Shown: positions 1 to 64,000 of the stretch, piece after piece | How the letters are laid out: every line of letters starts with the position of its first letter | Numbering within the stretch: position 1 is the stretch's first letter | Assembly: GCF_018118585.1 (NCBI RefSeq) | Contig: NZ_CP069421.1 | Span: forward strand, 372,001 to 436,000 | Direction: 5' to 3' | Length of the DNA stretch: 64,000 nucleotides | Origin: Aristaeella lactis | GTDB taxonomy: Bacteria > Bacillota > Clostridia > Christensenellales > Aristaeellaceae | Notes under the pieces: model-generated | Databases searched by the model: none | Seen by the model: only the letters and a program-made list of their open reading frames with translations | What the model was told of the DNA's origin: nothing | Position numbers and translations under genes: made by a program

Positions 1-1
1 T

Positions 2-742
2 ATTTCAGGCATAACTCCCGGCACGTACATCAGGAACAGAAGGCTTTCGCTTGCCGGACAGGAGCTTTTGTACACAGACGTAAAAGTAACAGATCTCGCG
101 ATGAAATACTGGTTCGACAGCGTGGATGGATTTACAAAAGCATTTTCGCGCTTTCATGGCATTACGCCAAGCGCGGTAAAGGCCGGCGGCAGAAGCCTTG
201 CAATGTACAATCCGCTTTCAATCAGAGTCACGATGGAAGGCGCAACACCCATCAGATACAGGATGACAGAGCAGAAAACGGTGACTTTTCTCGCAATTCC
301 ACGTTCCTTTTCAGTCGATATCATTGAAGATGATGATGACCACAGCATTTCTGATTTCTGGGGTGAATGCATATCAAATAATAAACTCGATCTGCTGAAA
401 TCCTTCCGCGAAAAAAATGATGACAGAGTTTTCGGGCTGTGCTCTGAACTGAAAGAGAACTCCACATCATTTGTTTACGCACTTGCAGTTGCTGTCCCAG
501 ATGACTTTGATTTTAGGCAGGCACCGGAGGGCTTTACAAAATGGGAAGTAGGGAAAAGCCGCTATGTAGTATTCAACTGCTATGGCAAAGATGGAGACTG
601 CATCTCAAAAGCGTGGGAAAACTATTACCAAAATTTTCTGCCGCAGAGCGGACTTGAATCAAAGGTGTCACCGGATTTTGAGGTTTATTTTGATAACGGA
701 AATCCGGACCTGATGTGTGAGCTTTGGATTCCAGTGGTTTAA
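2..742 (+). CDS. AraC-type transcriptional regulator with GyrI-like effector domain (5' partial)
   Basis: The reading frame is open to the left window edge, so the N-terminus is missing; the in-frame TTG at 68 is not a convincing start. The visible N-terminal part is the second half of an AraC helix-turn-helix: TDLAMKYWFDSVDGFTKAF followed by FHGITPSAVK is the typical second recognition helix. After a short linker come about 160 residues matching the GyrI-like/AraC effector-binding fold (MEGATPIRYRMTEQ, then a C-terminal end with FEVYFDNGNPDL and ELWIPV). Such proteins bind a small molecule and control nearby genes. The target cannot be told because the upstream genes are outside the window. 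A hairpin terminator follows the stop. Confidence 0.85.
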   Translation: MSGITPGTYIRNRRLSLAGQELLYTDVKVTDLAMKYWFDSVDGFTKAFSRFHGITPSAVKAGGRSLAMYNPLSIRVTMEGATPIRYRMTEQKTVTFLAIPRSFSVDIIEDDDDHSISDFWGECISNNKLDLLKSFREKNDDRVFGLCSELKENSTSFVYALAVAVPDDFDFRQAPEGFTKWEVGKSRYVVFNCYGKDGDCISKAWENYYQNFLPQSGLESKVSPDFEVYFDNGNPDLMCELWIPVV

Positions 743-786
743 TGGCCGTTTGACCTGAGACAATGAGTAAAGCACCGCAAAGGCGC

Positions 787-809
787 AATGTCATTTAGAT
801 AATGACATT
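787..809. repeat. Perfect 9-bp inverted repeat
   Basis: AATGTCATT and AATGACATT flank the 5-base loop TAGAT, just after the AraC-type gene. It could be an operator or part of the 3' end structure. The rest of 743-1224 holds a terminator, one long palindrome repeat and no credible gene. Confidence 0.5.
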
Positions 810-825
810 AACCAAGGGGCAAAGG

Positions 826-861
826 AAACTGACCGCCAGAGAAAGGTGGTCAGTTTTCTTC
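826..861 (+). terminator. Terminator of the AraC-type gene
   Basis: A 12-bp stem (AAACTGACCGCC with GGTGGTCAGTTT, one G-U pair) with loop AGAGAAA is followed by TTCTT. It lies about 85 bases after the stop. Confidence 0.55.
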
Positions 862-926
862 TGAGCAGAGAAATCTCTACAAACAGGTATACGAAAGAGG
901 CAGATGCTTTCATCTACTTCAGAAAA

Positions 927-999
927 GGGAACGATAGGGACGGTCCTTTTCGTTCCCACAGATCTCTCCACTGCGCCTGCGGCTTCGGTCGAGATGACA
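927..999. repeat. 73-bp composite palindrome, copy 1
   Basis: A near-palindrome (GGGAACGATAGGGACGG... to TTCGTTCCC) is joined to a second element that runs from GATCTCTCC to GGTCGAGATGACA. The same 73 bases recur at 2356-2428, on the other side of the HAD phosphatase gene. The second half belongs to the GATGACA palindrome family found throughout the window. Confidence 0.85.
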
Positions 1000-1224
1000 C
1001 GAAGGCCAAGACTCCGTATCAACCATGGGACAGGCTGCAGAAACAATAATTCTGCATTTTGAATTCTGCTTAGTCTGCGGCTGTTCCTATTGTTCCTGAT
1101 TGTTTGCCCTGGAATGAAGGAAAAAGGAAAGGAAAACGGGAATAATAATACACAGAGTTTATAAAACAGAAGATATTTCAGGTGAGGATTGTTTTGCTGG
1201 CATAAAACGCGGAGGAGGATGATC

Positions 1225-2298
1225 ATGAAAAAGTTGACCGCGGTGGTCATGGCGCTGATGATGATCACAATGATGTTATTTGCCGTGCCGGTACTGGCGG
1301 AGGAAAGCGAAGAGCTTTTTGCGGAATGGAATCCGGAGGCGCCGGCGCTGAAGGCACTGATCGAATACGTGGAAACTGTGACGAATGAGGAGTCGCCGGA
1401 CTATATTCCGCCGGTGGACCGGATCGCTGTCTTTGATATGGACGGTACGCTCTGCGCGGAACTGAATCCGACTTATCTGGAGTATTATCTGCTTGCCTGG
1501 AGAATCCTGAAGGACCGTTCCTGGCAGCCGGATGAGGAGATGCTGGAGTTTGGGCGTATGCTCCGGGATCACGCACTGGACGGATCTTTCCCGGAAGATA
1601 TGCCTATGCAGCACGCGCTGCACGCTGCAAAGGCCTATTCCGGTATGACGCTGTCAGAGTTTGCGGATTTCGTGACCAACTGCCTGGTGCGTGACGCGGA
1701 CGGGTTTGAAGGCATGACCTATGCAAACACCTTTTACGTTCCGATGATCGAAGTGGTGGAATACCTGCAGGACAATGACTTTAAGGTCTTTATCTGCAGC
1801 GGAAGCGACCGTTTCATCTGCCGGACCTTTATTGAAGGAATACTGGATATCCCTTATGAGCAGATCATCGGCATGGATGTGGCGGTGGAGGCTGTTAACC
1901 AGGGAGACACTGACGGTCTGGATTATGTCTTTACCAGTGATGACTGCATTGTTCGTACGGATAACCTGCTGATCAAGAACCTGAAGATGAACAAGGTGCT
2001 GCAGATCGTTCGGGAGATCGGACGCCAGCCTGTCCTGTCCTTTGGCAATTCCAGCGGCGATGTGAGCATGCACAACTATACGATCTATAATAATGGCTAC
2101 AAAAGCGCCGCGTTTATGCTGATCGCGGACAACGAGGAACAGGATTACGGGAATACGGAAAAAGCCCAGAAACTGCGGGAAAAATGGGAAGCAAACGGCT
2201 ATTATGTGATTTCGATGAAGGATGATTTCAGGACGATTTACGGGGAAGAAGTGAGCAAGACAGGGACATTCCACTGGCTGGAGGATCTTGCGGATTAA
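1225..2298 (+). CDS. Secreted HAD-superfamily phosphatase
   Basis: 357 residues with a Sec signal peptide (MKKLTAVVMALMMITMMLF... cleaved near VLA-EE). HAD motif I is VFDMDGTLC with the nucleophile and acid aspartates at about residues 71 and 73. Motif II is FICSGSDR, and the C-terminal acidic motif is FGNSSGDVSM. The layout resembles phosphoserine-phosphatase-like (type I) HAD enzymes, so it should hydrolyse a phosphomonoester outside the membrane; the substrate is unknown. GGAGGAGG at 1211-1218 gives a 6-base spacing to ATG 1225, better than ATG 1219 or the longer frame from 1189. It is monocistronic, ended by a strong terminator, and flanked by two identical 73-bp repeats. Confidence 0.88.
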   Translation: MKKLTAVVMALMMITMMLFAVPVLAEESEELFAEWNPEAPALKALIEYVETVTNEESPDYIPPVDRIAVFDMDGTLCAELNPTYLEYYLLAWRILKDRSWQPDEEMLEFGRMLRDHALDGSFPEDMPMQHALHAAKAYSGMTLSEFADFVTNCLVRDADGFEGMTYANTFYVPMIEVVEYLQDNDFKVFICSGSDRFICRTFIEGILDIPYEQIIGMDVAVEAVNQGDTDGLDYVFTSDDCIVRTDNLLIKNLKMNKVLQIVREIGRQPVLSFGNSSGDVSMHNYTIYNNGYKSAAFMLIADNEEQDYGNTEKAQKLREKWEANGYYVISMKDDFRTIYGEEVSKTGTFHWLEDLAD

Positions 2299-2312
2299 TA
2301 GGGAAGGAATGG

Positions 2313-2345
2313 AAAAAAGGAACGGATAGAGTCCGTTCCTTTTTT
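2313..2345 (+). terminator. Terminator of the HAD phosphatase gene
   Basis: AAAAAAGGAACGGA and TCCGTTCCTTTTTT pair perfectly over 14 bp with loop TAGAG, giving a stem with a U-run. Confidence 0.85.
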
Positions 2346-2355
2346 GATGCGTGAA

Positions 2356-2428
2356 GGGAACGATAGGGACGGTCCTTTTCGTTCCCACAGATCTCTCCAC
2401 TGCGCCTGCGGCTTCGGTCGAGATGACA
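2356..2428. repeat. 73-bp composite palindrome, copy 2
   Basis: Identical by eye to 927-999 and in the same orientation. The HAD phosphatase gene is therefore bracketed by direct repeats. Confidence 0.85.
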
Positions 2429-2464
2429 TTTGGGGATGTGCTTTAGGGACGATTCGTTGTTTGG

Positions 2465-2490
2465 AGTGAAGAGTGAAGAGTGTAGAGTTG
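2465..2490 (+). repeat. Heptanucleotide tandem tract (GTGAAGA type)
   Basis: Three to four imperfect copies of a 7-base unit: GTGAAGA, GTGAAGA, GTGTAGA, GTT. It is one of many 7-base-period tracts in intergenic DNA of this window. Confidence 0.7.
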
Positions 2491-2506
2491 TGGACGTTAA
2501 ATGGTT

Positions 2507-3595
2507 TTAACGTCCTCGACGACGATCGATGCCCGCGGTCTGGTAGTAGCGGGCTTTTTCCGCGTACATCATTTCATCAGATTCCTTCAGCATTTCACTG
2601 ATGGATTTCGAACCGTTCTCCGAGCAGCTATAGCCGATGGCACAGGTGAATTCCGTTTCGGCAAGATTCCTCTGGATGCGGTCAATCAGCAGGTGCACAT
2701 CGCTTTCCAGGGCCTGCTGGCAGATGATCAGGAATTCGTCTCCGCCGATCCGGTAAACAGACTGATGGGATTTGGCGGCACGCTTGAAACAAAGTGCCAG
2801 GGTGGTCAGCGCGTCATCCCCGGCGGCATGGCCGCGGGTGTCATTGATCCGCTTGAGGCCGTTCATATCCATGGAGACGAGGGCGGTGATACTGCCTGCC
2901 TCGGTTTCCATATCGGCATAGCAGGCCTGGCGGTTGAGAAGCCCGGTCAGGGAATCCTGTTTGGTCAGGTTCAGGATAGAGAACAGATAATAGGTAAACA
3001 GGGCGATGGAGATGGTTTCGCAGAAAATATGTGAATAGATTGGACCCAGCAGGAAAGGCAGGATGACGCCGGAGCCCAGGGTTAAAGCAAAGAACGCGAT
3101 GGGAATCAGTTCCATGGACTGTTTATTGCTTCGCCTGTAGAGGACATAGATCAGGTTGCTGCCGTACAGCCCGGGGATTATGTAGGGAAGAAACCGCAGC
3201 GGGCCGTACTGGATAGAACCGTCTTCCAGCGGGCGGCAGATGATGTTGGTGAAAATGTTGATAAAACAGAGGATCGCAAGGATAATGGCGGGAATGAAAA
3301 TAGCCCGCTTGAGCTTTTTGACCAGGGTATAGAGTACCTGGGCATCAATGAACGGGGTGGCGCTGTAACGGATGGCCATCAGAACGGACCGTCCCTTCCA
3401 TACAATGCCATGGTCATTCAGGAAAAATTCAACAAAAACAATAACGGAAAGGATCAGAACCTCCAGAATCAGCAGGCACATCCGGTTGGCAAAGGTTTTG
3501 TCGAGAAAGGAGGTGGTTCTCAGCGAGATCAGGAAGGCCAGGGATACCAGGATCAGAGCCCAGTTCTGGATGATGTACTCCTTTAACATTAACAC
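2507..3595 (-). CDS. Membrane-bound diguanylate cyclase (GGDEF)
   Basis: 362 residues. The first about 205 residues contain about six hydrophobic segments. The C-terminal GGDEF domain starts at QDSLTGLLNRQ, contains DMNGLKRINDTRGH and ends with the intact signature RIGGDEF (about 284-288), so it should make c-di-GMP from GTP. No RxxD inhibitory site is obvious before the signature. No EAL or HD-GYP domain was seen in the window. The GTG at 3595 is preceded by GGGGAG at 11 bases; ATG 3589 is the alternative. A TGTACAA inverted repeat lies in its upstream region. Confidence 0.88.
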   Translation of the reverse strand: MLMLKEYIIQNWALILVSLAFLISLRTTSFLDKTFANRMCLLILEVLILSVIVFVEFFLNDHGIVWKGRSVLMAIRYSATPFIDAQVLYTLVKKLKRAIFIPAIILAILCFINIFTNIICRPLEDGSIQYGPLRFLPYIIPGLYGSNLIYVLYRRSNKQSMELIPIAFFALTLGSGVILPFLLGPIYSHIFCETISIALFTYYLFSILNLTKQDSLTGLLNRQACYADMETEAGSITALVSMDMNGLKRINDTRGHAAGDDALTTLALCFKRAAKSHQSVYRIGGDEFLIICQQALESDVHLLIDRIQRNLAETEFTCAIGYSCSENGSKSISEMLKESDEMMYAEKARYYQTAGIDRRRGR

Positions 3596-3663
3596 GCTTT
3601 CAAACGCTCCCCGTCAGAGAAAATAAAAGTCCTGATAATGCATAATAAACCAGGATCGCGAAA

Positions 3664-3683
3664 TGTACAAGATATTTTGTACA
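3664..3683. promoter_or_regulatory. Inverted repeat upstream of the GGDEF gene
   Basis: TGTACAA and TTGTACA flank GATATT, about 70-90 bases upstream of the GGDEF start. On the minus strand TTGTAC could be a -35 box with a rough ATTATG -10, so a bound regulator would block the promoter. This is inference from position only. Confidence 0.4.
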
Positions 3684-3724
3684 GATTAGTCTGTGTAATG
3701 CAAAACATTTACACTTTCTATTGG

Positions 3725-3982
3725 TTATTTTACGTTTTTGCCAATGATGCCGGTTACCACCCGGCCGACGATGCCAACAATCAGGGCGGTCAGTCCGGCG
3801 GTAAGCAGTTCATCACCGACATGGCTGTTGACGGTGTACCGGAGCTGGAGCTCCGGAGTCGGATCCTGGTAGGGGATACCGGCTTTGATGACCAGGTAAT
3901 AGGCGCTGAGCAGGAGAATGATGACTCCGGCGATGATAAAACCGCGGGAAAGGGTTTTCAATGACTCAACTGTTTTCTTCAT
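3725..3982 (-). CDS. Small two-helix membrane protein
   Basis: 85 residues from ATG 3982 (MKKTVESLKTLSRG), with AAGGAA 11 bases upstream. There are two hydrophobic helices: about residues 14-30 (FIIAGVIILLLSAYYL) and about 62-82 (LLTAGLTALIVGIVGRVV). Between them is a polar, probably external loop of about 30 residues. The longer frame to 4087 runs into the preceding gene and is unlikely. It lies 46 bases after the transglutaminase-like gene and is probably cotranscribed. No family was recognised. Confidence 0.65.
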   Translation of the reverse strand: MKKTVESLKTLSRGFIIAGVIILLLSAYYLVIKAGIPYQDPTPELQLRYTVNSHVGDELLTAGLTALIVGIVGRVVTGIIGKNVK

Positions 3983-4028
3983 TTTCAGAACATTCCTTTG
4001 TTTTGTTATTCCGGTCGGGATGGCAGGA

Positions 4029-4586
4029 TCAATACAGATCGTAATCGGAAGCCAGTACTTCGGAAAATGCGACGGCGCTGCTGTCATCGATACTCATAAA
4101 CCGCATCGCGGGATTGCAAACCTTGATCTGATCGCCGATCATGGCTAACACCCAGGCGGAAGGATACTTATATGTGATTTCCCGGGAAACCAGCAGCATT
4201 GTGGGAATTCCCTGACTCCTGAGCATGGCGCACATCAGGGAAGCAAGATCCAGTTCTATTCCCATTCGGGTGCGCCAGCATTCATCCGGATCCGGAACAG
4301 TATAGTTTTCCACGGTTATACTTTTGATGTAGTCATACACGAAGTTTTCATCAAAATACTCAAGAAGCTTGTTGTAGATCTCTTCCTGATCCGTTATGCC
4401 TTCGCAAAATTCGGCAGCAAACTGAACGTATTTTGATTCCTCTGTGAAGGGGACCATCTCATTAGGGAGAAGATAAGCAGACATTGATTCTTCTTCCGCA
4501 GGTTCCGCGAAAACAGCCCCGGTGCTGCCGGTCAAAACAACAACACTGCACAGGAGAATGAACAGTTTCTGTAAAGTCTTCTTCAT
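4029..4586 (-). CDS. Secreted transglutaminase-like protein lacking the catalytic triad
   Basis: 185 residues with a clear signal peptide (MKKTLQKLFILLCSVVVLTG..., cleavage near VFA-EP). The segment MGIELDLASLMCAMLRSQGI aligns with the transglutaminase core motif G-x-C-x-D-x-A followed by LxRxxGIP, but the catalytic Cys position is Glu. The usual H-A-W is S-A-W (PSAWVLAM), and the usual D-P is N-P (VCNPAM). All three catalytic residues therefore appear replaced. This suggests a non-enzymatic surface or binding role rather than protein crosslinking or proteolysis. AAGGAG precedes ATG 4586. The small membrane protein downstream may be a partner. Confidence 0.7.
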   Translation of the reverse strand: MKKTLQKLFILLCSVVVLTGSTGAVFAEPAEEESMSAYLLPNEMVPFTEESKYVQFAAEFCEGITDQEEIYNKLLEYFDENFVYDYIKSITVENYTVPDPDECWRTRMGIELDLASLMCAMLRSQGIPTMLLVSREITYKYPSAWVLAMIGDQIKVCNPAMRFMSIDDSSAVAFSEVLASDYDLY

Positions 4587-4687
4587 GGCTTTATCTCCTT
4601 CATGATGATTGTGATGATGCTGCTATATACTATACGATAAAACGGGGAATAATGCCACATACAGAGCCGGGAACATGAAAAGAACAG

Positions 4688-4706
4688 CCGGGGGAAACGC
4701 TCCCCC
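4688..4706 (-). terminator. Hairpin after the 4758-5342 gene
   Basis: CGGGGG and CCCCCG pair around a 7-base loop. On the minus strand the stem is followed by GCTGTTCTTTTC, a weak U-tract. Confidence 0.45.
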
Positions 4707-4757
4707 GACTGAATGAATCATCCCTCTGCTCAGAACATTTGTCCCCGGCTGGGGCAG

Positions 4758-5342
4758 TTAAGCCATGGCTCTTCTCTTCAGGGCTTCGACAGCTTCGTAA
4801 ACCCTGTCGGACAGATTGTCGATCCGGGCGCGGGCGTTGTTGATCTTGTCCTGGACCATCAAGTCACTGAAGAAGTTGTCGCAGAAGATGTCCAGCATGG
4901 ATACCAGGGAACCGGTATCGATCTGCAGATCCTCATCGTCCACATCCCGGAGCTCCCGGGCAAAGTTGCGCAGGTCGCGGTTGGCCAGGGACATCCACTC
5001 GTTGGCGTTGTCGATCTTGCTATGCTTGATGAAGCTGGAGATCATGCCGCCGCCGAGCATGTCATAGATGCCCCAGTTCCGGGCGGAATTCAGCTGCTTT
5101 TTGGCTTCATTCAGGCTGTCCAGGGCACGCTCACCGGCATGGATGGCCTCATTGATCTCCCGAAGTTCATCATCAGAAGCGACGGGACGGGGTGCGTCAT
5201 AAGACGTGTTCCGGGTGACGTATCCGGAGTCAGAGGGTTCATACCGGTCTTCCTCATAATTGTCTTCTATACGGTTCTGACGGTTTTTCCGGTAGAGGTA
5301 GTATCCTATACCGATTCCAACAATAACTGCAAAAATCTCCAT
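4758..5342 (-). CDS. Conserved membrane-anchored helical protein of unknown function
   Basis: 194 residues. One N-terminal transmembrane helix (MEIFAVIVGIGIGYYLY) is followed by a short basic/acidic linker and then a long helical region. The core ARNWGIYDMLGGGMISSFIK, then HSKIDNANEWMSLA and FARELRDVDDED, gives a glycine-rich turn between helices. A coiled-coil-like C-terminus ends in basic residues. I recall similar hypothetical proteins in Firmicutes but no function. GGGAGG precedes ATG 5342. It is likely monocistronic. Confidence 0.75.
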   Translation of the reverse strand: MEIFAVIVGIGIGYYLYRKNRQNRIEDNYEEDRYEPSDSGYVTRNTSYDAPRPVASDDELREINEAIHAGERALDSLNEAKKQLNSARNWGIYDMLGGGMISSFIKHSKIDNANEWMSLANRDLRNFARELRDVDDEDLQIDTGSLVSMLDIFCDNFFSDLMVQDKINNARARIDNLSDRVYEAVEALKRRAMA

Positions 5343-5486
5343 CTCGTAAAACCTCCCTGGGAGAAGTGCCTCCCGATGAACCTATCGTAAAGGAAAATGG
5401 AGGAGAAAAACAGGCCGGATGAGGACAAATAGACAGGGGTATTTCGCTGAAGTGGGCCATGTTTCCGAAGAACACACGCAGTGTTC

Positions 5487-5687
5487 AGAAGTTTTTCACA
5501 TAATCATTAGGTACACATAAGGAAAGGGGAATAAGATGCAATTGTCAAAGGGAGACACGGCCGACTCCCGCCAACGACGGGCATCATCCACGCCGGTTCC
5601 GTTTCATTTTCCGGCGGAGATGTTTCGATATAGATTCTCCCCACTTTTCTCTTGCGGCGCCACAGCACATGGCGCCGCTCTTTTTAT
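5487..5687 (+). ncRNA. Possible small RNA ending at an intrinsic terminator
   Basis: No plus-strand gene ends here, yet a strong plus-strand terminator sits at 5654-5687. The preceding 150 bases can form short hairpins (GGGAG/CTCCC; CCCG/CGGG; CCGG/CCGG). An ORF from ATG 5536 reads straight through the terminator into antisense of the DUF4179 gene, so a peptide is unlikely. A short untranslated transcript is the simplest reading. No known RNA family was recognised. Confidence 0.28.
5654..5687 (+). terminator. Strong plus-strand terminator
   Basis: GCGGCGCCA and TGGCGCCGC pair over 9 bp with loop CAGCACA, followed by TCTTTTTAT. Confidence 0.75.
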
Positions 5688-5694
5688 ACAAATG

Positions 5695-5722
5695 AAAAGG
5701 CCCGGGCAGATGCCCGGGTCTA
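5695..5722 (-). terminator. Terminator of the sigma/anti-sigma operon
   Basis: CCCGGGCA and TGCCCGGG pair around GA. On the minus strand the stem is followed by CCTTTTCATTT, directly after the DUF4179 stop. Confidence 0.75.
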
Positions 5723-5738
5723 AGCGTGGGAGAAATCC

Positions 5739-7124
5739 TTATTCCAGGTTGAGGATTACGGCGAGGTCGTCCCGCTCCACCGGGCCGTCAGCTGTGTGCT
5801 GCACAGGAACCAGGGTGACTGTATGAAGCGGTCGGTTGGCAACGTATTGCAGTATATGGTTTACATAAAGTTCTTTTGCGTCAGTATGAGTCATATCGTA
5901 GTTGACGTTCCCCTCAAGGAGTCCGGGTTCATCGGACTTCAGGACAAATTCCCACTCCAGATCATCATAGAATTCATTTGGCACATTGAGATATTTTGTC
6001 GTGACCAGAACGTTGATTCCGTCTGCTGTGGCTTCGGCCCTCGGGACTGTATACTTCTGCTCTTCAGGAAGAGTAAAGCTGACAGGCGCCGGCAGTTTCA
6101 GGATCTCAGCGCGTTCCGCTTCGAAACTGAAGACCGCCTCTTCTTCCTGTGTGAAAACATCACGCTTATACAGGTTGAAAATGTATTCGTCCAGATCGCC
6201 TTCGAAGCACAGGATACCGTCTTCATCCTCGAACGGATACAGGATGATCTCTTCCAGCCCATAACCGTTGTTATACAACAGCAGTTCATGCCGTGCGTAC
6301 GCTTCTTCCCGGAGCTTATAGAGATTTTCTGCCAGCGCTCCGTGGTAACGGGAGTTAATGGTCGCCGGTCCCTGAAGATTCGTCAGTTTGAACATTAGTG
6401 ACTCGATGTTGGGCGCATTCTGGGAGTCCGGGTCAGATACGATGATATCGTCTAAAGAATATTCCGAATAAGCAATATTCCAGTCCGTGTGCAGGACATT
6501 GAAGGTGACTGTCCACTGTACATCCTGGTCTATGGTGATCGGCTTATTATCAGAATACTGGAGATCAGCCTCAAAGATCATGTCATCCAGGCTTCCGTTT
6601 TCCTGACCGCATGGCGGTTCAATTTCCGGAACCCAGAAGCCCCTGCCATCATCAGGCCCGTCCACTACCCAGAGATTGGTCTGCCAAATTTTGCTCCCGC
6701 TTGTGGCTTTGATGGAGGGGATGACATAGACCCGTTCAGCGTCTTCCTTGGGCGTTACACTCATGGTGAACCTCAGCTTGGCTCCGTCAAAAACGGCCTC
6801 ACTGATTTCGGCACTGAAGTATTTGCCTTCCCAGGTTTGCCCTATTGTCATGATTCTGTCTGTGAAAGCGGTGTTTTCAGCCTGGTCCGGGAAATGCTTT
6901 ATCAGGCCGAACCCGTTTGTGACCGCGGCAGCCACGGCGGTCATGAGCAGCATAACGGCTATGACGATGACTGCACCGGCGGGCAGTTTCTTCTTCATAT
7001 GTTGTTCTTCCTTTCCCTGCGCCCGGACGCGGATCTTCTGCGCCAGCCAGGGGTCAGGCTTCGCGGCTGAGGTGACTTGCTCCACAGCCTGATGAACTTT
7101 CTGATGGATATTGGATCCACTCAT
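5739..7124 (-). CDS. DUF4179-type membrane protein, probable anti-sigma factor
   Basis: 461 residues. The first about 43 are cytoplasmic (SNIHQKVHQAVEQV), then one transmembrane helix (LPAGAVIVIAVMLLMTAVAA), then a large extracellular region with beta-rich text typical of DUF4179 proteins (FTDRIMTIGQTWEGKYFSAE, then AVFDGAKLRFTMSVTPK). The gene overlaps the 3' end of the ECF sigma gene by 71 bases, the usual arrangement for a sigma and its membrane inhibitor. AAAGGAGG precedes ATG 7124. The external region presumably senses an envelope signal and releases the sigma factor; this is inferred from context. Confidence 0.82.
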   Translation of the reverse strand: MSGSNIHQKVHQAVEQVTSAAKPDPWLAQKIRVRAQGKEEQHMKKKLPAGAVIVIAVMLLMTAVAAAVTNGFGLIKHFPDQAENTAFTDRIMTIGQTWEGKYFSAEISEAVFDGAKLRFTMSVTPKEDAERVYVIPSIKATSGSKIWQTNLWVVDGPDDGRGFWVPEIEPPCGQENGSLDDMIFEADLQYSDNKPITIDQDVQWTVTFNVLHTDWNIAYSEYSLDDIIVSDPDSQNAPNIESLMFKLTNLQGPATINSRYHGALAENLYKLREEAYARHELLLYNNGYGLEEIILYPFEDEDGILCFEGDLDEYIFNLYKRDVFTQEEEAVFSFEAERAEILKLPAPVSFTLPEEQKYTVPRAEATADGINVLVTTKYLNVPNEFYDDLEWEFVLKSDEPGLLEGNVNYDMTHTDAKELYVNHILQYVANRPLHTVTLVPVQHTADGPVERDDLAVILNLE

Positions 7125-7641
7125 CTTCCTGTCCTCCTTTCAGCACGTCCCGCAGTAATCCCTGGGCGTGATCTAATCGTCTTGATACAGTTGAGACGGA
7201 GGTGTGCAGGATATCCGCAATTTCCGCCTGATTCATGTCCTGGTAATAGTAAAGGAGGATTACGTCCTTGTACCGGACAGGCAGTTTCAGGATTGCCTGT
7301 CCCAGGGCTTCAGCTTCCTCGTCCCGGCTGTCATCCCCGGCAGCGATCTGAAGGTCATCCGGCGTGACGCGCCTGTCATGGTGGCGGAACCACGCGGAAC
7401 GGAGCATGTCCTTGCAGGTGTTTACTCCTATCTTCATGATCCAGGTTTTCATGCTGCAGTCATCCCTGAATTGCCGGAGGCTTTTATATACCTTCAGGAA
7501 GGTTTCCTGAACCGCGTCTTCCGCGAGTGACATGTCACGAAGGTACATAAAACACAGCCGTTTCAGCGGCAGCTGGTACTCCAGTACCATACGGTCAAAC
7601 AGATCCTCTGTATTGCAGGATGGGCCCTTTTCCGCAATCAT
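7054..7641 (-). CDS. ECF RNA polymerase sigma factor
   Basis: 195 residues. Region 2 shows LKRLCFMYLRDMSLAEDAVQ, then ETFLKVYKSLRQFRDDCSMK and WIMKIGVNTCKDMLR. Region 4 shows LPVRYKDVILLYYYQDMNQA followed by EIADILHTSVSTVSRRLDHA, the helix-turn-helix that reads the -35 box. GGAGGT precedes ATG 7641. It is translationally coupled to the downstream DUF4179 anti-sigma candidate. It should direct a small envelope-stress-type regulon; the regulon cannot be seen here. Confidence 0.92.
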   Translation of the reverse strand: MIAEKGPSCNTEDLFDRMVLEYQLPLKRLCFMYLRDMSLAEDAVQETFLKVYKSLRQFRDDCSMKTWIMKIGVNTCKDMLRSAWFRHHDRRVTPDDLQIAAGDDSRDEEAEALGQAILKLPVRYKDVILLYYYQDMNQAEIADILHTSVSTVSRRLDHAQGLLRDVLKGGQEDEWIQYPSESSSGCGASHLSREA

Positions 7642-7720
7642 CCGGTGACCGACCTCCTTTCACTTATACAGACGATGCTGACTTTCGTTTTTTGCAGGAG
7701 AAAGGAAAAAGTTGAAAAAA

Positions 7721-8170
7721 TTAGTCAAGACGTTTCAGGCAGGAGTGCTTTTCATCGATGGCAAAGCCGTTCTGCCGGTAGAAGTTCAGGGTGGATTCCT
7801 TGTTGGATCCGGTTTCCAGTGAGATCTTATAGCAATGGAACGCCTTTGCGATATCCGAGGCTTTCTGGAGCAACGCGGAGGCATACCCCTTCTGCCGGTG
7901 ATCCGCATGGGTGACGACGTTCTCAATGACCGCAAAGGGGCGGACGTTGTGGGTCATGCTCCGTATAATGGACATCTGCACGGAGGAGACCACTTCGCCG
8001 TTTTCCTCTGCGATCAGGATATAGTTGTAGTTGTCGTTTTCATATTCAGCCAGGAGTTTTTTCCAGACCGCCATATTCTGTTCTTCCTGAGGCGGGTATT
8101 TGGTCAAGTGTTCAAAATAGAGAACTTTCAGCGCTTCAGCGTCTTTCGCTGCTGCTTCACGAATGATCAT
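7721..8170 (-). CDS. GNAT-family N-acetyltransferase
   Basis: 149 residues, the usual length for a single GNAT domain. MIIREAAAKDAEALKVLY is the N-terminal strand-helix. The acetyl-CoA loop is VVTHADHRQKGYASALLQKA (R/Q-x-x-G-x-A type). The end CYKISLETGSNKESTLNFYR with QNGF is the conserved C-terminal strand and helix. It transfers an acetyl group to an unknown amine. GGGGTGG precedes ATG 8170. The next gene upstream on the same strand (8192-8446) ends 21 bases away, so the two may form an operon. Confidence 0.9.
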   Translation of the reverse strand: MIIREAAAKDAEALKVLYFEHLTKYPPQEEQNMAVWKKLLAEYENDNYNYILIAEENGEVVSSVQMSIIRSMTHNVRPFAVIENVVTHADHRQKGYASALLQKASDIAKAFHCYKISLETGSNKESTLNFYRQNGFAIDEKHSCLKRLD

Positions 8171-8191
8171 AAGCCACCCCGTTTCTTCTGG

Positions 8192-8446
8192 TTAAGGAAT
8201 GATCTCGACGGTAAACACAACGGTTTCCCCGCAGTCCGTGCACTGATACGGACCGTTCCGCAGGTTGCCGCCCCGCCGGAAGGCATAGATGAAGGGATAA
8301 AGCGCGTTCATGGCGACCATGCACACATTGTCGCTGTGTTCCTTATCCAGGCAGCTGCCTTCGAAGCAGATCACGTCACCGACTTTGTATTTCGGGCAAT
8401 GACTTTCAATGACTGTCACTTTGACTTTGTTGTCCGCGTAGCTCAT
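8192..8446 (-). CDS. TIGR04076-family small protein
   Basis: 84 residues from ATG 8446, chosen because GGAGGT lies 7 bases upstream; the five extra residues of the longer frame have no site. The pattern VKVTVIESHCPKYKVGDVIC, a Cys at GSC, then MVAMNALYPFIYAFRRGG and a late CTDCG matches the TIGR04076 family of small redox- or metal-binding-looking proteins. Function is unknown. It probably shares a transcript with the acetyltransferase. Confidence 0.72.
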   Translation of the reverse strand: MSYADNKVKVTVIESHCPKYKVGDVICFEGSCLDKEHSDNVCMVAMNALYPFIYAFRRGGNLRNGPYQCTDCGETVVFTVEIIP

Positions 8447-8467
8447 CAGTATTACCTCCAACGAAAT

Positions 8468-8489
8468 GAAGGCCGGTACCGCGGCCTTC
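8468..8489 (-). terminator. Hairpin between vapC and the TIGR04076 gene
   Basis: GAAGGCC and GGCCTTC pair around a GGTACCGC core. It lies about 60 bases after the PIN-domain stop and before the next gene's promoter. The U-tract is weak, so it may act only as a partial terminator. Confidence 0.4.
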
Positions 8490-8548
8490 GCTTAAGTGTT
8501 ACACGTGAATTATAACATGAAATGAATGAGTAACGAAAGAGAAAGACA

Positions 8549-8956
8549 TCAGAAAAGCGAGATGCATTTCTCGTCGTAGTTTTCCAGGCTTTTATCATGG
8601 GTGATAAAGCGGCAGCCCTCCGCTTTCGCCTGGGCAGCGAGCAGGCGGTCGAAAGGATCCAGGTTGCTCAGCTGCCGGCCGGGACGAACCTTCAGACCCC
8701 GGATGGCAAGAATATGGGAGGGAAGGATGGTCATGGGTTCAAATCCGGATTCCAGGCAGTACTGCATGATCTCTTTTTCATTGTAAGGGCACTTTTCCGG
8801 GTTCTTCTGGTTTTTGACGGCTATTTCCCAAAGGGAGGCGGTGCTGAAAAACACAATGTTGTCCGGAGAACCGATCATTTCCCGTGCGGCATAGGGCAGG
8901 CGGGAATCGTTTGTCAGGGCCCAGATGATCATATGCGTATCGAGAAGAAGCTTCAT
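8549..8956 (-). CDS. PIN-domain toxin, VapC type
   Basis: 135 residues, the normal length of a PIN ribonuclease. Acidic active-site residues are visible: LLLDTHMIIWAL (Asp6), SLWEIAVK (Glu), LDPFDRLLAAQA (Asp pair) and a late FITHDKSLENY. The WEIA...DPFDR form is typical of type II toxin PIN domains that cut RNA. Its ATG overlaps the antitoxin stop as TGATG, so translation is coupled. The antitoxin upstream is of the Phd/YefM fold, a common partner for this subgroup. Confidence 0.9.
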   Translation of the reverse strand: MKLLLDTHMIIWALTNDSRLPYAAREMIGSPDNIVFFSTASLWEIAVKNQKNPEKCPYNEKEIMQYCLESGFEPMTILPSHILAIRGLKVRPGRQLSNLDPFDRLLAAQAKAEGCRFITHDKSLENYDEKCISLF

Positions 8957-9204
8957 CAGAGGATCCCCCCGTTGGCAAAGTCATCTTCTGTAAGGATGCT
9001 GTTGAAGTCTTCCAGGGAGGGAAGAGCAGGCAGTTTGCCTTCCGCAAGGCCGATGCGTTTGACCTCCGGATCCGTGAACGGAACGATTTTGGCAACGGGC
9101 TTTCCGCTCCGGGTGATGACAACATAAGGCTCATCATTGTCCACAACGGCGGAAACATATTTGGACAGGTTGGTTTTGGCTTCAAACATGCTGACGGTTG
9201 TCAT
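8956..9204 (-). CDS. Phd/YefM-family antitoxin
   Basis: 82 residues from ATG 9204, placed by GGAGGTG at 7 bases; the longer frame to 9276 would include the promoter. MTTVSMFEAKTNLSKYVSAV followed by EPYVVITRSGKPVAKIVP is the classical Phd/YefM DNA-binding and dimer domain. The acidic C-terminus (EDFNSILTEDDF) would wrap and block the PIN toxin. It should repress its own promoter through the paired palindromes just upstream. Confidence 0.92.
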   Translation of the reverse strand: MTTVSMFEAKTNLSKYVSAVVDNDEPYVVITRSGKPVAKIVPFTDPEVKRIGLAEGKLPALPSLEDFNSILTEDDFANGGIL

Positions 9205-9226
9205 CCGGATCACCTCCTGAATCAAG

Positions 9227-9243
9227 TTAGCTAAATTAGCTAA
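9227..9243. promoter_or_regulatory. Toxin-antitoxin operator, two TTAGCTAA palindromes
   Basis: Two copies of the perfect 8-bp palindrome TTAGCTAA (9227-9234 and 9236-9243) are spaced 9 bases centre to centre. They lie between the -10 box and the ribosome binding site of the antitoxin gene. Phd-type dimers bind paired short palindromes in this position. Confidence 0.75.
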
Positions 9244-9247
9244 GTTA

Positions 9248-9276
9248 AGTATAAAACGGATTCTGAAACCTGTCAA
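9248..9276 (-). promoter_or_regulatory. SigA-type promoter of the toxin-antitoxin operon
   Basis: On the minus strand TTGACA (9276-9271) and TATACT (9253-9248) are separated by exactly 17 bases. The predicted start falls inside the TTAGCTAA operator. Confidence 0.85.
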
Positions 9277-9386
9277 ATGATTTTAATTATGTTCTAATGA
9301 TTTATCCCTTATTTTCAAAGAAACAATGGATATAATGATACACGTAAACGATGAGTTCCCGAGTGAACGACAGGAGGAAGGAAACT

Positions 9387-9590
9387 ATGAAGAAACTGTG
9401 CAAGAGCAATACAAATAAGAAGATCTGCGGCGTGTGCGGCGGCATCGCTGAATACCTGAACACCGATCCGACCCTGATCCGCCTGGCGTTCCTGGTGATC
9501 TGCCTGGCAGCCGGCAGCGGCCTGCTGGCTTATATCGCGGCGGCGCTGATCCTGCCCGAAGCTTCTGCGGTGGAGGAGGACGATGATTGA
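9387..9590 (+). CDS. PspC-domain membrane protein
   Basis: 67 residues from ATG 9387 with an upstream GGAGGAAGG. The PspC core is seen in KKICGVCGGIAEYLNTDPTL followed by LIRLAFLVICLAAGSGLLAY and ALILPE. These small proteins sit in the membrane; in the phage-shock response they sense envelope stress. The C-terminus is acidic (VEEDDD). Its stop overlaps the start of a 46-residue downstream ORF in ATGATTGA, suggesting coupled translation. A terminator follows both. Confidence 0.9.
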   Translation: MKKLCKSNTNKKICGVCGGIAEYLNTDPTLIRLAFLVICLAAGSGLLAYIAAALILPEASAVEEDDD

Positions 9591-9723
9591 CGCGATCCTT
9601 GAAATCATTACTGGTATCGTGGACTTCTTTGCGGACCTGTGGCTGAATAAGATTTCAGCGAAGTATCACCAGAAAAAGGAAGCGGAGAAGAAGGCCGCGG
9701 AAACTGAAGAAGAAAATTCATAA
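9583..9723 (+). CDS. 46-residue helical protein coupled to pspC
   Basis: ATG 9583 lies inside the last codons of the PspC gene (ATGATTGA overlap). The product begins MIDAILEIITGIVDFFADLW, an amphipathic or membrane-associated helix, followed by NKISAKYHQKKEAEKKAAET, a highly charged helix. No family was recognised. The overlap, the absence of any other gene before the terminator, and coding-like composition support it. It may bind or modulate PspC at the membrane; that is a guess. Confidence 0.6.
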   Translation: MIDAILEIITGIVDFFADLWLNKISAKYHQKKEAEKKAAETEEENS

Positions 9724-9745
9724 TTCATAATTCAGAATTAAGAAT
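9716..9745 (+). repeat. Heptanucleotide tandem tract (ATTCATA type)
   Basis: Four imperfect 7-base units (ATTCATA, ATTCATA, ATTCAGA, ATTAAGA) span the stop codon of the 46-residue ORF. They are followed by the terminator hairpin, the usual order of these modules here. Confidence 0.75.
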
Positions 9746-9752
9746 GGCGGAG

Positions 9753-9783
9753 AAAATCGCACCCGAAGGTGCGATTTTTTTGA
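9753..9783 (+). terminator. Terminator of the pspC operon
   Basis: AAAATCGCACC and GGTGCGATTTT pair around CGAA, followed by a T-run. Confidence 0.85.
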
Positions 9784-9791
9784 TTTGAATG

Positions 9792-9946
9792 AGATTTCTC
9801 CACTTCGCTTCGCTTCGGTCGAAATGACAACGGGGGCAAAAGCCCGGGTAGGAAGTAGGAAGTAGGAGGTATGAGGTAGGAAGTGTTTTCTGGCTGCGGG
9901 CGGGTTAGATCTCTCCGCTGCGCCTACGGCTCCGGTCGAGATGACA
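9792..9946. repeat. Two GATGACA palindromes flanking a heptanucleotide tract
   Basis: The interval 9724-10139 has no gene. At 9792-9829 a palindrome runs from AGATTTCTCC to GTCGAAATGACA. At 9848-9884 there are five units of a TAGGAAG/TAGGAGG heptamer. At 9907-9946 a palindrome runs from AGATCTCTCC to GTCGAGATGACA. The arms differ between the two palindromes (ATTTC/GAAAT versus ATCTC/GAGAT), keeping the pairing. Around 9965-10045 a loose inverted pair GGGACGGTT / AACCGTCCC is also seen. Confidence 0.7.
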
Positions 9947-10081
9947 ACGGGGGGAGCGAGGTGCGATAAGGTCTGCAGGAACGCCGGGACGGTTCTGTGT
10001 TCCGGGTAAACCGTAACGCAAAACCGTCCCGTTGTTCCGCGAAAGATTCTTGTTGCCAAGCCGAACGGAGGGAAAAAGAAA

Positions 10082-10108
10082 GAAGGCCCGGTCGATGACC
10101 GGGCCTTC
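10082..10108 (-). terminator. Terminator of the phosphotransferase gene
   Basis: GAAGGCCCGGTC and GACCGGGCCTTC pair perfectly around a 3-base loop. On the minus strand TTTCTTTTTC follows. Confidence 0.8.
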
Positions 10109-10139
10109 CTCTATAAGGGGAAGGGGAAAACCGTGAATG

Positions 10140-11213
10140 TCAGATTACTGAGAGCTGCTCTTCCGGCAGCGCTGCGATAAGGCTCAGCAGGCTGAGGATT
10201 TCTGTTTTCAGCTTACCCTGCATGGCAGCCTTGAAGTAGTCCAGGGAGGACCACTGGGAAACCATCACGATCCAGGCGTACCAGACAATGGCCTGGCGCT
10301 CCCTTTCAGAAGGACGATAGATCCGGAGCATGGACCGCATCTGTTCCTGGTAATTGAGCAGGGCTTTGTTCAGACGCAGATAAGCGCCTTCAGGCTCCTT
10401 CTGCTCTTCGTCATAGTCAAACCCGGCCAGGTTGACAAGCTGGTTGACGATGACTTCCGTACCGGCCAGGTTGAAATCAATGAATCCGGCGAAGTGCTGG
10501 TTTTCATCCGTCAGGACATTGTTGAAGTTTTCGTCACCCTGGAACATGCAGCGCGGCAGGTCCCGGTAAACGCCCCGCAGCTTTTCGCGGATTTCCGCAT
10601 GGCGGAGCACCAGGCTGTCGGCGATCTTGTTCTCATGCTCCTTGCGCAGGAGACTGATCAGCTGGTTGAAGTTGTCTTCCTTTTCATCAACGCCGATGCC
10701 GGAATCGAAGGGAGACTGGTCAAACAGGTTGTATGCGCCTGCGGCACCAATCGGGCTGGTATTCCGGTTCTTTTCAGCAAACCGGGCAACGCTGTCCTGT
10801 ACCTCCCGGGTGAGACGGGCCTTGTCCCTGATATCCTCGTCACCGGCCAGGGGCAGGTCAATATATTCTGTAAGGTAATACTGCATCTGGCGCCAGATGT
10901 GCAGGTAACGTCCCCAGGAGTCTTTCAGGAACCGGGGACATTTGATGCCCATGGCGTTATAGCGCTCCACCAGTTTTTCCAGCTCGCCCAGGCGCTTTTC
11001 GGTCATGTCCGGGGCGATGCAGTAACGCAGTACCCATTTGTTATCCACGATGAAGTTCAGCCGTACGTCAGCGGGATTTCTTGTGGAATCGATCAGCCGG
11101 ATTGTTTCGGCTTCCTCGATCCCGAAGGACCGGAGGGCATCCAGGATGTCCGCGCGCTGCGGCACCGGGAGACCTTTGGGGAAGTTTTCGTTTGTCTCAA
11201 ACATGCTGTTCAT
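10140..11213 (-). CDS. APH-family phosphotransferase
   Basis: 357 residues from ATG 11213; a TTG at 11240 is possible but its AAGGAAAT is too close. The kinase-like catalytic motif is CMFQGDENFNNVL, where Asp and Asn match the Brenner H-x-D-x-x-x-x-N loop although the usual His is Gln. GFIDFNLAG is the metal-binding aspartate motif. An N-terminal lobe shows RLNFIVDNKWVLRYC. Such enzymes phosphorylate small alcohols, sugars or drugs. The substrate is unknown, and nothing nearby suggests resistance. It is monocistronic with its own terminator. Confidence 0.82.
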   Translation of the reverse strand: MNSMFETNENFPKGLPVPQRADILDALRSFGIEEAETIRLIDSTRNPADVRLNFIVDNKWVLRYCIAPDMTEKRLGELEKLVERYNAMGIKCPRFLKDSWGRYLHIWRQMQYYLTEYIDLPLAGDEDIRDKARLTREVQDSVARFAEKNRNTSPIGAAGAYNLFDQSPFDSGIGVDEKEDNFNQLISLLRKEHENKIADSLVLRHAEIREKLRGVYRDLPRCMFQGDENFNNVLTDENQHFAGFIDFNLAGTEVIVNQLVNLAGFDYDEEQKEPEGAYLRLNKALLNYQEQMRSMLRIYRPSERERQAIVWYAWIVMVSQWSSLDYFKAAMQGKLKTEILSLLSLIAALPEEQLSVI

Positions 11214-11275
11214 AGGGAACCACCCAACCTTCTTCTTCAAATTTCCTTAAGGGCCGGTCTGCATCCGGCGCCTTT

Positions 11276-12481
11276 TTACATAGCCTTCAGATACCCTTTG
11301 CGGTCGTACATCCGCTGGTCCGCCCGCTCAAAAACCCGGCGATAGCTGTGATCCTGCTCCCTGCGGAACACCGCCAGTCCGCTGGCCACTACCGCCAGGC
11401 CGGATTTCAGGTTTTCCTCCACTTGGTTTTCAAAGGAGGCAATCAGGTTCTTCCGGTTCTGATAATCTTCACCTTCCAGGATCGCTACGAATTCATCCCC
11501 GCCGATCCTGTAAACGGGGCTGTGGGTGAACTGCCTGCAGATCATCCGGCAGGATTCCTTGATATAACGGTCTCCGGCATCATGCCCTTTAGTGTCATTC
11601 ACCTGCTTGAGCCCGTTGATATCAAAAACCACCACACCGAATTCCCGGATCCTTCCGTCCGCGATCCGCTCGTCCAGTTCCTTCTCGGTTTCCACGTAGG
11701 CGTGGGTGTTTTTCACACTGGTCAGGGAATCCGTGTAAGCCAGGTGCCTGGCGGAGCCGAGCGCCTGGCGCTGCAATTCGTTCTTGCGGACCATCTCTTC
11801 CAGTTCCCGCCGCCGGTCTTCCTTGATGTTGCCGACCACAAAGGTGTGCAGGATGCAGTTTCCCAGCAGGCAGCCGATGGAATACATCGGGAGCAAAGGT
11901 TCAAACACCTGCAGGACAATCATCACGGTCATGACGATCCCGTAAATCACGATGGCCTGGTACCGGCTCCGCACAGCGCTTTCAGCGCTTCCGGAGCGAA
12001 TATGGACATAGGCGGCGGTGACCAGGAACAGGACGATCTGGAAAGTATAGACCAGATACCGCAGCTTTCCGGCGTGATACTCTCCGGCTTCATCAAACCG
12101 GAACAGCAGGGGCATGAAGAGGTTCAGCACCTGCATCAGGGTGATCAGCCCGAGGAATATCCATCCCATGGCCGAAAGCACCGAAACGAACCGGCTTTTC
12201 ATGTTCAGGTACCGGATCACATACCGGATCCACATGAACACGGACACTGCCATGGCAAAAAAGTAAAGCACCGTATCCGCGAAGACAAGCGTGTTAATGC
12301 GCGTGTCATACAGAAGACCCCACAGCGCGTCGCTGAGATAAAACACCATCACACCGAAGATGAACGTCCGATAGGCACTGGCGGCAGGGGAGCCTGCGCG
12401 GTAGTGGGCGTTTCGCAGTACATCGTAATTGATGATGATGTGCACCAGCAGGGCCAGGATGGCGGTGCCTGAGTAGTTCAT
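11276..12481 (-). CDS. Membrane-bound diguanylate cyclase (GGDEF), second copy
   Basis: 401 residues from ATG 12481, with AAGGA 9 bases upstream; the 18 extra residues of the longer frame lack a site. About seven hydrophobic helices fill residues 1-215. A charged linker (EDRRRELEEMVRKNELQRQA) forms a likely signalling coiled coil. The GGDEF domain begins AYTDSLTSVKN and has FDINGLKQVNDTKGHDAGD and intact RIGGDEF (about 325-331). It is only distantly related to the 2507-3595 protein. A long A+T-rich leader with a candidate promoter lies upstream. Confidence 0.9.
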   Translation of the reverse strand: MNYSGTAILALLVHIIINYDVLRNAHYRAGSPAASAYRTFIFGVMVFYLSDALWGLLYDTRINTLVFADTVLYFFAMAVSVFMWIRYVIRYLNMKSRFVSVLSAMGWIFLGLITLMQVLNLFMPLLFRFDEAGEYHAGKLRYLVYTFQIVLFLVTAAYVHIRSGSAESAVRSRYQAIVIYGIVMTVMIVLQVFEPLLPMYSIGCLLGNCILHTFVVGNIKEDRRRELEEMVRKNELQRQALGSARHLAYTDSLTSVKNTHAYVETEKELDERIADGRIREFGVVVFDINGLKQVNDTKGHDAGDRYIKESCRMICRQFTHSPVYRIGGDEFVAILEGEDYQNRKNLIASFENQVEENLKSGLAVVASGLAVFRREQDHSYRRVFERADQRMYDRKGYLKAM

Positions 12482-12626
12482 TGACGTCGTTCCTTCGGGT
12501 CTTTCTTTCGGGAAACCCGCAGGGCGCTGTTGCACTAACTGATACGGACTTCCTGGTTTGTCAGAAATGGGACTTTAGTTACATGGTTATTACATGTATA
12601 ACATAAAGCATTTCTAACGTGTCACT

Positions 12627-12655
12627 ATTATATCATAATCAGACATATATAGAAA
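12627..12655 (-). promoter_or_regulatory. Candidate promoter of the second GGDEF gene
   Basis: On the minus strand TATAAT (12632-12627) has a weak -35 (TTTCTA) 17 bases upstream, within an A+T-rich block. It implies a leader of about 140 bases whose last part can fold into a CGGGTTT / AAGACCCG hairpin just before the ribosome binding site. No known riboswitch pattern was found. Confidence 0.4.
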
Positions 12656-12726
12656 GAGTTAAATATCTCATTTTTGTAAAATTTTTTTATTAATAAAACC
12701 CTGGAAACCTTACAAATCAACGATTC

Positions 12727-12738
12727 GCAAACGTTTGC
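12727..12738. promoter_or_regulatory. LacI/CcpA-like operator palindrome
   Basis: GCAAACGTTTGC is a perfect 12-bp palindrome with a central CG, like sites of LacI-family regulators. It differs from the CcpA consensus at several positions. It lies in the 12482-12909 gap, about 100 bases upstream of the candidate GGDEF promoter. Confidence 0.4.
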
Positions 12739-12879
12739 ACAAAAACGGCGGTGCCTGAAACGGCGCTAAGCCTTGCAAAATCTGGTTTTTTAAAGTTACA
12801 CGTGGTGATACGTTGTTAACCTATGTAACTAATCTGCGGTAACTATTCGGAGTGACAGCCGGAAATGAGAAAAGAAAAT

Positions 12880-12902
12880 CCCCCGGTCCTTCCGACCGGG
12901 GG
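12880..12902 (-). terminator. Terminator of the NlpC/P60 gene
   Basis: CCCCCGGTC and GACCGGGGG pair around CTTCC. On the minus strand ATTTTCTTTTC follows. Confidence 0.8.
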
Positions 12903-12909
12903 GAGCGGT

Positions 12910-13755
12910 TTACTTCTGCTTCCAGCGGATCCACCGGATCCGCCGTTCATTCTCCAGGCTTGTTACCTGAAGGTGATAGCCTTCCAGGTCAAAGCAGGGT
13001 TCGGATTCCAGCCCTTCCACCGCCGGGGTACGGTACGGCGCGTCGGAAGCCGGGGCATCCAGCAGGGTTACCACCACGCCGCCGAAGGGAGGCAGGACGT
13101 TCTCCATCCCGTTTTCCTCCAGGTAGGTGCGGTAACGCTCATAGTAGTCGCTGCTGCCGGTGCAGTGGATCAGCAGGGGATAGTACAGATAGGGCACCAG
13201 CTTCGCCGGCAGGTTATGCCGGGTGTAGCCGTAGTCCAGCAGGGTACCGATGTACATGGCGATGTGGTGTCCGCCGTCCGGATGGAGGATCGCCACCAGG
13301 TCGCCGACCCGCAGTTCCGTGGTCCGGTCATCACCGGTCACCTTGGAAGCGGGATAGTTCACATACTCCTTGTACTTGTTGAAATCCAGCAGGTTGGAAA
13401 TGGAGTCGTGTTCCGCATATCCGGCCTGGGCCATGATCCAGCGGGTGAAGCCGGCACAGTCAAAGCCGTACAGGTACTGCTTGTCGGTCTGGTAATAGTC
13501 GGAAGCCTGCTCCGGGGAAGCGATATGCAGGATCCGGCTTTCGTGGCGCCCGCCCCAGAAATAGGGGCAGCCCAACGGATAGCGGGCTTTGATATCCGCG
13601 CCGGTATCCTCGTTATAATGAACCAGGAAGGGGTTCCCTTCCTCCAGCATGGAAAGGGCGGCATCCAGCACCCGGTAACGGTCCGCCCGGCAGAAACCGG
13701 GGACCAGCATCATCACAGCAAGCAGAACCAGCAGGATTCCCTTAAACTTCTTCAC
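12910..13755 (-). CDS. Secreted NlpC/P60-like cell-wall hydrolase
   Basis: 281 residues with a signal peptide (MKKFKGILLVLLAVMMLVPG). The NlpC/P60 catalytic cysteine is in YGFDCAGFTRWIM (Cys100). The histidine is in GGHHIAMYIG (about 163-164), and a third polar residue is likely the His in PLLIHCTG. VGDLVAILHPD is the usual strand before the His. The enzyme should cut peptidoglycan stem peptides. About 80 extra C-terminal residues (after GVVVTLLD) have no recognised domain. The start codon is GTG 13755 with GAGGG about 10 bases upstream. It is monocistronic. Confidence 0.82.
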   Translation of the reverse strand: MKKFKGILLVLLAVMMLVPGFCRADRYRVLDAALSMLEEGNPFLVHYNEDTGADIKARYPLGCPYFWGGRHESRILHIASPEQASDYYQTDKQYLYGFDCAGFTRWIMAQAGYAEHDSISNLLDFNKYKEYVNYPASKVTGDDRTTELRVGDLVAILHPDGGHHIAMYIGTLLDYGYTRHNLPAKLVPYLYYPLLIHCTGSSDYYERYRTYLEENGMENVLPPFGGVVVTLLDAPASDAPYRTPAVEGLESEPCFDLEGYHLQVTSLENERRIRWIRWKQK

Positions 13756-14009
13756 AGTACAGTACCCTCTTCCAAAAACATTCGCAGGGGATTATATCAC
13801 AGCCGGTCCGGGACTGGAAGCGGTTTTTACGCGGCCTGTTACTTTTTGATCAGATCCCATTGGTTTTTTTACAGCCTGTATGCCGGTGTTCGATTTTGAG
13901 ATTCCGAAAAATAGGCATGGATATTTTGCGGAAACAGTTATTTATGCAGCTGGGCTGCCGGTGTATACTGATCCTGTAAACAGGGAAACAACGAACGGAG
14001 GGCAGATCC

Positions 14010-14321
14010 ATGAACGACAGGAAGATCCGGCATCATTTCGACATGCTGGACGAGATGGAAGAGAAAGAGAACCTGCAGTCCGATCACACGGTCACAAACT
14101 ATATTAAAATCAGGACATTCAAGCTGCGGTTCGGCGGGAGGGTGATCCTCAAAATTCCCCCGCTCACTCTGATCGCATTCCTGCTGTGGATTATTTGCTA
14201 TCTGTTCCCGGGTGCTGATACTCTGCTGATCACGGCCAAGTATTTTGTCCTTTCGCTGGCTACTATCGAAATGGTCCTATATCTGGTAAGCGGCCAATAT
14301 CGTGATGACGATGATGACTGA
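14010..14321 (+). CDS. Small membrane protein with a DEMEEKEN motif
   Basis: 103 residues; GGAGGG precedes ATG 14010. A charged cytoplasmic N-terminus carries FDMLDEMEEKEN, followed by KIRTFKLRFGGR and two hydrophobic helices (LTLIAFLLWIICYLF and YFVLSLATIEMVLYLV), with an aspartate-only tail. The protein at 55167-55475 has the same length, a similar N-terminal motif (LMDEMEKEN) and two helices, so they are probably distant paralogs. No known function. A bidirectional terminator follows. Confidence 0.7.
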   Translation: MNDRKIRHHFDMLDEMEEKENLQSDHTVTNYIKIRTFKLRFGGRVILKIPPLTLIAFLLWIICYLFPGADTLLITAKYFVLSLATIEMVLYLVSGQYRDDDDD

Positions 14322-14358
14322 TCATCCTGTCCGGTGTTACGGACAGTGAAAACAGAAA

Positions 14359-14384
14359 GGCGGTCCGGCTTTGGCCGGACCGCC
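14359..14384. terminator. Bidirectional terminator
   Basis: GGCGGTCCGGC and GCCGGACCGCC pair perfectly over 11 bp around TTTG, between two convergent genes. Confidence 0.75.
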
Positions 14385-14399
14385 TGTTGTGTATATAAA

Positions 14400-14936
14400 T
14401 CAATTACGGACGATTTTGTGAAAGGTTTTCCTCAGCCCCAGGGGATAGAGAAGCAGAATCGCGACAACCGCGCCCACGCCGGCCTGCAGGATCTCAAAGG
14501 GCAGCTTCAGGACAGCGTATTCCGGCGTGGAATAGACATAGGCCCGTCCCAGGGTGTAACCGATGACCATGATCACGGAACCGGCGGTGACCGCAAGGGA
14601 AGAGGAGACCACCGGCTTTCCGGCCAGCAGCCTGCGGGAAAGCCAGGACACAGCCATGGCCTGCAGCCCGTGGGTTACCAGTGAAACAAACATGGGGGCC
14701 GGGTAGAAGAAGAAATCTCCCAGGAAGGAGCCGACGCCGCCCACCAGAAACGCGGCAACCGGATCCAGCAGGACCGCCGCCGTGTTGATGACCGCGTCAC
14801 AGAAATAAAGGTGTCCGCCGGGAACGGGAACGCTGAAGATGCTCATGGACATCAGGATGTTCATGCCCATGAAAAGGGCAGTCATCGTCAGCCAGATGAT
14901 GGAACCCCTGCGGATGGAATGTGTTGCGGCAGTCAT
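14400..14936 (-). CDS. ECF transporter S component
   Basis: 178 residues with about six transmembrane helices, the standard length of a substrate-binding S subunit of energy-coupling-factor transporters. It begins with a helix (IIWLTMTALFMGMNILMSMS), followed by VPVPGGHLYFCDAVINTAAV, DPVAAFLVGGVGSFLGDFFF and later ILQAGVGAVVAILL, all characteristic. It imports a vitamin or a related small molecule together with a shared EcfAAT module encoded elsewhere. The ligand cannot be read from sequence. AGGGAGGT precedes ATG 14936. Confidence 0.85.
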   Translation of the reverse strand: MTAATHSIRRGSIIWLTMTALFMGMNILMSMSIFSVPVPGGHLYFCDAVINTAAVLLDPVAAFLVGGVGSFLGDFFFYPAPMFVSLVTHGLQAMAVSWLSRRLLAGKPVVSSSLAVTAGSVIMVIGYTLGRAYVYSTPEYAVLKLPFEILQAGVGAVVAILLLYPLGLRKTFHKIVRN

Positions 14937-15053
14937 GTCATTTACCTCCCTGTACCGATCTTAAACCTATCGGATTGGTGGGAGTATAAACGATAAAGTG
15001 GTCATATGAAAAGTACCAGATACAGAGAAAAACATAAGGCCAGATGAAAAAAG

Positions 15054-15074
15054 CGGATGCCTTTCAGGCATCCG
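15054..15074 (-). terminator. Terminator of the zinc-ribbon protein gene
   Basis: CGGATGCC and GGCATCCG pair around TTTCA. On the minus strand CTTTTTTC follows. Confidence 0.8.
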
Positions 15075-15090
15075 CGGATTGTTCCGCTTC

Positions 15091-15867
15091 TCAGGCGAAC
15101 AGGTCGTGCAGTTCTTTCCGAAGCCGCTGGGCTGTTGCGTAGGAGAACATGCCGTCCTTATCCGCCAGGCGGGCCATACAGGCTCCGATTCCGGGATAAT
15201 CACCGCTCAGGTCGTAGGAGTCCCACAGTTCCAGGATCTTTTTGATGGAGTTTTCATCCTCAATGTCCTCCAGGAAAAGTTCCTCCTGCAGGAAACCGCC
15301 GCTTTTCCGTTTCTCGGTCAGGCAGGCGATCCGGGCTTCCCGTTCCGCTTCGGTTTCGGTGATCAGCGGCGCGTCTTTCCGGACAGGTTCCGCGGCGGGA
15401 ATCTCTTCAGGCTTCACAGCTGCAGCAACGGCTTCTTCTTTGGGTTTTTCTTCGAGTGGGTTTTCATACTCACCGGGCTTATGGAATTTGTTAGCCCGGA
15501 AGCATTCGCCGCAGACATAGATGGTTTTTCCGGAGGGCAGGACAGCGGGAACCAGCTCAGGAACCTGAATACCGCACAGACGGCATTCCTTATCCGGTTC
15601 GATCCCTGCTTCCGCCTGGGCTGCCTTTTCTTCCTTCTGAATCTTTCTAAGCCGGATGAAATAAAGAATGCCGAGGGCAAATACGATCCCAGCCCAGAGA
15701 TCATCACGCATCACGAGTGACAAGGCAAAAAGCACAACGATCAGGATGATCGTCCCAATGGTCAGTTTGGTTTTGATCTTATATCCGGTGGGATTCCCGC
15801 AGGCAGGGCATTTTGCGGTGCTTGAGGGGATTAACTGCCCGCATTTCGGGCACTTTGTCATGTTCAT
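15091..15867 (-). CDS. Zinc-ribbon membrane protein of unknown function
   Basis: 258 residues. An N-terminal zinc ribbon (CPKCGQLIPSSTAKCPACGN) precedes two adjacent hydrophobic helices (about residues 33-70). A second Cys set (CRLCG...CGEC, about 107-140) forms another metal site. A low-complexity acidic/alanine linker follows, then a C-terminal helical domain ending RLRKELHDLFA. The combination suggests a membrane-attached binding or scaffold protein; no family name is offered. AGGAAGAGG precedes ATG 15867. Confidence 0.7.
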   Translation of the reverse strand: MNMTKCPKCGQLIPSSTAKCPACGNPTGYKIKTKLTIGTIILIVVLFALSLVMRDDLWAGIVFALGILYFIRLRKIQKEEKAAQAEAGIEPDKECRLCGIQVPELVPAVLPSGKTIYVCGECFRANKFHKPGEYENPLEEKPKEEAVAAAVKPEEIPAAEPVRKDAPLITETEAEREARIACLTEKRKSGGFLQEELFLEDIEDENSIKKILELWDSYDLSGDYPGIGACMARLADKDGMFSYATAQRLRKELHDLFA

Positions 15868-16109
15868 TATTCCTCTTCCTTTCCGTTTACTGCGGAGGAT
15901 CGTTCCTCATTACCATGTTTTTACACAAAAAATTATACCATATACATGGTTTCAACGGTATAAAATAGATGTAACAATCATGTAAAATCGCGGGGAAGGG
16001 AACGCATCTGTCAGCCGTTGAATAGACGAAGACCCCATAACACAGACCCTTCGGAAACGCGCAAAGAATGGAATAATACCCCTTCGGGGGATAATATGAG
16101 GTGACTGAT

Positions 16110-17510
16110 ATGAAACACCATGAACACAGATGCGCATTCTTCCTGTTTGCTGCCTGCCTGCTGCTGGCAGGCCTTCTCCTGCTGACCGTAAGCGCGTCAG
16201 CCGGCTACATGGAGCTTGACGTTGCGACCGAAGGGAAGGGGGCGACGTTATACACCTCCGCTTCCGGTTCCGGCAAGGCGGGGATCCTGTATAACGGTTT
16301 CCGCACAACCAACCTGGAGCTGGAGGATGTCAACGGGCGTTATGAATGCTACCTGACCAGCGACTATTCCGTATGGGTCAATGTTGACAAGGCTATGTCG
16401 CTCTGGCCGGAATACGATGAAGCAGGATATGATGAGTGGGAGAAGACCCGGCCTTGCGGTGTTTTCCTGGGGGAGATCACCAAAGACAACACCGCCGTTT
16501 ACACTACTCCGAAAAACAAGCATGAACGGGTTCGCCATGTAAAGGGGACCTTGGTCATTGTATGCGGGGAGTTCGGCAATGATTACTATGTGGATGGCCC
16601 GGCGGAAGGTTTCATTTCGAAAGACGCTGTCAGCAAGGTGAAGGACTTAACGCCGAAACAGGGACGAACCGGCGAGAATATTGTGGATGACGCGTGGAAG
16701 GCAACCCTGTATGCTTCCGAGGCTGAGCCGGTATATCCTGCTGCTTCGGCCAGCGGATACAGTGAAAAAGTCGTTTATTCCAACTATAAAGCAAAGAAGG
16801 AAGTCACGGTTCTGAAGGAGCTGGGAGACTGGGTACAGCTGGAAGACGGCGAATTTGTTGAAAAGCGTTTCCTGGATCCGGATGCCCCGCATTCCTATCC
16901 GACCGCCTGGGTAAAATGCGACGGAAAGCTGGACCGGCTGAACATCCGGAGGGAACCGGATACGGAAAGCAGTTCTGTGGTAAAACTGTGTTCCGGCGTC
17001 CCGGTTCATGTGATAAGCCAGACAAAGGACTGGGCTGTGGTCTTTATCACAGGACCAAACGGCGGCGTCATGGAACAGGGATGCGTCATGAAGAAGTACC
17101 TGTCCTTTGACGGGAAGAATATTAAGTATGACGGCCGTACAAAGGTACGCCTGAAGCAGGATGACGGTCTCATTCCGGCCGGGACGGAACTGACGGTTAT
17201 CGGCGTATATGCCTCCTACAGCAGCAATTCGGAAAATGAGGATCGTTTCCTGTGCGAAAAGGAAGACGGCCAGTATATCAATATCAGGGACGGCGGCGAA
17301 CTGGAACCTGTTGAAAAGGAAACCGGAATCAATGCCACGGTCCGTTCCGCCGTGCGTATGCGCACAGCGCCTAATCCTGACGCCGAAGTGCTCCACCAGG
17401 TGAAAGCCAAGGCGAAGGTGGAGGTTCTCCTGCGCGGAGAAATCTGGTCCATTGTGAAATACAAGGATGAGATCGGCTATATGATGAGCCGGTACCTGAG
17501 CTTCCCGTAA
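16110..17510 (+). CDS. Secreted protein with multiple SH3-like repeats
   Basis: 466 residues from ATG 16110, with GAGGTG 6 bases upstream. A long signal peptide (FFLFAACLLLAGLLLLTVSA) is followed by about five or six bacterial SH3-like modules. Clear ones are LDRLNIRREPDTESSSVVKL (near the middle) and VRSAVRMRTAPNPDAEVLHQ (C-terminal), each with the R-x-x-P ... V/L pattern followed by WxxV. Bacterial SH3 domains bind cell-wall peptides. No catalytic domain is present, so it may be a wall-attached structural or adaptor protein. The next gene starts 13 bases downstream. Confidence 0.85.
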   Translation: MKHHEHRCAFFLFAACLLLAGLLLLTVSASAGYMELDVATEGKGATLYTSASGSGKAGILYNGFRTTNLELEDVNGRYECYLTSDYSVWVNVDKAMSLWPEYDEAGYDEWEKTRPCGVFLGEITKDNTAVYTTPKNKHERVRHVKGTLVIVCGEFGNDYYVDGPAEGFISKDAVSKVKDLTPKQGRTGENIVDDAWKATLYASEAEPVYPAASASGYSEKVVYSNYKAKKEVTVLKELGDWVQLEDGEFVEKRFLDPDAPHSYPTAWVKCDGKLDRLNIRREPDTESSSVVKLCSGVPVHVISQTKDWAVVFITGPNGGVMEQGCVMKKYLSFDGKNIKYDGRTKVRLKQDDGLIPAGTELTVIGVYASYSSNSENEDRFLCEKEDGQYINIRDGGELEPVEKETGINATVRSAVRMRTAPNPDAEVLHQVKAKAKVEVLLRGEIWSIVKYKDEIGYMMSRYLSFP

Positions 17511-17523
17511 TCGCGGAGGTTTT

Positions 17524-18768
17524 ATGAAGCTGACAGACAGGACAAAAGGGATCCTGGCCGGGGTTCTGTGCTTCATGCTGGTGATTGTCGGAACAGCGGC
17601 GTTTTCCTGCTTTTTCGTCGGCGTGGTATGTACGCTTGATTCCGTGTTTAGCGGCGCCGATATGACCACATGGGAAACTGATCCATATATCATGGACGTG
17701 GATATAGGGATCATTGCCGTATACCTGTGCGGACTATACTATCTTCTTTCCCTGCCCCTGATCCGGATGAAAAGAAAGAGTATAATCCCGGGGATCACAG
17801 CGACGGCGGTTATTGCGGTGCTGTCCTTAACGCTTTGCGTGTTGTGGGGATTGTGGAGCATTTTCATCATCCCGTTTTCGCTGTTGGCGCTGCTGACTGT
17901 CAGGAGAAAGTATAAAACGTACTGTATCGGGATAGCCGCTGTATGTATTTCAGCGGCGGTATCCATCGCGGTTTCATATCTGGTGGTATATATCCAGATG
18001 CCTGTTTCGCAGGAACTGTATAGTTTTATTATGCCCAGTTGTCCAACCCGGAACTTTTCTCAATTCATGGGATATGCCGTACAGCCTATGATCATTTGCG
18101 CTGTGTGCTTTGTCCTGTTTTTTCTCGCAAGGCGAAAGGAAAAGAACACTGAAGATCATACGGATAAGGGGAAAAGTACAAGTGTGAGAAACAAGCTGGG
18201 GAGGATCATAGCAGCAACAGCGCTGATTACCATGGCTCTGTTCTATACCATGATCGTGTATGTTCATGAAAATCCGGACAGCACGGAAGTGTACTACAGC
18301 GGGATAGATTATTTCAGGAAAGAGTATGCCATAGACAAACTGGAGATTGTCATAGGAACGAACGGAGAAAAAGGCGAGGTTATACGAACCATTGACGATA
18401 AAGGACTTATCGATGGGTATCTAAGGACTTTTGCCTGGGAAGACGATAATGACATATGTCATAACGAAGAGACAACCTATCTGTTCCTGGAATACAGCAA
18501 CGGGGAACTGGTTACCGAAGCGCCATACAAGTCATTCCTTAATTCGCATTACAACAATACTGTATTTCGCTGGTGGCAGTTCTGCCTGATCTACGGTATT
18601 CATCCTGTAGTTGCGCCGATCATCTTATGTTTAATGATATATGTCATTGCGGTAATAATACTTAAAGCGCGAAAGAAAAAAACAGGTCCTGTTGAAGAAC
18701 ATCCGGATGGAAACGAAAACACGGGTATGAATAACAGGCTTTGCAGGTGGTTCCTGTTTATGATTTGA
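17524..18768 (+). CDS. Multi-pass membrane protein of unknown function
   Basis: 414 residues; GGAGG precedes ATG 17524. Roughly seven hydrophobic segments: two near the N-terminus, three around residues 90-160, one near 185-200, one near 225-245, and one near the C-terminus. An external stretch of about 115 residues after helix 7 (DYFRKEYAIDKLEIVIGTNG) carries charged beta-like text. It lies 13 bases after the SH3 protein gene and is likely cotranscribed. No domain was recognised. A GATGACA palindrome and a bidirectional terminator follow. Confidence 0.7.
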   Translation: MKLTDRTKGILAGVLCFMLVIVGTAAFSCFFVGVVCTLDSVFSGADMTTWETDPYIMDVDIGIIAVYLCGLYYLLSLPLIRMKRKSIIPGITATAVIAVLSLTLCVLWGLWSIFIIPFSLLALLTVRRKYKTYCIGIAAVCISAAVSIAVSYLVVYIQMPVSQELYSFIMPSCPTRNFSQFMGYAVQPMIICAVCFVLFFLARRKEKNTEDHTDKGKSTSVRNKLGRIIAATALITMALFYTMIVYVHENPDSTEVYYSGIDYFRKEYAIDKLEIVIGTNGEKGEVIRTIDDKGLIDGYLRTFAWEDDNDICHNEETTYLFLEYSNGELVTEAPYKSFLNSHYNNTVFRWWQFCLIYGIHPVVAPIILCLMIYVIAVIILKARKKKTGPVEEHPDGNENTGMNNRLCRWFLFMI

Positions 18769-18783
18769 TCAAGGCTCCGGAGG

Positions 18784-18857
18784 AGATCTCTTCACGCGCT
18801 GCGCTTGGTCGAGATGACATTTGGGAACGAAAAGGACCGTCCATATTGTTCCCCTCC
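18784..18857. repeat. GATGACA palindrome plus GGGAACGA near-palindrome
   Basis: 18784-18819 runs from AGATCTCTTC to GGTCGAGATGACA. It is followed by GGGAACGAAAAGGACCGTCC and TTGTTCCC, the inverted order of the element at 927-999. Confidence 0.65.
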
Positions 18858-18873
18858 GTTCGGACAGAAAAAA

Positions 18874-18895
18874 CCCCTTCCCGGCTGGGAAGGGG
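18874..18895. terminator. Bidirectional terminator between convergent genes
   Basis: CCCCTTCCC and GGGAAGGGG pair around GGCT. CTTCTTTTTG follows on the plus strand and TTTTTTCTG on the minus strand. Confidence 0.85.
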
Positions 18896-18911
18896 CTTCT
18901 TTTTGTCTTTG

Positions 18912-19694
18912 TTACGGCGCGGTAGTTTCTGTATCGCGGTGCGCCATACTGTACGAGATATACTTTGCCAGGGATTCATCCTGCATCAGAATACGCAGGG
19001 CAGAGATAAATGCTTCATCCATCCCGTCAATCTGCCAGAAGGTTTTTGAGATATCAGTGTTCTCTATACGGTTTTTATCACTCATGTCAAACAGGGGACC
19101 GTCCGGAGTAAAGGTACGAAATTCAACCAGTGTGGAATCTTCCTGATGAGAGCCAAAGAGGACACGGTACTTTCCTTCATCCAGCTGCTCTGCCAGCTGT
19201 TCCGGTGTTGCGGACGGGTTTGCGAGGGAGAGGACGGGAACCATCAAGCCATCAAAAGAAAAATGATTGTCCAGAGTTTTCAGCAGATCCGGCAGGTCAT
19301 AATTCTCCATCACGAAACCGAGATCAAAGGCATAAAGCATGATGAAGTAAACATGGGCAGGAAGATTTCCAGCAGGGTAATAACAACAGTTTCGGCAGGT
19401 GCTCAGCGTGGCGGCACCGCTGCCGTCCGGATGTTCTTCCACCCATATGGCAGCCATTTCTTTTCCGTCTTTTTCTATGCCGGCCGCGAACTGTGCCTGA
19501 TCGGATCCTTCTGTCGTGATCAGCCGGAGGAAGACGTTAGGAACCAGCTGAACAGGTTCATCATCCAGGTAGATGGAGATTTCCTTCAGGGTGATTTCCC
19601 ATCCGCGGGTGTATTTTACATCATCGTTTCCGGCAAATGCCATCTGACCGCAGAGCTGGGCCAGGACCAGGATAAAGGCAAGCAGTTTTTTCAT
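18912..19694 (-). CDS. Secreted protein of unknown function
   Basis: 260 residues with a signal peptide (MKKLLAFILVLAQLCGQMAF, cleavage near AFA-GN). The mature part has a lone pair of cysteines (STCRNCCYY) and no recognised domain. GGAGG precedes ATG 19694. It ends in a bidirectional terminator. Several other secreted proteins of unknown function with similar signal peptides occur in the window. Confidence 0.75.
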   Translation of the reverse strand: MKKLLAFILVLAQLCGQMAFAGNDDVKYTRGWEITLKEISIYLDDEPVQLVPNVFLRLITTEGSDQAQFAAGIEKDGKEMAAIWVEEHPDGSGAATLSTCRNCCYYPAGNLPAHVYFIMLYAFDLGFVMENYDLPDLLKTLDNHFSFDGLMVPVLSLANPSATPEQLAEQLDEGKYRVLFGSHQEDSTLVEFRTFTPDGPLFDMSDKNRIENTDISKTFWQIDGMDEAFISALRILMQDESLAKYISYSMAHRDTETTAP

Positions 19695-19877
19695 TCGTGT
19701 GTTCCTCCGGAAGTGTATTTATTGTTTCTATTCACAGGGCATTGTACCATGGAACGGGTCAATATAATTATTCTGAATTGATCCTGGGCCGTCCCACCGT
19801 TCGGTCACTTTCTTTTTGGTGTGTTTTGAGTATAATACATCTCAAACATACGAAAAGCAGACGGGGAGGAAATGCCC

Positions 19878-21020
19878 ATGAACAAGACTTCCATCCTGAA
19901 TGAGACCAAAGAGGAAACATCCCGGGAGAAGACGATCATCAAAACCAGTATCATCGGGATTATCGCCAATGTATTCCTTGCGGGATTCAAGGCGGCGATC
20001 GGTCTTCTGTCCAACTCCATTGCCATCACCCTGGACGCGGTGAACAACATCTCCGACGCGGGCAGCTCCCTGATCACCATTGTCGGGGCCAAGCTGGCAG
20101 GCAGGGAACCGGACAAGAAGCATCCCTTCGGATACGGCCGGGTCGAATACCTCAGCGCCATGATCATCTCCGTCATCGTGCTGTATGCCGGTATTACCTC
20201 CCTGGTGGAATCCGTCAAGCAGATCATCCACCCGGAAACACCGGATTATTCCGTTATTTCCCTGGTCATCGTGGCGGTGGCTGTTGTGGTGAAGTTCTTC
20301 CTGGGCCGGTATGTGAAAGCCACCGGCGAGAAGGTGAACTCCGATTCCCTGATCAACTCCGGGGAAGACGCAAGGCTGGATGCCGTGATCTCCGCTTCCA
20401 CCCTGGTGGCCGCGGTGATCTTCCTGGCCTCAGGCCTGTCGCTGGAAGCCTGGCTGGGCGCCATCATCTCACTGATCATCATCAAGTCCGGCGTGGAAAT
20501 GCTTAAGGAAACCGTTTCCCGGATCCTGGGCGAGAACAATGATCCGGAACTGGCCAAGGTAATCAAGCAGACGGTGCGCAGCTTCCCGGACGTGCAGGGT
20601 GCCTATGACCTGGTGCTGCACAACTACGGCCCGGATGCCTGGAACGGTTCCATCCACATTGAGATTCCGGACACCTATTCCGCTGACAAACTGGATGCCC
20701 TGATCCGGGACATCGAGGAAACGGTGTACCGGAAGCACAATGTGATCCTGACCGCCGTGGGCGTCTATTCCATGAACACCAAAGACACTGAAATCTCCGA
20801 AACCCGGAAGGCGGTCAGGGATATCGCCATGGCCCATGAATACGTCAAGGGCATGCACGGCTTCTACCTGGACCGGGCAAAGAAGAGCATACGCTTCGAT
20901 GTGGTCATCAGCTTTGACGCGGAGGACCGGAAAGCCGTCTACACCTCTGTTGTGGAAGACGTACAGAAGGCCTTCCCGGACTATGAACTCCGGATCGCCA
21001 TGGACCTGGATCTGTCGTAA
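19878..21020 (+). CDS. Cation diffusion facilitator metal exporter
   Basis: 380 residues. Hallmarks of the CDF family are present. TM2 carries SIAITLDAVNNISDAGSS, with the D...D metal site. GREPDKKHPFGYGRVEYLSA is the conserved loop before TM3. TM5 has GEDARLDAVISA. A C-terminal cytoplasmic domain (DVQGAYDLVLHNYGPDAWNG, then HIEIPD) is the ferredoxin-like dimer domain. About 90 extra C-terminal residues follow the usual end. It exports divalent metals such as Mn, Fe or Zn using the proton gradient. ATG 19878 is preferred over 19872 because GGGAGG is 8 bases upstream. Confidence 0.92.
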   Translation: MNKTSILNETKEETSREKTIIKTSIIGIIANVFLAGFKAAIGLLSNSIAITLDAVNNISDAGSSLITIVGAKLAGREPDKKHPFGYGRVEYLSAMIISVIVLYAGITSLVESVKQIIHPETPDYSVISLVIVAVAVVVKFFLGRYVKATGEKVNSDSLINSGEDARLDAVISASTLVAAVIFLASGLSLEAWLGAIISLIIIKSGVEMLKETVSRILGENNDPELAKVIKQTVRSFPDVQGAYDLVLHNYGPDAWNGSIHIEIPDTYSADKLDALIRDIEETVYRKHNVILTAVGVYSMNTKDTEISETRKAVRDIAMAHEYVKGMHGFYLDRAKKSIRFDVVISFDAEDRKAVYTSVVEDVQKAFPDYELRIAMDLDLS

Positions 21021-21044
21021 AAACCTGAGAGAAAGTATAAGAAC

Positions 21045-21077
21045 GGAGTCTGCCAGCCAGCAGGCTCCTTCTTTTTA
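21045..21077 (+). terminator. Terminator of the CDF gene
   Basis: GGAGTCTGC and GCAGGCTCC form an almost perfect stem followed by TTCTTTTTAT. Confidence 0.8.
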
Positions 21078-21083
21078 TACCCG

Positions 21084-22352
21084 TTACTGAATAACGAATT
21101 TGATGCCGTTCTTTTCACAGAACTTCTGCGCGTAGGAACCTTCAACCACCTTGCAGACCACTCTGTTGCATTTGGTGAAGGCAGTGGCATCGATATTTGT
21201 CACACTGGCAGGAATGATCACTTCCGTCAGAGCGGAGCAGCTTTCGAAAGCACAGATCCCGATCTCCGTGACCCCTTCCGGTATCGTGACGGATTTGAGG
21301 GCTTTACAATACTGGAAAGTGAAAGATTCAATCGTCTTCAGGCCGTTCGGAAGGCGGATGCCGGTCATCGCGTAACAGTTTGTGAAAGCATGATTGCCGA
21401 TGCTTTTGACTGCGTCGGGGATAATAATTTCTTTCACTCTGATGCTGTTCTGGAAGGCAGCTGCCTGGATCGATTCAATGCCTTCGGGTACTTCAAATGA
21501 TCCTGCATCCACGTCCAGATGATAGCAAACCATGTTTTCCTTTTTGTTGACGAGAAGGCTGCCTCTCATCTCATAGACCGGGTTTTCGGGATCAACCTCC
21601 ATAGCCTTGAGTTTTGAACACCAGCCGAAGCAGTCACTGCCGATCTCGGTAACGCCAGCGGGGATCCTGAGGGCAGTCAGGCTGGGGGTTCTGAAGAGGG
21701 CCTCGGAACCGAGCACTGTTACGCTGTCCGGTATGGAGATTTCCTTCAGGTTGTTCATGTAGCGGAAAGCATATTCTCCGATCGAAGTCACGCTGTTCGG
21801 AATAACGATGGAATTCAGCTTTGTGAATTCAAACGCGCCGTTTCCGATTCTTTTGATGCCCCAGAGCACCTCATAGGGTTCGGCTTTTTTGCCCAGATAC
21901 TGTAAAAGGGTCATTTCCTTCTTGTCGATCAGCATATTGTTGTTGAAGACATAGACGGGATGATCCGGGGAAATGACGAAGGCGGCCAGCTTTTCACAGT
22001 TGGGGAACGCCCCTTCTTCAATGGTTGTTACGCTGTCCGGAATGGTGACGGACTTCAGGTTTTTACAGCTCCTGAACGCGTTGCACCTGATGACTGTTAC
22101 TGTGTCAGGGATGATCACATTGTTCAGGTTGTTGCAGGTGGAAAACGCAAATGATCCGATTGATGTTACTTTATACCCGTCGATTTCCGGGGGGATCGCT
22201 TCGTCTTTGATGGTGTTGGCCACTCTTGTGATTTCAATGGTTCCGTCATCCAGCTTCTTGTACGTAAACAGGTTATTATCCGCGGAGGAAACAGAAATGA
22301 TCCCTACACAGATCAGCATGACAGCCAGTACCATAACCAGGAATTTCTTCAT
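21084..22352 (-). CDS. Secreted BspA-type leucine-rich repeat protein
   Basis: 422 residues with a signal peptide (MKKFLVMVLAVMLICVGIIS). About ten BspA/TpLRR (LRR_5) repeats of about 23 residues run through the mature protein, such as VTSIGSFAFSTCNNLNNVII followed by PDTVTVIRCNAF and LKSVTIPDSVTTIEEGAF. This repeat type is common on surface proteins of gut and rumen bacteria and on Treponema; it mediates binding. No anchor motif is seen at the C-terminus, so it may be released or held non-covalently. AAGGAG precedes ATG 22352. Confidence 0.92.
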   Translation of the reverse strand: MKKFLVMVLAVMLICVGIISVSSADNNLFTYKKLDDGTIEITRVANTIKDEAIPPEIDGYKVTSIGSFAFSTCNNLNNVIIPDTVTVIRCNAFRSCKNLKSVTIPDSVTTIEEGAFPNCEKLAAFVISPDHPVYVFNNNMLIDKKEMTLLQYLGKKAEPYEVLWGIKRIGNGAFEFTKLNSIVIPNSVTSIGEYAFRYMNNLKEISIPDSVTVLGSEALFRTPSLTALRIPAGVTEIGSDCFGWCSKLKAMEVDPENPVYEMRGSLLVNKKENMVCYHLDVDAGSFEVPEGIESIQAAAFQNSIRVKEIIIPDAVKSIGNHAFTNCYAMTGIRLPNGLKTIESFTFQYCKALKSVTIPEGVTEIGICAFESCSALTEVIIPASVTNIDATAFTKCNRVVCKVVEGSYAQKFCEKNGIKFVIQ

Positions 22353-22560
22353 CTGAGTTTTCTCCTTCTTTCGGGCACCTTCTGCATCAATGAATACAGG
22401 GCTCCCGAGCTTTCAGTGATATGGTATCATACCTTTCACGAAATTGTTGTAACATTGCTGTAAATTATGTAAACCAAGGCAGGGAAGGGATACAGCCTGC
22501 TTGAATCTATCAAATGTACAGGAAAATCAACGCTCAGAGCGATGAAAGGTGAAGGACAGG

Positions 22561-23334
22561 ATGAAGCGGATTGTGACCGGTATGGCGAGAAAGGTCTGTA
22601 ATATATTCAGGGGAACAGCGAAAGCCAATGAGACAAAATGCGCAAATACGGAGAATGAAAAAACGTCTGACAAACAAGCTGTGATCGACCAGGTCAGGAT
22701 GGTTTATGAGAAGCTGAAGCAAGGCGGGATAAAAAGTCAAAGGAACTCCCTCCTGCTGCATGAATTTGAATACCAGATTTATCAGCTGGAGCACCTGAAG
22801 GATCCCTTTGGCTTTACCAATTCCATCAAAAAGTGTGCGGATTATTACGCGTCCTGGCCTTCCGAAGAACGCACTCCGAATGTGACGGTCAGCGAACTGG
22901 AAGAGACGGACAAGATGGTCGAAGCTTTCTGGGAATATTTCTGTATCAGAAGGCATAAAATCCGGAAAACAGATCCCGCGTTTGACCGGCTGTATCGGAA
23001 TGACGCCAAAGAACTGGAGGTCACCATTGACGCGGCTAAGATCAGCAGTTATAAGGACTACATCGACATGATCCAGATTGAACTGGATTTCCCTTATGAT
23101 TGTGAAGGTATGATAGACCGGTACCTGGACGGGATCAGGGACCTGGGATGGCTGCCCTTTGAGAGCTATGTGTTCAACATCACAAACAGCAAGGACCTGG
23201 AGCGGCGGAACACACCGTTGCTGAAGGAAATCGTTGAAGATTTTGATGAGATCATTATTCCTTTCTGGGACCACGAGGCGACTGACTGTATTGTGGGTGG
23301 AGAGAGGAAAGACGTTCGAGTGAATCTGGTGTGA
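22561..23334 (+). CDS. Barstar-like (barnase inhibitor family) protein
   Basis: 257 residues. The N-terminal about 150 residues are helical and charged with no recognised fold. The last about 105 residues resemble barstar-family proteins: VTIDAAKISSYKDYIDMIQI, ELDFPYDCEGMIDRYLDGIR, DLGWLP and the end WDHEATDCIVGGERK. Barstar-like proteins bind and neutralise secreted ribonucleases. No partner ribonuclease is next to it, so it may be an orphan immunity protein. ATG 22561 has AAGGA 4 bases upstream; GTG 22549 is an alternative. Confidence 0.6.
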   Translation: MKRIVTGMARKVCNIFRGTAKANETKCANTENEKTSDKQAVIDQVRMVYEKLKQGGIKSQRNSLLLHEFEYQIYQLEHLKDPFGFTNSIKKCADYYASWPSEERTPNVTVSELEETDKMVEAFWEYFCIRRHKIRKTDPAFDRLYRNDAKELEVTIDAAKISSYKDYIDMIQIELDFPYDCEGMIDRYLDGIRDLGWLPFESYVFNITNSKDLERRNTPLLKEIVEDFDEIIIPFWDHEATDCIVGGERKDVRVNLV

Positions 23335-23359
23335 GGAAAAAGGCTGCTATGGCAGCCAA

Positions 23360-23432
23360 ATGAAAACTGAAGACTGAAAACTTAAAACTGAAAAATGGTG
23401 GTAGAAACAGTACCTAAAGGTGCCGTTTCTTT
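23360..23432 (+). repeat. Heptanucleotide tract (ACTGAAA type) plus terminator hairpin
   Basis: 23360-23399 has five 7-base units (AACTGAA, GACTGAA, AACTTAA, AACTGAA). It leads into GAAACAGTACC and GGTGCCGTTTC around TAAA, followed by TTTG, which acts as the terminator of the barstar-like gene. Confidence 0.75.
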
Positions 23433-23450
23433 GAATTAAAGCATCTTCGA

Positions 23451-23562
23451 CGTAGTAAGGGATTCCTCGACTCACTTCGTGCCCGGGGCTGCCGCCCGTT
23501 CTCCACTGAAATAGAGCCACTGGCTCTATTTCCGGGCGTTCCGAACCCCGGAATGACATTTT
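23451..23562. repeat. 112-bp palindromic repeat, copy 1
   Basis: Identical by eye to 44675-44786. The ends are GGGATTCCTCGAC and CCGGAATGACA. The centre is the hairpin GAAATAGAGCC-ACT-GGCTCTATTTC (23508-23532). It contains the ACT-loop hairpin and belongs to the wider GATGACA family (AATGACA variant). Confidence 0.85.
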
Positions 23563-23596
23563 GGGTGTGTGCCTGCGGTCGAAATGATATATAACA

Positions 23597-23624
23597 GAAG
23601 AGCCCGTCTCACGACGGGCTCTTC
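23597..23624 (-). terminator. Terminator of the 23677-24015 gene
   Basis: GAAGAGCCCGTC and GACGGGCTCTTC pair perfectly around TCAC. Confidence 0.7.
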
Positions 23625-23676
23625 CGCTTGAAGAAAGGTTAGGTAGACCCTGGATGTCAATGAAACTGGCAAACGA

Positions 23677-24015
23677 TTAATGATGGATCGTTATGCCGGG
23701 AGATTTATAGTCACATACGGTGCAGTAATCATATTCATAGGTGAGCGTTGAAGTCACCCACTGCTTGGAATGCTGTAAGCTATGAGGAACTGCTGTTCTT
23801 GTTTTTACTCTTATATGAATTGTTTGGCAGACATTACATACAGTATAGTCATATTTGAGGATTGTATGAGTGGATGAATTGTAGGATTCAATCGTAGTGT
23901 TATTAGTGCTGAGATATGCGCCTGGAGCACCGCAGTAGAAGCAGTTGGCGGCAACGCCGATAATAGGCAGCGCAACACAGATGACCAGCAGACAGACAGC
24001 GATAAACCGTTTCAT
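23677..24015 (-). CDS. Small secreted Cys-rich protein, family member 1
   Basis: 112 residues. The signal peptide MKRFIAVCLLVICVALPIIG is nearly identical to that of the 40440-40823 protein (MKRFVAICLLVICVALPLLS). The mature part has three CxxC pairs (CFYCG, CNVC, CTVC), many Thr/Ser, and His at the end. The pattern suggests zinc-ribbon-like metal sites outside the cell. Related proteins are at 24123-24404, 38207-38506 and 40440-40823. Function is unknown. GGGAGG precedes ATG 24015. Confidence 0.7.
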   Translation of the reverse strand: MKRFIAVCLLVICVALPIIGVAANCFYCGAPGAYLSTNNTTIESYNSSTHTILKYDYTVCNVCQTIHIRVKTRTAVPHSLQHSKQWVTSTLTYEYDYCTVCDYKSPGITIHH

Positions 24016-24122
24016 GAACAGAACCTCCCTGTTATCATAATCGAATAAGAGGAACGGTCAGCGGAAGGCAGATCGTTCCTTATGTAAGAAAAGAACCTTA
24101 ACTAAGGATCAACTGAACCGAC

Positions 24123-24404
24123 TCAGTGAGCGCAAGGGCAGGTTTCGCTCAGAACCGTGGTCGTAGTGGTCGTATAGGAATAACCGCAGGTCCTGCAGAG
24201 ATAGACCTTGATCGTGTCTTTGCAGCTCTGGGTATGGGCGTGATTATAAGGATTGTTAGCGCAATTGGTCCAGCGGGGCCTGGTATAATACGAGGTATAA
24301 GTGCTGTGATAGGTCGGAACATGGTAGCTGCACCCGGCTACACAGGTCGCGACGATGGAGCAAACGAGGATCAGTGCAAACAGCAGAGCCAGTAACTTCT
24401 TCAT
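24123..24404 (-). CDS. Small secreted Cys/His/Tyr-rich protein, family member 2
   Basis: 93 residues from ATG 24404, preceded by GGAGGT at 7 bases; the longer frame to 24683 has no site. The signal peptide is MKKLLALLFALILVCSIVAT. The mature part is rich in Tyr, Thr, His and Cys, with CRTCGYSYTTTTTTV and a final CPCAH. CRTCGYSYTT resembles CTSCGYYYTT in the 40440-40823 protein. It lies 107 bases upstream of the 23677-24015 gene on the same strand. A metal-binding role is inferred from Cys/His only. Confidence 0.7.
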   Translation of the reverse strand: MKKLLALLFALILVCSIVATCVAGCSYHVPTYHSTYTSYYTRPRWTNCANNPYNHAHTQSCKDTIKVYLCRTCGYSYTTTTTTVLSETCPCAH

Positions 24405-24595
24405 AGATTCTACCTCCCACATAAATATGATATTGTTGTCGGCAACGCTGAAAGCATACACGAAACATTTGCCGATTACTACCGCACCTGCATAACTGGT
24501 AGGATTATCTGCAAAAACGGTATGGGGATTCATCAAAGAGGGGCGAAACCTGCTCATTTCTTGTGATTTCAGGAAAATGAACGGAAAAGAAAAGA

Positions 24596-24619
24596 GGCAG
24601 CGCACCCAACAACGCTGCC
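24596..24619 (-). terminator. Hairpin upstream of the 24404 gene
   Basis: GGCAGCG and CGCTGCC pair around a 10-base loop. On the minus strand TCTTTTCTTTT follows, so it would stop transcripts heading toward the small secreted protein gene. It may insulate that gene from the insertion element. The rest of 24405-24750 shows nothing recognisable. Confidence 0.5.
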
Positions 24620-24752
24620 TGCAAAGGAGAGTATGAAGAAACTTCAGCACTAAGTCTCTCACCCTGCCTGTCGGGGATATCATATACGGAACAGGGGAGG
24701 AATGCTATATGAAGTGCATAAGTGGCAGGAAAAAGTGCAAAAGTGGCACACA

Positions 24753-24900
24753 ATGAGGTAGGAGGTAGGAAGTAGGAGGTAGGAGGTGTTTTTCGCCTGC
24801 GGGCGGGTTAGATCTCCCCGCAACCTCAATCGGCGCACTTACCGCAATCTCAATGGTCGCAACTCCCCACTGGGGAGCTTGCTCTCTTTCGATTGACCTC
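24753..24900. repeat. Heptanucleotide tract and left part of an interrupted hairpin repeat
   Basis: 24753-24789 holds five TAGGAGG-type 7-base units. It is followed by text matching 55713-55765 (CGCAACCTCAATCG...), including the ACT-loop hairpin CTCCCC-ACT-GGGGAG (24863-24877). The match stops at about 24900, where the IS110-type element begins. Confidence 0.6.
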
Positions 24901-24929
24901 GTATTATTGAATAGTAGTTTATCAACTCT

Positions 24930-25138
24930 TCTCCAAGAGCTTGTGCTACACTGCTGGGGATGCTGTGGATTGGTGCGATTGACCTACCGCTAGACGGTTG
25001 TGGTGAGGCTCCAACCACAGCCCCCTTGTTTGTTCGTTAATCAGTTAGATACCGCTCGACGGTTTATGTGGAACGAGGTTACGAGTGCAAGAGGTACTGT
25101 GGACCCAGCAGCATCAATTAACCAAAGGAGGAATGACC
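24930..25138 (+). ncRNA. Candidate bridge RNA of the IS110-type element
   Basis: IS110-group elements carry a bridge RNA in the non-coding segment before the recombinase gene, with two loops that pair with target and donor. Here the segment has two related motifs, ACCGCTAGACGGTTGTGG (24990 region) and ACCGCTCGACGGTTTATGTGG (25051 region). The first is followed by the pairing TGTGGT/ACCACA. Position and duplicated stem-loops fit, but no loop-to-end complementarity could be tested. Confidence 0.4.
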
Positions 25139-26312
25139 ATGGTATACCTTGGAATTGATGTCGCCAAAGACAAGCACGACTGCTACATCGTAAACTCGGA
25201 TGGAGAAATCCTGGCGAATGTTTTCACCATCCCGAATGACCAGGCCGGCTTCAACCTGCTTCTCCAAAGACTCAAGTCTGTAGCACCGGATCTGAGCAAA
25301 GTAAAAGTAGGGCTTGAGGCTACTGGTCATTACAGCTACAACATCCTCGGATTTCTTCTTGACAACGGTCTCCACACCTATGTCATAAATCCGTTGCACG
25401 TCAATCTGTTTCGTAAGGCAGCCAACATCCGCAAAACGAAAACTGATCCGATTGATGCGCGTACCATTGCAGAGATGATAATGTCAATGTAGTCCTCACG
25501 TCCTACACGGCCAAATCATACCACAATGAAGAACTGAAGTCACTGACAAGATACAGATTCGACAAGGTTCAGGAACGAGCTAAGTTAAAAACGTCTGTTG
25601 CCCGACTCGTCAGCATCCTGTTCCCGGAATTGGATAGGCTTGTACCAACACTCCATGTGCATACAGTTTATGCATTATTAGCCGAATTCCCGGGAGCAAG
25701 CCAACTTGCATCCTGTCATCTTACTCGGTTAACTCACCTGGTTTCTGAATCCTCCAAAGGTCGTTACAAACGAGACAAAGCCATTCAGATCCGAGAAGCT
25801 GCTAGAAACCCATTGGATCGGTAATGTCTGCCAAGTCTATGGAGTTAAAACATACCATTCACCTGATTGAAGTCCTCACTGAGGAAATCAATGAAATCGA
25901 AAGTTCAATCAAGCGAATCATGGATGCAGATCCTTCTCCAATCCTCACAATTCCCGGAATAAGCTACCGGATGGGAGCCATGATCCTGGCAGAAATCGGT
26001 GACTTTTCTCGTTTCAGTTCACCTGACCAGATCCTGGCTTATGCCGGCCTTTCTCCATCCACATACCAGTCAGGCAAACTGGATAACGCTTATCCTCACA
26101 TGGAAAAACGGGGCTCTCACTATCTACGCTTTGCCTTGTTCAATGCCACTCGGTTCGTTTGCAACTGGGATCCGACTTTCGCGGCATACCTGGCAAAGAA
26201 GCGAGCTGAGGGAAAGCATTACTACGTCGCCATTTCTCATGCGGCAAAGAAACTTGTCAGATTGATTTTCGCGCTAGTCAGGTCCGGCCAGGCATATTCT
26301 CCGGCAACCTGA
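25139..26312 (+). pseudogene. IS110-family transposase, frameshifted twice
   Basis: The start is ATG 25139 with AAAGGAGG 7 bases before. The N-terminal DEDD/RuvC-like domain is visible: MVYLGIDVAKDKHDCYIVN, VGLEATGHY, and KTKTDPIDARTIAEM. The frame ends at 25492 but continues in another frame as NVVLTSYTAKSYHNEELKSL through ILFPELDRLVPTLHVHTVYA. At about 25810-25824 a second one-base loss precedes MSAKSMELKHTIHLIEVLTE. The C-terminal domain then shows ILTIPGISYRMGAMILAEIG, YAGLSPSTYQSG and the end ISHAAKKLVRLIFALV. Both breaks restore a canonical protein when one base is shifted, so this is a recent decay or an assembly error. Confidence 0.88.
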
Positions 26313-26374
26313 TGCTATACCCTTCGGAGCCTGAGCTCTTTGTTCGCTGACGCTCAAGCAGCCGGCGTAGCGAA

Positions 26375-26501
26375 CTTTTGACAAATCGAAGCATTCAAGT
26401 GCTACACTCCCTTTTTGCGAGGGCGGCTGTGGCTTTGTTTGCTATACCCTCCATCGCCCTCGCTCGGCCAATTTCAGCACTTGAATGCTGTTTGTCAAAA
26501 G
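26375..26501. repeat. Long inverted repeat downstream of the transposase
   Basis: Arms 26375-26403 and 26476-26501 pair around TTTTGACAAA, GCATTCAAGTGCT and their complements, with three bases bulged in one arm. Nested inside, CGAGGGCG pairs with CGCCCTCG. A second pair, GTTCGCT/AGCGAAC, lies at 26342-26374. It could be the right-end structure of the IS element. Confidence 0.65.
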
Positions 26502-26566
26502 CGGCGGTGGATAACGAAATTTTCTTCGATTTCCTCCTTTCAGGGGCTTGACTTTTAATAGTTAGT

Positions 26567-26842
26567 CTCACCTCTGATGAGATTTCCGCCACTGGCGGTC
26601 ATCAGAGGTTCGCCCTGGAGCGCATCGCATTGCTTGTTTCGATAAGGAAACGCACACGCACCGCGGACGGGATCCCCGTCCCGCGCACCGCGCGCGTCAG
26701 GACTCCACCTCGTTTTCGCTTGTGGCGAATGACCCACTGGGTCACCACTCGGATCATTCCCCGCGCGGCCTGCGGCCTTGGTCGAGATGACATCGGAGGC
26801 GGGGATAAAGGGAACGAAAAGGACCGTCCCTATCGTTCCCTT
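26567..26842. repeat. Chain of palindromic repeats right of the IS element
   Basis: 26571-26608 is CCTCTGATGA...CCGCC-ACT-GGCGG...TCATCAGAGG. 26730-26744 is TGACCC-ACT-GGGTCA. About 26755-26792 ends in GGTCGAGATGACA. About 26811-26841 is GGGAACGA...TCGTTCCC, the reverse complement of the element at 927-957. No gene is supported in 26313-26943. Confidence 0.65.
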
Positions 26843-26943
26843 TTGGGCATTTAGCGCTGGCTATTTTTCCAAGGCTGTCCTGTTTCTTTTCTGACAGAAT
26901 ATGTAAAATAACAGCGTACTAAGAAACAAGGAGGTACGCAACA

Positions 26944-27093
26944 ATGTTTGAGTACAGAGTGGAAACCTATTCAGTCAAGAATGCCGAAATTGAGATGAAC
27001 CGCCTGGCAAGTGAAGGCTGGCGCGTTGTGGCTGTCTGCCCTAATCAGGCGATGGGTTTCGGTGTGATTGTTACCTATGAACGGCAGCGGTAA
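26944..27093 (+). CDS. DUF4177-family small protein
   Basis: 49 residues. AAGGAGGT lies 8-14 bases before ATG 26944. The whole protein is the DUF4177 pattern: MFEYRVETYSVKNAEIEMNR, then LASEGWRVVAVCPN and a C-terminal strand VIVTYER. Function is unknown in the family. It is the first of three short genes in the same direction (26944, 27175, 27473). Confidence 0.82.
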   Translation: MFEYRVETYSVKNAEIEMNRLASEGWRVVAVCPNQAMGFGVIVTYERQR

Positions 27094-27174
27094 GGATTGC
27101 GCCGTATAAAGGAAAACTGCCGTGATGAGCGGCAGTTTTCCACAAGCGAACCAAGCGGAAAGGAGACCTAAGCA

Positions 27175-27405
27175 ATGCTCTGTCCGTACTGCGGGGAGGA
27201 AATGAAGGCGGGCATCCTCAACGGGGATACAAGAACCGGCATTCATTGGAAGGAAGGAACCAAAGGCTCAACAGTCATGGACCGGATCTGCAATATCGGC
27301 AATCTGACCGCATTGAAGCATAAATGGAGCATGTGGTTTACCCTGGAAAGCCATTTCTGCCGTAAGTGCAAGAAGATGATCATCGACACGGACGTCACCC
27401 GCTGA
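27175..27405 (+). CDS. PF20097-type zinc-ribbon protein
   Basis: 76 residues; AAAGGAGA precedes ATG 27175. CPYCGEEMKAGILNG at the start and CRKCKKMIIDTDV at the end form one split zinc ribbon with a tryptophan-containing middle, as in the small PF20097 family. No function is known. A hairpin (CTGCCG...CGGCAG) precedes it at about 27117-27138. Confidence 0.72.
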   Translation: MLCPYCGEEMKAGILNGDTRTGIHWKEGTKGSTVMDRICNIGNLTALKHKWSMWFTLESHFCRKCKKMIIDTDVTR

Positions 27406-27472
27406 ACGGCTTGACAGAACGTGTTTCCGTGGTAAAACAGTAACGGAATGAAAAAGCAGGGAGGAAAGAACC

Positions 27473-27982
27473 ATGAAGAAAAAATACGGCCTGAATGACA
27501 GCGGGATTGTCGGATGTGTTTTCACGCCGATCGGCCTGCTCTTTACGGTGCTGGGGGTTCTTGTCGGAACATTGACGCCTGACAGGGACTGGGATAATCC
27601 CATGGGTAAGCAGATCTTCCTCTACGTCATGGGCGGAATCGGTGTGATCTTCCTGCTTGTCGGACTGGTCCTGCTTTACAGGGGCATCCGTCACCGGCGC
27701 CTGCTACGCGACGCGTATGAATACGGCAACAAGGTGGACGCGAAGATCCTGGGCCAGAAGACGGACTACAGCAACCGGAACTCCGGAATCTACCGCCGCC
27801 TGGAATGCTCCTATACGGATGACAATGGTGTGGTGCATGTGTTCCGCAGCAGCTATCTGCCCACAGACGTTTCCGGCATGCTGAAATCCGACACCGTGCC
27901 GCTTTACCTGAACCGGGATTATCCGGACGTGGGATATGTGGATGTGGACGCGATCCTGCCGGAGATCCGGATCCACGGATAA
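27473..27982 (+). CDS. Two-helix membrane protein, DUF3592-like
   Basis: 169 residues; GGGAGG precedes ATG 27473. Two transmembrane helices (VFTPIGLLFTVLGVLVGTL and FLYVMGGIGVIFLLVGLVLL) are followed by a beta-rich soluble domain: KVDAKILGQKTDY, RRLECSYTDDNGVVHVFRSS and VPLYLNRDYPDVGYVD. This order resembles DUF3592 proteins, in which the soluble part follows a helix pair. Function unknown. A strong bidirectional terminator follows. Confidence 0.7.
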   Translation: MKKKYGLNDSGIVGCVFTPIGLLFTVLGVLVGTLTPDRDWDNPMGKQIFLYVMGGIGVIFLLVGLVLLYRGIRHRRLLRDAYEYGNKVDAKILGQKTDYSNRNSGIYRRLECSYTDDNGVVHVFRSSYLPTDVSGMLKSDTVPLYLNRDYPDVGYVDVDAILPEIRIHG

Positions 27983-27995
27983 ACAAACAAAAAAG

Positions 27996-28023
27996 CAAGG
28001 GGACAGAGTAATCTGTCCCCTTG
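27996..28023. terminator. Bidirectional terminator
   Basis: CAAGGGGACAGA and TCTGTCCCCTTG pair perfectly over 12 bp around GTAA. TTGTTAT follows on plus and CTTTTTTG on minus. Confidence 0.85.
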
Positions 28024-28035
28024 TTGTTATATCTG

Positions 28036-29658
28036 TCAGTTTACCAGTAGCAGGGTGGACATGGAAGGCTTCTGCGCTTCTTCCGGAAGCTTCAGCTTTC
28101 CGCTTTCCAGCAGCTCCCACAGGCAGCGGTGCAGGAAACGGCCGTCCGCGTAGAAGGTGAACTGCAGCTCGAACTCCTTCGCCCGGCGCATATTCTGCGG
28201 GATACTTTCCAGGGCCGCGGCGCTGTAGGCTTTCCGCAGCTTGTCCAGTTCGTCCGCACAGGTGTTCCGGACTTTCTCTTCCAGGTCCAGGAGCTTTTCC
28301 CGGACCGCAGGGGTTTTCAGGATAACGATCTGCCAGGTGATCTCAGGTTTTTCGGCGGTTCCGCCGACACGGATGACGCCCTGCTCCGCCAGCCAGGCGT
28401 ACTCATCCCGGGACAGGGCTTCCGTCTGTGCCCGTTCATACAGCGTCATGATCTTGACAGAGTCGCTCTGGTAGGTCCAGAACTCATGATGCTTCAAGAA
28501 ATCGGACCAGTCGCTGCCGATCTGCCAGAGGGTGTGCTTTTCGGTGGCGTTCCACATGGGACCGCACCAGTTGTTCATCTGCACATAGCCTTCCGGCGTT
28601 ACGGGCTCGCCCACAGAAGCGTGGAAGATGTTCTCGCTGCCGTCCGGGCGGATGGTGGCCACTTCCTGGAAAGAGATCGTGTTCTTCGGTTTCACCCGGG
28701 AGTTGGCCGCCGCGTACGGCAGCAGGGTCCACATCAGGAAGTTTTTGTCCGCCTTGTATCCGCTTTCAATATCCGGACTCTCCAGGATGCCGCTTTCCGT
28801 CAGCTTCGTGAACAGGGCATCCGCGTACAACGCCGCCGCGGCTTTGTAGGCGGTGTCTTCCGCCTTCAGGAGTTCGGTGGTGCGCTCTTCCAGCAGGAAG
28901 TTGATCCGGTAGCGGTTCTTCTGCTTTTCCAGGAAACCGTATTCCTCCAGGTACTGCACCTCACCCTCCACAAAAACGGGGGAGACGCCCAGGTCATCCG
29001 CGATCTCGTTCACAGTTTTCCATTCATTCCTCACCGCGTAGCAGATATTCTGCGGCAGGACGCTGCGGAAGAAATCGTCCGGGGATTTGTCTCCGGGGCT
29101 GCCGTTGATGCCGTATCCCGTGAATTTGATCGGGTTGAATTTCAGGTTGCTTGCCTCTCTCATTTTCTCCATTCCTTTCTTCAGCTCTTTCTTCGCCTCA
29201 AACAGGTGCCATTTGACCGTTCCCGCGGAGATCCCGAGCTCCCGGGCAATCTGCTCCTGTTTTTTGTTTTCGAAGTAGTAGGCCACAACGATCTGCCTTT
29301 GCTGGGCGGTGAGATAGGCAATCTCCTGCCGGAGACGCTTTACGGCCTCCTCGTTTTCCTCTTCCGCTTCCGGACAGGCCAGGAGCTCCTCCATCTCCTC
29401 CACAGGGATGCCGATGACGTTCTTCGGCACGCTCCGGTAGTAATTGCACAGGGCGTTATGCGCCACTGTCCAGATGAACTTGCCGGCGTCCTCCACGTCA
29501 TCCCGCGCAAGCAGCGCCCGGTAGGCCTTCAGGACGATCTCCTGGGACAGGTCTTCCGCGTCCTCGCTGCTTTTGCATCTCCTGAGCGCGAAACCAAGAA
29601 CCGGTTTCAGGTACCCTTCCAGGACGCGCTCTGCTTCCTCTTTCCTCACAAAGGCCAT
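28036..29658 (-). CDS. Sigma-70 family factor with a long C-terminal extension
   Basis: 540 residues, about three times an ECF sigma. Residues about 1-170 are a sigma: region 2 has RRCKSSEDAEDLSQEIVLKA and FIWTVAHNALCNYYRS; region 4 has LTAQQRQIVVAYYFENKKQE and QIARELGISAGTVKWHLFEA. A winged-helix-like segment follows (EWKTVNEIADDLGVSPVFVE, QYLEEYGFLEKQKNRYRINF). The last about 300 residues form an unrecognised domain. It may sense a signal and self-regulate, replacing an anti-sigma; none is adjacent. Start is uncertain: ATG 29658 abuts AAAGGA, and GTG 29649 has better spacing. Confidence 0.82.
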   Translation of the reverse strand: MAFVRKEEAERVLEGYLKPVLGFALRRCKSSEDAEDLSQEIVLKAYRALLARDDVEDAGKFIWTVAHNALCNYYRSVPKNVIGIPVEEMEELLACPEAEEENEEAVKRLRQEIAYLTAQQRQIVVAYYFENKKQEQIARELGISAGTVKWHLFEAKKELKKGMEKMREASNLKFNPIKFTGYGINGSPGDKSPDDFFRSVLPQNICYAVRNEWKTVNEIADDLGVSPVFVEGEVQYLEEYGFLEKQKNRYRINFLLEERTTELLKAEDTAYKAAAALYADALFTKLTESGILESPDIESGYKADKNFLMWTLLPYAAANSRVKPKNTISFQEVATIRPDGSENIFHASVGEPVTPEGYVQMNNWCGPMWNATEKHTLWQIGSDWSDFLKHHEFWTYQSDSVKIMTLYERAQTEALSRDEYAWLAEQGVIRVGGTAEKPEITWQIVILKTPAVREKLLDLEEKVRNTCADELDKLRKAYSAAALESIPQNMRRAKEFELQFTFYADGRFLHRCLWELLESGKLKLPEEAQKPSMSTLLLVN

Positions 29659-29877
29659 TCCTTTCCCGTTGTGGTTTCGTTGCCGTGTTTGAAAGCTTTC
29701 ACCCATAAAGACATGGGAACTGAAAAAAGGTTGGGGAATCTTTTCAAATAAAAAAATACACTATCTATCGGGGATGTTCAAGGGAAGAATGCGCCTGCCG
29801 GGTTGACAGAAAACAGATCAGCGGATAAAACAGTAGAGGATCCCCCAAAGAAAGCAGAACACACGGAGGAGAAACCC

Positions 29878-31566
29878 ATGATTAAATTCAGTGAGATGCC
29901 CTATCAGCGGCCGGATGTGGAAGGGATGAAGGAAACCCTGAAAAACGCGGCGGAAAAGGCCGCGCAGGCGAAAACCTACCAGGAAGTCCGGGACGCATAT
30001 TTTGAGGTGCAGGAGAAGAGCATACAGGCTTCCACCCTGTATTCCATTGCCCATGTACGGAATACCATGGATACCACAGATGAATATTACGACGGTGAGC
30101 TGAAGTGGCTGCGGGAACAGCTGGCCATGCTGACTCCCCTGGAAGTCGCCTGGCAGAAGGCCCTGACCACGTCCCCCTTCCGAAAGGACTTTGAGGCGGA
30201 GTTCGGCAAGCAGCTTTTCCGCATGCTGGATGCCGACCTGCTGACCGAGGATGAGCGGATCATCCCGGAAATGATCCGGGAAGGCGAACTGTGCCAGGAA
30301 TACAGCAAGACCGCCGCACAGGCCAAGACGGATTTCCGGGGCGAGGAGTGCAACTTCTACGGCCTGCTCAAGCACATGGAAAGCACGGACCGGCAGGAGC
30401 GGAAGGAAGCCTTCGAAGCCTGGGCGAAGCTGTATGAAAAGATCAGCCCGGAACTGGACAGGCAGTATACGGAACTGGTGGAGCTCCGGGATGCCAAGGC
30501 CAAAAAGATGGGCTTCAAAACCTATACCGAAATGGCTTACATCTCCCGCAACCGCTTTGACTATACCCGGGAGGATGCCGCCAGGTTCCGGGAGCAGATC
30601 CGGACCGTTGTGACGCCCGCTGTGGCCGCCATCCGGGAACGCCAGAAAAAGCACCTTGGCATCGACAAGATCCGTTTTTACGATGAACAGCTGAAATTCC
30701 CGGAAGGCAACGCCCTGCCCATCGGCACCACGGAGGAACTGGTGGATAAGGCCCAGAAGATGTACCGGGAAATGAGCAAAGAGACCGGCGAGTTCTTTGA
30801 TTTCATGAAGGAATACCAGCTCTTTGACCTGGAGACCCGGCCGGGCAAACACCTGGGCGGATACATGACCCGCTTTGCCTCCTACAAGGCCCCCTTCATC
30901 TTCTCCAACTTCAACGGCACCGCCGCGGACGTGGATGTGCTGACCCATGAAGCCGGCCATGCCTTCCAGGGCTACCTGGCCATGCGCAGCATCCCGATCA
31001 GCGCCCTGACCGGCTCCACCTCGGAGATCAACGAGATCCACTCCATGTCCATGGAACATTTTGCCTATCCCTGGATGAACCTGTTCTTCGGCGACAGGGC
31101 GGACGAGTACCGCACCGCCCACCTGCTGGAAGCCCTGTGCTCGATCCCGTACCTGGTGAGCGTGGACGAGTTCCAGCATGAAGTATACGAAAAGCCCGGC
31201 ATGACCCCCATGGAGCGCCGCAAAGTCTGGCGGGAGATCGAGAAGAAATACATGCCCTGGCGGGACTATGACGGAAACGAATTCCTGGAAGAGGGTGGCT
31301 TTTGGATGCAGAAGCAGCACATCTTCCTCTATCCCTTCTACTATATCGAATACGCCCTGTCCCAGATCTGCGCCTTCCAGTACTACGGCCGTATGAAGGA
31401 AGACCCGAAGGCCGCCTGGGAAGACTACCTGCGCCTGTGCCGCGCCGGCGGAACCAAGGGCTATTTTGAGCTCCTGGAGACCGGCAACCTCCTGAACCCC
31501 TTCAAGGACGGCACCGTGGAAAAGGCCACCGCCCATGTGATCGAGGAGCTCAAACAAAAATACTAA
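29878..31566 (+). CDS. M3-family oligoendopeptidase (PepF type)
   Basis: 562 residues from ATG 29878 with GGAGGAG upstream. The zinc site is VLTHEAGHAFQGYL (HExxH at about 357-361), with the third ligand Glu in STSEINEIHSMSMEHFAY. FRGEECNFYGLLKHMESTDR and RKEAFEAWAKLYE are typical of oligoendopeptidase F. It cuts oligopeptides in the cytoplasm and helps use peptides as nitrogen source. There is no signal peptide. A perfect terminator follows. Confidence 0.93.
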   Translation: MIKFSEMPYQRPDVEGMKETLKNAAEKAAQAKTYQEVRDAYFEVQEKSIQASTLYSIAHVRNTMDTTDEYYDGELKWLREQLAMLTPLEVAWQKALTTSPFRKDFEAEFGKQLFRMLDADLLTEDERIIPEMIREGELCQEYSKTAAQAKTDFRGEECNFYGLLKHMESTDRQERKEAFEAWAKLYEKISPELDRQYTELVELRDAKAKKMGFKTYTEMAYISRNRFDYTREDAARFREQIRTVVTPAVAAIRERQKKHLGIDKIRFYDEQLKFPEGNALPIGTTEELVDKAQKMYREMSKETGEFFDFMKEYQLFDLETRPGKHLGGYMTRFASYKAPFIFSNFNGTAADVDVLTHEAGHAFQGYLAMRSIPISALTGSTSEINEIHSMSMEHFAYPWMNLFFGDRADEYRTAHLLEALCSIPYLVSVDEFQHEVYEKPGMTPMERRKVWREIEKKYMPWRDYDGNEFLEEGGFWMQKQHIFLYPFYYIEYALSQICAFQYYGRMKEDPKAAWEDYLRLCRAGGTKGYFELLETGNLLNPFKDGTVEKATAHVIEELKQKY

Positions 31567-31584
31567 AAACAACAAAACAAAACG

Positions 31585-31613
31585 AAAGCATACGCGGCCG
31601 CGTATGCTTTTTT
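31585..31613 (+). terminator. Terminator of the M3 peptidase gene
   Basis: AAAGCATACGCGG and CCGCGTATGCTTT form a perfect 13-bp self-complementary stem followed by TTT. Confidence 0.85.
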
Positions 31614-31682
31614 CATGCAATCTTGTGTTTTCATCCAAAACAGGGCATAATGGGGCGAAAACAATTCAGGGAGGACAGGCAG

Positions 31683-32354
31683 ATGAATGAAGCAAAGAAG
31701 CAGTTTATCGAACTCCTTGCCGAATCCGGCGCGGTCCTTTTCGGCGACTTTACCGCCAAGAGCGGCCGCAAGACCCCGTATTTCATCAACACAGGCAAAC
31801 TGACGTACGGCGACCAGCTGGACATGGTCGGCAGGATGTACGCCCAAACCTACGTGGAGAACATCGGGAAGGAACCCCGGATCCTCTTCGGACCCGCCTA
31901 CAAGGGGATTCCCCTGATCGCCATCACTGCCGCGGCCCTTTACAGCCAGTACGGCATCAAAGCCCCTGTGTGCTTTAACCGCAAGGAAAAGAAAGACCAC
32001 GGCGAAGGCGGCGCCCTCGTGGGCCAAATCCCGGAAGCAAACGACAAAATCGTGATCATCGAGGATGTCATCACCGCCGGCACTGCCGTCCGGGAGACTA
32101 TGGACCTGCTCAAAGGCCTCGGCAGGGGCAAACCCGAAGCCATCATCATCGCCGTGGACCGCATGGAACGGGGCCAGGGAACCAAACCCGCCCTGCAGGA
32201 ACTGGGAGAGGAATTCGACCTCAAGGTCTATCCCATCGTCACGATCAAAGAAGTGGTGGACCATCTCCACACCACCGAGATAAACGGCAGAAAGTACATC
32301 GACGATGCCCTCTACGAAAGAATCCTGGACTACTGGAAACAGTACGGAGCGTGA
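31683..32354 (+). CDS. pyrE: Orotate phosphoribosyltransferase
   Basis: 223 residues from ATG 31683 with GGGAGG upstream. The PRPP-binding motif is IVIIEDVITAGTAVRETMDL. SGRKTPYFINTGKLTYGDQL and the substrate loop RKEKKDHGEGGALVG are diagnostic. It joins orotate and PRPP to make OMP in pyrimidine synthesis. No other pyr gene is adjacent, so it is a stand-alone pyrE; a small protein gene starts 4 bases after the stop. Confidence 0.95.
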   Translation: MNEAKKQFIELLAESGAVLFGDFTAKSGRKTPYFINTGKLTYGDQLDMVGRMYAQTYVENIGKEPRILFGPAYKGIPLIAITAAALYSQYGIKAPVCFNRKEKKDHGEGGALVGQIPEANDKIVIIEDVITAGTAVRETMDLLKGLGRGKPEAIIIAVDRMERGQGTKPALQELGEEFDLKVYPIVTIKEVVDHLHTTEINGRKYIDDALYERILDYWKQYGA

Positions 32355-32358
32355 TACG

Positions 32359-32694
32359 ATGCTGACCGCAAGAATGATCATCCGGTTCCATGACAAAACA
32401 GACCCGAAGGATCCCGATAAAAAGATCCGCTGGGCCAAGCCCATGGACCATAAATGCCCGTACCGCCCCGAATTCAACCTGGGCGGATACCTGTCATCCG
32501 GATGGATCATCACGGACGAAGACGAACTCCAAAGCGAAACAGACTACGAAGTCATGGTATCATTCCCCTTAATCATCCCCGAAGCCTGGGAAACAGTCCA
32601 GAACATAATCCACACCGGCATGAAAAGCACCATCCAGAAAGCCAGCCGGATCCTGGGCGAATTCACCCTGCTGGAATACGAATACACACCATAA
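32359..32694 (+). CDS. Small protein downstream of pyrE, unknown function
   Basis: 111 residues from ATG 32359, 4 bases after the pyrE stop; GGAG lies in the end of pyrE. MLTARMIIRFHDKTDPKDPD, then PMDHKCPYRPEFNLGGYLSS and the acidic end EFTLLEYEYTP. No family was recognised. Very tight spacing suggests coexpression with pyrE. An unusual A/C-only stretch follows. Confidence 0.65.
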   Translation: MLTARMIIRFHDKTDPKDPDKKIRWAKPMDHKCPYRPEFNLGGYLSSGWIITDEDELQSETDYEVMVSFPLIIPEAWETVQNIIHTGMKSTIQKASRILGEFTLLEYEYTP

Positions 32695-32769
32695 AACAAC
32701 ACAACAAAAACAACCAGAAACAACCAAATACAAAACAACCCAAAGCAACAAAAACAAACCAAACAAACG
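32695..32769 (+). other. A/C-only low-complexity tract
   Basis: About 75 bases between convergent genes are almost entirely A and C (AACAACACAACAAAAAC style) with hardly any G or T. As RNA it would be unstructured. It ends at the terminator stem of the next gene and supplies its U-rich tail on the minus strand. Confidence 0.7.
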
Positions 32770-32800
32770 AACTGCCTGGATCAGAAGATTCCAGGCAGTT
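32770..32800 (-). terminator. Terminator of the HAD gene
   Basis: AACTGCCTGGA and TCCAGGCAGTT pair over 11 bp; the stem includes the end of the coding region. On the minus strand GTTTGTTTGGTTTG follows. Confidence 0.75.
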
Positions 32801-33428
32801 CTGTTATGCTGTCAATAATATAATCCGCTCCGGCAGCCTCCAGCGCAGCCCTGCCGGAGTTTCCGTAAGTCACCCCGCAGGTTTTCGCCCCGGCCCGTTT
32901 GCCCATCTCAATATCCACCGGCATATCACCGACCACCAGTGCTTCCGAAGGCAGAAAGGAAAGATCCTCCAGCGTCTTCAGCACCGGTTCCGGATTCGGC
33001 TTCAGAAGCGGCGTATCCTCCTGGCAGAGCACATACGGGAAATACCTGTCCCAGTCCCACAGGCGCAGGAAATCATGCAAAGACCGGGTATTCCGCGCCG
33101 TGGCAATCGTCCGCGCGATTCCTTTCTCCGTAAGCCAGGCAAGCACCTGGTCCGCTCCCGGAAAACGCACCGGAGGATCCTTTTTGATGATCTCCTCAAA
33201 GAACTTCCGGTACCCGACCACGCAGGCATCCAGCTGTTCATCCGAAAGGGAAGGATACACCTTTGCAAACCCGGCCTTGGAAGACAGCCCGATGGTGGAA
33301 ACATACGCCTCATCCGATGCAACAGGCAGGCCCATCATCAAAGAAGTTTCCTGCTTTGCCTTCACAATCGCCGCCCTGGTATTTGCCAGCGTCCCGTCAA
33401 AATCAAAGATCACAATCCTGGTATCCAT
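32781..33428 (-). CDS. HAD-family phosphatase, phosphoglycolate-phosphatase type
   Basis: 215 residues, usual length for this subfamily. Motif I is VIFDFDGTLANTR, motif II TIATARNTRS, motif III Lys in LLKPNPEPVL, and motif IV VVGDMPVDIEMGKRAGAK. A helical cap lies between motifs I and II. It hydrolyses a small phosphate ester such as phosphoglycolate or a sugar phosphate; the exact substrate is not readable. GGGGAGG precedes ATG 33428. Confidence 0.9.
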   Translation of the reverse strand: MDTRIVIFDFDGTLANTRAAIVKAKQETSLMMGLPVASDEAYVSTIGLSSKAGFAKVYPSLSDEQLDACVVGYRKFFEEIIKKDPPVRFPGADQVLAWLTEKGIARTIATARNTRSLHDFLRLWDWDRYFPYVLCQEDTPLLKPNPEPVLKTLEDLSFLPSEALVVGDMPVDIEMGKRAGAKTCGVTYGNSGRAALEAAGADYIIDSITELPGIF

Positions 33429-33490
33429 ACACCCTCCCCAAGGAACATAATACCCAAGGATATTACTATATCACGCAGAAAGTGGCAACA

Positions 33491-33552
33491 GGGGAGTCAA
33501 TATAGTCATTTGGGAGTTCAATATAGTCATTAGAAGGCAAAATGACTATGTT
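33491..33552. promoter_or_regulatory. Repeated AATATAGTCATT sites upstream of the nucleotidase island
   Basis: Two direct copies (33491-33510 and 33511-33531) of a 20-21-base unit ending CAATATAGTCATT are followed by an inverted partial copy (AATGACTATGTT, 33541-33552). They sit about 45-100 bases before the island promoter. They could be operator sites or remains of the insertion that brought the island. Confidence 0.5.
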
Positions 33553-33593
33553 AAGCAACCATATGCGGTTCTTTCAGTTTTTTTCTCATTTTA

Positions 33594-33623
33594 TTGAAGC
33601 ACAATACGTTGAAATGGTATAAT
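33594..33623 (+). promoter_or_regulatory. Promoter of the nucleotidase-MazG-helicase operon
   Basis: TTGAAG and TATAAT are separated by 18 bases, about 70 bases upstream of the first start codon. Confidence 0.7.
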
Positions 33624-33697
33624 ACACATATTAGTGGCATATCAATATATTATATATCGATTATGTGGTAATACTCATAATACATGAGGAGGAGAAT

Positions 33698-34618
33698 ATG
33701 CCATACGATCTTTCGAAACCACTTGTAATTGGTATTTCCTCGAGGGCACTTTTTGATCTTGAAGAAGAAAACAAGATATTTGAAGAAGAGGGGCTGGAGG
33801 CTTATATCAAATATCAGATTAATAATGAACTGAAAGTGTTGCAACCTGGAGCGGGATTTGAGCTGGTTAAAGCTTTCTTGAGATTAAACGATCTTAAGCC
33901 AGATAGTAGGCTTGTGGAAGTGATTATTATGTCTCGAAATAGTCCCGATACAAGCCTGCGCATTTTCAATTCTATTGAGAAATATGGCCTGGATATAACT
34001 CGTGCTGCGTTAACTGGAGGAGCGTCTGCAGCACCGTACTTGCAATCATTTTATACGGATCTGTTTCTGTCTGCCAATATCGAAGACGTTCAAGACGCAA
34101 TTAACAATGATGTGGCGGCTGGTTTACTGTTGACCAATTCTGCTCATCCAGAAAAGAAAAACAAAGTGGATCAGATACGAATTGCGTTCGATGGCGATGC
34201 TGTTTTGTTTGGAGCAGAAGCCGAAAGAATATATCAACATGCCGGAATAGAAGCATTTAAGGAGCATGAACGTAGTCATGCAAACGAGCCTCTTTCAAAA
34301 GGCCCATTTGCTAATTTTCTAACAGCATTGTCAAATATACAGTCTATGTTCCCCGATCGTGAGGATGCTCTTATTCGTACGGCACTGGTCACTTCAAGGA
34401 ATGCTCCCGCTCATGAACGTGCTATAAAAACACTACGAGCATGGAACGTTCGAATCGATGAAGCCTTTTTTCTGGGCGGTGTTTCAAAGAAGGAAATCTT
34501 GGATAAATTTGGAGCACATATTTTCTTTGATGATCAACACGCACACACAGATCCTGCTGCAGAGGTTGTAGCATCTGCAGTTGTTCCATACCGTGAAGGA
34601 GATAATCCATTAGAATAA
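33698..34618 (+). CDS. Cytosolic 5'-nucleotidase (PF06189 type)
   Basis: 306 residues from ATG 33698; GAGGAGGAG lies upstream. VIGISSRALFDLEEENKIFE at the N-terminus and RIAFDGDAVLFGAEAERIYQ in the middle (a HAD-like D-x-D) are the signatures of the PF06189 5'-nucleotidase family, with FFLGGVSKKEILDKFGAHIF near the end. It removes phosphate from nucleoside monophosphates. This gene opens a more A+T-rich three-gene operon and is 22 bases before the MazG-like gene. In a defence reading it would drain the nucleotide pool. Function in this context is inferred. Confidence 0.88.
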   Translation: MPYDLSKPLVIGISSRALFDLEEENKIFEEEGLEAYIKYQINNELKVLQPGAGFELVKAFLRLNDLKPDSRLVEVIIMSRNSPDTSLRIFNSIEKYGLDITRAALTGGASAAPYLQSFYTDLFLSANIEDVQDAINNDVAAGLLLTNSAHPEKKNKVDQIRIAFDGDAVLFGAEAERIYQHAGIEAFKEHERSHANEPLSKGPFANFLTALSNIQSMFPDREDALIRTALVTSRNAPAHERAIKTLRAWNVRIDEAFFLGGVSKKEILDKFGAHIFFDDQHAHTDPAAEVVASAVVPYREGDNPLE

Positions 34619-34640
34619 AATACACAGGGAGAATCTCAAC

Positions 34641-34964
34641 ATGAGCGAGCTTCAGGAACTGATGAACCAAATTAACGAATTCACAAGGGAACGCGACTGG
34701 GATCAGTTTCACAGTCCGGAAAACCTTGCGAAATCCATTGCCATTGAAGCGGGAGAACTGCTCGAATGCTATCAATGGAGCAGTGAAGCAAAGCCTAAAG
34801 CTGTGGAAGAAGAACTGGCGGATGTGCTGAATTACTGCCTGCAGATGGCGGCAAAGTTAGGCCTGGATCCTGTTGAGATTGTCCGTAAGAAAATGCAGAA
34901 AAACGCTGAGAAGTATCCTGTAGACAAGAGCAAGGGGAGAAGTACGAAGTATGATCAACTTTGA
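34641..34964 (+). CDS. MazG-like nucleotide pyrophosphohydrolase
   Basis: 107 residues; GGGAGAA precedes ATG 34641. The MazG metal-binding helices are clear: SPENLAKSIAIEAGELLECY and EEELADVLNYCLQMAAKLGL (E-x-x-E and E-x-x-D patterns). Single-domain MazG-like proteins cleave NTPs or dNTPs to monophosphates plus pyrophosphate. The upstream 5'-nucleotidase could then dephosphorylate those monophosphates. Its 3' end overlaps the helicase start by 14 bases, so the three genes are coexpressed. Confidence 0.92.
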   Translation: MSELQELMNQINEFTRERDWDQFHSPENLAKSIAIEAGELLECYQWSSEAKPKAVEEELADVLNYCLQMAAKLGLDPVEIVRKKMQKNAEKYPVDKSKGRSTKYDQL

Positions 34965-36735
34965 TGTTAAGATCTGTGATTTTCCCTTTGACGCAACAAG
35001 TCAGTCCAGGATTGAACAATGGAAAAGCGGAGATAAGGAATACGGTACCAATTGGCCTGTTGTGTACATGATCCATAATGACGATTCCAAAGAAGCATAT
35101 ATTGGTGAAACGCTAAACGCGGGCAAACGGGCGGCTCAGCATTGGCAGGTAGAAGAACGTAAACGTCTGAAGACAATCCATATCATGACGGATGACACTT
35201 TCAATAAATCCGTCATTCTTGACCTGGAATCCTTCCTGATCAAGTATATTTCTGCTGATGGCAGGTATAAACTGCAGAACGGGAATACGGGCCTGTCTAA
35301 TTTTGATTACTATGACCGGCAGGGATATGAAAAAGAGTTTGAAAAGATTTGGGAATGCCTGAAAGAAAAAGGAATAGTAGACAGCGGGATTGCAGATATT
35401 GAAAATTCAGACCTGTACAAATACTCACCATACAAATCTCTGACAAAAGATCAGGAAAGAGTGCTGAAAGAAATACTTGAGCACCTGATGCTTTGTATAT
35501 GTAAAAACGAGGAGAAGACGGTTATTGTAAAGGGTGGAGCCGGAACAGGGAAAACGATTCTGGCTGTATTCCTGCTTAAGCTTCTGTATGATCTGAAAAA
35601 CGATACATATGAAGACAAAGACGAGGAAGATTCCGAAGTAAATATCGATAAGCTTCATGCTATTATGAAACAACGGGATCTGAAGATCGGATTTATAGTT
35701 CCGCAGCAGTCTTTACGTAAAACACTGAAGAAGGTTTTCCGTACAATGCGTGGTATCCCAGAAAGCATGATTATGACACCAACGGAAGCCGCTATTGCTG
35801 CGACGGATGCTCCCTTTGATCTTCTAGTTTGTGATGAAGCACACAGATTGCGCAGAAGAGTGGCTCTCAGCCAGTATCCGGCATATGACAAGGTCAATAA
35901 AGACCTTGGTTTGCAAAAGGACGCGACAGAATTGGACTGGATTATCCGCTCCAGTAAAATGCAAATCCTTTTCTATGATTCAGCACAATCAGTCAGGCCA
36001 TCAGATATTCCAAAGGGTGTATTCCGAAAGATTCTGGACGCACAAGAGAATAAGCAAAATCTGCAACTGACATCCCAATTGCGCTGCCTGGGCGGGGATG
36101 ATTATATCAAGTATATCCATGAGGTTCTTGAGTATGAAGGATTCCTGACAGATATTGATAGATCGATAACGGAATCCGCTGTTCTTAAAGAAAGCGGTAC
36201 AATTTGGACAGCACCGCATGGAAACTTCAAAGACTATACTCTTAGTTTCTATGATGATGTCGATGAGATGATGAATGAGATCAACCGACTGAACAAACGG
36301 TATGATCTATGCTGTGCTGTGGCTGGGTATGCATGGGAATGGATTACAAAAAAAGAACCGAAGAATACAGCTAAACGGGATATCGATATTGGCAAAGGAT
36401 ATATATGGAACCGAACTTATACGGACTGGATCAACTCCGACCGGCTTCCATACGAAATAGGTTGCATTCATACTGTACAGGGATATGACCTGAATTATGT
36501 TGGTGTAATCTTCGGACCGGAAATCTATTACGATAAAACAAAAAAGAGAATTGAAGTTGATAAAAGCAAGTATAAAGACAGCCTCGGAAAAGCAGTTGGT
36601 AATGACTATGAAGCATTACGCGCATACATCCTGAATATCTATGCCACACTTCTGACTAGAGGAATTCGCGGAGCGTTTGTTTATGTCTGTGATCCCGATT
36701 TGCGGGAATACCTGAGACCGTACTTTACGGAGTAA
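34951..36735 (+). CDS. GIY-YIG nuclease fused to DUF2075/Schlafen-type helicase
   Basis: 594 residues. The N-terminal GIY-YIG nuclease spans about 34-130 (WPVVYMIHNDDSKEAYIGET, then HWQVEERKRLKTIHIMT and a Glu in LDLESFLIKYI). The helicase has Walker A VIVKGGAGTGKT (about 192-202) and Walker B LLVCDEAHRL (about 290-299). Later come an arginine-containing QLRCLGGDDYIKYIHEVLEY and IHTVQGYDLNYVGVIFG, as in DUF2075. It would move on and cut nucleic acid. Adjacent MazG-like and nucleotidase genes suggest a defence system. There is no transmembrane segment. GGGGAG precedes ATG 34951. Confidence 0.9.
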   Translation: MINFDVKICDFPFDATSQSRIEQWKSGDKEYGTNWPVVYMIHNDDSKEAYIGETLNAGKRAAQHWQVEERKRLKTIHIMTDDTFNKSVILDLESFLIKYISADGRYKLQNGNTGLSNFDYYDRQGYEKEFEKIWECLKEKGIVDSGIADIENSDLYKYSPYKSLTKDQERVLKEILEHLMLCICKNEEKTVIVKGGAGTGKTILAVFLLKLLYDLKNDTYEDKDEEDSEVNIDKLHAIMKQRDLKIGFIVPQQSLRKTLKKVFRTMRGIPESMIMTPTEAAIAATDAPFDLLVCDEAHRLRRRVALSQYPAYDKVNKDLGLQKDATELDWIIRSSKMQILFYDSAQSVRPSDIPKGVFRKILDAQENKQNLQLTSQLRCLGGDDYIKYIHEVLEYEGFLTDIDRSITESAVLKESGTIWTAPHGNFKDYTLSFYDDVDEMMNEINRLNKRYDLCCAVAGYAWEWITKKEPKNTAKRDIDIGKGYIWNRTYTDWINSDRLPYEIGCIHTVQGYDLNYVGVIFGPEIYYDKTKKRIEVDKSKYKDSLGKAVGNDYEALRAYILNIYATLLTRGIRGAFVYVCDPDLREYLRPYFTE

Positions 36736-36823
36736 AGTTATATTTTACAAATAGTTTACACCGCTGGCCCTTATTATATGGTATGCTTTAGATGTCGCAA
36801 TAAGTATGATAGGAGCCACTGCC

Positions 36824-37591
36824 ATGCCCAACTCAATCATCATCAACTGCAAGAAGTGCGGTATGCCGCTGAAAAAGGGAACCAAGATCTGCTCCTACTG
36901 CGGAGAGAATACCGGTTATCTGTTTAACCGGAAACCCAGGGAAAAGGAAAGAGCCATCCGGATCGGCGGATTCAAGATCGCGATCCCGTGGGTCACACTT
37001 ATCCTGATCGTCCTGAATGCGGTAGCAGGTATCTATAAACTGGCTGGAGGACAGTATGACGTTCTCCGGCATTTCGGTATGATCCAGGGAGCCCTCCAGA
37101 GAGGAGAGCTCCAGCGGCTGTTCCTGAGCAGCTTCCTGCATTTTGACCTTTCGCATTTCTTCAGCAATATGTACGGCCTGGCGATCTTCGGCTTTGTATT
37201 TGAGAACCGGATCGGCAAATGGAAATACCTGCTGATCTATATTGCTTCCATGCTGGGATCCGCCCTGCTGATCAACTTTATCGGCGGCAGCGGCCTCCAT
37301 GCCGGTGCCAGCGGTGCCATCTGGGGCCTGATGGCAGCGAACCTAGTATACAACCTGATCACCCGGAAAAAGTTCCTGTATATGCTGTATGCCTTTGTGG
37401 CTGTGATCGGTAATGTGCTGTCCACCTTCTCGGCAGGGATCAGCTGGCAGGGTCACTTCGGCGGAGCCATCGCCGGTGTAATCGCCGCACTGCTGCTCTT
37501 CAAGCAGGAGAAGCAGGAAAAGAAAGTGGAAAAACACATGGAACAGATAGAAAACTATACAACAGGAGCGAACCATGGTCGGCAAGTATAA
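36824..37591 (+). CDS. Rhomboid-family intramembrane serine protease with zinc ribbon
   Basis: 255 residues from ATG 36824, with AGGAG at 9 bases. An N-terminal zinc ribbon (CKKCGMPLKKGTKICSYCGE) precedes six helices. The catalytic serine is in HAGASGAIWGLM (Ser about 163) and the histidine in SWQGHFGGAIAGVI (about 211); LHFDLSHFFSNMYGL is the conserved H-x-x-x-N loop. It cleaves membrane proteins within the bilayer. The cytoplasmic tail is Lys/Glu-rich. The next gene overlaps its end by 17 bases. Confidence 0.93.
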   Translation: MPNSIIINCKKCGMPLKKGTKICSYCGENTGYLFNRKPREKERAIRIGGFKIAIPWVTLILIVLNAVAGIYKLAGGQYDVLRHFGMIQGALQRGELQRLFLSSFLHFDLSHFFSNMYGLAIFGFVFENRIGKWKYLLIYIASMLGSALLINFIGGSGLHAGASGAIWGLMAANLVYNLITRKKFLYMLYAFVAVIGNVLSTFSAGISWQGHFGGAIAGVIAALLLFKQEKQEKKVEKHMEQIENYTTGANHGRQV

Positions 37592-37886
37592 AGTAATCAC
37601 CCTGTGCGGAAGCACCAAATTCAAGGATGCCTTTATGGAAGCCCAGAAGCGGCTGACACTGGAAGGGAATATCGTCATCAGCGTAGGGATGTTCGGTCAT
37701 TCCGGAGACGATGAAGTCTGGACAGAGGGAACCAAGGCAATGCTGGACGATATGCATAAGCGGAAGATCGACATGGCTGACGAGATCTATGTGATCAACG
37801 TGGGCGGGTATATCGGGGAAAGCACGAAGTCGGAGATCAGCTATGCACAAAGGACAGGAAAGGCGGTTCGGTTTTTGGAAGAATAA
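37575..37886 (+). CDS. DUF4406/nucleoside deoxyribosyltransferase-like protein
   Basis: 103 residues. ITLCGSTKFKDAFMEAQKRL at the start and VGGYIGESTKSEISYAQRTG near the end are the base and sugar-binding motifs of nucleoside 2-deoxyribosyltransferase-like proteins. DEVWTEGTKAMLDDMHKRKI lies between. It may act on nucleosides or bind nucleotides. It overlaps the rhomboid gene by 17 bases and is likely coexpressed. Repeats and a terminator-type hairpin follow. Confidence 0.75.
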   Translation: MVGKYKVITLCGSTKFKDAFMEAQKRLTLEGNIVISVGMFGHSGDDEVWTEGTKAMLDDMHKRKIDMADEIYVINVGGYIGESTKSEISYAQRTGKAVRFLEE

Positions 37887-37912
37887 TCCGCTGCGGGGGG
37901 GGGAGATCCTTC

Positions 37913-38056
37913 GACTGCGCTCGCTATGCTCGTCTTGCTCAGGATGACACTTTACAAGGAAATGAATAATGGTGGATAAAAGCAGCGCTTGAAGGCGCTG
38001 CTTTTTTCTGAATTGATTAGATCTCTCCGCTACACTACGTTCCGGTCGAGATGACA
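37913..38056. repeat. Composite: palindrome, terminator hairpin, palindrome
   Basis: 37913-37949 is the AGATCCTTCG...CTCAGGATGACA form. 37978-38007 is a terminator (AAAAGCAGCGC and GCGCTGCTTTTTT). 38019-38056 is the AGATCTCTCC...GTCGAGATGACA form. A short ATGAATAATGGTGGA linker precedes the hairpin, the usual module order here. The two palindromes keep pairing with different arms (ATCC/GGAT versus ATCTC/GAGAT). Confidence 0.75.
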
Positions 38057-38095
38057 TTTGGGGTTTGTGGTTGCTATGAATCGTCAGATAAACGA

Positions 38096-38206
38096 TTTCG
38101 TAATATTTGCAAACATGATGTAAAATATCGCAAACATATACGTACAAAGTGAAATTGTGTGCTAATATGCAATAAACAACAAATCAATAAAAGGAGGTCC
38201 TGTACT
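38096..38206 (+). promoter_or_regulatory. Shared promoter region of small secreted proteins, copy 1
   Basis: Aligns along its length with 40325-40439: TTTCGTAA, TTGCAAA, TGTAAA, ATCGCAAA, ATACGTACAAA, GAAAT, TGTGCTAATATGCA, AACAACAAA, then the ribosome binding site. TAATAT is a likely -10. The repeated GCAAA boxes may be regulator half-sites. Confidence 0.6.
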
Positions 38207-38506
38207 ATGAAAAAGGTTGTAGCACTGTTACTTGTATCAATTCTCTTGGTTACCCTGATGGTTCCTGCATTTGCTGGTCCGGTAGAGATGTGCCCTGATT
38301 GCAGCGGTGCGCTAGAAAGAACATGGTCTACAACTCGTGTTGAAAGTAAATCTGTATTTGTGTTTATTGGGATTATACCTATTCCTATGTATGCTGTCTA
38401 TGAGGTTGAAACTACTTATTTCGTTTGTTCCAATACGGTTCATAAACATGAACATACCAGATTTCTTAGATACTCCTCTGAACCAGAAAATTACTACATT
38501 TGCTAA
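38207..38506 (+). CDS. Small secreted Cys-rich protein, family member 3
   Basis: 99 residues from ATG 38207; AAGGAGG precedes. The signal peptide is MKKVVALLLVSILLVTLMVP (cleavage near AFA-GP). The mature part starts EMCPDCSGALERTW, with further Cys at FVCSN and the C-terminal YYIC. It shares an upstream region with the 40440-40823 gene, so the two are probably coregulated. Function unknown; an extracellular metal site is inferred from the cysteines. Confidence 0.72.
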   Translation: MKKVVALLLVSILLVTLMVPAFAGPVEMCPDCSGALERTWSTTRVESKSVFVFIGIIPIPMYAVYEVETTYFVCSNTVHKHEHTRFLRYSSEPENYYIC

Positions 38507-38525
38507 AAGCGTATTTATAATACAA

Positions 38526-38578
38526 AAGGACTGTTTCTCTTGATCGAGAAGGATCAAAAGAAGCGGTCCTTCTTTTTG
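38526..38578 (+). terminator. Branched terminator
   Basis: AAGGAC pairs with GTCCTT, with an inner hairpin TTGATC/GATCAA, followed by TCTTTTTG. Confidence 0.6.
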
Positions 38579-38673
38579 CTTTGAACGTCCGTATGGTTGA
38601 AACAAAAAGCATGTATCCTTCGTTTTATAAGCATACGAGATCTTTCGCGGAAGGCAGGACAGGAGGCGGGGAC

Positions 38674-40020
38674 ATGAGCGTGCGGATTCGGAGGATGATG
38701 TGCATTGTGCTGGCTGTGTGCCTGCTTTCCTTTGCCCTGCCTGTTTTTGCTGAAGAGACGGACATGAAGACCCTACAGGAGCGGTTGATCTCCCTGGGAT
38801 ACGAGATCGGGACCGCGGACGGGATCATCGGGAAGAAGACTTCCGCGGCGATCATGCTGGTGCAGACAGAACTGAAGGAAAACGGATTCAAAGTCCAGCC
38901 CACCGGAATTCCGGATCCGGACACTGTTTCCCTTATCATGGAAGAAAACAATGCAGACCTGCTGAAGACCTTGCGGACAGGAAGCTGGGGAAGCCGGGTG
39001 AAGACAGCCCAGCAGCAGCTGATCGGCCTGAACCTTCTGTATGACAGCGCGGACGGGAGGTACGGCGCAAACACGGAAAGCGCGGTAAAGGCTTTTGAGG
39101 AAGCCGTTGCAAAGCAGGAACCGGAAAAGGTGAAGGCTGACGGAAAACTGACGCCGGATGAATATGACCTGCTGACGGGAGACCTGACGAAATATCACTT
39201 TGAAGCGCCAATCTGTTTTGATGACAGCCATCCGGAAAAGCTGAACGGGAATTACCTGTACGCAAGGCACGCCTGCCTCATCAACGCGGTGACAGGGGAA
39301 ACCCTGCTGGAAAAGGACGCGGATGCCCAGGCGGAACCGGCCAGCACCACGAAGATCATGACGCTGATCACGGCACTTTCCCTGTGCGATCCGGACAAGG
39401 TTATCACAATCCCCGCGGAGGCACTGGACATTCCGGCAGATAGCACCAAGGTACCGGTGACTCCCGGGGAAAAGATGACTATGAAGGACCTGCTCTACGG
39501 GATGATGATCCGGTCCGGAAATGACGCGGCGAACTCCATTGCGGTACTGTGTTCCGGCAGCGTGGACGCATTTGCGGAAGAAATGAATAAAATGGCGGAA
39601 AACCTGGGAATGACGAATTCCCACTTTGTGAATCCGCATGGTTATACGGCGGAAGGACACTATACCAGCGCCAGGGACCTGGTGACGGCGGCACGGTATG
39701 GGCTGACACAGCCGCTGTTCCGGGAGATTGTGACCTGCCTGTATTACACGCTGCCTGTGACGGCGGAACGGAAGAATCCGCTGATCTCCCTGAAGTGGGA
39801 GATCTTTGATCCGAACTCCGAATACTATATTCCCCACGCGGCCGGCGTGAAGAGCGGATACACCTCCACGGCGGGATTCTGCTATGTAGGCGCGTACCAG
39901 GAGAACGGGGTGACGCTCATTGCCGCGGTGATGGGAGGACGGGGAAGGAATATGGCATGGACCGATCTCAGACGGTTATTTGCATATGGAATGCAAAAAA
40001 CGGCTGAGATCAGTCAATGA
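38674..40020 (+). CDS. D-alanyl-D-alanine carboxypeptidase with two peptidoglycan-binding domains
   Basis: 448 residues from ATG 38674 with GGAGG upstream. A signal peptide is followed by two PG_binding_1 domains (about 30-72 and 96-144: LQERLISLGYEIGTADGIIG and AQQQLIGLNLLYDSADGRYG). The S11 penicillin-binding domain has ASTTKIM (Ser about 224), RSGNDAAN (about 281-283) and VKSGYT (about 393-395, in place of KTG). It trims terminal D-Ala from stem peptides in the wall, like DacF. The usual C-terminal membrane amphipathic helix is not obvious. The stop codon lies inside the first linker of a hairpin array. Confidence 0.92.
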   Translation: MSVRIRRMMCIVLAVCLLSFALPVFAEETDMKTLQERLISLGYEIGTADGIIGKKTSAAIMLVQTELKENGFKVQPTGIPDPDTVSLIMEENNADLLKTLRTGSWGSRVKTAQQQLIGLNLLYDSADGRYGANTESAVKAFEEAVAKQEPEKVKADGKLTPDEYDLLTGDLTKYHFEAPICFDDSHPEKLNGNYLYARHACLINAVTGETLLEKDADAQAEPASTTKIMTLITALSLCDPDKVITIPAEALDIPADSTKVPVTPGEKMTMKDLLYGMMIRSGNDAANSIAVLCSGSVDAFAEEMNKMAENLGMTNSHFVNPHGYTAEGHYTSARDLVTAARYGLTQPLFREIVTCLYYTLPVTAERKNPLISLKWEIFDPNSEYYIPHAAGVKSGYTSTAGFCYVGAYQENGVTLIAAVMGGRGRNMAWTDLRRLFAYGMQKTAEISQ

Positions 40021-40171
40021 AATATTGCCTGCGGCAATGTGAAATATCCGACCTATGGTCGGATGTGAAATATTGAACCGCGAGCGGTTCAATGTGAAAT
40101 GTTTTCTACCGAAAACGTGTGATTTACTGTCGCTGTCGCGACGGGATCCTTCGCAAGGCGAAGGATGTCAT
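40018..40171. repeat. Hairpin array with TGTGAAATA linkers, copy 1
   Basis: Successive different hairpins separated by ATGAAATA or TGTGAAATA: TTGCC-TGC-GGCAA, CCGACC-TAT-GGTCGG, TTGAACCGC-GA-GCGGTTCAA, GTTTTC-TACC-GAAAAC, then GTCGC-TGTC-GCGAC and ATCCTTCGC-AAG-GCGAAGGAT. Copies 2 and 3 are at 48215-48420 and 51962-52108. The 50 bases from TTGAACCGC through GTGTGA are identical in copy 3. Confidence 0.85.
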
Positions 40172-40194
40172 TGGGATACGGATAGACATAGAGG

Positions 40195-40257
40195 AAATAG
40201 CACCCGAGGGTGCTGTTTTGAATTGATCAGATCTCTCCGCTGCGCGTTGGGATGACA
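40195..40257 (+). repeat. Terminator-type hairpin and truncated GATGACA palindrome
   Basis: AAATAGCACC and GGTGCTGTTTT form a hairpin (40195-40219), followed by TGAATTGATC and a short palindrome (AGATCTCTCC to GGGATGACA, 40229-40257). Same module order as at 37978-38056. Confidence 0.6.
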
Positions 40258-40324
40258 ATGGGGTGTGTGCCTGCGGACGGAATGGCAATATAGGTGTGCA
40301 TGCAAAGGAACGTAAGGTAAACCA

Positions 40325-40439
40325 TTTCGTAACAATTGCAAAATCGCTGTAAACAATCGCAAAAAATACGTACAAAAGGAAATGAATGTGCTAATATGCA
40401 GTCAACAACAAACCACACAAAAGGAGGAAACCTAATACC
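40325..40439 (+). promoter_or_regulatory. Shared promoter region of small secreted proteins, copy 2
   Basis: See 38096-38206. Conserved blocks and spacing match to the ribosome binding site, with TGTGCTAATATGCAG as the likely -10 region. Confidence 0.6.
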
Positions 40440-40823
40440 ATGAAAAGATTTGTAGCCATTTGCCTGCTGGTTATCTGCGTAGCTCTTCCGCTGCTTTCAT
40501 TGGGAGCAGTTACCCATCAATGCCAAAAATGCGGCAGTAAGCACGTCATGACGAGTACCAAAACGGCATCTCCCCATACTTGGACGTCACGAAATCATAC
40601 ATCACATGAAACAACAACGATCGTTTGTTTAGAAGAAAACTGCAAGGCAATCACACATACTTCCCGACATGTAGACGCACCGCATACACTCAAGCATACA
40701 GTAATAGACAGGATGCCCGGTTTGAATCTTAAGCAGATCAAGCATGCCTGTACTTCCTGCGGTTACTATTATACGACTTATGAACCCATCGATCCGTCCA
40801 AACCCTACGCTGCGATGAAATAA
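40440..40823 (+). CDS. Small secreted Cys/His-rich protein, family member 4
   Basis: 127 residues; AAAAGGAGG precedes the start. The signal peptide MKRFVAICLLVICVALPLLS is nearly the same as in 23677-24015. The mature part has CQKCGSKHV, CLEENC and CTSCGYYYTT with many His and Thr, suggesting one or two zinc sites. Promoter-region similarity links it to 38207-38506. Function unknown. Confidence 0.75.
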   Translation: MKRFVAICLLVICVALPLLSLGAVTHQCQKCGSKHVMTSTKTASPHTWTSRNHTSHETTTIVCLEENCKAITHTSRHVDAPHTLKHTVIDRMPGLNLKQIKHACTSCGYYYTTYEPIDPSKPYAAMK

Positions 40824-40830
40824 ACATTCT

Positions 40831-40899
40831 GTAGTTGACAGAGGGACGGGGTAAATGTCAAACTTCGCATGACATTAACCCCGTCCCTTTGTCAACTAC
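40831..40899. repeat. 69-bp inverted repeat, GACAGAGGGAC family (copy 1)
   Basis: Arms of 30 bases (GTAGTTGACAGAGGGACGGG... and ...CCCGTCCCTTTGTCAACTAC) pair with two mismatches around a 9-base loop. Related elements are at 40989-41061, 53764-53826 and 55815-55877. Confidence 0.85.
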
Positions 40900-40900
40900 A

Positions 40901-40964
40901 ATTAAGAATACATAATTCATAATTCATAATGGAGGAAGAAACAGCACCTGAGGGTGCTGTTTCT
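40901..40964 (+). repeat. ATTCATA heptanucleotide tract and terminator hairpin
   Basis: Four 7-base units (ATTAAGA, ATACATA, ATTCATA, ATTCATA) precede ATGGAGGA. The hairpin AGAAACAGCACC / GGTGCTGTTTCT (40937-40964) follows, with TTGATT after it. Confidence 0.7.
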
Positions 40965-40988
40965 TTGATTAAATGCGCCTTAGGTAGA

Positions 40989-41061
40989 AAGAACGTGACA
41001 GAGGGACAGACTTAATGTCACACTGCGCGTGACAATACGTCTGTCCCGCAGTCACGTTCTT
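40989..41061. repeat. 73-bp inverted repeat, GACAGAGGGAC family (copy 2)
   Basis: Arms AAGAACGTGACAGAGGGACA... and ...TGTCCCGCAGTCACGTTCTT pair with a few mismatches around CACTGCGCG. The outer arms differ from copy 1 yet still pair. Confidence 0.85.
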
Positions 41062-41094
41062 TGTGGTATAATCTGCATGAAAGGGGCAAAAAGT

Positions 41095-41712
41095 ATGAAT
41101 AATACGACAGTTGATATTATTATCAATCTCCTGATATTTGTGATCACGGTGGTGCTGATATTCCGGTTTTTCCGGAAGGAAGGGAAATGGGCACCGGAAC
41201 AGGCGCGGTTTGTGTTCCGGTTCTACACCACCCAGAGCAACGTCCTGTGTGCCATATCCGCTTTGCTGATGGCGGTGTTTACCCTGGCGGGAAATGTGCC
41301 GGAATGGGTATGGCTGCTGAAGTATATCGGGACGGTGGCTGTGACTGTGACCATGCTGACGGTGTTCTTTTTCCTGGCACCGAGTATTGCCAGCATAGGG
41401 AAGAACTGGGTGGAGATCCTGCTGACCGGGTCGGACATCTTTATGCACCTGCTGACGCCGCTGATGGCGCTGGTATCCTTCTGCGTGTTTGAGAGGCGGG
41501 GAATGACATTCCCGCAGTGCCTGCTGGGCGTGCTGCCGGTGGTGCTGTACGGGCCGCTGTATCTGTATAAGATCCTGTACGCGCCGGAAGAAAAACGGTG
41601 GGACGACTTTTACGGGTTTAATCGAAACGGGAAATGGAAGATCGCGTTTTGTGCGATGCTTCTTGGCACACTGGCAATATGCGTAGGAATTATGTTGGTG
41701 CAGAATGTATGA
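41095..41712 (+). CDS. Pr6Pr-like six-helix membrane protein
   Basis: 205 residues from ATG 41095; AAAGGGG lies upstream. Six hydrophobic helices. VFRFYTTQSNVLCAISALLM is the F-x-x-Q-S-N motif of the Pr6Pr/FAR-17a-related family; HLLTPLMALVSFCVFER and VVLYGPLYLYKILYAPEE continue the pattern. Bacterial function is unknown. A -10-like TATAAT (41067-41072) directly follows the inverted repeat at 40989-41061. Confidence 0.72.
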   Translation: MNNTTVDIIINLLIFVITVVLIFRFFRKEGKWAPEQARFVFRFYTTQSNVLCAISALLMAVFTLAGNVPEWVWLLKYIGTVAVTVTMLTVFFFLAPSIASIGKNWVEILLTGSDIFMHLLTPLMALVSFCVFERRGMTFPQCLLGVLPVVLYGPLYLYKILYAPEEKRWDDFYGFNRNGKWKIAFCAMLLGTLAICVGIMLVQNV

Positions 41713-41716
41713 TATA

Positions 41717-41744
41717 GAGAGTCATCCGAAAGGATGACTCTCTT
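41717..41744 (+). terminator. Terminator of the Pr6Pr-like gene
   Basis: GAGAGTCATCC and GGATGACTCTC pair perfectly around GAAA, followed by TTACTG. Confidence 0.7.
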
Positions 41745-42126
41745 ACTGAAAACTGAAGACTTAAAACTTTGCGATCGCTGTTACCAAAATGCCATTGGCA
41801 TTTTGACAGCTGTAGCATGGCAGTCGTTACCCAAATCATAGATTTGGACAACTGCTCAATAACTGAATAATGGTGGATGGCTAGGCCATCCTTTGAATAA
41901 ATGTCCGCTTCGGCGGGGGAGATCTCTCCGCGCGCTACGCTTGGTCGAGATGACATCAAGAGCGGAGATGATTGGTTCCCATGTTTATAGAAACATTCTG
42001 AAACCGTGGGAGATTCTTCACTGCGTTCAGAATGACACCGAAGTGTGTGCCTGCGGTCAATGATAAATGCGAAAAGTGGATAAAAGTGAAGAGTGATCAG
42101 TGATGAGTTTCCAGTGAAGAGTTTTC
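41744..42126. repeat. Mixed repeats between two genes
   Basis: No gene is supported in 41713-42218. 41744-41770 is an ACTGAAA heptamer tract. 41785-41805 is CAAAATGCC-ATT-GGCATTTTG and 41831-41847 is CCAAATC-ATA-GATTTGG, each preceded by CTGTTAC or TCGTTAC. 41930-41955 is a GATCTC...GAGATGACA palindrome. 42011-42037 is AGATTCTTCACTGCGTTCAG then AATGACA. 42083-42126 is a GTGAAGA heptamer tract. Confidence 0.7.
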
Positions 42127-42218
42127 TCCCGCTGCCATCCTGCCGTCGGCACCGGGACAAAAAATGCACATTGGTTCGTTATATTGGTATATCAAGTCCT
42201 AAGGAGGTAACAGGAACG

Positions 42219-43253
42219 ATGACCAAACGAAACCACGGAAAAGTGATGATGCGGCTGATGGGTGCCCTGCTGGCCGCTGTGCTTATGACCGGACCGGCAT
42301 TCGCGGAAGGGAACAACGAGTTGTTCACGCAGTTTGACGGGATCAGATGGGAATTCTGCAGCGGCGCGGGCGGATGGGCCACGGAGCTGGAGATCCTGCC
42401 GGACGGAACATTCAGCGGAGACTACCACGACAGTGAAATGGGCGAGACCGCGGAGGAATATCCGGACGGAAGCCTGTACCTTTGCACCTTCAGCGGAAAG
42501 CTTTCCCTGGTGGAACAGGTGGATGAAAAGACCTGGAAGATCCGGGTGGACGAACTGAAACAGGAACAGACGATCGGAGAGGAAAGCATCGAGGACGGCG
42601 TCCGGTATGTGTACACGGAACCCTACGGCATCACCCAGGGAGAAGAGTATATGCTGTATAAGCCGGGAACATCCCTGGAACTGTTCACGGACGGCATGAA
42701 GTTCTGGGCCCATACTTTTGATGTGGCGGACACCGTGCCGACGGAACTGCAGAACTGGTTCTTCTATGACGAGCAGAACGACTGCGGCTTTGTGGGATTC
42801 CAGATGGGATCGAACCTGTCCTACGGCAATCCGTGGGAGAATGTGACCGCGGACCGGCTGCAGGAAGAAACCGGACTGGCCTTCACCCTGCCGGAAGGCG
42901 CGGAAAAGGTGGCTTACCGCTGGTACGGCGCGGAGATGCTGGCGGAGATCCAGTTCAGCTGGAAAGGCGCGGAATACTGCTTCCGGACCCAGCCCATGCA
43001 GCTGAAGAGCGGTGAGCTGATGGACATCTCCGGGATGTACTTTGACTGGAAAAATGAGGAACAGACCCGGGTGCACCTGTGCTCCGGCAGCGTTGCCAAG
43101 GCTGAAAGCGGAACCGGCGACAAGGTGGAACGCTGCCTGTGGTATGACGAAACAGCAGAGATCATGTACTCCCTGTCTGTGGTCGGGGCTGACCTGAACG
43201 GCCTGGACCTGGCTGCCCTTGCGGAACAGATCTGCGCTCCTACCGTGGGATAA
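42219..43253 (+). CDS. Secreted protein of unknown function
   Basis: 344 residues from ATG 42219 with AAGGAGG upstream. Signal peptide KVMMRLMGALLAAVLMTGPA (cleavage near AFA-EG). The mature part begins with a lipocalin-like stretch: FDGIRWEFCSGAGGWATELE followed by LPDGTFSGDYHDSE, as seen in several secreted Clostridia proteins. The rest is acidic and has no named domain. It ends in a clear terminator. Confidence 0.75.
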   Translation: MTKRNHGKVMMRLMGALLAAVLMTGPAFAEGNNELFTQFDGIRWEFCSGAGGWATELEILPDGTFSGDYHDSEMGETAEEYPDGSLYLCTFSGKLSLVEQVDEKTWKIRVDELKQEQTIGEESIEDGVRYVYTEPYGITQGEEYMLYKPGTSLELFTDGMKFWAHTFDVADTVPTELQNWFFYDEQNDCGFVGFQMGSNLSYGNPWENVTADRLQEETGLAFTLPEGAEKVAYRWYGAEMLAEIQFSWKGAEYCFRTQPMQLKSGELMDISGMYFDWKNEEQTRVHLCSGSVAKAESGTGDKVERCLWYDETAEIMYSLSVVGADLNGLDLAALAEQICAPTVG

Positions 43254-43267
43254 TGGCATTGTTTATT

Positions 43268-43298
43268 AGATCCCGGCAAAAGCCGGGATCTTCTTTTA
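43268..43298 (+). terminator. Terminator of the 42219 gene
   Basis: AGATCCCGGC and GCCGGGATCT pair perfectly around AAAA, followed by TCTTTTATG. Confidence 0.85.
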
Positions 43299-43358
43299 TG
43301 CTTGTCAGGGGATCGGTTATCTGGGATAATATAACAACAAAGACCAAAGGAGTAAGCT

Positions 43359-44561
43359 ATGAGCAATGTAAAGGAACGGTTCCTGAGATATGTACAGGTG
43401 GAGACCACCTCCTGTGAGGCAAACGAGTGCTGTCCGTCCACCCCGGGCCAGAAGGTGCTGGGGGAGATGCTGGTCAGTGAAATGCAGGCCATGGGCATGA
43501 AGGATGCCTTCATGGATGAGCACGGATACGTGTATGGATGGATCCCGGCGAAGGGCGCGGAAGGCGCACCGGCCATCGGCCTGATCGCCCATATGGATAC
43601 CTCGGACGCGGTGCCAGGGAAAACAGTGCCGCAGGTGATCCCATCCTATGACGGCGGCGTGATCCGCCTGAAGAACGGGGTGGAAATCAGCGGATTCAGC
43701 TTCCTGCCGGGACTGAAGGGACAGGAGCTGATCGTGACATCCGGCGACTCGGTGCTGGGCGCGGATGACAAGGCCGGGGTGGCGGAGATCATGACCCTGT
43801 GCGAAAGGATGACGGCGCCGGACGCACCGAATCACGGGAAGATCTGCGTGGCGTTTACGCCGGATGAGGAGATCGGCCGCGGAGCGGACCTGTTTGACGT
43901 GAAGGGCTTCGGGGCGGACTTCGGCTATACAGTGGACGGCGGTGCCCTGGGAGAACTGGAATATGAATGCTTCAACGCCGCTTCCTGCATTGTGCGGGTG
44001 AAGGGCGTGAATATTCATCCCGGCAGCGCGAAGAACCAGATGATCAACGCGTCGCTGGTGGCCATGGAGTTTGCCGGAATGCTGCCGCCCTGGGAACGGC
44101 CGGAGCATACGGAAAAGTATGAGGGATTCTATCACCTGACAGGGATGTCCGGAAACGAGGAAGCCGCGGAGCTGCGGTACATCCTGCGTGACCACGACCT
44201 GGGCAAGCTGGAAGAGAAGAAAGCCATGATGACCACCGTATGCGAGACGCTGAACAAGTGCTACGGGGAAGGCACGGTGGCTGTTGAACTGAAGGACTCC
44301 TACCGGAACATGAAGGAGATCGTGGAACAGCATCCGGAGATCCTGGAAAGGGCAAAGAAGGCCTTTGAGGAGAACGGAGTGGAACCGATCATCAAACCGA
44401 TCCGCGGCGGAACAGACGGCGCACAGCTGTCCTACAAGGGACTGCCGTGTCCCAACCTGTCCACGGGAGGATACAACTTCCACGGGAGGAAGGAACTGAT
44501 ACCAGTGGAAGCGATGGAGAGGATGACCGACGTGCTGGTTGCGCTTGTCAGCGCAAAATAA
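43359..44561 (+). CDS. pepT: Peptidase T (tripeptide aminopeptidase)
   Basis: 400 residues; AAAGGAG precedes ATG 43359. M20 metal ligands are all visible: GLIAHMDTSD (His78, Asp80), LGADDKAGVAE (Asp136), TPDEEIG (Glu170/171), YTVDGG (Asp193) and the final His in GGYNFHGRKELIP. Length and motifs match PepT, which releases the first residue of tripeptides in the cytoplasm. With the M3 peptidase it supports peptide use. It stands alone. Confidence 0.95.
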   Translation: MSNVKERFLRYVQVETTSCEANECCPSTPGQKVLGEMLVSEMQAMGMKDAFMDEHGYVYGWIPAKGAEGAPAIGLIAHMDTSDAVPGKTVPQVIPSYDGGVIRLKNGVEISGFSFLPGLKGQELIVTSGDSVLGADDKAGVAEIMTLCERMTAPDAPNHGKICVAFTPDEEIGRGADLFDVKGFGADFGYTVDGGALGELEYECFNAASCIVRVKGVNIHPGSAKNQMINASLVAMEFAGMLPPWERPEHTEKYEGFYHLTGMSGNEEAAELRYILRDHDLGKLEEKKAMMTTVCETLNKCYGEGTVAVELKDSYRNMKEIVEQHPEILERAKKAFEENGVEPIIKPIRGGTDGAQLSYKGLPCPNLSTGGYNFHGRKELIPVEAMERMTDVLVALVSAK

Positions 44562-44579
44562 TGCGTCTGCAAGCAGACG

Positions 44580-44655
44580 CTACTGAAAACTGAAAAATGA
44601 AAACTTAAAACTTAAAAATGATGGAGAAAACAGTGCTTTCGGGCACTGTTTTTTC
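44580..44655 (+). repeat. ACTGAAA heptanucleotide tract and terminator hairpin
   Basis: Units ACTGAAA, ACTGAAA, AATGAAA, ACTTAAA, ACTTAAA (44580-44622) lead into ATGGAG and the hairpin AAAACAGTGC / GCACTGTTTT (44627-44655). The hairpin probably ends the pepT transcript. Confidence 0.75.
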
Positions 44656-44674
44656 TGAATTAAAGCGCCTGCGG

Positions 44675-44786
44675 CGTAGTAAGGGATTCCTCGACTCACT
44701 TCGTGCCCGGGGCTGCCGCCCGTTCTCCACTGAAATAGAGCCACTGGCTCTATTTCCGGGCGTTCCGAACCCCGGAATGACATTTT
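44675..44786. repeat. 112-bp palindromic repeat, copy 2
   Basis: Identical by eye to 23451-23562, including the central GAAATAGAGCC-ACT-GGCTCTATTTC hairpin. Confidence 0.85.
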
Positions 44787-44804
44787 TTACGGGAAATGGT
44801 GGAG

Positions 44805-44833
44805 AAAACAGTGTCTGATGACACTGTTTTTTT
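44805..44833 (+). terminator. Terminator-type hairpin
   Basis: AAAACAGTGTC and GACACTGTTTT pair perfectly around TGAT, followed by TTTT. No gene precedes it directly; it appears as part of the repeat module. Confidence 0.6.
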
Positions 44834-44867
44834 GAATTGAAACCGCTGCGACGGGTGTTTTTTTAGA

Positions 44868-44974
44868 ATTTACACGGTTGTTACATTGTATTGATGACAA
44901 TGATACAAGAGATGCTGTATTGTAATAGACGGACAATGAAACCATTGGACTGAGAAAGGCCGAGAGGAAATCGA
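44868..44974 (+). promoter_or_regulatory. Shared promoter/operator module, copy 1
   Basis: TTTACACGG precedes the inverted repeat TTGTTACATTGT-N7-ACAATGATACAA (44878-44908). Then come CTGTATTGTAATAGA and GACAATGAAACCA up to the ribosome binding site. The same block precedes the genes at 45698, 52449 and 56058. Confidence 0.7.
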
Positions 44975-45544
44975 ATGGACACGAAAGAGAAGGCAATTGA
45001 TTCTAAGTGGTACAAGCAGGATGGATCAGAAATAAAAAGGGTTATTAAAATTCTGCTGATCATTCTGGCTATTGCAGCAGGCATAATATGGTACAGCACA
45101 TTGATGACGCTGCCCGGGGAAGTGAAACTAAACAGCAGTATGAGCATTGAGACTGCTGATGAACTGGTGCAGAAAGCCGGATATATCCCCAAGGATGAGA
45201 TCAAAAGCACGGAAGATTGTCGTTATCGGTTTTATGAAAGCAGTGAACTTTTCGGTATAAAAACCCTGGGTAGCGAAGTTTGCGCTGTAGAAACCCCTGC
45301 GGAAGCTGTATATTTTACACATTATTTTGCTGATGAAAATGAGCAGAATAACGCTGAAAACCCGGGTTCAATCTTTTTTACCGTAAAGGGAGAAATGACC
45401 CGTAGATTTGGGAAGAAGCCCACCGAGGCAAAAACACCAAAGGGGAGAACTGTGTGGTACTGGATCGTGAATAAAAAGGAACAAGCAGCAGTGATGTATG
45501 TGGAAGACGGTATGTTTGAACTGAGATATACTTATGAAGAGTAG
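44975..45544 (+). CDS. Single-pass membrane protein, six-member paralog family (A)
   Basis: 189 residues; GAGAGGAAA precedes ATG 44975. A short cytoplasmic part (WYKQDGSEIKRV), one helix (IKILLIILAIAAGIIWYS), and an external domain with LPGEVKLNSSMSIETADELV, QKAGYIPKDEIKS, YESSELFG, THYFADENEQNNAENPG and a terminal WYWIVNKK...FELRYTYEE. Closest relative here is 56058-56633. Others are 46949, 52449, 53096 and 56866. Function unknown; membrane anchoring and a shared operator suggest a coregulated envelope family. Confidence 0.78.
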   Translation: MDTKEKAIDSKWYKQDGSEIKRVIKILLIILAIAAGIIWYSTLMTLPGEVKLNSSMSIETADELVQKAGYIPKDEIKSTEDCRYRFYESSELFGIKTLGSEVCAVETPAEAVYFTHYFADENEQNNAENPGSIFFTVKGEMTRRFGKKPTEAKTPKGRTVWYWIVNKKEQAAVMYVEDGMFELRYTYEE

Positions 45545-45563
45545 AAGATGAATAATGATTGAG

Positions 45564-45593
45564 AAAACAGTGCCTTCGGGCACTGTTTTTTTA
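45564..45593 (+). terminator. Terminator of paralog A
   Basis: AAAACAGTGCC and GGCACTGTTTT pair perfectly around TTCG, followed by a T-run, 20 bases after the stop. Confidence 0.85.
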
Positions 45594-45598
45594 CAGAA

Positions 45599-45690
45599 TT
45601 TACAGGATTGTTACATTGAGGAGATGACACTGAAACAAGGAATATAGTATTGTATACGAGGACAATGAAACCACTGGGCTGAGACAGGAG
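45599..45690 (+). promoter_or_regulatory. Shared promoter/operator module, copy 2
   Basis: Matches copy 1: TTTACAGGATTGTTACATTG, then GATGACACTGAAACAAGG, AATATAGTATTGTATACGAG and GACAATGAAACCACTGGGCT. The inverted repeat is imperfect here. Confidence 0.65.
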
Positions 45691-45697
45691 AATGAAG

Positions 45698-46930
45698 ATG
45701 AAAAAGAAGATCTGGTTACTGCTGGTTCTGGTACTTGTGCTTGCATGTGCGGCTGGTTATTTCATTTTCAAAAAGCCGGCAGATGTGCGAATCGATGAGG
45801 AACATTTTCCGGACAGCGCATTCCGGGAAGCCGTGACGGCATTTGACCTGGACCAGGATGGAAAGCTCAGTGGGGAAGAAATAAAGAAGATAGAGTATCT
45901 TAATATAGCAAAGAAAGGTATAGCAAGCCTTCAGGGCGTGGAATACCTGACTGAAGTGAAAAACATTTATGCCGATGATAATGAGCTCACTGAAGTGGAT
46001 ATCAGCCATAACAAAAAGCTGGATCGCATTTTTTTGAGTCATAATCGTTTGGAAAAGCTGGATGTGAGCAACAATGCGGAATTGGTAAATCTTACCTGCC
46101 CAAATAACAGGCTGACGGAACTGGATGTAAGCAAAAACGCGAAACTCCAGATCCTGCAGTGCGGCATTAACGGGTTGACTGAACTGAACGTCAGGGACAA
46201 CACGGAACTGGAGGAGCTGGAATGCTACGAGAATCATCTGACGGAAATAGATGTGAGACTGAACGCAAAGCTTAGATGGCTTGAATGCTGGGGCAACCAA
46301 CTGACCGAGCTGGACATAAGCAGAAACGCCGAGCTTACCTCCCTATGGTGCTACGATAATCAGATTGAAGAAATAGATTTCAGCCGGAACTTAAAAATGA
46401 TTCAGGTGAGTGTTTCCGGATGCAAGATAAAGGATCTTGATCTCAGACGTTATCCTGATCTGTGGGGATTTGTCTGCGAAGGGTGCGGGCTGACAGAACT
46501 GGACGTCAGCAAAAACCCGAAACTGTATCAGCTGTGCTGCAACGGTAACGAGCTGACAGACCTGAACCTGAGCAACAATCCCAAGCTGGAAGTGCTGGAA
46601 TGTTCAAATAACCAGCTGCCCCAGCTGGATCTGAGCAATAATCCCCTTGTGAAACGCCTGGAGTGTGACGGTAACAAGCTGACGAAGCTTGATATCAGCT
46701 GCTGTCCGAAACTTGTTGAAAGAGTAAACGGAGCCATAGCGGAAGAGAAAGACGGAAGCATCGAGTGGAACCTTCCTAAGGATTCAACCCGATACGTATA
46801 TGACAGGTTCGTGATGCGAATTGACAAAGATGTGGAAGTAATCAAAGAGGCTGGCTCCGAGCAGGGAACAACAGGAAGAGTGACACATTTTATAGTGTTT
46901 GTTGGACGGGAAGAACGCGCAGCAGTATGA
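45698..46930 (+). CDS. Membrane-anchored leucine-rich repeat protein with an EF-hand-like loop
   Basis: 410 residues from ATG 45698, with AGGAG 7 bases upstream. An N-terminal helix (IWLLLVLVLVLACAAGYFIF) anchors it. FDLDQDGKLSGEEI is an EF-hand-type D-x-D-x-D-G calcium loop. About twelve repeats of about 21 residues follow, for example LTELDVSKNAKLQILQCGIN and LTDLNLSNNPKLEVLECSNN. These resemble internalin-like repeats on gut Firmicutes surface proteins and likely bind other molecules. It shares its promoter module with the paralog family, and paralog B follows by 18 bases. Confidence 0.9.
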   Translation: MKKKIWLLLVLVLVLACAAGYFIFKKPADVRIDEEHFPDSAFREAVTAFDLDQDGKLSGEEIKKIEYLNIAKKGIASLQGVEYLTEVKNIYADDNELTEVDISHNKKLDRIFLSHNRLEKLDVSNNAELVNLTCPNNRLTELDVSKNAKLQILQCGINGLTELNVRDNTELEELECYENHLTEIDVRLNAKLRWLECWGNQLTELDISRNAELTSLWCYDNQIEEIDFSRNLKMIQVSVSGCKIKDLDLRRYPDLWGFVCEGCGLTELDVSKNPKLYQLCCNGNELTDLNLSNNPKLEVLECSNNQLPQLDLSNNPLVKRLECDGNKLTKLDISCCPKLVERVNGAIAEEKDGSIEWNLPKDSTRYVYDRFVMRIDKDVEVIKEAGSEQGTTGRVTHFIVFVGREERAAV

Positions 46931-46948
46931 CGAAGGGATAGAAGAAAG

Positions 46949-47539
46949 ATGATCAACTACAATGACGACAAGCGTATTGCTGAAAAGTTTTACAGCAATG
47001 ACGGATCAGAAAAGAAAAGGGTTATCAGGATCGTATTGATTATCATGCTGGTCGCCGCTGCTCTATGGGGATTCGGCTTGTGGAGGGAGAACCAGCGTGT
47101 GCCTGCCCTGCCCGGGGAAGTGATCCTGAAGGGTGATATGGACATTGCCGCAGCGGATGAACTGCTGCAGGAAGCCGGATATATTCCAGAGGATGAAGTA
47201 AAAACAAATGATCGATATTATAAACTGTATTATAAAAGCAGTGAGGTTTTCGGTTATACAACGGTACGCAGTGCACTGGCTGTCGATAAAACCGGTTCGC
47301 AAGGCATGTATTTTATTCACTGCTTTGAGGATGACAGTGAAGAGAATAACGCGGACAATCCAGGGGAAAAATTTAAAGCTATCTATACAATACTGACCAA
47401 ACAAATCGATGAATACCCAAAAATGGTTAGTTCGTCGGATAAGGCATGGACCTGGAGCCTGAACAGAAAAACAAAGGTACATATGCTATATACAAGTGAC
47501 GGCGTGTTTGTGGTGGAATACCATTATTCAAACAAATGA
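46949..47539 (+). CDS. Single-pass membrane protein, paralog family (B)
   Basis: 196 residues, 18 bases after the leucine-rich repeat gene and likely in its operon. N-terminal MINYNDDKRIAEKFYSNDGS, one helix (VIRIVLIIMLVAAALWGFGL), then LPGEVILKGDMDIAAADELL, QEAGYIPEDEVKTND, YYKSSEVFGYTT, FIHCFEDDSEENNADNPG and WTWSLNRKTKVHMLY. It belongs to the subgroup starting MI-N/K-YN with 52449 and 53096. Function unknown. Confidence 0.78.
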   Translation: MINYNDDKRIAEKFYSNDGSEKKRVIRIVLIIMLVAAALWGFGLWRENQRVPALPGEVILKGDMDIAAADELLQEAGYIPEDEVKTNDRYYKLYYKSSEVFGYTTVRSALAVDKTGSQGMYFIHCFEDDSEENNADNPGEKFKAIYTILTKQIDEYPKMVSSSDKAWTWSLNRKTKVHMLYTSDGVFVVEYHYSNK

Positions 47540-47556
47540 ATCACAAGAAGACGGAT

Positions 47557-47585
47557 CAGATCTCTCGACTAAGCTCGAGATGACA
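47557..47585. repeat. Minimal GATGACA palindrome
   Basis: GATCTCTCGA and TCGAGATGACA with a 6-base centre; the shortest, almost perfectly paired form of the family. Confidence 0.7.
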
Positions 47586-47618
47586 AATAAAACATAATTA
47601 TGCCAGCGGAGGAAACCG

Positions 47619-48191
47619 ATGAAAATCTGTAAGAACTGCGGAACAGAGATCAGGGACGAAGACAGAATCTGCTACAGGTGCGGGACAGAGTATGTTGAAG
47701 AGGAAAGCGTGACGGAGGAGAAAATCGATACAGCTGACCCCAAAGCATACAAACTGAAATGGCATATATTATTCATCGCCATCCTTATGATTGCGGGAGC
47801 GGCCCGGGTTTTCTTTTCGGTGCAGGCAATCACAGGGTGGAATCTGTATATCTATAACGGAGTAGACATTACGGTTCTTGTAAATATGTTCTATCCGGGC
47901 ATAAAGGAGCTGAATATTGTTTATGGTGTGATGGGCCTGCTTACAGCGATACTGATGTATTGTGTCGGTTTCTGGCTGATAAAATTCAGGAGAAAAGCCC
48001 TCAAATGGATGGGCATTATGTTCCTTGGATGGATTGCGGTGCGTGTGTTATATATCGGAGCTGTATCGCTTGTTTCAAAAAGAAACAGTTTTGAGAATTC
48101 AACAATAATCAGTACGATTGTGGGATATATGATCCTGGGGGTCATCAACTGGGTATACTACTCCAGAAGAAAAGAATTGTTTGTTAAATGA
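47619..48191 (+). CDS. Zinc-ribbon membrane protein of unknown function
   Basis: 190 residues; GGAGGAAA precedes ATG 47619. The N-terminal zinc ribbon is CKNCGTEIRDEDRICYRCGT. An acidic linker leads to four transmembrane helices (WHILFIAILMIAGAARVFF, VYGVMGLLTAILMYCVGFW, WMGIMFLGWIAVRVLY, IVGYMILGVINWVYY). The zinc ribbon plus membrane layout resembles 15091-15867 and the rhomboid protein. No function assigned. Confidence 0.75.
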   Translation: MKICKNCGTEIRDEDRICYRCGTEYVEEESVTEEKIDTADPKAYKLKWHILFIAILMIAGAARVFFSVQAITGWNLYIYNGVDITVLVNMFYPGIKELNIVYGVMGLLTAILMYCVGFWLIKFRRKALKWMGIMFLGWIAVRVLYIGAVSLVSKRNSFENSTIISTIVGYMILGVINWVYYSRRKELFVK

Positions 48192-48214
48192 AGGGGAAAT
48201 GGTGAGGCAGGAGG

Positions 48215-48420
48215 TAACCCTAAAGGGTTAATGAAATATTGTCTTCGACAATGTGAAATATCGGCCGTGATTCGGCCGATGTGATCCTTCGACTGCGCTC
48301 CCTTCGTACCGCTTGCTCAGGATGACACTTTATGCGGAAGCCCAATGTGAAATATTCGCAACTGCGAATGTGTAAGTTACTGTCGCTTTGCGACGGGATA
48401 TTTGCTAAAGCAAATATGTT
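48215..48420. repeat. Hairpin array with TGTGAAATA linkers, copy 2
   Basis: Hairpins TAACCC-TAAA-GGGTTA, TTGTC-TTC-GACAA, TCGGCCG-TGATT-CGGCCGA, then an inserted GATCCTTCG...CAGGATGACA palindrome (48283-48327). After that come ATTCGCA-AC-TGCGAAT, GTCGC-TTT-GCGAC and ATATTTGC-TAAA-GCAAATAT. Linkers are ATGAAATA, TGTGAAATA and GTGTAAGTTACT. No gene lies in 48192-48634. Confidence 0.85.
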
Positions 48421-48444
48421 TACGCTGCGCTAGGCCTAAATAAT

Positions 48445-48605
48445 CAGTGAAAAGTTCCCAGTGAAGAGTGAAAAGTGAAAAGTTGGCCATGGGCCGCCGG
48501 AACCAAAAGCATAGATTGATCGTCATATCAACAGAGGAACAAATAAGGATGATTGTTTTGCCAGGGATGACAAAGTGAAGAGTGAAGAGTTTAGAGTGAA
48601 AAGTT
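48445..48605 (+). repeat. Two GTGAAGA heptanucleotide tracts
   Basis: 48445-48487 and 48571-48605 hold imperfect 7-base units (GTGAAGA, GTGAAAA, TTTAGAG). Non-repeat text about 80 bases long lies between them. Confidence 0.65.
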
Positions 48606-48634
48606 GCCACGGCGACAGGTGGAGGTAACAAGTG

Positions 48635-51600
48635 ATGAAAAAGATTATCGTGCTGATGGTTGTATTGCTGAGTATCCTGTGTACTACTGCCGCCGTGGCA
48701 GACGAGCCCCTGTTTGTTGCGCAGGAAGGCTGGAAACAGGGGTATATCAACGCACAAGGGGAATGGGTGATCGATCCTGTGTATTACGAGGCCCAGCCCT
48801 TTACCGACGCGGGATACGCGGCTGTGGTGGAGGATCCGGAGACTTGGGCATTCACACTCATAGACAGGCAGGGAAAGACAGTGACAAAACTGTCTGAATG
48901 GTGCCTGACAGAAAATGAATACAGTATGGATTATGGTGCTAAAGAAATACCGAATGCCGTGGGAAACGCCTTTCTCCTGTACAACCGGAAAGACATAAAC
49001 CGGTATGCCCTTTTCCTTGCAGGTTCCGGGAAACTGATCGAGCTGGATCGGGAGTTCCTGGGCTATGAGCTTTCGCCGGGCGCTGAACAAAATGAGATTT
49101 ATTATAATAATTACTTGCGGAGTAGAACGAATCCGAGTGATTTTTGCCTCAGTGGATGGAACGGAAGACTGATCCTGGGGTTTTGTTATACCGACTATCA
49201 GCGGGGGACAAACATATCAATAGAGGCAAATATGACAGATGCGTTTATTATCCTTGACAGCGAGGGTAACAAGCTGCATGACGGTATCTACCGCTTTCCG
49301 ATCAAAGTGACTGATTCACTGGAGCCTGTAGAGGATTATTCGTATCAGGTTACGGACACCTATATGCTGGCAGCCGATGCAAAGAACTACAATAAACACC
49401 TGATCGACTGTGACGGAAAGATCATCGTGAAAAATGTGGATGATATTTTTTTCTACAGTGAGGATTATACATGGGTAGAAACGCTGAAAGCTGTTTATGC
49501 GGAGAATTCAGGCCAGGCTTTGCTGCCGGACGGAAAGAAGATGCCTGTGGATGAACGCGTCAAAGAACAGGCTGCGCTGAACCCCTGCAGGATGCTTATG
49601 CATGACGGTTGGTATTATGACACGAAGGGTGAACGGATCAAATGGCATGGGGCCAGTGAAAAATACTATATGGCACTGTCCGCGTTCGGCAGGAACGGAC
49701 GGGCGTGGATTGACCGTAAACCGGATATTGAATGGGATAATGAGTCAGAGGAGGAGCCGGAGGACATAGAGGATTACAACGTATCCACTCTGATCGATAC
49801 AAGAGGACAGATTATTCTGCAGGCGGTCCTGAATCGGGAGCAGTATGACAGGTATAAGTATAATCCGTCAGCGGTTCCTTTTGAGGAAGGCTGGGAATGT
49901 ATCTGTACGCCGTTTGATGGATGGCTGTACGGTTATGTGAATCCGGACGGCGAAATGATGTTCGGCGGTTTCCCATTTGACAAAGCGGAGCCTTTCTCCA
50001 ACGGCCTGGCTCATGTGATGTTCATGGATGACAGGTATGAACTGCTGGACGTTTATATCAACAGGGAAGGAAAAGTTGTCTGGGCTGAGCACGGAAAACG
50101 GGATGAAGTCCAGCACTGGCTGGAGGAAGGTATCCGTTTTTCCCCGGATAACATGACCCTGGAGGATGCCACGCAGGCGCTGGTGGGTGAATGGGATGAC
50201 AGCGAAGGAGACATGGCAATCTTCTATGAAGACGGGACATGCAACCTCGGACGCGACAGGATGATGCAGTGGAAACTGCTGGAAAACACTGCGGAGATGG
50301 AGGACGAGGATTATTCGAAGTTTGTGCTGGTTTACGGAGAAAACGGACAGTACGAACCCCTGGAAGAAGGAAGCGGACTGGAATTCGGCAGCATGGACAG
50401 CTTTGTCACAACCTACGGTGAGGACTGGTGCTTTTACAGCCGGAAAGCCCCGGGCTACTGGGAACGTGACGACTACTATGACCTGGTGCCGGATGAGAAC
50501 GGCAAACTAGACAATATGAGTGAAACGGTGTCAGTATTACCGGAAGAAGCGTCGAACTTTAAACTGACTGACAAGAGTTTGCCGGAGGAAACCGCAGAGA
50601 AAGGCGTATATGCATTCAGGGGATCCCCTTACCGGCAGAATGCTTCCGCAGGGACGGTCAGGGACATCTGTGTTCCGGAAGTGCTTTGGGAAAAGGACAT
50701 CGGGCCGGCAGTAAAAACAGAGGATATTCACTGGCAGCCCCTGATCGTTGAATGGTCGGATGAGATCAGGAAAAGCATGACGTCCCTGAAACCGGAAAAG
50801 CGGGAGAATTCTACCCTGACGGAAGTGATTGCGGTCGGAACAGACGGGAAGATCTGGTTTGCTGACCTGAAAACCGGCGAAGAAACACGGGCGCCGATCG
50901 AGGACAGGGAAGAAAAACTCCATGGAACGGCGACAGCCCTTTCAGACTTGCCGCTGATCATCTGTCCGGCGGAAGAAGGGTATATCTGCTATGACCTGAC
51001 AGACGGAAGCCGGAGAACGGAACTGGATGAAGTGCTGTATACCCGACAGGGAAAAGACGTGATCTACCAGAACGGCTGGCTGATGATGAATTCCCCGCAG
51101 ACGGATCTTGTGTCTATCGGCCTGAACGTAAAACAGGGGCAGGATGGCATAAGCGGTGTGGACATAACAGGCGCATACAGGGCGGAGTATAATCACACCA
51201 AGTATTCCAACGTTCCAGCCAGCGCGGACGGGAACAATGTATATGTTTCGAGAGACAATGATATCCTTCGCTGGGACTGTATGAAGGATGAGAGCGTGAG
51301 CATCTTTGAAGATTGTGTTTATGTATCCGGGAAAACAGCAGCCTGTATAGCTGTAGATAAGGATTCGGAGGACCGTACTGTTCTGTATGCCGGATGCATG
51401 GAAAAAACTACCCACAATGAATGCGAAATATATAGTATCAATGCAGACCGGATGCTTACAAAGTGGGAGCAAAGAATAAAACTGACAAAAGAAAACGCTC
51501 TCCTGGGCGGCATTTTCGCCTCGCCGGTTGTGGGACAGGAATGGCTGGAAAATATTGTATATTTCACCGTCGCCGGATATGCGTTTGATGAAGAAACACC

Positions 51601-51919
51601 GGACAACCGGAACGCGGATTCGGCGGTTGTGGCGTACTGGAAACGCAACGGAGAAAAGAAATGGGAGACCCCGATCAAAGACCGGGCGGTTTCCTCACCG
51701 GTAATTGTATATACGGAAGACGGTATTGGATATCTGATCCAGTTTGACAAAAGCGGAAACATGTATGTGCTGGACGGCTTTTTAGGCACTGTTAAGTACA
51801 GCCTGGAGCTGGGCGGAGAAGTGACAAGCTGCCCGGCGGTATACGGGAATACGCTTGTTGTGAGGTGCCAGAAGGACGGACGGGAAGTACTGTGCGGGAT
51901 TGAAGTGGGAGTTAATTGA
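48635..51919 (+). CDS. Large secreted protein with WG-type repeats and a PQQ-like propeller
   Basis: 1094 residues from ATG 48635, with GGAGG about 8 bases upstream. Signal peptide KKIIVLMVVLLSILCTTAAV. The N-terminal half has WG-like repeats (WKQGYINAQGEWVIDPVYYE, GWLYGYVNPDGEMMFGGFPF). A lipocalin-like stretch follows (LVGEWDDSEGDMAIFYEDGT). The C-terminal half begins YAFRGSPYRQNASAG and looks like a PQQ-type beta-propeller. No catalytic site is apparent; it is probably an external binding protein. It is among the longest genes in the window. Confidence 0.82.
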   Translation: MKKIIVLMVVLLSILCTTAAVADEPLFVAQEGWKQGYINAQGEWVIDPVYYEAQPFTDAGYAAVVEDPETWAFTLIDRQGKTVTKLSEWCLTENEYSMDYGAKEIPNAVGNAFLLYNRKDINRYALFLAGSGKLIELDREFLGYELSPGAEQNEIYYNNYLRSRTNPSDFCLSGWNGRLILGFCYTDYQRGTNISIEANMTDAFIILDSEGNKLHDGIYRFPIKVTDSLEPVEDYSYQVTDTYMLAADAKNYNKHLIDCDGKIIVKNVDDIFFYSEDYTWVETLKAVYAENSGQALLPDGKKMPVDERVKEQAALNPCRMLMHDGWYYDTKGERIKWHGASEKYYMALSAFGRNGRAWIDRKPDIEWDNESEEEPEDIEDYNVSTLIDTRGQIILQAVLNREQYDRYKYNPSAVPFEEGWECICTPFDGWLYGYVNPDGEMMFGGFPFDKAEPFSNGLAHVMFMDDRYELLDVYINREGKVVWAEHGKRDEVQHWLEEGIRFSPDNMTLEDATQALVGEWDDSEGDMAIFYEDGTCNLGRDRMMQWKLLENTAEMEDEDYSKFVLVYGENGQYEPLEEGSGLEFGSMDSFVTTYGEDWCFYSRKAPGYWERDDYYDLVPDENGKLDNMSETVSVLPEEASNFKLTDKSLPEETAEKGVYAFRGSPYRQNASAGTVRDICVPEVLWEKDIGPAVKTEDIHWQPLIVEWSDEIRKSMTSLKPEKRENSTLTEVIAVGTDGKIWFADLKTGEETRAPIEDREEKLHGTATALSDLPLIICPAEEGYICYDLTDGSRRTELDEVLYTRQGKDVIYQNGWLMMNSPQTDLVSIGLNVKQGQDGISGVDITGAYRAEYNHTKYSNVPASADGNNVYVSRDNDILRWDCMKDESVSIFEDCVYVSGKTAACIAVDKDSEDRTVLYAGCMEKTTHNECEIYSINADRMLTKWEQRIKLTKENALLGGIFASPVVGQEWLENIVYFTVAGYAFDEETPDNRNADSAVVAYWKRNGEKKWETPIKDRAVSSPVIVYTEDGIGYLIQFDKSGNMYVLDGFLGTVKYSLELGGEVTSCPAVYGNTLVVRCQKDGREVLCGIEVGVN

Positions 51920-51936
51920 GGCAGGAAAGTGCCATC

Positions 51937-52108
51937 AGGTAGGAGGTAGGAAGTAGGAGAGTAACCCTGGCGGGTAAATGAAATATATCAAAGCAACGGT
52001 GTTGCTTTGATATGTGAAATATCGGCCGATGGCCGATGTGAAATATTGAACCGCGAGCGGTTCAATGTGAAATGTTTTCTACCGAAAACGTGTGAGTTAC
52101 TGTTGCTT
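51937..52108. repeat. TAGGAGG heptamer tract and hairpin array, copy 3
   Basis: 51937-51961 holds three TAGGAGG-type units. From 51962: TACCC-TGGC-GGGTA, ATCAAAGCAAC-GGT-GTTGCTTTGAT, TCGGCC-GAT-GGCCGA, TTGAACCGC-GA-GCGGTTCAA and GTTTTC-TACC-GAAAAC, with ATGAAATAT or TGTGAAATA linkers. The last two match copy 1 exactly. Confidence 0.85.
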
Positions 52109-52111
52109 CGG

Positions 52112-52292
52112 GAGATCCTTCGACTGCGCTCTCTACGCACCGCTTGCTCAGGATGACATCTAATGCGGAGGCAAATATGTCAACGCTGCGGCGGGGATTA
52201 TAGAGAGAACAGTGCCTTCGGGCACTGTTTTTTCATTGAAATCGCCACGGCGGGACAGATCTCTCCACGCACTTTGTTTGGTCGAGATGACA
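52112..52292. repeat. Palindrome, terminator hairpin, palindrome
   Basis: 52112-52158 is AGATCCTTCG...CTCAGGATGACA. 52207-52233 is GAACAGTGCC / GGCACTGTTTTTT, a terminator. 52256-52292 is AGATCTCTCC...GTCGAGATGACA. There is no gene in 51920-52448. Confidence 0.7.
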
Positions 52293-52315
52293 AGAAGGGC
52301 ACTGTTTTTTTGCGG

Positions 52316-52390
52316 ATTTTACACGGTTGTTACATTGTGATGATGACACTGAAACAAGGAATATAGTATATTGTATGCGAAAAAAACGAG
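52316..52390 (+). promoter_or_regulatory. Shared promoter/operator module, copy 3
   Basis: TTTTACACGGTTGTTACATT, GTGATGATGACACTGAAACA, AGGAATATAGTATATTGTAT. Same order as the other three copies; the second arm of the inverted repeat is imperfect. Confidence 0.65.
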
Positions 52391-52448
52391 GACAGGGTTT
52401 ACGACAAGCATATAACGTGAAGCAGTATGACGAAGGAGCAGAAAAGAC

Positions 52449-53036
52449 ATGATCAAATATAATAATGACAAGTCTATTGATCCAAAGTTTTACCGCAATG
52501 ACGGATCTGAAAGAAGAAATGTTTTAAAGATCCTGGTGATCATCCTGGTCGTTGGCGTGATTGGCTATATACTTGGTACATCTTTGGAAGAAACACGCCT
52601 GCCTGCCCTGCCCGGGGAAGTGATCCTGAGGGGGGATATGGATATCTCCGCAGCGAATGAACGGCTGGAGAAAGCCGGGTTTATTCCCCTGGATGAAGTT
52701 AAAACAGATGACGACTATGATCATCTGTTCTATGAAAGCAGTGAGGTCTACGGCTATCCAACCACGCGCAGCGAACTTGCTGTAGCGAAATCCGGGAAAA
52801 AAAGTGTTAGTTTCATTCACTATTTTGATGATGAAAGTAAAGAGAACAACATGAATAATCCGGGTGAAGTCTATGTATACATCGCGTCACAAGTGACTGT
52901 AAGATCCAGGGAAACTCCTCACAGACCTGCAGAAGACAGGGATGAGATATTCTGGATACTGCGCAGAGGACCAAGCGTTCATATGACATATGCCGATGAT
53001 GGTGTGGTTATGTTGGAATACCGTTACACAGACTAA
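52449..53036 (+). CDS. Single-pass membrane protein, paralog family (C)
   Basis: 195 residues; GAAGGAG precedes ATG 52449. MIKYNNDKSIDPKFYRNDGS, one helix (LKILVIILVVGVIGYILG), then LPGEVILRGDMDISAANERL, KAGFIPLDEVKTDDDY, YESSEVYGYPTT, FIHYFDDESKENNMNNPGE and the end VVMLEYRYTD. The linker after the helix varies among paralogs, but the PGEV block is fixed. Paralog D starts 59 bases downstream. Confidence 0.78.
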   Translation: MIKYNNDKSIDPKFYRNDGSERRNVLKILVIILVVGVIGYILGTSLEETRLPALPGEVILRGDMDISAANERLEKAGFIPLDEVKTDDDYDHLFYESSEVYGYPTTRSELAVAKSGKKSVSFIHYFDDESKENNMNNPGEVYVYIASQVTVRSRETPHRPAEDRDEIFWILRRGPSVHMTYADDGVVMLEYRYTD

Positions 53037-53095
53037 AGAATCACAAAAGGGAAGATTTGCAACGTGCAACTGTATGACAATGGAGAAGAAAAAAG

Positions 53096-53680
53096 ATGAT
53101 CAACTACAATGACGATAAGCGAATTGATCCAAAGTTTTACGAAAATGACGGATCCGAAAGGAAAAATGTCAGAAAGATACTGGTGATTGTTGTTCTTTTT
53201 TGCTTCTCTGTGCTTGGATTGGCTAAATGGATTGAATACCATCGCGGGCCGGCTTTGCCCGGAGAAGTGATCCTGAAGGGAGATATGGATATGGCAGAGG
53301 CGGATGCAATGCTGCAGGAAGCCGGGTATATCCCCAAGGGTGACGTTATAACAGATGATCAGCATTATCATCGGTATTATCAAAGCAGTGAGGCTTTCGG
53401 TTTTACAACCGACTGCAGTGTGCTTACTGTTTCCAAATCCGGAACGGAGGTCAATTTTGTCCATTGGTTTACGGATGAAAGTGAGGAAAACAACGCGGAT
53501 GTTCCCGGCAATACCTGGAGAACCATCGCGACAACGCTGAGGGGAGAAATCTGGGGGAACCCATCGGTGATAAAGGAAGAGAAAAATGGATGGTTCTGGA
53601 AACTGAACAAAAGAACAAAAGTGAGCCTGATCTATTCGAGAGACAATAGGTTTTTGCTGGAATACGAGTATTGGAAGTAA
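53096..53680 (+). CDS. Single-pass membrane protein, paralog family (D)
   Basis: 194 residues; GGAGAAG precedes ATG 53096. MINYNDDKRIDPKFYENDGS, a helix (VRKILVIVVLFCFSVLGLA), LPGEVILKGDMDMAEADAML, QEAGYIPKGDVITDDQHY, YYQSSEAFGFTT, FVHWFTDESEENNADVPG and WFWKLNKRTKVSLIY. Very close to C and B. No separate promoter module, so it is probably cotranscribed with C. Confidence 0.78.
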   Translation: MINYNDDKRIDPKFYENDGSERKNVRKILVIVVLFCFSVLGLAKWIEYHRGPALPGEVILKGDMDMAEADAMLQEAGYIPKGDVITDDQHYHRYYQSSEAFGFTTDCSVLTVSKSGTEVNFVHWFTDESEENNADVPGNTWRTIATTLRGEIWGNPSVIKEEKNGWFWKLNKRTKVSLIYSRDNRFLLEYEYWK

Positions 53681-53690
53681 AAGGGAGAAA

Positions 53691-53919
53691 ACAATGCATA
53701 ATGCATAATTCATAATGGTGGAGAAAACAGCGCGGAGCGCTGTTTTTCCTGATTAGCCATGCTGCGTGACAGAGGGACAGACCTAATGTCACACTGCGTA
53801 TGACAATACGTCAGTCCCGCAGTCACACGGCTGCGGCGGGATGACAACGGGTGTGTGCCTGCGGATGAGACGAGATCCTTCGGCTGCGCTCGCTACTCTC
53901 GTCTTGCTCAGGATGACAC
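53691..53919. repeat. Mixed repeats downstream of paralog D
   Basis: 53691-53717 is an ATTCATA heptamer tract. 53724-53748 is a terminator hairpin (AAAACAGCGC / GCGCTGTTTT). 53764-53826 is the GACAGAGGGAC inverted repeat (copy 3). 53872-53919 is AGATCCTTCG...CTCAGGATGACA. There is no gene in 53681-54013. Confidence 0.72.
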
Positions 53920-54013
53920 TTTTTGCTGAAAAATTGCCCGAGAGGATTGAGCGGACAGGTGTGATTCTGTATAATGCAGGGGAACTGCTGAGAATACGGA
54001 GGAAGAATCACAT

Positions 54014-54961
54014 ATGACGAACCGGGAATTACAGGATATCTATTTCGGAGCTTATTTCTTTGAGGAAACAGAAGACGGATACCTGCAGGCTTTCCAGTAC
54101 TCGAAGGAGCAGATGGATTACTTCAGGAATGGACCGTTTGATTTCTGGTATGACCGGTGCATGGCAACGACCGCGAAGACCCTGGAGATGAACACGGACG
54201 CGACCACGATCTCCTTTGAATACAGGATTATCTGGGTGGGATCCGAAGACTCTTTTGAGGTGGCGGTGGACAACCAGATCATGGAGATCCGTTATGTGAA
54301 GGATCTGCCCAGGGAAGGAAAGCTGACCTGGAAGCTTCCGGAAGGGAAGAAGGATGTCATCCTTTACCTGCCCGCGGACGCGACGGTGCTGATCCGGAAT
54401 TTTGAGATTGACGGAGCGTATACACCCGCGAAAAAGAATGAAAAGGTGCTGTGGCTGGGAGACTCCATCACCCAGGGATACGGGCCGCTGCGCTCTGCCG
54501 AGACCTACGTCAGCGTGGCCAACCGGCTGCTGAACTATGACATCATCAACCAGGGAATCGGCGGATATGTGTATGACAAGAAGTCCCTGATGAAGATGGA
54601 AGGATACACGCCGGACAAGATCATCGTGGCGCTGGGAACGAACCAGTTCGGATGCGAGACCATGAAGGACGTGGAAGAATACTACGAGACACTGACCGGC
54701 ATTTACGGGACAAAGATCCCGATCCTGTGCATCTCCCCGCTGTGGCGCGGAGACCTGCCAGAGCAGCTTCCGGTGCTGGAACGTTTCTGCGAGAACGTGA
54801 AAAAGATCGCGTCACAGTATCCGAATGTGACAGTGGTGGACGGATTTAAACTGGTCCCGCACCTGCCGGAATACTTCCTGGATAACCTGCACCCGAATGT
54901 GGTCGGGACGGAAACGTACGGGAGGAATTTGGTGGAAGAGATAAGGAAGGCAAAATTCTGA
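54014..54961 (+). CDS. SGNH/GDSL-family hydrolase
   Basis: 315 residues; GGAGGAAG precedes ATG 54014. A beta-sandwich N-terminal domain (to about residue 140) precedes the catalytic domain. The catalytic serine is in LWLGDSITQGYG (Ser151). The oxyanion residues are the Gly of NQGIGG and the Asn of ALGTNQFG. The Asp/His pair is DNLHPN near the end. This two-domain layout is seen in carbohydrate or lipid ester hydrolases. There is no signal peptide, so it acts inside the cell. Substrate unknown. Confidence 0.88.
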   Translation: MTNRELQDIYFGAYFFEETEDGYLQAFQYSKEQMDYFRNGPFDFWYDRCMATTAKTLEMNTDATTISFEYRIIWVGSEDSFEVAVDNQIMEIRYVKDLPREGKLTWKLPEGKKDVILYLPADATVLIRNFEIDGAYTPAKKNEKVLWLGDSITQGYGPLRSAETYVSVANRLLNYDIINQGIGGYVYDKKSLMKMEGYTPDKIIVALGTNQFGCETMKDVEEYYETLTGIYGTKIPILCISPLWRGDLPEQLPVLERFCENVKKIASQYPNVTVVDGFKLVPHLPEYFLDNLHPNVVGTETYGRNLVEEIRKAKF

Positions 54962-55012
54962 CATGCCAGAATTTTGGTGTCAGCAAGCTGACACTACTTA
55001 AAACTGAAAACT

Positions 55013-55136
55013 AGATCCTTCGACTGCACATTCGTTTGCTCAGGATGACACTTTAATCGGAAAATGGTGGATAAAACAGCACAGAGTGCTGTTTTCCCTG
55101 AATTGATCAGATCTCTCGACTACGCTCGAGATGACA
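55013..55136. repeat. Palindrome, terminator hairpin, palindrome
   Basis: 55013-55050 is AGATCCTTCG...CTCAGGATGACA. 55073-55097 is AAAACAGCAC / GTGCTGTTTT. 55109-55136 is AGATCTCTCGACTACGCTCG followed by AGATGACA. A short ACTGAAA tract (54998-55012) precedes them. Confidence 0.7.
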
Positions 55137-55166
55137 TTGAGAGAATGACAGGCGAAGGAGAAGAAA

Positions 55167-55475
55167 ATGTCCGAGAAGAAGTCCAATTTTGTGCTCATGG
55201 ATGAGATGGAAAAAGAGAACACTCATGTGGATCGCCGGGTAAAATACACAAGATTAGGCTTCAGACAGGCACGCATCATTGCAGGAGCCTGTGATGACGT
55301 AAATATGGGATTTCCGGTTATTTCAATCATTGGTCTTGCAATCATGGCTGTCACAGATCTTATTGATTCAGAGTCCTGGATCATAGATGCCGGTATGGTT
55401 ATCGCAATCGTTGGATTTGTGGAATATATCATACGATTTGTTTACAGGTGGAATAAACATCATGAGAAGAAATGA
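55167..55475 (+). CDS. Small membrane protein with a DEMEKEN motif
   Basis: 102 residues; GAAGGAG precedes ATG 55167. The cytoplasmic N-terminus has SNFVLMDEMEKENTHVDRRV, then two helices (VISIIGLAIMAVTDLI and DAGMVIAIVGFVEYIIRFVY) and a basic tail. The same motif, length and layout occur in 14010-14321. A cytoplasmic interaction role for the motif is a guess. Confidence 0.7.
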   Translation: MSEKKSNFVLMDEMEKENTHVDRRVKYTRLGFRQARIIAGACDDVNMGFPVISIIGLAIMAVTDLIDSESWIIDAGMVIAIVGFVEYIIRFVYRWNKHHEKK

Positions 55476-55516
55476 GCTGGGGACCTGGCTCTACTGAAAA
55501 ATGAATAATTGTGGAT

Positions 55517-55942
55517 AAATCGCTCCGGATGGAGCGATTTTTTTGATTTGCGGGAACTTTGGGCAAAGGTGAAATGTCATACCAGCAGAGAAATGAATGA
55601 GACTACGGAGGAGATCTCTCCACTTCGGTCGAGATGACAAAAAGGAGAACGGCATGGGTATATAGTGACTGAAAAACAGCGTTAGGCTCATATTCCGCCT
55701 GGTGGCGGTATCCGCAACCTCAATCGACGTGACTCCATACTATGGAGATCGCTTGTTTCGGTTGAGCTCAGAACCGATGAGATTTCCTCCACTGGAGGTC
55801 ATCGGTTCTTCGCCCTAATGTCACACTGCGTAAGACAATACGTCTGTCCCGCAGTCACACAGCTGCGGCGGGATGACAAGGAGAGAGTGGCTTGATTGGG
55901 TCGTCCGTGACGATAAACAGCACCTTCTGGTGCTGTTTTTTT
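55517..55942. repeat. Long repeat block before paralog E
   Basis: 55517-55544 is a terminator hairpin (AAATCGCTCC / GGAGCGATTT). 55612-55639 is a GATCTC...GAGATGACA palindrome. 55681-55812 is the hairpin chain also split by the IS110 element, with CTCCAT-ACT-ATGGAG and ACCGATGA...CCTCC-ACT-GGAGG...TCATCGGT. 55815-55877 is a partial GACAGAGGGAC-family element. 55915-55942 is a terminator hairpin (AAACAGCACC / GGTGCTGTTT). No gene is supported. Confidence 0.72.
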
Positions 55943-55952
55943 ACGAAGGCGC

Positions 55953-56040
55953 AAGAATTTACACGGTTGTTACATTGTGATGATGACAATGTAACAAGGA
56001 AAATAGTATTGTATAAGAGGAGTATGAAGACTGCCTGACG
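55953..56040 (+). promoter_or_regulatory. Shared promoter/operator module, copy 4 (perfect inverted repeat)
   Basis: TTTACACGG, then TTGTTACATTGT (55967-55978), GATGATG, ACAATGTAACAA (55986-55997): a perfect 12-bp inverted repeat. AAATAGTATTGTATAAGAGG follows as the -10 area. Confidence 0.72.
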
Positions 56041-56057
56041 AGGGCGGGAGGATAGAG

Positions 56058-56633
56058 ATGGATAATCAGGAAAAGGTTATTGCGAAAAAGTGGTACAACC
56101 AGGACGGATCCGAAATTAAAAGAGTAATCGCGGTTTTGTTGGTTGTTATTATTGCTGCTGCCGGGATCATCTGGTACAGTTCCTCGATGAGCATGCCCGG
56201 AGAGGTGAAACTGAACGCAGATATAAATATTGAAGAGGCGGACAGGCTGGTACAGAAAGCCGGATATATTCCCAATGGTGAGATTCAGAGTAAGGAAGGC
56301 TTTCAATACAGGTATTATGAAAGCAGTAAGCTATACAGGAATACAACAGTGGGAAGCTCAGTTGGTGTTGCTACAGATCCCACAAAAAAAGCGGTTATGT
56401 TCGCACATTATTTTGAGGATGAAACCGAGCAGAATAACGCAGAGAATCCGGGGGCAGTCTTTATGACTGTCAAGAAAGAGCTGTCCAGCAGAATCGGAAG
56501 AAAGCCCGGAGAGACAACAACCAAAGATGGAACGCTGGTATGGTTTTGGAGGCGGAGCGAAACAACACAAGTGTCAATGCTGTATAAAAAAGATGGCGCT
56601 TTTGAAGTGCGGTTTGAATATTTTAATCCATGA
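56058..56633 (+). CDS. Single-pass membrane protein, paralog family (E)
   Basis: 191 residues; GGGAGGA precedes ATG 56058. KWYNQDGSEIKRVIAV, a helix (VLLVVIIAAAGIIWYSS), MPGEVKLNADINIEEADRLV, QKAGYIPNGEIQSKE, YYESSKLYRNTT, FAHYFEDETEQNNAENPG and WFWRRSETTQVSMLY. Closest to paralog A, with the same cytoplasmic DGSEIKRV text. It has its own promoter module. Confidence 0.78.
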   Translation: MDNQEKVIAKKWYNQDGSEIKRVIAVLLVVIIAAAGIIWYSSSMSMPGEVKLNADINIEEADRLVQKAGYIPNGEIQSKEGFQYRYYESSKLYRNTTVGSSVGVATDPTKKAVMFAHYFEDETEQNNAENPGAVFMTVKKELSSRIGRKPGETTTKDGTLVWFWRRSETTQVSMLYKKDGAFEVRFEYFNP

Positions 56634-56865
56634 AGTACTCCATGTATATGAGAGTGAACGGGGCATACGGATTAATGATGATTCGTATGCCTTTTTGTTA
56701 TCAGCACAGGTATTCCATTATTGCGGAGCGTTTGAGGTATCAGATATGCTGTTGTTTATATAGTGAAGAGTTTCCATGGAGACGGGACAGTTGAGAAATC
56801 AGGGGTTGTCCTGTATAATACATTTCAAAGAAGAAAAAAATACAGGCTGAAGGGAAACAACACGT

Positions 56866-57453
56866 ATGAAAGATACTGAAAGCGCCGTGTGGGATCCGGA
56901 GAAAGCATACAGGCAGGTCCGGGGAAGCAACCGGCGTTTGCTTGCGTTTATCGTGATGGTAATCCTCCTGGGAGCCGCATGGATCGGGATAAACCTGGAG
57001 AACATGCAGGAATACGGAGATGCCGGACTGAAGGATGTCAAAAGTTTTGCCGAAGCCGACAGGAAACTCCAGGAATCAGGGTTTGAACCGTTTACGGAAG
57101 CAACACAGTACAGTGACAAGTGGGAACGTTTATACAGGGAACGGGAAATCCTTGGACATACCACAGCATACTGCGAACTGGAAGGGGCGGACGGAAAAAA
57201 CGGATGGCTCCGTCTCCATTATCTTTTTGAGGAAGACGGCGGAACCAACAGCAGAAAACCGGGGGTAGTTTTCCAGGATATCCTGAAGAAGATGAAAAGG
57301 AAATATGGTGAACCCGAGGAATACAGCGGCATGTTCACAACGTACTATATATGGTCCCCGGACAAGCATACCAGCGTTATTGCGGGATATCTGACCACGG
57401 GATGCCCGATGCTGTGCTATGAATATGAGCTGGAGGAAAAGGGAGAAATATGA
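56866..57453 (+). CDS. Single-pass membrane protein, divergent paralog (F)
   Basis: 195 residues from ATG 56866. Same design but divergent: cytoplasmic WDPEKAYRQVRGSNRR, a helix (LLAFIVMVILLGAAWIGIN), DVKSFAEADRKLQESGFEPF in place of the PGEV block, then REREILGHTTAYCELEG and LHYLFEEDGGTNSRKPGVVF. It lacks the shared promoter module. It overlaps the alpha/beta hydrolase start by 4 bases (ATGA), so the two are translationally coupled. Confidence 0.72.
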   Translation: MKDTESAVWDPEKAYRQVRGSNRRLLAFIVMVILLGAAWIGINLENMQEYGDAGLKDVKSFAEADRKLQESGFEPFTEATQYSDKWERLYREREILGHTTAYCELEGADGKNGWLRLHYLFEEDGGTNSRKPGVVFQDILKKMKRKYGEPEEYSGMFTTYYIWSPDKHTSVIAGYLTTGCPMLCYEYELEEKGEI

Positions 57454-58367
57454 TCATTGCTATCATTGTGATCGCGGCGGTTCTGGTCATTATCGCGGCA
57501 GCCGGATACCTGCTGTCGAATTTTGTGCTGTGCGGAAAGCGGCAGACTCTGGAAGAAGCCAGGGCATGGCAGGAGAATCACTACGACTTCTCATTTTATG
57601 ATAAACTGGAGAAAACGGATTATACCGTTACGAGTTATGACGGATACGTGCTTAACGTTGAGTTCCTAAAGAACCCGAATGGCGGAAACAAATATATGCT
57701 GATCACCCACGGGTTGACGGATAACCGGTTTGGCATGATGAAATATGCCCAGATATTCCTGGAGCTGGGATACAACATCATTGTGTATGACGTGCGGGGC
57801 CACGGGCTGAATGAGCGGGCCCTGTGCACCTATTCCATCCGGGAACGGAAGGATTTGATGGCCATGATCCGGGACAGCCGGGGACGGTATCCGGACATGG
57901 AAGAACTGGGCCTGCACGGGGAATCGCTGGGCGCGGCAACCACCATTGCCGTGCTGGAGGAGAAGCCTCCGGTGGACTTTGCCATCGCGGACTGTGGATT
58001 CGCGGAAATCCTGCCGGTGGTGAAGGGCCTGGTGAAGAACATGCATATGCCGGCATTCCTGGGTGATGTGGCCTCCGTATGGGCGAAGATCCGGACCGGA
58101 TGGTGGCTGCAGGATATGCGGCCCATTGACAGCCTGGAAGAAAATGAGATCCCCATCCTTTTTATTCATGGAGAGACTGATATGCTGATCCCTCCGGAAC
58201 ACAGCGAAAGGATGAAGGAAGCCACGAAGGGATACGCGGAAGTGGAAGTATTCCCCGGAGCAGGACACGCAAGCTGCGTGTTTGCGGATGGGGAAAGGTA
58301 TGAGAAGAATGTCAAAGATTTCATTCTTCAGGTGGAAAGCGGAAGACATTCTTCTACTGAAAACTGA
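57450..58367 (+). CDS. Membrane-anchored alpha/beta hydrolase
   Basis: 305 residues starting at the ATGA overlap with paralog F. An N-terminal helix (MIIAIIVIAAVLVIIAAAGY) anchors an external or membrane-facing domain. The nucleophile elbow is LGLHGESLGAATT (Ser159). The acid is in FIHGETDMLIPPEHS and the base is the His of PGAGHASC. YDVRGHGLNERAL is the usual strand/turn after the oxyanion loop. It is probably an esterase or lipase-like enzyme with unknown substrate. Confidence 0.88.
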   Translation: MIIAIIVIAAVLVIIAAAGYLLSNFVLCGKRQTLEEARAWQENHYDFSFYDKLEKTDYTVTSYDGYVLNVEFLKNPNGGNKYMLITHGLTDNRFGMMKYAQIFLELGYNIIVYDVRGHGLNERALCTYSIRERKDLMAMIRDSRGRYPDMEELGLHGESLGAATTIAVLEEKPPVDFAIADCGFAEILPVVKGLVKNMHMPAFLGDVASVWAKIRTGWWLQDMRPIDSLEENEIPILFIHGETDMLIPPEHSERMKEATKGYAEVEVFPGAGHASCVFADGERYEKNVKDFILQVESGRHSSTEN

Positions 58368-58862
58368 AAAATGAATACTGAAAACTTAAAAATGGAGGAA
58401 AAAACAGCACGGAGTGCTGTTTTCAGGAATTGAATCAGATCTCTCCACGCGCTACGCTTGGTCGAGATGACACGGAGGGCAGTATGCCTTCGGATCAATG
58501 AAGTCTTAACAAGGCCCCGGAGGAGCCTCTCCGCAATCTCAGTCGGCGCAGCGGGTATTGCTGGCGCTACAACCTGCTGCTTGCTTCGATTGACTCACTC
58601 AGGTCGCTTCCTGCTTCGCAGGATAGCCCACTGGGCTACCGCTTCCTTCATTCCCCCTCGATGCGGCCTGCGGCCTTGCTCAGGATGACACAGAGGTGGG
58701 ACGATATGGTTCCCATGCTTGTTGTTGAAATCTGAATCCGGAGGAGATCCTTCGACGCGGCCTACGGCCTTGCTCAGGATGACACCCAGAGTGTATGCCT
58801 GCGGACGGGAAGAATCGTTAGAGTAGATAAAGTTTAGAGTGAAGAGTGAAAAGTTTAGAGTT
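58356..58862. repeat. Dense repeat block, no gene
   Basis: 58356-58392 is an ACTGAAA heptamer tract. 58401-58424 is a terminator hairpin (AAAACAGCAC / GTGCTGTTTT). 58436-58472 is AGATCTCTCC...GTCGAGATGACA. 58525-58691 resembles 55681-55812, with TAGCCC-ACT-GGGCTA, and ends in CAGGATGACA. 58744-58784 is AGATCCTTCG...CAGGATGACA. 58826-58862 is a GTGAAGA heptamer tract. Confidence 0.75.
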
Positions 58863-58893
58863 ATTTGCCCGGGACAAATAAGGAGGCGAGAAC

Positions 58894-60282
58894 ATGTTTA
58901 GGAAAAGGATTAGTGTTTTATCGCTGGTGCTTGCTGTGGTGCTGGCCGCAAGTGTATTTGGCGGCGCTATGGCGGACGGAGGAGCGAATGACGGGATCTA
59001 CGGAACCACGCAGGGAGCGGCGTCGTTTACCATCCGGGCGTACGAGGCAGGCGCGTTTGTGAAGCTCGGTTCCTATGAAGGTACGGCAAACGTGCTGCAG
59101 AACAGGGCCACGAATCAGGTGAGCCTCCACGGGTTCTACTCCATTGTTGTTACCGGGGATCAGTACAAGAAGACATATGACTGGGCACCTTCCGCGGCGG
59201 GATTCCAGAAGATCATGGGAGAGCGGCGGACAGAGGCCCGGGACTACCTGTTTATCAACCTGCCGGGAGCGGGATCCTATTCTGTGACCGTTACGCCCCA
59301 CGGCGCGTCGGAAATAAACAAATACAGGCCGAATGAATCCTTCCGGGAGTGGACGGCTGACGCGGAATGGGTGCTGGAAAACGCGGAGAAATGCGACTGC
59401 TGGCCGGTGAGCACACCTACGGCAGCTCCGGCAGCATACAACGTGCCCGCGTACAACCCGCCGCCTACGGCCGGGATCGGGACGAGCGCGTCCAACAGCG
59501 GTACAGCATACAATGTGCCCACCTATACAACGCCGCCTTCTTCCGGAATCGGCGGCAGCGCGACAAACACCGGCGAGACGATCCTGATCTATTGCTACGA
59601 AGCGAACGGGACGCCGCTGGCATCCTTTACACAGGTCATCTACAGCAGTCAGCCGATCTATCCGCCGGCACTGGATGGATATTCCGCGCCTGCAAACGCG
59701 TATGTGGAGTTCAAAGCAGGAGCCCAGGAGAGCGTAACCTTCTATTACACCCGGTCCGGAAGCCAGTACACAACTCCGGTGCCGGCTCCCGTCAATCCCC
59801 AGCCGGGACTGACGCAGGTGTACGCGAACTGGACCACCCAGCAGTTTGTGGAGGGACGGACCAAGAACAGCGCCAACACGCCCAACTGGGTTAAGAGAAT
59901 GTGCGACGGGAACATGGACACGGCGTTCCACTACACCATCTGGAGTTCCGAGATGCAGGACGAGTATCCGGAACTGACCGCGGTCTTCAATGAACCCGCA
60001 ACGATCAAATCCATCGGGATCGTGAACGGAAACACGGAGTCTTACAACTCCTATTATGAGCGTGCCAGGATCAGAAGCATCCGGGTGGTAATCCACACCG
60101 CTTACGGCACCTATGAGAATAAGATCTCTGTTCCGGACGAATACCTGCGCGAATACCAGGTGTTCCAGCTGGGAGACGGATACGGAACAGTAACGTCTGT
60201 AGACCTTTATTTTGACCGTTTCTACATCGGTGAAGGCAGCACAAAATACGAGATGAACATCTCCGAAATCCAGTTCTATTGA
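58894..60282 (+). CDS. Secreted protein with NADase-type glycan-binding-like C-terminal domain
   Basis: 462 residues; AAGGAGG precedes ATG 58894. Signal peptide ISVLSLVLAVVLAASVFGGA. An N-terminal domain (to about 170) is followed by two Pro/Tyr-rich near repeats (AAYNVPAYNPPPTAGIG and TAYNVPTYTTPPSSGIG), a MucBP-like segment (ILIYCYEANGTPLASFTQVI), and a discoidin-like domain (VKRMCDGNMDTAFHYTIWSS, then SIGIVNGNTESYNSYYERAR and SEIQFY). It probably binds glycans at the surface. No enzyme motif seen. Confidence 0.8.
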   Translation: MFRKRISVLSLVLAVVLAASVFGGAMADGGANDGIYGTTQGAASFTIRAYEAGAFVKLGSYEGTANVLQNRATNQVSLHGFYSIVVTGDQYKKTYDWAPSAAGFQKIMGERRTEARDYLFINLPGAGSYSVTVTPHGASEINKYRPNESFREWTADAEWVLENAEKCDCWPVSTPTAAPAAYNVPAYNPPPTAGIGTSASNSGTAYNVPTYTTPPSSGIGGSATNTGETILIYCYEANGTPLASFTQVIYSSQPIYPPALDGYSAPANAYVEFKAGAQESVTFYYTRSGSQYTTPVPAPVNPQPGLTQVYANWTTQQFVEGRTKNSANTPNWVKRMCDGNMDTAFHYTIWSSEMQDEYPELTAVFNEPATIKSIGIVNGNTESYNSYYERARIRSIRVVIHTAYGTYENKISVPDEYLREYQVFQLGDGYGTVTSVDLYFDRFYIGEGSTKYEMNISEIQFY

Positions 60283-60391
60283 GACGGAATATGCCTTTTC
60301 GGGAAGAAAACAGCATTCTGAAACCTTATATAAGTACAGCATGTTGCTGTAAATACCTCCCCGGACGGGGAATGTAAGGAGGAAAGACACA

Positions 60392-61042
60392 ATGAAGAGA
60401 ATGACGATTTTAGCCCTCAGCCTGGTGCTGGTATTGGCACTGGTGACCGGAGCACTGGCAGAGCCGGCGACCGTCGAAGATATGCTTGGACAGGAAATGG
60501 AAGACTTTTCCATTGAGACCCTGAGCGGGGAAAACTACACCCTGTACGAAGCCCTTGAAACCCATGACCTGATGGTGATCAATTTCTGGGCCAGCTGGTG
60601 CGGACCGTGCCAGTACGAATTCCCCTTCCTGGAAGAAGCCTGGGAAAAGTACTCCGACCGGATCGGCGTGGTTGCCCTCAGCATAGAAGAGAATGATACC
60701 GGCGCACTGCTGGAAAACTTCGCGAAGGAATTCGGCCTGAAGTTTACCGTTATGAATGACGGAGACATGCTTGGTGAAAAGTTTGGTGTCTACGGGGTTC
60801 CCACCACCCTGATCGTGAACAAGGACAAGAAGATCGTGGCTGTGGAAGTCGGAGCCAAAAATTCCACGGAAGAATTTACGGAACTGTTTGACAAACTGCT
60901 CAGTGAAACCGGCAAAACAGAGACTACCGACGCTGAAAACAGCGCGGCTGAGGGAAATGTGACTGAAGAAAGCGCGCCTGAAGCTGATGCAACGGAAGAC
61001 GGTGCCGAAGTGGGCATCGAATCCGAGGCCGGTGACGCCTGA
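60392..61042 (+). CDS. Secreted TlpA/ResA-like thioredoxin-fold protein
   Basis: 216 residues; AAGGAGG precedes ATG 60392. A signal peptide is followed by an AhpC/TSA-thioredoxin domain: VINFWASWCGPCQYEFPFLE (Cys70, Cys73), VVALSIEEND, and the cis-proline loop GVYGVPTTLIV. It reduces disulfides or delivers electrons outside the membrane. The C-terminal 45 residues are acidic and alanine-rich. It opens a likely four- or five-gene operon to 62690. Confidence 0.9.
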   Translation: MKRMTILALSLVLVLALVTGALAEPATVEDMLGQEMEDFSIETLSGENYTLYEALETHDLMVINFWASWCGPCQYEFPFLEEAWEKYSDRIGVVALSIEENDTGALLENFAKEFGLKFTVMNDGDMLGEKFGVYGVPTTLIVNKDKKIVAVEVGAKNSTEEFTELFDKLLSETGKTETTDAENSAAEGNVTEESAPEADATEDGAEVGIESEAGDA

Positions 61043-61090
61043 TAACCTGCAAAACATTCCCGGAACAACAGAAAACAGGAGGGATAATCA

Positions 61091-61333
61091 ATGTCTATGC
61101 CGTTTGAACCAGAAGAGATCGATGATCTGGACGAATCCCTGCTTGAAACAATGGATCGGGAGGAGCTGGCGGAGTTCAAACGGCAGCTCCAGGACACACT
61201 GGATGGACTGATGGTCCTGGAACCGGACCCGGACGATGAAGAGGAAGAATACTACGAATGGGAAGACCGGGTCAATGTGCTGAACGATATGATCGACGCG
61301 ATCGATGATAAACTGGATTCCCTTGGAGAATAA
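61091..61333 (+). CDS. Small acidic protein, unknown function
   Basis: 80 residues; AGGAGGG precedes ATG 61091. Nearly all-helical and very acidic (DDEEEEYYEWEDRVNVLNDM). No signal peptide or metal motif. It ends 7 bases before the histidine phosphatase gene, so the two are coexpressed. It may be a small regulator, but nothing supports that beyond position. Confidence 0.65.
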   Translation: MSMPFEPEEIDDLDESLLETMDREELAEFKRQLQDTLDGLMVLEPDPDDEEEEYYEWEDRVNVLNDMIDAIDDKLDSLGE

Positions 61334-61339
61334 TATCGA

Positions 61340-61948
61340 ATGAAGACGATCCTGACCGTTCAGCACACGGAAGCGGAACACCACCTGAGCGGACACTGCG
61401 GGTCCCGGCATGAATGGACCCTGACAGAACGGGGGCTGGAGACGGCCTTCCGGATCGGGGTATGGCTGAAAGAAGAAATCGGCGGACAATCCTGCCGGAT
61501 GTATGTTTCCCCGCAACTCAGGACCCGCCAGACGGCGGAAGAGATCAACCGCAGCCTTGACCTGACTCCTGTTTTTTGCGATGAACTGCGTGAATGCGAC
61601 GCGGGAGAAGGCTGCGGGATGCCGATGGACTGGTACCGGGCGAATAAGACGCCCAGGGGTACCGGATTTGATCCGGACTACAAACCCTTTCCGTCCGCTG
61701 AAAGCGACCGCGAACTGTGGGAACGGGTGGAACCTTTCTTCCGGGAAATCATGGAAAACGGGGAGGAGAATATCCTTGTGGTTTCCCACGGGGTGACGCT
61801 CAGTTTCCTGCAGTCCATGCTGGCCGGCCAGCAGGTTGAGGATCGGGAAAAGTTCCGGTTCAGGGGAAAAAGCGGATCTGTATCGAAGTTTACCGTCAGC
61901 GATGACGGACAGATCACCGCGGCATACGTGAACCGCGTAATTGAGTAA
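61340..61948 (+). CDS. Histidine phosphatase-fold protein with altered RHG motif
   Basis: 202 residues. The phosphoglycerate-mutase/histidine-phosphatase fold is supported by WTLTERGLETAFRIGVWLKE, SPQLRTRQTAEEINR, a late LVVSHGVTLSFLQS and length. The N-terminal signature should be R-H-G but reads VQHTEAEHH: His9 is kept, while the phosphate-binding Arg is Gln and the Gly is Thr. Activity could be reduced or the substrate different. It is 7 bases after the acidic protein gene. Confidence 0.82.
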   Translation: MKTILTVQHTEAEHHLSGHCGSRHEWTLTERGLETAFRIGVWLKEEIGGQSCRMYVSPQLRTRQTAEEINRSLDLTPVFCDELRECDAGEGCGMPMDWYRANKTPRGTGFDPDYKPFPSAESDRELWERVEPFFREIMENGEENILVVSHGVTLSFLQSMLAGQQVEDREKFRFRGKSGSVSKFTVSDDGQITAAYVNRVIE

Positions 61949-61997
61949 GATAATCGTTTTTATCTATACATCTCATCTTTGAAAGGAAAATAGTACA

Positions 61998-62690
61998 ATG
62001 AAAAAAGTGTTATGTTTGATTATGGTGTTTGCTTTATGCTTTGCAACCGTGGGTTATGCCAGTGAAGCAACCCCGACAGATATGAAATCCAATAAGAAAA
62101 GCAGCAAAAGGGCTACTCCTACCGACGTTTCCGAAGACATTGATTCCGTATCCATCTTCGGTAAAGAAGTGAACGGCAACTACGAAAACGAGTTCCTGGG
62201 CCTGGGATTCAAACTGAAGGACTGGCATCTTTATTCTGAACAGGAACTGGCGGCTGTGAACCAGGTCAGCAACGACCTGATCAGCTCCAAGGTGGAACAG
62301 GATATCGGCCTGGCCGACAATCTGACGATCATGATGGCCAGCGCGCAGGATGACAAGGCCAGTATCAATATCGTGCTGCGGAACATGAAGGAATACGTGG
62401 ACGCGATCAACACGATGGGTGTGGATAATGTGATTGCCAGCTCCCTGGACGCTTCCCGGGAAATGTATACCCAGGTGGGCTTCGAGAATGTGAAGGTGGA
62501 CGGCGCGAAGATCGGCATTGAAAACAAGGATTATGCCGGCACGTCCGTATATTACGAAGTCCAGGGCGTCCCGACCTACCTGAAGCAGATCTGGCTGGTC
62601 CGCGGCGATTATGTGGCCTATATTACCATTACCAGCATGAATGAAGACACAACAGACGAAATTGTGAAGAACCTGTATCACCTGAAGTAA
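61998..62690 (+). CDS. Secreted protein of unknown function
   Basis: 230 residues; AAAGGAAA precedes ATG 61998. Signal peptide MKKVLCLIMVFALCFATVGY. After a Lys/Ser/Thr-rich linker, a domain with FLGLGFKLKDWHLYSEQELA, VNQVSNDLISS and VYYEVQGVPTYLKQIWLVRG resembles the PsbP/MOG1-like fold used by many lipoproteins, though no Cys lipobox is present. It is ended by a strong terminator. Confidence 0.75.
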   Translation: MKKVLCLIMVFALCFATVGYASEATPTDMKSNKKSSKRATPTDVSEDIDSVSIFGKEVNGNYENEFLGLGFKLKDWHLYSEQELAAVNQVSNDLISSKVEQDIGLADNLTIMMASAQDDKASINIVLRNMKEYVDAINTMGVDNVIASSLDASREMYTQVGFENVKVDGAKIGIENKDYAGTSVYYEVQGVPTYLKQIWLVRGDYVAYITITSMNEDTTDEIVKNLYHLK

Positions 62691-62702
62691 AAAACCATAC
62701 AG

Positions 62703-62737
62703 ACCGCCGATGAAATGGAAATCGGCGGTTTTTTTGT
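62703..62737 (+). terminator. Terminator of the TlpA-like operon
   Basis: ACCGCCGAT and ATCGGCGGT pair perfectly, followed by a long T-run. Confidence 0.9.
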
Positions 62738-62890
62738 ACATTTTTTCTTTTTTTGCAGATGTTCGCGGCCGTATATATTGATATTAGATGAATGTTCATG
62801 TACAATATGTGGCAGTCAGCAACGGAATAACAGGAAGGACTTGACCGACATGACCGCAAGGGCCACGCACAGACAGGCAGGAATACTGCA

Positions 62891-64000
62891 ATGAGAAAAC
62901 TGCTGTCTGTGCTTTTTGTTTTACTGTGCGTGATCTTTACCAATGTTACTGCTGACGCGGATACTGCTGACAGCCGGATCTTCAGGTTCTATACAGGGAA
63001 AGAGCTTTATCAGCTGCTGGCAGTCAAAGAAGGGGAGAATCTGCCGGAACCGGCGGCGCCAGCCGCGCCGGAAGGACAGCGCTTTGAAGGATGGTACGCG
63101 GATGAGGCGTGCACGAAGCCTTTTTCTTTTGGCATCCAGAACACGCGGAACAGCACAACGACCGTATACGCAAAATTCATACAGACTTTTTGCTTTACCT
63201 ATTATGACGAACTGGGTAATGTGCTGCTGAACGAGGAGCTTGTATCCGGATCGTCCTATACATTCGACAAAGAGCATCCGGCCTATGCGGTCACTGCCAT
63301 TGACAAGGTCAACAGCGGCTGGAAAGACCAGCATGGCACGGTACATACGACAGAAACCATTGCTGTTACAGAAGACATGAATCTGGAACCTGTTCCGGAG
63401 ACCGGCTATTATGCCCGGTTCTTTACACAGGGCGGATCTTTTGTACATTCACAGCTGATCCTGCCGGGGCAGAAGGCGGAAAGACCGGAGCAGGATCCAA
63501 CCCGGGCAGGCTATACTTTTGATAACTGGTATACGGAAGCGGCAGGCGGATCAGTGTTCGATTTCGATACTGTCCCGACACAGGCTGCGGATATCTATGC
63601 CCACTGGACGGCCAATACGGATACGCCTTATAAGGTTGTGCTGTGGGTGGAAAACACAGACGGCGGATATGATTACGGAGCAAGCATAACCAAAACCGGT
63701 ACCACGGGCGGAGACGTGGCTTTTGATCCGGCGACAGATGCGGCTTCCGGAGCACTTTATGAAGCTGTGCGGGTCAATAGTGAGAAATACAGAAACAGGA
63801 AATATGTAACACATATCTTCCTTGATGACAAAAACACGGCAAGTATTTCGGAAGTCAATCAGGATGGCGGTATTCAGGGAGATGGCACCACGGTCCTGAA
63901 TGTATATGCCAGACTGAAACGCTATAAGCTTGAACTGCGAAAAAGAGACACAGGAGAGCTTCTGGTGACAATCGATGACGCAATTCAACAGACAGACTAC
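62891..64000 (+). CDS. Surface protein with InlB B-type repeats (3' partial)
   Basis: The frame from ATG 62891 is open for 370 codons to the window edge. Signal peptide MRKLLSVLFVLLCVIFTNVT (cleavage near ADA). At least two InlB B-repeat (Flg_new, Listeria-Bacteroides) units are visible: the first through APEGQRFEGWYADEACTKPF, the second GYTFDNWYTEAAGGSVFDF with IYAHWT. The repeats bind host or other surfaces in known members. No C-terminal sorting signal can be seen because the gene is cut. GGCAGGAA is a weak ribosome site. Confidence 0.85.
   Translation, partial: MRKLLSVLFVLLCVIFTNVTADADTADSRIFRFYTGKELYQLLAVKEGENLPEPAAPAAPEGQRFEGWYADEACTKPFSFGIQNTRNSTTTVYAKFIQTFCFTYYDELGNVLLNEELVSGSSYTFDKEHPAYAVTAIDKVNSGWKDQHGTVHTTETIAVTEDMNLEPVPETGYYARFFTQGGSFVHSQLILPGQKAERPEQDPTRAGYTFDNWYTEAAGGSVFDFDTVPTQAADIYAHWTANTDTPYKVVLWVENTDGGYDYGASITKTGTTGGDVAFDPATDAASGALYEAVRVNSEKYRNRKYVTHIFLDDKNTASISEVNQDGGIQGDGTTVLNVYARLKRYKLELRKRDTGELLVTIDDAIQQTDY

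Follow-up and report, generated by a model that had tools for sequence, protein, structure and literature searches.

A MazG-like gene and a GIY-YIG–helicase gene form a conserved pair, possibly for anti-phage defence, beside a nucleotidase gene in Aristaeella lactis

Within the window (the whole 64-kb stretch of Aristaeella lactis DNA that was analyzed), a gene for a MazG-like protein and a gene for a GIY-YIG nuclease fused to a helicase form a conserved pair. The conserved unit is this pair, not the trio with the nucleotidase gene ahead of it. With about even confidence, we propose that the pair is the functional unit, that it most likely protects the cell against phages or other invading DNA, and that the nucleotidase, a defence candidate in its own right, came to be placed ahead of it without belonging to it. 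The features of the locus are listed below.

33497..33531, no strand assigned: 14-base direct repeat in two exact copies (starts 33497 and 33518); an inverted near-copy lies at about 33540
33594..33623, + strand: promoter-like site, TTGAAG-18-TATAAT with TG preceding the second hexamer (consensus match only)
33698..34618, + strand: PF06189 5'-nucleotidase (Pfam, 436.6 bits), PADLOC candidate PDC-S08; putative adjacent passenger outside the conserved unit
34641..34964, + strand: MazG-like pyrophosphohydrolase of the RS21-C6/DCTPP1 (dCTP pyrophosphatase) type (PF12643, 70.4 bits, cut-off 27); first gene of the pair
34746..34823, + strand: MazG metal-binding motif E36-x2-E39 ... E58-x2-D61, residues 36-61 (in 75/75 pairs)
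34951..36735, + strand: GIY-YIG nuclease fused to an SLFN-g3 helicase, short form without S24 (Pfam, alignment and model); second gene of the pair
35059..35292, + strand: GIY-YIG domain, about residues 37-114 (PF01541, 23.8 bits, cut-off 22.6; strand-helix order in the model)
35515..36693, + strand: SLFN-g3 helicase domain, residues 189-581 (PF09848, 192.3 bits; nearest Foldseek match SLFN11)
35533..35556, + strand: Walker A, residues 195-202 (alignment)
35833..35844, + strand: DEAH box, residues 295-298 (alignment)

Related helicase loci were compared. Among the 80 best-scoring of 564 confirmed loci, to which the pairing figure applies rather than to remoter relatives, a MazG gene lay beside the helicase gene in 69, and in 67 it was on the same strand and within 100 bases or overlapping. 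The 80 loci include near-identical ones (L098/L100 and L102/L107) and many metagenome bins, and several contigs end near the pair. Eleven helicases had no MazG, and only one of these loci starts inside the helicase. Of four plasmid relatives inspected, two (Paenibacillus and Lysinibacillus) had no MazG. In the order, a close MazG (E below 1e-20) was present in 6 of 297 genomes, and all six have a PF09848-type helicase, adjacent in five and 1.3 kb apart in G288. The helicase of G218 had no GIY-YIG match; the N-terminus of that of its genus-mate G073 was outside that check. For 75 pairs, MazG and helicase protein distances correlated (r 0.51, versus 0.15 for the best of 2000 shuffles), a value that includes shared descent, and the helicase tree agrees fairly well with the phyla.

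The three ORFs, all on the + strand, their spacing (a 22-base gap between nucleotidase and MazG, a 14-base overlap between MazG and helicase) and the promoter-like site were as given in the preliminary description. The nucleotidase ORF starts with ATG and ends with TAA, and GGAGGAG lies ahead of the start. Such promoter-like sites occurred 18 times in the whole window versus 9.6 expected from shuffles, so the site alone is weak evidence. The locus was also correctly described as richer in A+T than its neighbours: the G+C content of 33491-36735 was 41.6%, versus 50.2% for the whole window. Only 2 of 608 sliding windows (same length, step 100) were equally low, and their starts (33401 and 33501) mark the same place. 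The direct repeats at the left edge had been taken to suggest transfer. The exact 14-mer is indeed there twice, but across the genome it matched in full at one place, with four further short matches at chance level. Because the repeat is not dispersed, it does not resemble a mobile-element end present elsewhere, and that assignment was rejected.

The nucleotidase behaved differently from the pair. Its residues 1-300 aligned to positions 15-314 of the 323 in PDC-S08 (E 6e-132), which is near full length. PDC-S08, a stand-alone 5'-nucleotidase candidate that covers this gene and not the MazG–helicase pair, is a candidate defence gene, not a validated one (PMC10855318). All three proteins are plausible defence parts, and the operon-like spacing would fit a single pathway, as first suggested, in which MazG makes a monophosphate and the nucleotidase strips the phosphate. 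The co-occurrence data spoke against it. A nucleotidase gene lay within 10 kb of the helicase in 1 of the 80 loci, on the opposite strand. None of 20 helicase-carrying genomes had it; none of 14 control genomes did either, and the same model found it in 8 of 297 genomes of the order. In the genus draws, 4 of 41 genomes had the helicase, 3 had the nucleotidase, and only the window genome had both. MazG or the helicase was present at the window's locus alone among 8 nucleotidase loci from the order (flanks up to 1.5 kb) and 8 plasmid regions. No trio was found beyond the window genome in the genus (41) and order (297) draws. The three genes are thus rarely together, whereas MazG and the helicase usually are (69/80). 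Because the nucleotidase is almost always absent from helicase loci, these data give the MazG-to-nucleotidase pathway no sign of conservation; in the window strain by itself it could still operate. The three-part system is largely refuted by co-occurrence and was rejected; we regard it as very improbable.

The closest solved relatives of the MazG protein were RS21-C6 and dCTP pyrophosphatase 1 (DCTPP1) (E 6e-20), with which it shares the metal motif and both pocket tryptophans. The DCTPP1 pocket residues listed in PMC4491611 map to W20, E36, E39, E58 and D61 (75/75 pairs) and W46 (73/75); W20 and W46 are the equivalents of DCTPP1 W47 and W73. According to the same paper, DCTPP1 hydrolyzes 5-methyl-dCTP with a Km of 85 µM (152 µM for dCTP), docking places the two tryptophans on the 5-methyl group, and H38 contacts the base (PMC4491611). 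In the 75 pairs, the H38 position (11 here) is I in 37, L in 26 and V in 9, with one F, one Y and one gap, and never H, so a dCTP preference is unproven. Unlike DCTPP1 and RS21-C6, the window MazG is bacterial, shorter, hydrophobic at this position and in an operon with a nuclease-helicase. Against PADLOC-DB v2, it had only a partial Cas3fv match (3e-4).

The residues of both domains of the second protein were well conserved (at least 97% for the GIY-YIG and Walker residues among the 75 pairs). Y39, Y50, G52, R60, H64, E93 and N110 of the GIY-YIG domain, which presumably include its catalytic Tyr, Arg, His, Glu and Asn, were kept in at least 97% of 75 rows; several relatives scored below the Pfam cut-off for this domain. 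G195, G198, T199, G200, K201, D295 and E296 of the helicase domain were present in all 75. We take PF09848 to be the former DUF2075 and to belong to helicase superfamily SF1. The structure model had a mean pLDDT of 85.5, and its top Foldseek match was SLFN11 (E 7e-9); a VIA-align comparison covered residues 110-594. The protein shares its helicase family and fold with the Schlafen proteins SLFN11 and SLFN14. It differs from them in that the Schlafen RNase core was not found (Pfam, up to E 0.1) and a GIY-YIG nuclease stands in its place. Pfam recognized no modified-base reading domain in this short form. Its PADLOC-DB v2 matches were partial, the best being AbiO (3e-10) and PDC-S14 (4e-10). Neither MazG nor the helicase aligned full-length, and the pair therefore matched no named system in that database.

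In 31 of the 75 pairs, the helicase has a C-terminal LexA/UmuD-type S24 domain. Its Ser and Lys columns are invariant (31/31), and these relatives have the Ser-Lys dyad together with an Ala-Gly or Cys-Gly site. Such long forms occur mainly in Bacteroidota and candidate-phyla bacteria. The window helicase had no S24 match in Pfam and is not the S24-regulated form.

The neighbourhoods of the pair supported the early suspicion of defence. In G179, about 0.1 kb separates the pair from a CRISPR array of 25 repeats that has type I-C Cas genes; in G322, type I-E Cas genes follow the pair at about 0.4 kb. These sister genomes are two of the five genus carriers examined; no CRISPR-Cas was beside the pair in G000, G349 and G323. 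SauUSI-like helicases were within 4 kb of the helicase in 5 of the 80 loci. PADLOC families (E 1e-15) numbered 77 near 14 of the 80 loci (20 drawn, 6 without a control stretch; one of the 14, L053, has no MazG) versus 44 in control stretches of the same genomes, where the control was one fixed place per genome rather than a random draw and the counts are of families rather than distinct proteins, so that a single helicase type fills several rows. Restriction, AbiD, Fic and other families were among the matches listed. Gene calls for the neighbours took the longest ORFs that did not overlap, a procedure that is unreliable where G+C is high, and disregarded genes of fewer than 110 residues as well as any ORF in a masked stretch. 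DUF262 (GmrSD-type) proteins were rejected as a regular neighbour, since searches with the copies from L049 and L052 brought up no others in the 80 loci. In the window, 57 proteins were scanned, hand-picked from ORF calls so as to exclude short ORFs and probable shadow frames, and at E 1e-15 only the nucleotidase matched PADLOC. The window copy is therefore not in a recognizable defence island.

Gene pairing, residue conservation, the fold of the model, the S24 domains of relatives and the neighbourhoods are observed; the defence role, the DNA target, the MazG substrate, self-cleavage and the following order of events are inferred. The helicase would load on DNA and move along it, and the N-terminal GIY-YIG domain would cut that DNA. 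MazG may convert dCTP, or a dCTP altered at position 5, to the monophosphate by hydrolysis, and the precursor pool would thereby be starved or cleaned during the nuclease's action. In long forms, the LexA/UmuD-type domain probably ties activity to DNA damage through self-cleavage; the window copy would act as a short form without this switch.

DNA repair, which we regard as possible though doubtful, is a serious rival to defence. MazG would remove damaged dNTPs, the GIY-YIG domain and a UvrD-like helicase would repair lesions, and the long forms would be under SOS-type control. GIY-YIG domains are also found in UvrC, and the S24 domain fits SOS-linked repair and defence equally. The distribution of the helicase fits a repair module poorly, since it is patchy: in the order it occurs in 6 of 297 genomes, one of them a contig-end fragment and one without GIY-YIG, and in the genus in 4 of 41. 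The pair is also plasmid-borne in lactobacilli, adjoins CRISPR-Cas in the two sister genomes, and has different genomic surroundings within one genus. In another rival reading, abortive infection by nucleotide depletion, the helicase would sense phage DNA or replication forks and MazG would be the main effector, draining dCTP. The strict pairing and the conserved MazG active site agree with this, and depletion-type defences exist, for example a dCTP deaminase (PMC10121019). However, 11 of 80 helicases have no MazG, and the nuclease residues kept at 97% or more point to the nuclease, not MazG, as the effector. We consider such depletion scarcely probable.

Modification-dependent (type IV-like) restriction is unlikely in our judgement. 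Here the nuclease-helicase would cut DNA with modified cytosine, and MazG would remove the matching modified dCTP, denying it to the phage or sparing host DNA. The DCTPP1 type of MazG, with its lower Km for 5-methyl-dCTP in the relative and both pocket tryptophans conserved, favours this. So do SauUSI-like helicases near the helicase in seven loci (the five genome loci, one plasmid and one phage-labelled record; weaker matches in L105 and L112 were not counted), in five of which a Nudix gene of the MutT/NudG type lies close to the SauUSI-like one. SauUSI cuts DNA with 5-methyl- and 5-hydroxymethylcytosine (PMC3874153, PMC7913695). Like the window helicase, it joins nuclease and helicase in a single chain (PLD nuclease, SF2 helicase, DUF3427; PMC7913695), and its relatives near the helicase, few as they are, are often accompanied by a Nudix pyrophosphohydrolase. 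SauUSI differs in nuclease fold and helicase superfamily and has a known base-reading domain, whereas none was recognized in the short form here. Other points against modification-dependent restriction are that H38 is not conserved in MazG and that DUF262 proteins of the L049 and L052 kind occurred in no more than these 2 of 80 loci. Moreover, the prediction that carriers lack PF00145, a 5-methylcytosine-type methyltransferase, failed: 11 of 26 distinct helicase carriers encode it (G297, the genome of L036, is the same as G323 and was counted once), with two genes in the window genome. The count was 10 of 24 with L053 and L056 (helicase without MazG) left out, and the background was 7 of 41 genomes in the genus draw. 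As a general 5-methylcytosine cutter would attack its own host, restriction directed at 5-methylcytosine is weakened, a result that concerns this base and not other modifications or contexts.

Protection by the MazG–helicase pair is the reading we prefer. A bolder version of it, which we think rather unlikely, is a defence system spread over many phyla, including candidate-phyla bacteria, and unnamed in the sources searched. MazG would guard the precursor pool by hydrolyzing dCTP or phage-type modified dCTP, the GIY-YIG–Schlafen helicase would destroy DNA made from those precursors, and a large branch would be switched by a LexA/UmuD-like self-cleaving sensor. The same combined action on pool and DNA would have been built a second time, independently, in the SauUSI-like enzyme with its Nudix partner. 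Should the pair serve defence, it would be a widespread system that is missing as a unit from PADLOC-DB v2. It would join nucleotide-pool control with destruction of invading DNA, themes usually studied apart. Its long forms would amount to a nuclease-helicase with an SOS-type sensor of its own, and Schlafen-type helicases would gain a defence role alongside a nuclease that is not the Schlafen RNase core.

No paper was found in the open-licence PMC literature that joined DUF2075 with MazG and defence or with GIY-YIG, or that dealt with MazG, anti-phage activity and a helicase, or with the nucleotidase as a defence-island candidate. In the DefensePredictor work, MazG is a predicted, unvalidated defence domain; its main text, the basis of our comparison, names no GIY-YIG, helicase or DUF2075, and its MazG system could be related (PMC13092281). 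The Abi list in PMC10121019 counts PF09848 proteins among Abi pfams, a likeness to our helicase domain by Pfam number only, and that text has no MazG. Literature naming DUF2075 or PF09848 includes one defence-island paper.

A phage origin was rejected. When viral_contigs was searched with the helicase, with its alignment and with the nucleotidase, 7, 27 and 12 stretches respectively fitted a pattern but none encoded a relative; the method relies on short peptides and may overlook some. Among phage-labelled records, the helicase matched four and the nucleotidase three. One of the helicase records, MT836409, also encodes a glycogen-debranching-like protein, as read from its ORFs, and for this reason looks bacterial.

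The three-gene layout proposed in the preliminary description was recovered. All genes share the plus strand; 22 bases separate the first from the second, and the second and third overlap by 14 bases:

33698-34618, plus strand, nucleotidase (Pfam PF06189 5'-nucleotidase, 436.6 bits)
34641-34964, plus strand, MazG-like protein (Pfam PF12643, 70.4 bits)
34951-36735, plus strand, GIY-YIG-helicase fusion (Pfam PF01541 GIY-YIG, 23.8 bits; PF09848 SLFN-g3 helicase, 192.3 bits)

A promoter-like site was found 5' of the nucleotidase gene, in line with the proposed promoter-led operon. The A+T-richness noted earlier was also confirmed: hardly any segment of equal size in the window is as A+T-rich as the one that holds the trio. 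Ahead of the operon, at 33497-33552, a 14-base sequence is repeated: two identical copies are in direct orientation, and a third, slightly divergent one is inverted. This repeat group has a single place in the whole genome and could be an operator.

The three genes had also been read as one system. Co-occurrence counts largely ruled out the trio as a unit. The helicase alignment was scanned against one genome per species (84,980 species), and the best 80 of 564 confirmed loci were taken. These loci carried 15 NCBI phylum labels, with 13 loci unlabelled. A MazG gene adjoined the helicase in 69 of the 80. It was directly upstream on the same strand, less than 100 bases away or overlapping, in 65; in the remaining MazG-helicase loci it was downstream (2), further upstream (1), or upstream on the other strand (1). 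The nucleotidase was near the helicase in 1 of the 80 loci (10 kb or to the contig end searched), on the other strand and ~5.7 kb off. It was not found in 20 helicase-carrying genomes searched, two of which (those of loci L053 and L056) were without MazG. Among 297 genomes of the order, 6 had the helicase, 8 had the nucleotidase, and the window's genome was the only one with both. The same was true of 41 genus genomes, with the helicase in 4 and the nucleotidase in 3.

The window nucleotidase matched the PADLOC candidate PDC-S08. According to PMC10855318, "PDC" denotes an embedding-derived, not validated phage defence candidate, and PDC-S08 was split evenly between susceptible and resistant strains of one P. 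aeruginosa panel. Eight plasmid regions with nucleotidase relatives contained neither MazG nor the helicase. Judged from annotations, two had no defence-type neighbours and six had the following, one line for each region:

DEAD/DEAH helicase, plus AbiEii at a distance of some kb
Dsr1 and type I restriction genes
Type I restriction genes
Hhe and AbiH
SIR2 protein
DUF262 protein

The best solved relatives of the window MazG were RS21-C6 and dCTP pyrophosphatase 1 (DCTPP1), with an E value of 6e-20. According to PMC4491611, the DCTPP1 pocket consists of H38, W47, E63, E66, W73, E95, D98, and Y102; docking gave W47 and W73 an extra contact to the 5-methyl group, and the Km was lower for 5-methyl-dCTP than for dCTP. 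By alignment, the pocket corresponds to positions 11, 20, 36, 39, 46, 58, 61, and 65 of the window MazG. In 75 MazG-helicase pairs, position 65 was Y, W, or F; at position 11 (the H38 equivalent), 72 pairs had I, L, or V, and none had H. A base preference like that of DCTPP1 is therefore only a candidate property. Judged from these residues, the window-type enzyme looks active and DCTPP1-like, because positions 20, 36, 39, 58, and 61 were invariant and position 46 nearly so (W in 73 of 75).

The neighbourhood of the pair was compared among genus carriers. In G179, the pair began ~0.1 kb past a 25-repeat CRISPR array preceded by type I-C cas3, cas5, cas8, and cas7. In G322, type I-E genes started ~0.4 kb behind it:

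L015 (G179), 1462-8576, type I-C CRISPR-Cas genes and 25-repeat array, ahead of the pair
L186 (G322), 9354-15736, type I-E cas3, cas8e, cas7, and cas5, behind the pair

No CRISPR-Cas neighbour was seen at the pair in the other three genus carriers, G000, G349, and G323 (judged to be the same genome as locus L036, a goat-gut Clostridia bin). In G349, the pair came after the rhomboid gene, the one that is downstream of it in the window. In G179, the pair was followed by one ORF and then a relative of the window gene at 37575-37886. Therefore, its exact site shifts between sister genomes. The 37575-37886 gene is small and conserved, overlaps the rhomboid gene, and had no Pfam match.

At E 1e-15, 77 PADLOC families were matched from 136 neighbours (14 loci) versus 44 from 140 control proteins that these genomes encode, a suggestive difference and not a measured enrichment. 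Among the matches listed, those of neighbours included restriction, AbiD, and Fic families, and most control matches appeared due to one UvrD-type protein.

A SauUSI-like PLD-helicase-DUF3427 gene was less than 4 kb from the helicase in five of the best 80 of 564 loci (L043, L049, L053, L097, and L113); this count excludes L105 and L112, where the match was weaker. It was also less than 4 kb from the helicase in a lactobacillus plasmid (L011) and a phage-labelled record (L013). L049 and L053 had the helicase without MazG. At L049 (751-8596), the GIY-YIG-helicase, a second PF09848 helicase with a different N-terminus, a DUF262-like protein, and the SauUSI-like protein are encoded in a row. A Nudix gene was near the SauUSI-like gene in L011, L043, L053, L097, and L113; the MutT and NudG models matched these genes best, yet below curated cut-offs. 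SauUSI-like genes with a nearby MutT/NudG-type Nudix gene were also seen in L147, L149, L150, L155, and L164. In the order, 5 of 10 strong SauUSI-like matches (E below 1e-78, our own cut) had such a gene ~1.5 kb or less away. SauUSI-like plus Nudix could be a second case in which a nuclease-helicase is paired with an enzyme of the dNTP pyrophosphohydrolase type. NudG is E. coli Orf135, a Nudix enzyme.

The close pairing and near-invariant active sites argue that MazG and the GIY-YIG-helicase both work, and jointly. The role we hold most likely, at roughly even confidence, is anti-phage action: the GIY-YIG-helicase would attack DNA, and MazG would hydrolyse dCTP-type nucleotides alongside. A modified-cytosine version of this defence is attractive because E. 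coli Orf135 and RS21-C6/DCTPP1 hydrolyse 5-methyl-dCTP (named together in PMC10742078) and SauUSI cleaves 5-methyl- and 5-hydroxymethylcytosine DNA, according to the literature. However, 11 of 26 distinct carriers, the window genome included, encode 5-methylcytosine-type methyltransferases, so its plain form, 5-methylcytosine restriction, failed. A DNA-repair role is less probable than defence but a serious rival, in view of the S24 domain of relatives and the UvrD-like fold of the helicase.

No description of the pair was found in open-licence papers. As anti-phage defence, it would be a nuclease-helicase with a nucleotide hydrolase partner and not a new category, because PF09848 is already counted among Abi pfams in an E. 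coli survey and MazG is a predicted, unvalidated defence domain in another paper.

In 31 relatives, the GIY-YIG-Schlafen helicase has a LexA/UmuD-type S24 domain at its C-terminus. Sphingobacterium olei (locus L102), which is in culture, has such a long form; other examples are:

L046, 9947-12010, S24-bearing helicase
L057, 1201-3234, S24-bearing helicase
L080, 9995-12193, S24-bearing helicase

Elsewhere in the window (44975-56630), similar ~190-residue genes are located at 44975, 46949, 52449, 53096, and 56058. All five matched one and the same G349 protein, and the set is a paralogue cluster.
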